In this document: piece after piece, positions 1-17,642 of the stretch
Numbering within the stretch: position 1 is the first letter of the stretch
How the letters are laid out: every line of letters starts with the position of its first letter
DNA from: Gammaproteobacteria bacterium
GTDB lineage: Bacteria; Pseudomonadota; Gammaproteobacteria; DSM-16500
DNA: 17,642 bases
Direction of reading: 5' to 3'
Assembly (NCBI GenBank): GCA_004322325.1
Contig: SCTP01000269.1
Coordinates: forward strand, 1 to 17,642
Translations under genes and position numbers: made by a program
Notes under the pieces: model-generated
Database searches by the model: none
Told to the model about the DNA's origin: nothing
What the model saw: only the letters and a program-made list of their open reading frames with translations

Positions 1-659
1 TCTGCTTCCACTTGAAAATACTTTTGTAACATTATCTCACTTGTCAGACGATGTGAAGCCTCCACTGCTGTATGAATCGAAAAAAAGTTTAATGGTGTTT
101 TTATCTGAGATGAAAATTTATAAATATCTTTATGCTGCCAAAACCCATCCAAAAAGCATTCAAACTCTGGCAATGAAGTTAACTCAGAAGCAAAATGAAA
201 TCCAAGCCCCTCAGGAATAGACTTATGACGGTAATATTCAAAAGACAGACTACCAATATCTTTTCCTGCATCTAAAATATTTTTTGATGAAACTAATTCA
301 TCCGGTGTGATATTAAAATAATCTGCTGCGTCCTTAAAAAGTTGATGATGTGTTAATTTCATTCTTCCACGAGTATCCAAGCCAAATTCATCTACAACAG
401 CATAGAGTAGATAAGCAGCGTGAGCCATTGCATGCCACATATCTAATTTATCCCAGTAATCATTAACGCGAAGTGATAGATTTAAAATTCCGCTTGGAGT
501 TTGGCGATAAAATGCCCAAAGAGTTGCAAAAAATATTTTTAAATTCCTCTCATTAAGCGCATTTTTCTTCAAATTTTCACCAAATCGTTTAAGCTCATTC
601 ATTCCAGAATGAGCTTGGATTGTTGTTTTTAATTCTTCAAGATCAGCTGAACCTATCAT
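1..659 (-). CDS. HDO-type (heme-oxygenase-like) iron-binding redox protein, C-terminus cut by window edge
   Basis: An open frame of 219 residues runs from an ATG at 657-659 off the left edge without a stop. The translation is alpha-helical and resembles the iron-containing redox enzyme / heme-oxygenase-like diiron oxidase group. Its middle holds W-H-A-M-A-H followed by V-V-D-E-F-G-L-D and then L-T-H-H-Q-L-F. Near the visible end is F-F-S-I-H-T-A-V-E-A-S-H, whose H-x3-E-x2-H spacing fits the family's last metal-binding helix. Such proteins use O2 at a mono- or di-iron site to oxidise small amines, acids or pterin-like substrates; the substrate here cannot be read. AAAAGG precedes the ATG on the minus strand as a modest ribosome site. 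It starts only 6 bases after the stop of the 439-aa gene upstream, so the two are almost certainly co-transcribed. The family call is from motif pattern only. Confidence 0.6.
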   Translation of the reverse strand, partial: MIGSADLEELKTTIQAHSGMNELKRFGENLKKNALNERNLKIFFATLWAFYRQTPSGILNLSLRVNDYWDKLDMWHAMAHAAYLLYAVVDEFGLDTRGRMKLTHHQLFKDAADYFNITPDELVSSKNILDAGKDIGSLSFEYYRHKSIPEGLGFHFASELTSLPEFECFLDGFWQHKDIYKFSSQIKTPLNFFSIHTAVEASHRLTSEIMLQKYFQVEA

Positions 660-665
660 GGCCTT

Positions 666-1985
666 TTATTTCCCAATTATTCTGACACAACCACGAGCAA
701 GTGTACCAGAATCAGCAAATTTTCGCTGCCCGTACTGAGGAGAACAGCTTAATAAAAATGGATCATCTTTAATCATTTCTTTTGTTAACATTATTTCTTT
801 ATGCTTATCAGGTTTAGAATGAAAAAAGTCAAATTTAACATCATGAGCAATTTTACCAATCACAGTATCTTCTACTTTTAACCCTCCTTTTCGAATCTCG
901 TCCATGATCACATGAGTCAAATATCGTAATTCGGATAAATCATGAAGAGTACTTGTTATTTTGCGTGATTTTGGGGAAAACTCCAAAGTGGTTGGTAATG
1001 TTAATGAATAATAAATAGGCTTACTCAAATTAGCTAGAGAAAAATGGTCCGGTAAAAATATAGTAGGAATATATCCTCTTAATCCATAGCTATTAACATA
1101 AACATCTTGTAATAATCGCACAGGAGCACAATGATCATCTACTGCGACACCAAAACCAATCGTAACACCTGCTGCTATCATAAACAAATGTTTTACGGTA
1201 TCAGCAAGATATGGATTAGGTTTTAAATTACGATTTGCTTTTGCACGAGAAAATGCCAAGTTATAAAACATCTGATTACGTTCATAAGCTGACTTTTTCC
1301 AGGCACTTTCCAACATTAAAAGATATAATGGTCGCCACGCAGGATCATTCTTTATTTTTTCAAACCATTGGCCAGAAAAAAATAATAAATCAGTTGACCA
1401 ATCACATTCAGTTTCAGGATGATGGGCAATATTTTTAAATATTTCCCATTGGTCCAAAAGATGCTTAGGTGGCGGTTGTCGTATATTAAAGTCACGCTTA
1501 AGATTCTTATGCAATGAAAGATCGCTAACATTAGCCAAAAAGAAAATAAAGCGAGCGCCAGCCGTCAATGTAAACATTTTAATAGGATGGTAAGAAAGCT
1601 CTGTGTCCAATTTTTTCCATAATGCAAAAATAGAGCCGGGATGCACAACACCAAGTGGCAGTATCTGGTTAGCGGTAATAACTGACTCGTGCATGGTATG
1701 TTCAAGCACCATACCTGCGGGAAGGCCATTCCCAGAATAGGTAAAATCTTTTCTAATTTTAGAATCAATCCTTGAATCTTCAACAGGCACTATTTCGCCG
1801 TTTGATGTTGGTAAATAAAAAACTCCTTCATTAACAATCGTGCTTCCATAAGGATATCGTACCAGATAAAGTGGTAAACTCCCTGGATCGATTTCATCAA
1901 TAACAACTGCTAGATTAGCATTAACTTGAGCTACTCTATCCCGAATATCCTTCCACACCACCTTTCTAATACTTGCTTTTTCCAT
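666..1985 (-). CDS. Unrecognised 439-aa protein, first gene of a two-gene unit with the HDO protein
   Basis: I do not recognise this protein. It is a soluble-looking 439-residue chain with no signal peptide or long membrane segment. The ATG at 1985 is preceded by AGGAAG (1988-1993) close to the start, which supports it. Visible features include an Ile-Asp-Glu-Ile-Asp stretch near residue 30, a His-rich part (E-H-T-M-H-E near residue 95, later N-I-A-H-H-P-E), a V-D-D-H-C segment near residue 287 and a basic C-terminus. None makes a catalytic motif I can name. It is slightly AT-rich, like the gene after it, and its stop lies 6 bases before the HDO gene start, so a shared function is the natural inference. 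It diverges from the peptide transporter with about 100 bases between the two start codons, where promoters for both must lie. I see no clear -35/-10 pair there. Confidence 0.75.
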   Translation of the reverse strand: MEKASIRKVVWKDIRDRVAQVNANLAVVIDEIDPGSLPLYLVRYPYGSTIVNEGVFYLPTSNGEIVPVEDSRIDSKIRKDFTYSGNGLPAGMVLEHTMHESVITANQILPLGVVHPGSIFALWKKLDTELSYHPIKMFTLTAGARFIFFLANVSDLSLHKNLKRDFNIRQPPPKHLLDQWEIFKNIAHHPETECDWSTDLLFFSGQWFEKIKNDPAWRPLYLLMLESAWKKSAYERNQMFYNLAFSRAKANRNLKPNPYLADTVKHLFMIAAGVTIGFGVAVDDHCAPVRLLQDVYVNSYGLRGYIPTIFLPDHFSLANLSKPIYYSLTLPTTLEFSPKSRKITSTLHDLSELRYLTHVIMDEIRKGGLKVEDTVIGKIAHDVKFDFFHSKPDKHKEIMLTKEMIKDDPFLLSCSPQYGQRKFADSGTLARGCVRIIGK

Positions 1986-2086
1986 AACTTCCTATACATT
2001 ATCGCCCAAACGCAGCAATCGTATCGAAACTTTACCCCAAAGTCTAGAAACAGGAAGCATCATCTAAGAGGAGAGGAATCAACACC

Positions 2087-3547
2087 ATGTCTACTTTCTT
2101 TGGTCAACACCCAGAAAATTTATATTCCATCTGCCTCACTGAAATCGGCGAACGTTTCAGTTTCTACATGGCTCGCAATATTCTCGTTCTCTACATGATA
2201 AAAGTCTTCCTTTTTTCCAACGCCCAAGCCTATACCACATTTGCCACTTTCACTGCCTTTCTTTATTTCACTCCACTGATTGGCGGCTATCTTGCTGATC
2301 GATGGTTAGGTATAAAAAGCAGCATCTTCTTCGGCGGATTATTATTATCACTCGGTTATTTTCTACTTGCTTATTCAAACCAATCCTTTTTTTACTTCAG
2401 TTTAGCACTCATCATCATTGGCGATGGATTTTTTATGCCTAACATAGCCAATGCCATTGGACAACTTTATCAACAAAATGACTCTCGTCGTGAAAGTGGT
2501 TTCACCATTTTCTACATCGCCATTCAAATCGGCGCTCTTCTCCCCGCTCTATTTGCAGGATGGATTATTTCTCAGTTCGGCTGGCATAACGCATTTTTGA
2601 GTGCTGCTATCGTGATATTACTTGTTACCATTCGATTTTATTTTAATTCTTACTCAACCCTAAAATATCGGCTACCTTATTTCCTTCTTGCAAGCATCAT
2701 TATCTCTCTATTCAGTCTCGCATTGTTAATAAAAAACGCTTACATCGCCAATATGGTTATTTTTTTATTTAGCGGTATTTTTATTTTTTACGCATTGAAA
2801 AAAAGTTTCAGCCATCCTCCATTACAACGTAATCGCTTATTGATCGGCTTTATTCTCACTGCATTCTCCATACTTTTTTGGGCTTTGTTCGAACAAGCAG
2901 GCATGTCGCTTACTATCTTCACTGAATACAACGTCCAGCGCTCACTCGGCGCCTGGACGATTCCAACAACAGTCTTTTTTATATTTAATCCATTTTTTGT
3001 TATCACTTGTGGACCATTAATTGCAAAAATGTGGTTATGGCTAGATAGCTATCACCTAAATCCTTCTACCCCCGCCAAATTTGCTTACGGAACATTATTA
3101 ATGGGATTAGGATTTGCTATATTGCCTCTTGCCATCAAAACGCAAGCGATTGATGGATACATTCAGTGGTATTGGATTGCCATCAGTTATTTCCTCCAAA
3201 GCTTAGGCGAGTTATTTATTTCGCCAGTAGGTTTATCCATGATTGTCGAACTATCCCCCAAAGAAATGAATGGCCTCATGATGGGAGTTTGGTATTTTGC
3301 AACGGCTATAGCCAATGTACTAGCGGGTTTTATAGCAAAATGGACAACCATCCCTTCCGGCAGCAACCTACCGCTTATTACCTCAGCACATTATGCACAA
3401 GTATTTAGTTGGCTAGCTGTTTTTTCCATCGTGGCAGGTTTTATTATGCTAATATTTATCCCACTCTTTAAGAAAATGATAACCGCTTCCGTTTCGTGCA
3501 TTACGCCACCTGCGAAGCATCCCCTCGAAGTTGGTTCGCTTCACTAA
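2087..3547 (+). CDS. Proton-dependent oligopeptide transporter, POT/PTR2 family (MFS)
   Basis: Imports di- and tripeptides with protons across the inner membrane. The 486-residue length suits the family. The first helix has the family signature E-I-G-E-R-F-S-F-Y (residues 19-27), matching the ExxERFxYY proton-coupling and peptide-binding motif. It is followed by P-L-I-G-G-Y-L-A-D-R-W-L-G around residues 63-75 (PTR signature 1) and by F-Y-I-A-I-Q-I-G-A-L near 142-151 (signature 2). About 12-14 hydrophobic segments are evident. The start has a strong ribosome site, a purine-rich AAGAGGAGAGG ending about 10 bases before the ATG. The last 47 bases overlap the convergent small gene at 3501-3902. 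Peptide import would suit an intracellular bacterium that lives on host amino acids; that is inference. Which Dtp/TppB-like subgroup it belongs to cannot be settled by eye. Confidence 0.9.
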   Translation: MSTFFGQHPENLYSICLTEIGERFSFYMARNILVLYMIKVFLFSNAQAYTTFATFTAFLYFTPLIGGYLADRWLGIKSSIFFGGLLLSLGYFLLAYSNQSFFYFSLALIIIGDGFFMPNIANAIGQLYQQNDSRRESGFTIFYIAIQIGALLPALFAGWIISQFGWHNAFLSAAIVILLVTIRFYFNSYSTLKYRLPYFLLASIIISLFSLALLIKNAYIANMVIFLFSGIFIFYALKKSFSHPPLQRNRLLIGFILTAFSILFWALFEQAGMSLTIFTEYNVQRSLGAWTIPTTVFFIFNPFFVITCGPLIAKMWLWLDSYHLNPSTPAKFAYGTLLMGLGFAILPLAIKTQAIDGYIQWYWIAISYFLQSLGELFISPVGLSMIVELSPKEMNGLMMGVWYFATAIANVLAGFIAKWTTIPSGSNLPLITSAHYAQVFSWLAVFSIVAGFIMLIFIPLFKKMITASVSCITPPAKHPLEVGSLH

Positions 3548-3902
3548 TCAGCGCCAATCTCACTGCTTCCAGTTTTGACATTTTGGCAGCACGTAATACT
3601 TCGTATACTTCTGCTAGCTTCGTTAATAAACGCGATTTCTTTAATTTACCCTCCCGATTCCCTTCCGGTAATTCGCGAATCTCACGCAATGCTCGTGCAA
3701 TTTCATCCCAATTATAGGCAGCCGCTTGCTCACGTGGCACCGTGGGTTTCTTTTCACCCCCTTCATTATTTTTTGCAGCGGTTGAGGAGAGATCAAGTAT
3801 CACCGCTTTATATCGTTCTGCGGCACTCATCAACACGTCAAGTCGGTCTTCTAGTGTACCTTTATGCGTGTCATCAGATTGTGGATAAAACATTAACGCC
3901 AT
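3501..3902 (-). CDS. Small unknown charged helical protein (133 aa)
   Basis: Function not recognised. The product is hydrophilic and predicted mostly helical, rich in Arg, Lys, Glu and Ala, with no signal peptide or membrane segment. A central low-complexity hinge (N-N-E-G-G-E-K-K-P) separates an N-terminal helix from a C-terminal helical part containing R-A-L-R-E-I-R-E-L-P-E-G. The frame stays open upstream to a GTG at 3944, but the ATG at 3902 is preferred because a perfect AGGAGG lies five bases before it; that choice gives M-A-L-M-F-Y-P-Q as the N-terminus. The 3' end runs into the peptide transporter's 3' end by 47 bases (tail-to-tail overlap). A leader of 120 bases separates it from yifB upstream, so it probably has its own promoter. 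Confidence 0.7.
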   Translation of the reverse strand: MALMFYPQSDDTHKGTLEDRLDVLMSAAERYKAVILDLSSTAAKNNEGGEKKPTVPREQAAAYNWDEIARALREIRELPEGNREGKLKKSRLLTKLAEVYEVLRAAKMSKLEAVRLALISEANQLRGDASQVA

Positions 3903-3907
3903 ACCCC

Positions 3908-3913
3908 CCTCCT
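3908..3913 (-). promoter_or_regulatory. Shine-Dalgarno AGGAGG that fixes the start of the 133-aa gene
   Basis: On the minus strand AGGAGG is followed by five bases and then ATG GCG TTA. This is an ideal match and spacing, far better than anything in front of the upstream in-frame GTG (3944) or the ATG pair at 3921-3926. It argues for a 133-residue rather than a 147-residue product. Confidence 0.7.
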
Positions 3914-4022
3914 CATTCATCATTATGGTTTTTATTCTTACCACACTTAAGATATTTTTAGTATAGACACTGATAGAAAAATTGCTCGGCCTAAATAGAT
4001 CAAAAAATATACAATTTAGCCA

Positions 4023-5540
4023 TTAAATCTCTTTCTTCAAACGATCTAAGCATCGATACTGTAATGCTTCACTAAGATGCGCTTGGCAAATGGCCTGACT
4101 TCCATCCAAATCAGCAATGGTTCTCGCCACTTTAATAATGCGATGATAAACTCGGGCTGAAAGATTAAACCGTGTCATGACATGATTCAATAACTGTATT
4201 GCCTCAGGCTGAATGGAAAAAAATTGATCAATTTCTGGCACACTGAGCAAATTATTGCATTTCCCTTGTCGTTGGTACTGATAATCCCGCGCTTTTATCA
4301 CCCGCGCACGCACACTATCGCTATGCTCAATGGCTTGTTGATTTATATTAGCTAACAAGTTCGGCGGCAAGCGTGCGACCTCCACCTGCATATCAATTCG
4401 ATCCAATAAAGGCCCGGAAATTTTTCCCAGGTAACGCTGAATTTGCTCTTTGCTACACCGGCAATGGTCCATGGCACTCCCTGCATAACCGCAAGGACAC
4501 GGATTCATGGCAGCCATCAATTGAAATTGCGCAGGGAAACTGGTTTGGAAAGCGGCACGAGAAATCGTAATCGAGCCTGATTCTAATGGCTCACGTAAAC
4601 TTTCTAACACATGGCGGCTGAATTCAGGAAACTCGTCAAGAAATAAAACACCATGATGCGCCAAGGAAATCTCACCCGGCCGCGGCGGACGCCCACCCCC
4701 GACGAGCGCGACGCTAGAGCTGCTATGATGCGGTGATCGAAAAGGAATGCGCTTCCATGTCGCTGCATCAAAACCATTATTGCTAACCGAGGCAATCGCC
4801 GCGACTTCTAATGCTTCTTGATCATTTATCTCAGGTAGAATACTCGGCAAACGGCTTGCTAACATGGTTTTCCCCGTCCCGGGCGGTCCGATGAACAGCA
4901 AACTATGCCGACCAGCCGCCGCAATTTCCAATGCACGTTTTGCATGCGGCTGCCCTTTGACATCCGCTAAATCAATCAGTGATTCATGCGATGTCAGCGG
5001 TGAGGAAGCGGAACAGCTTACTAAAGACTGCTCTCCACGCAAGTGTGCACACACTTCCAATAAATGTTTTGCTGATAATGTCTGCGCCTGTTGCACTAAC
5101 GCCGCTTCCTGCGCATTATGATGCGGCACAATCAAACGTCGGCCAGATTGATATGCACTTAATACCACCGGCAATACACCTCGGATGGGGCGTAACTCTC
5201 CTGATAAAGCGAGCTCGCCAGCAAATTCATACTGCTTAAGAACCTCGTGCGGAAGTTGATCCGATGCGGCCAATATGCCGAGCGCAATCGGTAAATCAAA
5301 TCGACCGCCTTCTTTCGGTAAATCAGCGGGAGCTAAATTAATTGTGATACGGCGGCAGGGAAATTCAAACTGCGTATTCATTAAAGCGCTGCGCACACGA
5401 TCTTTACTTTCTTTTACCGCTGCTTCCGGCAGGCCGACAATATTCAGCCCCGCCATCCCATTCGATAAATGTACTTCCACCGTCACCAAAGGTGCCGTAA
5501 TACCAGCCGAAGCACGGCTATAAACAATAGCGAGTGTCAT
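4023..5540 (-). CDS. comM: YifB/ComM family Mg-chelatase-like AAA+ ATPase
   Basis: ComM/YifB is a hexameric AAA+ helicase that drives branch migration of incoming single-stranded DNA during natural transformation; in other bacteria it is a general YifB protein. Order of domains: N-terminal Lon-protease-like (ChlI) domain (M-T-L-A-I-V-Y-S-R-A, then G-L-N-I-V-G-L-P-E), AAA+ core with Walker A G-P-P-G-T-G-K-T near residues 218-225 and Walker B V-L-F-L-D-E-F near 295-301, a Cys-rich N-P-C-P-C-G...C-R-C segment, then L-L-D-R-I-D and a C-terminal Mg_chelatase_C region. The ATG at 5540 is chosen over the upstream in-frame ATG at 5576. It matches the usual family N-terminus and has AAGGA seven bases ahead, giving 505 residues. 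It diverges from pnuC. Whether this organism is competent is not shown here. Confidence 0.93.
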   Translation of the reverse strand: MTLAIVYSRASAGITAPLVTVEVHLSNGMAGLNIVGLPEAAVKESKDRVRSALMNTQFEFPCRRITINLAPADLPKEGGRFDLPIALGILAASDQLPHEVLKQYEFAGELALSGELRPIRGVLPVVLSAYQSGRRLIVPHHNAQEAALVQQAQTLSAKHLLEVCAHLRGEQSLVSCSASSPLTSHESLIDLADVKGQPHAKRALEIAAAGRHSLLFIGPPGTGKTMLASRLPSILPEINDQEALEVAAIASVSNNGFDAATWKRIPFRSPHHSSSSVALVGGGRPPRPGEISLAHHGVLFLDEFPEFSRHVLESLREPLESGSITISRAAFQTSFPAQFQLMAAMNPCPCGYAGSAMDHCRCSKEQIQRYLGKISGPLLDRIDMQVEVARLPPNLLANINQQAIEHSDSVRARVIKARDYQYQRQGKCNNLLSVPEIDQFFSIQPEAIQLLNHVMTRFNLSARVYHRIIKVARTIADLDGSQAICQAHLSEALQYRCLDRLKKEI

Positions 5541-5609
5541 GAAAAGTTCCTTGCAAAGAGTTTTTTCTAGAGACAAATAAACACAGATTCGATAAAATGG
5601 CGGGAATAC

Positions 5610-5632
5610 TATTACGCATACGCATACTAATA
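5610..5632. repeat. Inverted repeat with internal direct repeat between comM and pnuC
   Basis: Within the 114-base divergent gap, TATTA (5610-5614) and TAATA (5628-5632) are inverted around two tandem copies of CGCATA (5615-5626). The position suits an operator or shared promoter element for comM (minus) and pnuC (plus). The arms are short and AT-only, so chance is a real alternative. No NAD-type riboswitch fold was recognised in this gap. Confidence 0.25.
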
Positions 5633-5654
5633 CACCTAAAAAAGTTTTTCAATC

Positions 5655-6308
5655 ATGAATAACCTCTATCAGATCTTTAATATCCATACCGTTTTTTTTA
5701 CTTTTGATGGGTATCGCATGAGTTATCTCGAATGCCTGGGTACCTTGTTCAATTTCTACGCGGTTTATTTGGTAGCCAGAAATAATATACTCACTTGGCC
5801 GATTGGTAGTATTGGCGCTGTGCTCTTCGGACTGCTTTTCTATCAAATCCAACTTTATTCAGAAGTCATTGAACAAATTTATTTTCTTGCAGCAGGCTTT
5901 TATGGGTGGTGGATTTGGTGGTCATTAAAAAGAAATAATCAGGAACAAAATTCATCATCGATAAAATTTCTTTCAGCGAAGGCCAATATTCACTGCATCA
6001 TGGTAGTGATCGTTGGGACGCTATTGATGGGATACCTCATGAGTCATATCAATGTATGGCTTCCAGCGCGATCGCTTCGACCTGCCTCTGTCCCCTATCT
6101 TGACGCCTTCGTCACCATGATGAGCTTTGCCGCTGTCATGCTGATGACATATAAGAAAGTAGAAAGTTGGTATTGGTGGATTGCGATAGATGTGGTGGTG
6201 ATAGGGTTATATTTTTCTGAAGGTATCCTATTAATGGCTAGCCTGTATGCGCTATTTTTATTTATTTCCATCAAGGGTGCTTATAATTGGCAGAAATGGG
6301 CAGTATAA
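5655..6308 (+). CDS. pnuC: PnuC-type nicotinamide riboside transporter
   Basis: PnuC carries nicotinamide riboside across the inner membrane by facilitated diffusion, feeding NAD salvage. The 217-residue protein has about seven hydrophobic helices and lines up by eye with E. coli PnuC: S-Y-L-E-C-L-G-T-L near the N-terminus, then I-G-A-V-L-F-G-L-L-F-Y-Q-I-Q-L-Y, a Trp-rich F-Y-G-W-W-I-W-W matching the family's substrate-binding Trp motif, and a C-terminal D-A-F-V-T-M-M-S-F...K-V-E-S-W segment. The first ATG (5655) keeps the usual N-terminal tail before helix 1; its ribosome site is weak. Another ATG at 5718 would remove that tail. The stop codon overlaps the -10 box of the following tRNA gene. 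Which NAD precursor is taken up (riboside or another) is not proven by sequence. Confidence 0.9.
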   Translation: MNNLYQIFNIHTVFFTFDGYRMSYLECLGTLFNFYAVYLVARNNILTWPIGSIGAVLFGLLFYQIQLYSEVIEQIYFLAAGFYGWWIWWSLKRNNQEQNSSSIKFLSAKANIHCIMVVIVGTLLMGYLMSHINVWLPARSLRPASVPYLDAFVTMMSFAAVMLMTYKKVESWYWWIAIDVVVIGLYFSEGILLMASLYALFLFISIKGAYNWQKWAV

Positions 6309-6309
6309 T
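6281..6309 (+). promoter_or_regulatory. Promoter of tRNA-Arg, -10 box TATAAT overlapping the pnuC stop
   Basis: A perfect TATAAT (6304-6309) covers the pnuC TAA stop (6306-6308). A weak -35 (TTATAA, 6281-6286) lies 17 bases before it. Start of transcription would fall at about 6316, three bases before the tRNA 5' end, and the G/C-rich bases between the -10 box and the tRNA resemble the discriminator of growth-controlled stable-RNA promoters. Confidence 0.55.
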
Positions 6310-6318
6310 TCGTTCGCT

Positions 6319-6392
6319 GCGCCCGTAGCTCAGTTGGATAGAGTGTTGGTTTCCGAAGCCAAAGGCCGGAGGTTCGAATCCTCTCGGGCGCG
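6319..6392 (+). tRNA. tRNA-Arg, anticodon CCG
   Basis: A full cloverleaf can be drawn by hand. The acceptor GCGCCCG pairs with CGGGCGC and G is the discriminator base. The D arm is GCTC...GAGT, the anticodon stem TTGGT/GCCAA encloses the loop TTCCGAA with anticodon CCG (reads CGG), the variable loop has five bases, and the T arm is GGAGG-TTCGAAT-CCTCT. A few G-T pairs occur at stem ends. It closely resembles the E. coli tRNA-Arg(CCG). The 3' CCA is not encoded; CTG follows, so CCA must be added by the nucleotidyltransferase. It begins 10 bases after pnuC, and 63 of its 74 bases lie inside the murU reading frame on the other strand. No Rho-independent terminator follows it. Confidence 0.95.
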
Positions 6393-7037
6393 CTGGTTGA
6401 GAAGATGAAGATCTTCCGGTGTACCCACGTTATACCATGTTCCCTGATAATGCTCGCCTGTCAGTTGATTGTTTACAATCGCAGGAATGAATAATTTCGT
6501 TAAACGAAAATGCCCCGGTTCGCAGTGAGTAAAAAATTCAGGATGAAACACAGAAATATTACCAAATGTTAATGTCGGCTGAGTATCCATGGTAAGACGT
6601 CCATTGTGTAATCCAAAATCACCGTGAGGATGATAAAGAGGATTATCCACCATCACCAAATGCGCCAAACCATTAGGATAACGGGGAAGTTGTGCGAGTG
6701 GGTAATCGGTGATGATGTCACTGCTTAAGACGATAAATGGCTCTTTCCCTAATAATGGCAAGGCTTGCAAAATGCCGCCGCCAGTTTCTAAACGTTCTTT
6801 TTCTTCAGAGTAAAAAATAGTTGCGCCATATCGCTTGCCATCACCCAACGCTGCTTTAATTTGATCTCCATGATAAGAGACGTTAATGACAATCTCATGA
6901 ATACCTGCTTTCACTAGACTAAAAATAGCGTATTCAATTAAATAGTTTTCTGCCACACGCAGCAAGGGCTTAGGCACCTCTACCGTTAACGGACCCATAC
7001 GCAATCCGCGACCTGCTGCTAAAATCATGGCACGCAT
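6330..7037 (-). CDS. murU: N-acetylmuramate alpha-1-phosphate uridylyltransferase MurU, C-terminus encoded by the antisense of a tRNA
   Basis: MurU converts MurNAc-1-phosphate and UTP to UDP-MurNAc in the cell-wall recycling shortcut that bypasses de novo MurA/MurB (cytoplasm). The nucleotidyltransferase signature L-A-A-G-R-G-L-R-M-G-P-L-T with V-P-K-P-L-L follows the N-terminus. L-E-T-G-G-G-I-L-Q-A-L-P-L-L-G, S-S-D-I-I-T-D and G-E-H-Y-Q-G-T-W-Y-N-V-G-T match Pseudomonas MurU closely. M-R-A-M-I-L-A-A-G is the usual N-terminus, supporting the ATG at 7037 over an ATG at 7028. It overlaps the end of amgK by 13 bases. The last 20 codons (residues 216-235) and the stop come from the complement of the tRNA-Arg gene, so the protein carries a tail that is not family sequence. 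The tail is probably harmless because the conserved fold ends before it. Confidence 0.92.
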   Translation of the reverse strand: MRAMILAAGRGLRMGPLTVEVPKPLLRVAENYLIEYAIFSLVKAGIHEIVINVSYHGDQIKAALGDGKRYGATIFYSEEKERLETGGGILQALPLLGKEPFIVLSSDIITDYPLAQLPRYPNGLAHLVMVDNPLYHPHGDFGLHNGRLTMDTQPTLTFGNISVFHPEFFTHCEPGHFRLTKLFIPAIVNNQLTGEHYQGTWYNVGTPEDLHLLNQRAREDSNLRPLASETNTLSN

Positions 7038-8035
7038 GTAGAAACTCGCTCGACAGCTGGCATCACCATTTCAGTCACATAGCGATGCAGCGTGGTTAAT
7101 TCGGAATATTTCGAACTGACTTGCTGTAAGTACATCAACGTCCGCGGCACATAGTTAAGATACTGCGATTGTTGATCACGCACTTGTTTACGAGCAAACG
7201 TTAGTAATGCTTTTAAATGGCGCTGCACGCTCATTAAGTCAAACCAATATAAAAAATCTTCTTTATTAATCTGAGGCAAGATGCCTAGCTGATGAAGTTG
7301 CTTAAAATACGTCAATGCCCATTTCGTCACCCATTCTGGTGGCCAATCAATATAACAATCTCTCAGCAAAGAAGCAGGATCATAAGTAATAGGGCCGATA
7401 AACGCATCTTGGAAATCGAGAATCCCCACTTTTTCTGGTAATACCATTAAATTGCCAGCGTGATAATCACGATGCATAAAAACCTGCGGTTGCGCAGCCG
7501 CTGTTTCAACAAGAAGGGCATAACACTCATCCAACTCTTCTTCCGCCAGCAATGTTAAACCCAGCCACTTTTCTAAAAACCATTCTTTATGCCAAGCCCA
7601 TTCTTGCCACATCAATTCCCGCGTAAAAGGCGGAAGAGAATAATTGAAAATGGGATGACACCCTTGCATCACTTCGAGCGCATCCAAGGCACGATGATAA
7701 AGCTCATCTACGTTTTTTTTATTCAAAGCACTGAGGTAAGTGCGGTCACCTAAATCTGTCAGTAATAAAAAGCCGTGCTCAAGGTCGGCCTGAATCACTT
7801 CTGGTGCGAGAAGCCCCCGCTCTCGCAGCGCACTCGCAATCGCCACGTAAGGACGGCAATTCTCCTGTGGCGGAGGAGCATCCATGGCAACAAAAGACCC
7901 TTTTGGCGTACGGACACGAAAGTAGCGGCGAAAGCTAGCATCGCCCACCATGGGCTGTAATACCAGGGAGGACAGGGCACAATCGGTATGCAGCCAGGTT
8001 TCTAGCATTTTTTTTCGTATGTTTACGGATTCCAT
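7025..8035 (-). CDS. amgK: Anomeric N-acetylmuramate/N-acetylglucosamine kinase AmgK
   Basis: AmgK phosphorylates MurNAc (and GlcNAc) at the anomeric carbon, giving the substrate of MurU, the next gene. It belongs to the aminoglycoside phosphotransferase fold. G-D-A-S-F-R-R-Y-F-R-V near residue 31 is the nucleotide loop. H-R-D-Y-H-A-G-N-L has catalytic Asp190, and I-L-D-F-Q-D-A has metal-binding Asp207. The 336-residue length is normal. The ATG at 8035 has AAAGGG about eight to ten bases ahead; an alternative ATG at 8008 lacks this. The order amgK-murU next to lptD-surA-pdxA and divergent from it is the arrangement known in Pseudomonas and many other gammaproteobacteria. The 79-base gap to lptD must hold both promoters. 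Loss or retention of this pair affects fosfomycin sensitivity in Pseudomonas; that is established for the family, not seen here. Confidence 0.93.
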   Translation of the reverse strand: MESVNIRKKMLETWLHTDCALSSLVLQPMVGDASFRRYFRVRTPKGSFVAMDAPPPQENCRPYVAIASALRERGLLAPEVIQADLEHGFLLLTDLGDRTYLSALNKKNVDELYHRALDALEVMQGCHPIFNYSLPPFTRELMWQEWAWHKEWFLEKWLGLTLLAEEELDECYALLVETAAAQPQVFMHRDYHAGNLMVLPEKVGILDFQDAFIGPITYDPASLLRDCYIDWPPEWVTKWALTYFKQLHQLGILPQINKEDFLYWFDLMSVQRHLKALLTFARKQVRDQQSQYLNYVPRTLMYLQQVSSKYSELTTLHRYVTEMVMPAVERVSTCVP

Positions 8036-8114
8036 TATCTAGCCCTTTTCGTTACACTTGCCGGTTTAAGTTAATCAGGCGGCTTTGGAAGAAATATAGC
8101 TTAGGGACACAAAA

Positions 8115-10670
8115 ATGTCTGCAAGAAAAATAGTACTCACAATAGGCTTGATCATTAGCTGCTTCCTTCCGCAGATGGCGCTGTCAGACGACACCATCGC
8201 GAAAGACTTAGGCTGGGTAAAAAGCGACGAAAATCACTGCGGGGGTTATTACCTGGAGCCATCTTTTGCCTATCCCGTTCAGTTAGAAAATGGCGGTTTA
8301 ATTGAAACCACAGGCCAGCAAGGCTTTTTCTCTTTTCATGGCACCTCGGTTCTTGAGGGTAAAGTGACGATTAACCGCGCTGGGCAGCAAATTACGGCCA
8401 ATAAAGCTTTTCTCTATCGAGACCCTGCCACGGGCAAAATTAACGCGATCGATTTAATCGGTGACGTCCATTTGCGTGAACCTAACACCCTGATTATCGG
8501 CAAAGAAGGGCATTACAACTTTCAAACGAATGCTAAATCTTTAACCGATGCGACCTATCGCACCACCATGCTGTTGAAAAACAAGGCAGCCGCGCCTACT
8601 CCACCCGTCAGCCAAGCGGCGACGCAGAAAGCACGTAAGGTCACTGGTTTAACGGCTTGGGGAAAGGCTTACCAATTTTCTCAGACGCAACCGAAGGTAT
8701 ATGATTTAACCAATGTCAGCTATACCACTTGCCCGCCTACCAACCCCATCTGGCACGTCCAAGCGAGCCACATGGTATTGAACAAAAATACCGGTCGTGG
8801 GTATGCGACTCATGCCCGTATCCTGATAAAAAATATTCCTGTTTTTTATACGCCTTATATTAATTTCCCCATTGATAACCGGCGTCAAACGGGTTTCTTA
8901 TGGCCACGATTTGGTATTTCGAACAAGCAAGGCCCGTATTTCCAAGCTCCTTTTTATTGGAATATGGCACCCAACTATGACATGACCATTACACCGAATA
9001 TCTTGACAAAACGCGGCATTCAGCTCAGTGATAACTTTCGTTACTTAACAGAGACTAGTTCCGGCAATATCGATCTTAGCGTCTTGCCACACGATCAATT
9101 CTTTTCTGATTTCCAAACCGCATCAAAAGAACAATTCAGCGATTCGACTGATCCTACGACTCAATCTGAATTAAATCGATTACTCAGCGCAACGAGCACG
9201 CGAACGAGTTTTTTCTGGCGTGATAATTCGCAATATAACGACCATTGGTCGAGCCATGTGGATTTTAACTATGCAAGTGATGATTATTACTTACAAGATT
9301 TTGGTAGCGGCCTTAACGAAAGCACGCAAAATCAATTACTACAACAAGGTGACTTATATTACAAAAGCGACCATTGGAACTTTACCGGCCGCGTTCAAGG
9401 TTATCAAACATTAAATCCTATTACGGAAAATGGCACTGCTGTTGCCACTCAATACCGTCGTCTGCCCGAACTGGTATTAAGCGGCGATTACCCAGACCAA
9501 GCTTATGGCCTTGAGTATTTTATCGATAATGACATCACCCATTTCGATATCCTCAAAACCCCTGGGGCGACCACTATCCCTCCCATTGGTAACCGCATTA
9601 ATGTTCAACCCGGCTTTAATTTGCCACTCTATTGGCCCTACTTTTATATGAATCCTCGTTTTCAAGTGGCATTAACGGATTATAATCTGCAGCAGGTATC
9701 TGATACGGATACACCGGCCAGCATCCATCGAGCGGTTCCTATTTTTGACGTCGCTACCGGTCTTTCGCTTTACCGTAACATCAATCTCTTTGGCCAGGGA
9801 TTCCAACAAACACTCGAACCTCAAATTTATTACACTTACATTCCCTATCGGGATCAATCCGATATTCCTATTTTTGATACGAATGTAACCACGCTGACGT
9901 ATGATCAATTATTTAATTACAATCGTTTCAGTGGCCTTGATCGCATTGGTGATGCTAATCAAATTAGCGCAGGGTTAACGACTCGCTTAATCGATCGGGA
10001 AACCGGTTTAGAAAAAGTTCGAGCGGCTATCGGTGAAATTGTTTACTTTGCTGATCGGCGCGTTACCTTGTGTAATAGCGCCAGTGAATGCAGCGATTAC
10101 CCTGGCAATCCCGTCAATAGCCAGCGTCTTTCTCCTGCATCAGGCACATTAGATTATCATGTCAATCCCGTATGGAAAGTATCCGGTAACGCCATTTGGA
10201 ACCCGACCACTAAACAAGTAGATAACTCGACGATTGGCCTCAATTATCAGCCAGATCCTCTTCGCGCTATCAATCTAGGCTACGGCTTTGCCCGCAACGG
10301 CGATCCTTTTTCAGGGGTAAGCACAGGCAATACCTCAGATAACAATTTGAAATTAACTGATTTTTCTTTCTCTTGGCCTTTAACGCGTGACATTAGCTCC
10401 GTTGGACGTTGGAGTCATGATTGGAATACGAATCATTTTCAGGACTTAATCTATGGGGTACAATATGATGCTTGTTGTTGGGCGGTGAGGATCGTCGCCA
10501 GTCGGACCTTCGTGGGAGTAGACCCTTCTAATAATAATACCTTGCTCTACGATAGTGGATTTTACATCCAATTCGCCCTGAAAGGTTTGGGCAATGTTGG
10601 CTCGGGAGACCCCACATCACTACTAAGCACTATTGGTGGTTACAATACACAATTTGGGCAGGAATATTAA
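8115..10670 (+). CDS. lptD: LPS-assembly protein LptD (outer-membrane LPS translocon)
   Basis: LptD with LptE forms the outer-membrane gate that inserts LPS into the outer leaflet. The N-terminal 24 or so residues form a signal peptide with a hydrophobic core and a likely cut after A-L-S. An OstA/LptA-like periplasmic jellyroll follows (about residues 55-165), then a 26-strand type C-terminal barrel with many alternating aromatic strands. The four cysteines of the essential LptD disulfides are in place: Cys42 (N-H-C-G-G-Y-Y), Cys206 (T-T-C-P-P) and the adjacent pair Cys787-Cys788 (D-A-C-C-W-A). Two extra cysteines, Cys653 and Cys659, lie in an exposed-looking segment. At 851 residues it is somewhat longer than E. 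coli LptD (784). AGGGA seven bases before the ATG supports the start. The stop codon directly abuts the surA ATG. Confidence 0.95.
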   Translation: MSARKIVLTIGLIISCFLPQMALSDDTIAKDLGWVKSDENHCGGYYLEPSFAYPVQLENGGLIETTGQQGFFSFHGTSVLEGKVTINRAGQQITANKAFLYRDPATGKINAIDLIGDVHLREPNTLIIGKEGHYNFQTNAKSLTDATYRTTMLLKNKAAAPTPPVSQAATQKARKVTGLTAWGKAYQFSQTQPKVYDLTNVSYTTCPPTNPIWHVQASHMVLNKNTGRGYATHARILIKNIPVFYTPYINFPIDNRRQTGFLWPRFGISNKQGPYFQAPFYWNMAPNYDMTITPNILTKRGIQLSDNFRYLTETSSGNIDLSVLPHDQFFSDFQTASKEQFSDSTDPTTQSELNRLLSATSTRTSFFWRDNSQYNDHWSSHVDFNYASDDYYLQDFGSGLNESTQNQLLQQGDLYYKSDHWNFTGRVQGYQTLNPITENGTAVATQYRRLPELVLSGDYPDQAYGLEYFIDNDITHFDILKTPGATTIPPIGNRINVQPGFNLPLYWPYFYMNPRFQVALTDYNLQQVSDTDTPASIHRAVPIFDVATGLSLYRNINLFGQGFQQTLEPQIYYTYIPYRDQSDIPIFDTNVTTLTYDQLFNYNRFSGLDRIGDANQISAGLTTRLIDRETGLEKVRAAIGEIVYFADRRVTLCNSASECSDYPGNPVNSQRLSPASGTLDYHVNPVWKVSGNAIWNPTTKQVDNSTIGLNYQPDPLRAINLGYGFARNGDPFSGVSTGNTSDNNLKLTDFSFSWPLTRDISSVGRWSHDWNTNHFQDLIYGVQYDACCWAVRIVASRTFVGVDPSNNNTLLYDSGFYIQFALKGLGNVGSGDPTSLLSTIGGYNTQFGQEY

Positions 10671-11657
10671 ATGAAAAACGTATTAATGATCATGAGTATG
10701 CTTTTATGCAGCCTTCTCGTTTGCACGAATGTTTATGCGAAAAATAAACAGAGTGAGCAGGCATTGGATCAAATCGTTGCTATTATCAATGATGATGTCG
10801 TCACGAAAAGTGAATTGAATCATGCGATCGACATGGTCAAACTGCAAATGACCCAAGGGCATCAACCAGTTCCAGCGGATAGCGTGTTACAAAAACAAGT
10901 ATTAGATCAACTCATCAATAAGAAACTGCAGCTTCAGCTCGCCAAGCAAGCGAATATTGCTATTACAGATACAGAAGTAGATAAAGCCATTAATCATATT
11001 GCTCAACAAAACAATATGTCCGTGAAGGATCTGTATCAACACATTAATAGCGATGGCATGAAAACCGACGATTATCGCGCTGAAATTCACGATCAAATGA
11101 CGTTACAAAAAATTGAGCAAAGTGAACTCATGAATCATATCACGGTGACACCAGAAGAAGTGACTGCTTTTATGCATTCAAAAGAATGGCAAAATAATGC
11201 GTTAAAAGAATATCATCTAGAAGACATCATGATTCCTTTTTCTGATACGCCTTCAACCGAAGAAATTCTTTCCTCTAAAAAACGTGCGCAGGCTGTTTTA
11301 ACTAAACTGAATGACGGCAAAACGTTTGCTGAAGTAGAGCAAAGTGATACCGGTGGTGATCGTGCTTTGCAAGGTGGGGATTTAGGTTGGCGTAAACTGC
11401 CCGAAATTCCTTCTGTTTTTGCTGAGAAAGTCGCGCACATGCGTGCGAATCAAATTGCTGGTCCGATACAGGCACCGAATGGTTTCCATATTATTCGCTT
11501 AATCGAAGTGCGCAGCATTTCTACTCAAGCCGCGCCAGGACGCAAGCAAGTGGAAGAATTACTCTTCCAGCGTAAATTTGCAGAAGCGGTGCAAGTATGG
11601 GTATCCAAGTTGCGCGGCCAAGCATTTATTGTGACGAATCCCAATCAGAATGGATGA
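10671..11657 (+). CDS. surA: Periplasmic chaperone/peptidyl-prolyl isomerase SurA, single-parvulin form
   Basis: SurA carries unfolded outer-membrane proteins through the periplasm. A signal peptide (hydrophobic core M-I-M-S-M-L-L-C-S-L-L-V) ends at V-Y-A. The N-terminal chaperone domain begins L-D-Q-I-V-A-I-I-N-D-D-V-V-T-K-S-E-L, which is the family's hallmark start, and spans to about residue 175. One parvulin domain follows (about 180-280), with G-G-D-L-G-W and the P-N-G-F-H-I-I-R-L strand. A short C-terminal chaperone helix ends the protein. E. coli SurA (428 residues) has two parvulin domains, while this one has 328 residues and only one. The start codon follows the lptD stop with no gap, and AGGA lies eight bases upstream inside lptD. 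The last 8 bases overlap pdxA. Substrate range may be narrower; that is inference. Confidence 0.93.
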   Translation: MKNVLMIMSMLLCSLLVCTNVYAKNKQSEQALDQIVAIINDDVVTKSELNHAIDMVKLQMTQGHQPVPADSVLQKQVLDQLINKKLQLQLAKQANIAITDTEVDKAINHIAQQNNMSVKDLYQHINSDGMKTDDYRAEIHDQMTLQKIEQSELMNHITVTPEEVTAFMHSKEWQNNALKEYHLEDIMIPFSDTPSTEEILSSKKRAQAVLTKLNDGKTFAEVEQSDTGGDRALQGGDLGWRKLPEIPSVFAEKVAHMRANQIAGPIQAPNGFHIIRLIEVRSISTQAAPGRKQVEELLFQRKFAEAVQVWVSKLRGQAFIVTNPNQNG

Positions 11658-12639
11658 TCACCCTCGCCTTCTCATCACGCCCGGTGAACCCGCTGGGATT
11701 GGACCTGATATCACGCTGCAACTAGCGCAGCAATCATGGCCTACTGAGTTAGTGGTAATCGCCGATCCAGCGCTTCTTATGCAACGTGCTCAGCAATTGG
11801 GATTGTCGGTAACGTTGAAAGAATGCGATTTACAGCAAGCGCCTGAGTTACATCAAGCGGGTACGTTAAAAATCATTCCCATTTCATTGAATACGATAGC
11901 GGAAGCAGGAAATTTGAATCCTGCGAATGCTGATTATGTCATTCGCACACTGAAAACCGCTGCGTCTTTGTGTCATGGTGAAAAAAAACGGGCGGATGCG
12001 ATTGTCACAGGGCCGGTGCACAAAGGCGTGATTAATGAAGCGGGGATTGCGTTTACGGGGCATACAGAATTTTTTGCGCAGTATTGTCGTGTGCCGCAAA
12101 CAGTGATGTTATTTGTGGCTGATCAACTCAAAGTGGCATTGGCAACCACGCATTTACCGTTAGCGAAAGTGCCGGAAGCGATTACGAAAGCACATCTGCG
12201 CTCAGTCATTTCTACTTTGCAGGCAGGGTTAAAACAGCAATTCCGTTTGGAATCGCCGCGGATAGCGGTGTGCGGGCTGAATCCGCATGCGGGTGAAGGT
12301 GGCCATTTGGGACGGGAAGAGATTGAGACGATTACGCCGCTGTTAGCAGAATTGCGCGAGCAACATTACGATGTGATTGGCCCATTGCCGGCCGATACGA
12401 TTTTTACGCCTAAGCATTTGCAAGAAGCGGATGTCGTGCTGGCGATGTATCATGATCAGGCGTTGCCGTTAGTGAAATATATTGGTTTTGGGCATGCGGT
12501 GAATGTGACATTGGGATTGCCGTTTGTGCGGACGTCGGTTGATCATGGGACGGCACTGGATGTGGCGGGGACGAATAGAGCAGATGCGGGGAGTATGATG
12601 GCGGCGGTGGAGTTGGCGATTAGGATGATTGATGGATGA
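11650..12639 (+). CDS. pdxA: 4-hydroxythreonine-4-phosphate dehydrogenase PdxA
   Basis: PdxA oxidises 4-phosphohydroxy-L-threonine with NAD+ to a product that PdxJ uses to make pyridoxine 5'-phosphate, in the cytoplasm. The 329-residue length is normal. Key parts are I-T-P-G-E-P-A-G-I-G-P-D at the N-terminus, T-G-P-V-H-K near 115, and the three divalent-metal histidines His168 (T-T-H-L-P), His213 (N-P-H-A-G-E) and His268 (Y-H-D-Q), which correspond to 166/211/266 of the E. coli enzyme. T-S-V-D-H-G-T-A-L-D closes the active site. It overlaps the end of surA by 8 bases and ends the lptD-surA-pdxA operon. In most relatives ksgA follows. Here the next gene is an unrelated convergent one only seven bases away, at the point where base composition drops sharply. 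Confidence 0.96.
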   Translation: MDDHPRLLITPGEPAGIGPDITLQLAQQSWPTELVVIADPALLMQRAQQLGLSVTLKECDLQQAPELHQAGTLKIIPISLNTIAEAGNLNPANADYVIRTLKTAASLCHGEKKRADAIVTGPVHKGVINEAGIAFTGHTEFFAQYCRVPQTVMLFVADQLKVALATTHLPLAKVPEAITKAHLRSVISTLQAGLKQQFRLESPRIAVCGLNPHAGEGGHLGREEIETITPLLAELREQHYDVIGPLPADTIFTPKHLQEADVVLAMYHDQALPLVKYIGFGHAVNVTLGLPFVRTSVDHGTALDVAGTNRADAGSMMAAVELAIRMIDG

Positions 12640-12646
12640 TTTCTAT

Positions 12647-13198
12647 CTATTCAGACTCATGCTCTTCGCTTTGAGCTTTCTTACCTCCTACAATTTGTAA
12701 TTGAGCTATTTTTCCATTCCAATCTTGACTAATGCTAGCAGCAGTAGTTTGCTTAATAATCTCTCTAGCAAGCTGCCTTCCATGCTTAAAACCAGTATTA
12801 TAAGCAATTTTATATACATCGATATTTTTTATTCTTTCAATCAATAAAATATTGTCGCATATTTCATCGCCACATAAAAGCTTCTCGGTACTTCCATCAG
12901 AAAGTATATATTTATTATCACGTAAAATTTCTGAAACTCTTAACATCGATTTTTTTTGTATTTCATTATAATTTTCTATAGCGATTTTTATTAAATCTAT
13001 AGGATTGATGTCGTACAAAATACGTTTGTTGTTTTGAATATCTTCAAATGTAAATTTGGGAAAAGTATGCTCACCAAACACTTTAAAACGATAGACAGTA
13101 TTCTTTGTCGACAAATTGTAAAATTGACTGTCTAATGACAAATGATATCTAGGCTTTATCCTGCGAAAAAAACTAATAATCCTATCAATTAATTTCAT
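12647..13198 (-). CDS. Unrecognised 183-aa protein, last gene of the regulator operon
   Basis: Function not recognised. The frame is open to an ATG at 13264, but that start would overlap the preceding phosphoesterase by 62 bases. The ATG at 13198, four bases after that gene's stop, is preferred (M-K-L-I-D-R-I-I-S-F-F-R-R), although its ribosome site is poor and translation would rely on coupling. The product is basic at the N-terminus with an amphipathic start, has no membrane span or signal peptide, two cysteines (L-L-C-G-D-E-I-C-D), a helical C-terminal half (Y-N-T-G-F-K-H-G-R-Q-L-A-R-E-I-I) and a charged tail. The gene is AT-rich and tail-to-tail with pdxA, with seven bases between stops. 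Co-transcription with the phosphoesterase, transporter and regulator is strongly suggested by spacing. A role as a ligand-binding or regulatory partner is only a guess. Confidence 0.65.
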   Translation of the reverse strand: MKLIDRIISFFRRIKPRYHLSLDSQFYNLSTKNTVYRFKVFGEHTFPKFTFEDIQNNKRILYDINPIDLIKIAIENYNEIQKKSMLRVSEILRDNKYILSDGSTEKLLCGDEICDNILLIERIKNIDVYKIAYNTGFKHGRQLAREIIKQTTAASISQDWNGKIAQLQIVGGKKAQSEEHESE

Positions 13199-13202
13199 TT
13201 GA

Positions 13203-13961
13203 TTACCATAACTTAGCAATCGCTGTATAATCAGCTGGAGTAAAATAATAAATTTTAAACCCAATTTTGGAATCTATTTTTAAGTCTTTTGTTCCTTGCT
13301 GCCATTGCAGGCATGTTGCTGGCGTGGATTCAATCATAACATCACGGTATTTAAATTTATAATCGCCATGCACATGACCGCAAATAATAAGCTTTACCTG
13401 CGTTCCTGTTATAATATCCCAAAATTCATTCCTATTTTGCAAAATATAGTGATCAACAAGTGGCGTACCAACTTCAGCAGGATGATGATGCATAACAATA
13501 GCGATATTAGCGTCACCCGCCAATGTAGCAATAGTATTTTTTAATAATGCTAATTCGGAATCAGGTAAATAGCCATCTTTGGTATTAAGGAAAATCAAAT
13601 TCCATCCAGGCAAAGTTAAATGCCGCGCCTGAAAAAAATTTTTAGCGTCCTTGAACACAACCTTCATCCGCTCAAAATTATCATGGTTTCCTGGTATCCA
13701 ATACACCGGGATGGTCAATTTTGAAAAAATATCGATAACTTTTTGATATGACTGGTCTGTTTCATCTTGAGAAACATCGCCCGTAAGAAAAATAATATCA
13801 GCATCATGGCTGTCTTCATCAAGAATTTTTTCAACAACTTCTTTAAATTTAATATTACTTTTTGCACCAAAAATATCCGCATCATCATCAGCAAATAAAT
13901 GTGTATCACTAAGCTGAATAACTTTCACGATATTGTCTTTTAATTTGGCTGATTTTATCAT
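13203..13961 (-). CDS. Calcineurin-like metallophosphoesterase, CpdA/3',5'-cyclic-nucleotide phosphodiesterase-like
   Basis: A two-metal phosphoesterase with every core motif of the class: L-S-D-T-H (Asp19, His21), T-G-D-V-S-Q-D (Asp62), P-G-N-H-D (Asn92-His93), V-M-H-H-H-P (near 158-160) and C-G-H-V-H-G (His196, His198). The arrangement and the length of 252 residues fit the CpdA group, which hydrolyses cAMP, but relatives act on other cyclic nucleotides, phospholipids or nucleotide by-products, so the substrate is open. The ATG at 13961 is preferred because GGAG lies nine bases upstream; an upstream in-frame ATG at 13988 would add nine residues. The start lies inside the 3' end of the transporter gene (53-base overlap), and the next gene starts four bases after its stop, indicating one operon. 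It could be a housekeeping-type enzyme recruited to the island. Confidence 0.85.
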   Translation of the reverse strand: MIKSAKLKDNIVKVIQLSDTHLFADDDADIFGAKSNIKFKEVVEKILDEDSHDADIIFLTGDVSQDETDQSYQKVIDIFSKLTIPVYWIPGNHDNFERMKVVFKDAKNFFQARHLTLPGWNLIFLNTKDGYLPDSELALLKNTIATLAGDANIAIVMHHHPAEVGTPLVDHYILQNRNEFWDIITGTQVKLIICGHVHGDYKFKYRDVMIESTPATCLQWQQGTKDLKIDSKIGFKIYYFTPADYTAIAKLW

Positions 13962-14655
13962 ATTTATTTTCTCCGATAGCATCCTCATTAAAAACTGTCA
14001 ATGGATTGTATGGAACACCATAATCAAAATAATCTAATTTTTCTATCCGTTTAATAATATTCGATAATAATATAGCCACAGGAAACAACAGAATCGCAAT
14101 AACCATTTTATAAGTCCAGGTATTAATTGCTATTTTAACAATATAATGAGCAGTGTATTGGCCATAAAAGTTAATAGGATAAGAAATAAATACCAAAATA
14201 GCCTTGCCTATCGCATTTGAAATTAGAAATCTTATTATAAAATATCTTCCCGACATGTATATTTTTAACTTCGACATAACCACATCATTAATAAAATAAG
14301 CTGATGTCACTGCAATGCTAGATGCTATTAACACATGCCAAAGATTATGAAAAACGGCAAAATAATGCGTCGCGGTATTTGCGCTTTCAGGTGATGGGAG
14401 AAATACAAATAAATTAATTGTTAAAATAAACAATGCTGAACATGTCAATTGTATCCAAATAATTCTACCGGCCAATTTAAAACCATATACATCAGTTATT
14501 ATGCTAGAAAATAAAAAACTAAAGGGAAAAATTATTCCACTTGCAACAAGATCATGCCCACCAATAGATACTATTTTAAATGCCAATACATCACAGATTA
14601 ATAAAATAGTTATCATTAACCCAACTAAAAGACCATATAGTTTTAATCGATGCAT
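13909..14655 (-). CDS. VUT-family transporter (YhhQ/queuosine-precursor-transporter type)
   Basis: A 248-residue inner-membrane protein with six hydrophobic helices. The pattern F-P-F-S-F-L-F-S-S-I-I-T-D-V-Y-G in helix 2 is the hallmark of the YhhQ/DUF165/VUT group, whose characterised members import the 7-deazapurine queuosine precursors preQ0, preQ1 or queuine. A TTG at 14667 extends the frame, but the ATG at 14655 is preferred; TGAGAA precedes it by seven bases and it falls eight bases after the regulator's stop. The C-terminus after helix 6 is a long polar tail (Y-N-P-L-T-V-F-N-E-D) that overlaps the phosphoesterase start. Next to a natural-product-like operon the ligand could differ from queuine; that is speculation. 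An ordinary queuosine salvage function is the default reading. Confidence 0.85.
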   Translation of the reverse strand: MHRLKLYGLLVGLMITILLICDVLAFKIVSIGGHDLVASGIIFPFSFLFSSIITDVYGFKLAGRIIWIQLTCSALFILTINLFVFLPSPESANTATHYFAVFHNLWHVLIASSIAVTSAYFINDVVMSKLKIYMSGRYFIIRFLISNAIGKAILVFISYPINFYGQYTAHYIVKIAINTWTYKMVIAILLFPVAILLSNIIKRIEKLDYFDYGVPYNPLTVFNEDAIGENKYDKISQIKRQYRESYSA

Positions 14656-14663
14656 GTTTATTC

Positions 14664-15314
14664 TCAATCATGAAAATGCTGTATTGCTTTTATAACCATA
14701 CCGTGAATTGTAAAATCATTACTTTTAATGGTATTATCGCCTATTATTTCTGAAATAGGTTTAAAAAAATAACATTTCTCTTCAATAAATACCTTTCTAA
14801 AGCAAGGTGGATTTTTTCCAAACTGAACGAGCACAATATCGCCATCGTGAACTTGAGTATCATGCGCTATGACAAAAATCGATCCTTTATCAAAAAGTGG
14901 GCTCATAGCATGATTATTTATTTTAATAGCATAAAATTTATCCGACCTCCAAGACTCAAGCTCCGTAGATATAGTATTCTTATACCTATTTTTATTTCTT
15001 AAAAAGTCCGAAAGTTCATCTAAATTTAATAAGGGAATCTCATAAACAACACGAGATTTTTTAGCATCAGCGGATAAATTAGCTTCTGTTAATTGTCCAA
15101 TGGATACATCAAAAAATTCAGCCAGTTGATATAGGGTTGATAGGGTCGGATTGCCTGCACCGCGCTTCAAACTATTAATAGTGGTTAATGCAATTCCCGT
15201 TTTGGCACTTAAGCTAGAGGAATCCACATTAAACTCATGCATTAGACAGCAAAGATTACTGGCAAGAAGGCCAATATCCATAGATCCAACTTTTTTATTC
15301 AAATGACTTGACAT
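14664..15314 (-). CDS. XRE-S24 (LexA/CI-like) transcriptional regulator lacking the catalytic serine
   Basis: 216 residues. The N-terminal helix-turn-helix (about residues 18-75) contains L-S-A-K-T-G-I-A-L-T-T-I-N-S-L-K-R-G and ends L-A-E-F-F-D-V-S-I-G-Q-L, a classic XRE/CI pattern. The C-terminal half is an S24 LexA/UmuD-like fold (I-N-N-H-A-M-S-P-L-F, then V-H-D-G-D-I-V-L-V). Where LexA and lambda CI have G-x-S-M with the nucleophile Ser, this protein reads H-A-M, i.e. Ala136; the general-base Lys appears kept (F-R-K, Lys174). It should therefore not cleave itself in the SOS response and may instead bind a ligand or another protein. The ATG at 15314 has no ribosome site; the ATG at 15281 (M-D-I-G-L-L-A-S) is a plausible alternative. 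It heads a four-gene minus operon, divergent from the hydroxylase operon, and is the obvious candidate regulator of both. Confidence 0.88.
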   Translation of the reverse strand: MSSHLNKKVGSMDIGLLASNLCCLMHEFNVDSSSLSAKTGIALTTINSLKRGAGNPTLSTLYQLAEFFDVSIGQLTEANLSADAKKSRVVYEIPLLNLDELSDFLRNKNRYKNTISTELESWRSDKFYAIKINNHAMSPLFDKGSIFVIAHDTQVHDGDIVLVQFGKNPPCFRKVFIEEKCYFFKPISEIIGDNTIKSNDFTIHGMVIKAIQHFHD

Positions 15315-15328
15315 AATGATAATAAAAA

Positions 15329-15340
15329 GTTATTTATAAC
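15329..15340. promoter_or_regulatory. Inverted repeat GTTAT-TT-ATAAC, candidate operator over a -10 box
   Basis: A perfect 5-bp inverted repeat with a two-base centre lies 14 bases before the regulator start. On the minus strand it contains TATAAA, a good -10 box for the regulator gene, with no convincing -35. On the plus strand a perfect TTGACA (15308-15313) lies 15 bases upstream, but only a poor -10 follows at 17-base spacing. A repressor binding here would block either promoter. Confidence 0.35.
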
Positions 15341-15354
15341 GCCATAAAGTTTCA

Positions 15355-15374
15355 TTTAACATTTTAAAGTTAAA
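15355..15374. promoter_or_regulatory. Inverted repeat TTTAAC-N8-GTTAAA, candidate second operator
   Basis: Six-base arms TTTAAC (15355-15360) and GTTAAA (15369-15374) are exact reverse complements around the eight-base spacer ATTTTAAA. The dyad sits where the -35 of the regulator promoter would be, 26 bases centre-to-start from the first inverted repeat. Twenty-base dyads are typical CI/XRE dimer sites, but the DNA is very AT-rich, which raises the chance rate. Confidence 0.3.
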
Positions 15375-15428
15375 CACCCTAGAGTGATAGTTTACCTATT
15401 TACTTTAGGAAAGCAATCTTAATAAATC

Positions 15429-15491
15429 ATGGAGACTAAAAATATGCTATTAGAGGATCCCTACCTAAACCACTTTCCTCATAATTATTAA
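15429..15491 (+). CDS. Tiny ORF (20 codons), possible leader peptide before the hydroxylase operon
   Basis: ATG at 15429 opens 20 codons ending in TAA; a second in-frame ATG at 15444 has GGAG nine bases ahead and would give 15 residues (M-L-L-E-D-P-Y-L-N-H-F-P-H-N-Y). It lies between the divergent regulator and the hydroxylase and is followed by a small hairpin (15543-15564). The peptide is rich in His, Tyr, Asn and Pro codons but has no run of a single amino acid. It could be a leader peptide, a remnant of a longer gene, or chance. No homology can be judged at this length. Confidence 0.2.
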   Translation: METKNMLLEDPYLNHFPHNY

Positions 15492-15542
15492 AGTTCAATT
15501 TTTATGAAAAATCTCACAAAGGGATAAAAATTTGCGCGGTTT

Positions 15543-15564
15543 ATTACCGAAAGTGTTTGGTAAT
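15543..15564 (+). other. Hairpin ATTACC-N10-GGTAAT ahead of the lysine hydroxylase
   Basis: Six-base exact inverted repeat with a ten-base loop, followed by TTTT at 15564-15567. The stem is short and weak for a terminator, yet its place between a tiny ORF and the hydroxylase would suit an attenuator or an operator. The rest of the 281-base gap 15315-15596 shows no longer reading frame. Confidence 0.25.
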
Positions 15565-15629
15565 TTTAGTAATTATTTAAAATTTGGCACCACAACATGA
15601 ATCGAAGCAAAATATCTTGGAAAATAATA

Positions 15630-16973
15630 ATGAACGGCCAGTTTGAACCACAGAGTTTTGATGCTGTTGGTATTGGTATCGGCGCCTTCAATTTAAGTTT
15701 GGCAGCCTTACTAAAAAAAACAGAGAATTTTAAATATAAATTTTTCGATAAAAAGGAAGAATTTATTTGGCACGAAGGGATGTTGCTCGAAAATGCAAAA
15801 TTGCAAGTGCATTTTCTAAAAGATTTAGCAAGCTGCGTAGACCCATCCAATCCATATACTTTTTTAGCTTATTTAGCAGACCAAGATCGCATATATCAAT
15901 TTTTAAACCGTAAAAAAAACATAGTTTCGAGACATGAATTCAACTCTTATTTTAAGTGGGCAGCTAAACGTATCCCAGGCCTTAATTTTGGCGAAAAAAT
16001 AATTGACCTTCAATATAATGAAGAAAAATTCAACATTATTACTGAGAAAAGATCATTATATTCAAAGCACCTTATTATTGGAACAGGCATCCAACCCTAT
16101 ATACCTGAACGATTCTCTAAATTCATAAGCAATGATTTTTTTCATAATTGTGAATTCAAGCGTCATATTAATAAAATTGACTTTACAAATAAACGCGTTG
16201 CTATCATTGGCGGCGGTCAAAGCGGTGCTGAGATATTCGATACACTTATTTCACAAAAAAATAAACCGGCAGAAATTATTTGGGTCTCAAAACGTTTAAA
16301 CTTTCAAGCTTTAGAAGATAACTGCTTTGCTAATGAATTTTATACCCCCTATTATGTTAATTATTTTTACAATTTACCAAAGGATGTCCGTGAAAATAAA
16401 TTAAAATTACAACGCCTGACAAGTGATGGTATAACAGAGGAACTTATGGATGAAATTTATAATAAATTATATGAATTAAAATATGTTAGCCAAGAAAACT
16501 TAAAATTTGAGCTCATACCAAATCATAATTTGTCTCAAGTTAAAAAATATGGAAAAGAATATTTTCTTACTTTACTTGATGAAGATTTAAAAGCATCAAT
16601 TAATTATGCTGTTGATATTGTCATTTTAGCTACCGGCTACCAGCCTTATGTCCCAGAATATTTGAAAAATTTATTTCCTAATGCGAACAATGCCAATGAG
16701 CTATCTATTAATTTCGATTATTCAATTAATTGGGATCATTGTCAAAAAAATAAGATTTTTATTCAAAATGGAGCTAAGAATACACATGGGGTTGCGGACC
16801 CTAATCTAAGCTTAGCTGCTTGGCGCAATGCTGTTATTATCAATTCTTTACTTGGTAAAGAGTTTTATAAAACCAATAAAGATCAACACATACTTGGCAG
16901 GACATTACCAGCTTACGGGCAAAACCCCTTTAATTTGCATATCCCTCAAGTACTAGACGAGGCAAATCCATGA
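15630..16973 (+). CDS. FAD/NADPH-dependent L-lysine N6-monooxygenase, IucD family
   Basis: Hydroxylates the side-chain amine of lysine (or a close relative such as ornithine) with O2, FAD and NADPH. FAD motif G-I-G-I-G-A-F-N (residues 14-21), V-H-F-L-K-D-L and S-N-P-Y-T-F-L-A-Y (60-81), NADPH loop G-G-G-Q-S-G (194-199), the closing A-T-G-Y-Q-P (334-339) and T-H-G-V-A-D-P-N-L-S-L-A-A-W-R-N align along the full length with E. coli aerobactin IucD, including T-S-D-G-I-T. The ATG at 15630 (447 residues) has GGAAAA eight bases ahead and is preferred; an upstream in-frame ATG at 15597 has no ribosome site. The stop TGA overlaps the next ATG (ATGA), so translation is coupled to the cupin/MetRS-like fusion. 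No siderophore synthetase is seen in the window; the partner suggests N-N bond formation instead. Very AT-rich. Confidence 0.92.
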   Translation: MNGQFEPQSFDAVGIGIGAFNLSLAALLKKTENFKYKFFDKKEEFIWHEGMLLENAKLQVHFLKDLASCVDPSNPYTFLAYLADQDRIYQFLNRKKNIVSRHEFNSYFKWAAKRIPGLNFGEKIIDLQYNEEKFNIITEKRSLYSKHLIIGTGIQPYIPERFSKFISNDFFHNCEFKRHINKIDFTNKRVAIIGGGQSGAEIFDTLISQKNKPAEIIWVSKRLNFQALEDNCFANEFYTPYYVNYFYNLPKDVRENKLKLQRLTSDGITEELMDEIYNKLYELKYVSQENLKFELIPNHNLSQVKKYGKEYFLTLLDEDLKASINYAVDIVILATGYQPYVPEYLKNLFPNANNANELSINFDYSINWDHCQKNKIFIQNGAKNTHGVADPNLSLAAWRNAVIINSLLGKEFYKTNKDQHILGRTLPAYGQNPFNLHIPQVLDEANP

Positions 16974-17642
16974 TGAAATTACAAAGAAAACTCAATCACT
17001 CAATCTATAATGCTTCACGCTTTGTGGTTAAACCAAATAACCATACTAAATATCATAATCATCATGAAATAGAAGTATTTATTACCATATCAGGCGAAGG
17101 GTTAATAAAAATTGATGGGAATGATGTTAGTTTAAAATCTGGAGTTATTATTGAATTAGAGCCATTAAAAACTCATATTATTTTTAATACAAGCGACAAA
17201 AATGACTTGATTATATGCAGCTTTTGGTGGAATGATAATGATCATTTTCATAATTCGATAAAGAATAAATTTTTAGAATTGACAGAAATAGGACAGCACG
17301 ATGATGTTCATTTCATTTTACCCAGCTTTACAACTCCTAATGGTAACCTTCATGTTGGACATATAGCTGGACCATTGTTAGCTGCTGATATATTAAAAAG
17401 AAACTATAATCTTAATAAATTTAATGCTTATTTGTTAACAGGCACCATTGGGCATCAAACTCAAGTACAAATCGAAGCAGATAAATTAGGAAAAACATTT
17501 TTAGAAACAGCATTATTTTATTCTGAAAAAATAAGACAATCAATGGAATATATAAATATACAACCAGATTGCTTTATTACTCTTGAAAATAAAGATAATC
17601 TTATTATGGTTTCAAATTTATTCATAGATAGATTACTTAAAA
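16970..17642 (+). CDS. Cupin fused to methionyl-tRNA-synthetase-like domain: probable hydrazine synthetase, cut by right edge
   Basis: 224 residues are visible. Residues 15-90 form a cupin: motif 1 reads H-N-H-H-E-I-E with six residues then Gly, giving ligands His29, His31 and Glu35; motif 2 gives His69 before I-I-F-N. This is a complete 3-His/1-Glu metal site. From about residue 113 a class I synthetase begins: F-I-L-P-S-F-T-T-P-N-G-N-L-H-V-G-H-I, with the HIGH-type motif at 128-131, then L-T-G-T-I-G-H-Q and A-D-K-L-G-K, as in MetRS. A housekeeping MetRS has no cupin. This fusion, directly after a lysine N6-hydroxylase, matches the hydrazine synthetases (Spb40 type). In those the MetRS-like part activates an amino acid such as glycine and the Zn-cupin rearranges the ester with N6-hydroxylysine to an N-N bond. 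GAGG seven bases ahead and the ATGA overlap support the start. The KMSKS part lies beyond the edge. Confidence 0.85.
   Translation, partial: MMKLQRKLNHSIYNASRFVVKPNNHTKYHNHHEIEVFITISGEGLIKIDGNDVSLKSGVIIELEPLKTHIIFNTSDKNDLIICSFWWNDNDHFHNSIKNKFLELTEIGQHDDVHFILPSFTTPNGNLHVGHIAGPLLAADILKRNYNLNKFNAYLLTGTIGHQTQVQIEADKLGKTFLETALFYSEKIRQSMEYINIQPDCFITLENKDNLIMVSNLFIDRLLK

Follow-up and report, generated by a model that had tools for sequence, protein, structure and literature searches.

Two overlapping genes at the right-hand end of a gammaproteobacterial contig raise the question of whether a member of the Legionellales makes a compound with a nitrogen-nitrogen bond and, if so, which amino acids it joins. 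The window (the whole stretch of 17,642 nucleotides that was analysed) is the complete contig C253 of a 2.03 Mb genome distributed over 353 contigs (93% complete). Among the 120 PdxA relatives listed, the best named cultures were Aquicella siphonis (67%) and A. lusitana (66%), both members of the Coxiellaceae (Legionellales). This agrees with a sequence-only reading of the same DNA that had proposed a Legionella- or Coxiella-like bacterium, and on the PdxA evidence the organism is neither Legionella nor Coxiella itself. We consider it likely that the genes form a compact operon for the biosynthesis of a PyrN/RHS1-type hydrazine metabolite.

The gene pair and its continuation across contigs

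The first gene (15597–16973, plus strand) encodes a 458-aa FAD/NADPH N-hydroxylase of the SidA/IucD/PvdA family (PF13434 Lys_Orn_oxgnase, E = 4e-104; the sole match to this family in the genome), predicted to be an L-lysine N6-hydroxylase. A start at 15630 had been proposed earlier; the open reading frame begins at 15597, and both ATG codons are equally plausible. It overlaps by 4 bases (ATGA) with a second gene (16970–17642, plus strand) that is cut by the contig end and encodes the N-terminal part of a putative hydrazine synthetase, namely a cupin (Cupin_2) followed by the start of a MetRS-like domain (tRNA-synt_1g, E = 1.4e-11). The cupin domain (protein residues 17–80; 17018–17209, plus strand; PF07883, E = 3.2e-9) carries a predicted zinc site formed by H29, H31, E35 (the catalytic Glu) and H69 (17054–17176, plus strand), the register of which was derived from the constant spacing in the match to 5UQP. 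The spacing is that of D63, H65, E69 and H103, described as the zinc site and catalytic residues of RHS1 (PMC8664883), with His here at the position of D63. In the MetRS-like domain, alignment with relatives located the HIGH-type ATP-binding motif TPNGNLHVGH (17333–17362, plus strand), and a separate housekeeping MetRS is present in the genome besides the linked hydroxylase and synthetase.

The last 20 bases of the window (17623–17642, plus strand) are identical to the first 20 of contig C122, a 20-mer that has no further copy in the genome, and a MetRS-family search of the same genome found another MetRS-like piece, lacking its N-terminal part, where C122 begins. The synthetase frame stays open there for 430 more amino acids (C122 2–1294, locus L012, in frame with 16970–17642), and the two halves, which are 63% and 60% identical to the full-length relative P0003, join in register. 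The suspicion that the continuation might lack a KMSKS-type loop or be a pseudogene can be laid aside, as it holds the second adenylation motif (KFSTSR) and no stop. Over its full length, the synthetase retains the predicted zinc ligands, the catalytic Glu and both adenylation motifs.

The further genes looked for past 17642 were found on C122 and C324. In operon order, the N-hydroxylase and hydrazine synthetase are followed by an ATP-grasp ligase (ligase 1; C122 1291–2538), a saccharopine-dehydrogenase-like protein (hereafter SDH; C122 2548–3714; PF16653 C-terminal domain, E = 1.1e-24), an MFS transporter, presumably an exporter (C122 3707–4912), a GNAT protein (from C122 4917 to the contig end and completed on C324, which shares the last 29 bases of C122) and a second ATP-grasp ligase (C324 294–1529), after which a small HTH protein is encoded. 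This gene content and these motifs are direct observations, and the gene pair as observed is not a chance result. Motifs, gene order and continuation agree with the hydrazine-forming (N-N) enzyme pair that had been predicted for a Legionellales-type gammaproteobacterial island.

Predicted substrates of the hydroxylase and the synthetase

The best-scoring solved structures for the hydroxylase were of the putrescine or desferrioxamine type, but the protein keeps the Lys and Asn typical of enzymes that act on amino acids, and a diamine hydroxylase was rejected as a candidate. MbtG and KtzI have the equivalents of K75 and N246, which 7us3, 6xbb and 5o8p lack; both residues occur in 55 of the 58 linked hydroxylases (the exceptions being L050, L065 and L095), and their equivalents serve as the active-site Lys and Asn of amino-acid-type hydroxylases. 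The earlier assignment of lysine as substrate stands at the family level, while K75 and N246 do not separate Lys from Orn. As this residue pair is common to lysine and ornithine hydroxylases, the synthetase might combine N5-hydroxyornithine (or another hydroxylamine) with an acidic amino acid, in which case both the hydrazine and its cleavage would differ, and some hydrazine synthetases are described as accepting hydroxy-DABA or hydroxy-ornithine (PMC11705231). We regard this as quite unlikely, since a lysine skeleton is what an SDH-type enzyme would be expected to act on and both Glu-type relatives use N6-hydroxylysine (PMC8664883, PMC11705231).

The hydroxylase could also belong to a siderophore operon, in which it would make N6-acyl-N6-hydroxylysine together with the GNAT, while the MetRS-like protein and the ATP-grasp ligases would build a peptide. 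GNAT and hydroxylase do co-occur, plasmid IucD proteins are ~36–37% identical to the hydroxylase, and a siderophore role was put forward for this gene set in 2010 (PMC2922099). At depth, the hydroxylase tree mixes siderophore enzymes with hydrazine-linked ones: those from siderophore contexts (two from Rhizobium with NRPS, one from Halobacterium with IucA/C) and one from Vibrio form no separate group, and the two Rhizobium proteins and the Vibrio one are placed beside the K. aureofaciens group. Against this, the nearest relatives of the window hydroxylase, L026 (62% identity) and L025 (49%), form a trio with it (support 1.0) and both adjoin hydrazine synthetases, the catalytic Glu of the cupin is kept, and no IucA/IucC siderophore synthetase was matched in the 93% complete genome by a search that was positive in 2 of 14 genomes. 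No NRPS was found in the island, and a weak condensation-domain match, below the cut-off, lies elsewhere in the genome. The siderophore operon was rejected and appears to us very improbable; the lack of an IucA/IucC match agrees with the earlier reading on this point, whereas the anticipated separation of the hydroxylases in the tree does not hold at depth.

Concerning the amino acid joined to the hydroxylysine, there are two published precedents. PyrN couples Glu to N6-hydroxylysine, and the same Lys-Glu conjugate is formed by an R. jostii strain in which its three proteins are overexpressed (PMC8664883); in s56-p1 and triacsin, the partner is Gly (PMC11705231). In a FastTree phylogeny of 83 domains, the window synthetase fell within a clade (0.993) whose members, wherever their surroundings are known, are accompanied by an SDH gene. 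With PyrN added (IQ-TREE, 84 sequences, 399 columns), PyrN and RHA1 (97) joined this clade (UFBoot 100 as printed after re-rooting), and the position of P0014 differed between the two trees. The window synthetase, PyrN and RHA1 all have arginines at the equivalents of P0003 positions 359 and 399, where A and Y stand in the K. aureofaciens enzyme.

Pocket residues and cleaving enzymes were counted in 73 loci out of 88, after 12 near-duplicates had been dropped by hand, L025 and L053 excluded as too short and the genome's own MetRS set aside. Both arginines were accompanied by SDH in 10 of the 73 loci and occurred without it in none; SDH without both arginines was registered in three (Pseudomonas, R and S), an FAD oxidase without SDH in 24, neither enzyme in 36 and both enzymes in 0. 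Because the loci with arginines and SDH form one clade, these counts are not independent. The three Pseudomonas loci (L044, L046 and L055) encode a hydroxylase, a fused synthetase and an SDH-like gene, but have Ser at the second pocket position, and their synthetases perhaps use a different amino acid.

Because the window synthetase groups with Glu users in the tree and has the two pocket arginines in common with them, its predicted partner is probably glutamate and not glycine, which had been named as an example earlier and from which pocket and tree now point away. The same N-N chemistry using a small amino acid such as glycine (i.e., a hydrazinoacetic-acid pathway like those of s56-p1, triacsin and azaserine) seems unlikely. 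The use of Gly in s56-p1 and triacsin favours it, as does the azaserine cluster, for which saccharopine dehydrogenase, ATP-grasp, MFS and N-acetyltransferase genes are listed (PMC10445470), but the pocket residues and the tree position argue for glutamate, and the operon has an SDH-like gene instead of a Spb39-type FAD oxidase. An enzyme removing the lysine skeleton had been expected, and a candidate does lie on C122; it is an SDH-type protein rather than an FAD oxidase, the cleaving enzyme being probably a dehydrogenase and the predicted intermediate 2-hydrazinoglutarate.

Proposed pathway and known counterparts

The reading we prefer, a lysine-glutamate hydrazine pathway, can be set out in four steps, the first three of which we model on homologues with known activity. 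The hydroxylase would make N6-hydroxy-L-lysine; the MetRS-like domain would then adenylate L-glutamate and place the glutamyl group onto the hydroxylamine oxygen, and the zinc cupin would rearrange this ester to form the N-N bond, giving a hydrazine analogue of saccharopine. Subsequently, the SDH-like enzyme would oxidise the lysine C-epsilon-N bond with NAD(P), yielding aminoadipate semialdehyde and 2-hydrazinoglutarate. The fourth step is a guess from enzyme class: ligase 1 may activate a carboxylate of 2-hydrazinoglutarate towards an amino-acid conjugate or a cyclic hydrazide, the second ligase and the GNAT may add groups or protect the hydrazine, and the MFS protein may export the product.

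Hydroxylase, fused cupin/MetRS-like synthetase and SDH-like enzyme are likewise the components of PyrM/PyrN/PyrL of pyrazomycin (Streptomyces), where the SDH-like enzyme is proposed to yield 2-hydrazinoglutarate (PMC8664883). PyrN has the pocket arginines and was the best fold match to the window synthetase (the Foldseek/VIA matches being filled by the MetRS part, not the cupin); the two are 30% identical. The pyrazomycin cluster differs in that two ATP-grasp ligases and a GNAT are found here and no C-nucleoside/glycoside gene was recognised by Pfam; in particular, no match of the C-glycoside synthase kind was obtained among the island ORFs scanned. The RHS1 cluster of Rhodococcus jostii RHA1 (and DK17), which uses Lys and Glu (PMC8664883), has the hydroxylase, MetRS-like, SDH, ATP-grasp, GNAT, MFS and second ATP-grasp genes in common with our operon, and the RHA1/DK17 ATP-grasp is 32% identical to ligase 1. 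Its cupin and MetRS-like proteins are separate, whereas they are fused here, and it alone has a lysine 2,3-aminomutase, a luciferase-like monooxygenase, an AMP-binding protein and carrier proteins. Spb38/Spb40/Spb39 of s56-p1 resemble our locus in the hydroxylase and fused synthetase but differ in the glycine partner and the FAD oxidase cleavage, in place of which we find a Glu-type pocket and an SDH-type enzyme.

Insertion site, distribution and meaning

The operon lies in an AT-rich island of ~15 kb, the left part of which occupies 12640–17642: the G+C content is 0.43 over bases 1–12639, drops to 0.30–0.32 in the remainder of the window, in C122 and in the first part of C324, and is 0.46 from base 4590 of the latter contig onwards. 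The island is flanked by pdxA (11650–12639) on the left and a thioesterase gene (C324 5056–5493, minus strand) on the right. We examined this arrangement in 10 relatives (mostly the more complete ones among 55), and in seven of them the two genes are convergent neighbours, from overlapping by 7 bases to lying 46 apart; in G009 a 10.5 kb stretch with other genes separates them, G001 has a rearranged region and G023 carries them on different contigs. Their adjacency in relatives implies that about 15.3 kb was inserted here, and supports the contig order C253–C122–C324 independently of the overlaps. The closest relative checked carries other cargo at the same site (L116, G009:C111:9000–21081), with MFS, PEP-carboxylase-like, BKACE and 2-hydroxyacid dehydrogenase genes as well as genes for a regulator and a transporter distantly related to the S24 (22%) and Vut_1 (25%) proteins of the window. 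It looks like a site with exchangeable metabolic cargo.

Divergent from the operon, overlapping minus-strand genes (12647–15314) encode a Vut_1/queuosine-precursor-type transporter, an SpdA-like phosphodiesterase, a 205-aa protein without family and an HTH and S24-type regulator (14664–15314, minus strand; PF13443, PF01381, PF00717), which, at a guess, controls the hydrazine operon. Promoter-like sites in the divergent intergenic region between regulator gene and operon (15315–15596) did not exceed those in shuffles, Rfam gave no match in 12600–17642, and only short repeats occur in the promoter region and where the island begins on the left. In a search for viral relatives, nine stretches matched a pattern and none encoded a relative. 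At the other end of the window (3–1985, minus strand), a protein of 439 aa that Pfam does not match is encoded next to one resembling haem oxygenases (PF14518, below cut-off).

The genome collection yielded 140 relatives, from which 80 loci were kept. Six in Bradyrhizobium (L018–L023) have the order NMO-HS-ATPgrasp-SDH-ATPgrasp-MFS (NMO, hydroxylase; HS, synthetase), and a Bacteroidetes MAG (L024) has the same order without an MFS match. Two Burkholderiales MAGs follow, one reading NMO-(GNAT)-HS-ATPgrasp-SDH (L025) and the other HS-ATPgrasp-SDH, beginning at the synthetase at a contig edge (L017). All have the NMO-HS-ATPgrasp-SDH core in common with our operon, as far as the edge of L017 allows, and ligase 1 is 36–41% identical in the five of them compared, but their second ATP-grasp is of another type, and the Bradyrhizobium loci have no adjacent GNAT match, while L025 carries one. 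The L025 synthetase is split into two overlapping ORFs (9968–11850) by a frameshift or an assembly error. Loci L060 and L088 we presume, by species name alone, to be 'Tri28' and 'Afn'. Another hydrazine-type cluster (L026, 8565–17330 in the Gammaproteobacteria MAG nzgw578) encodes a hydroxylase and an SDH-like protein 62% and 53% identical to ours together with a different synthetase, and continues with aminotransferase, Sua5/YrdC, GcvT and MFS genes.

A synthetase was detected (E 1e-40) in 3 of 36 genomes of the order, all in this genus, and (E 1e-60) in 1 of 369 genomes sampled from the class. The two other genomes of the genus hold different hydrazine-synthetase loci (L102, G001 7981–12135; L101, G014 6640–11322), one with a DAO-type FAD oxidase and hydroxylase, as in s56-p1, and the other with a hydroxylase and a 427-aa protein.

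Because the gene association, with SDH, GNAT and ATP-grasp variants, was predicted in several bacterial phyla in 2010 (PMC2922099), the kind of system is already known, and a review lists hydrazine synthetases of Pseudomonas, Colwellia and Ralstonia (PMC11705231). New here are the setting, the full gene set and the glutamate assignment; no report of a hydrazine pathway in Legionellales was found in the literature searched, which covers key work incompletely. Action of the metabolite in a host, which the sequence-only reading had raised and the 2010 study suggested for such neighbourhoods (PMC2922099), finds no support in our analysis.

A broader picture is possible, though we offer it only tentatively: amoeba- or host-associated Legionellales would carry an island of metabolic cargo for making an exported, NRPS-free hydrazine (a peptide or cyclic hydrazide derived from 2-hydrazinoglutarate) by a pathway type common to nodulating Bradyrhizobium, and the genus would have repeatedly acquired different hydrazine pathways, the compound class being undescribed from the order. 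If the lysine-glutamate reading is right, N-N bond chemistry would extend to an order known for intracellular bacteria, and the two arginines plus an SDH gene would provide a sequence rule separating glutamate-type from glycine-type hydrazine synthetases. It would also mean that an orphan operon has been kept across three phyla, and that Bradyrhizobium or Rhodococcus, which can be cultured, would serve to look for its product in place of the uncultured bacterium analysed here.
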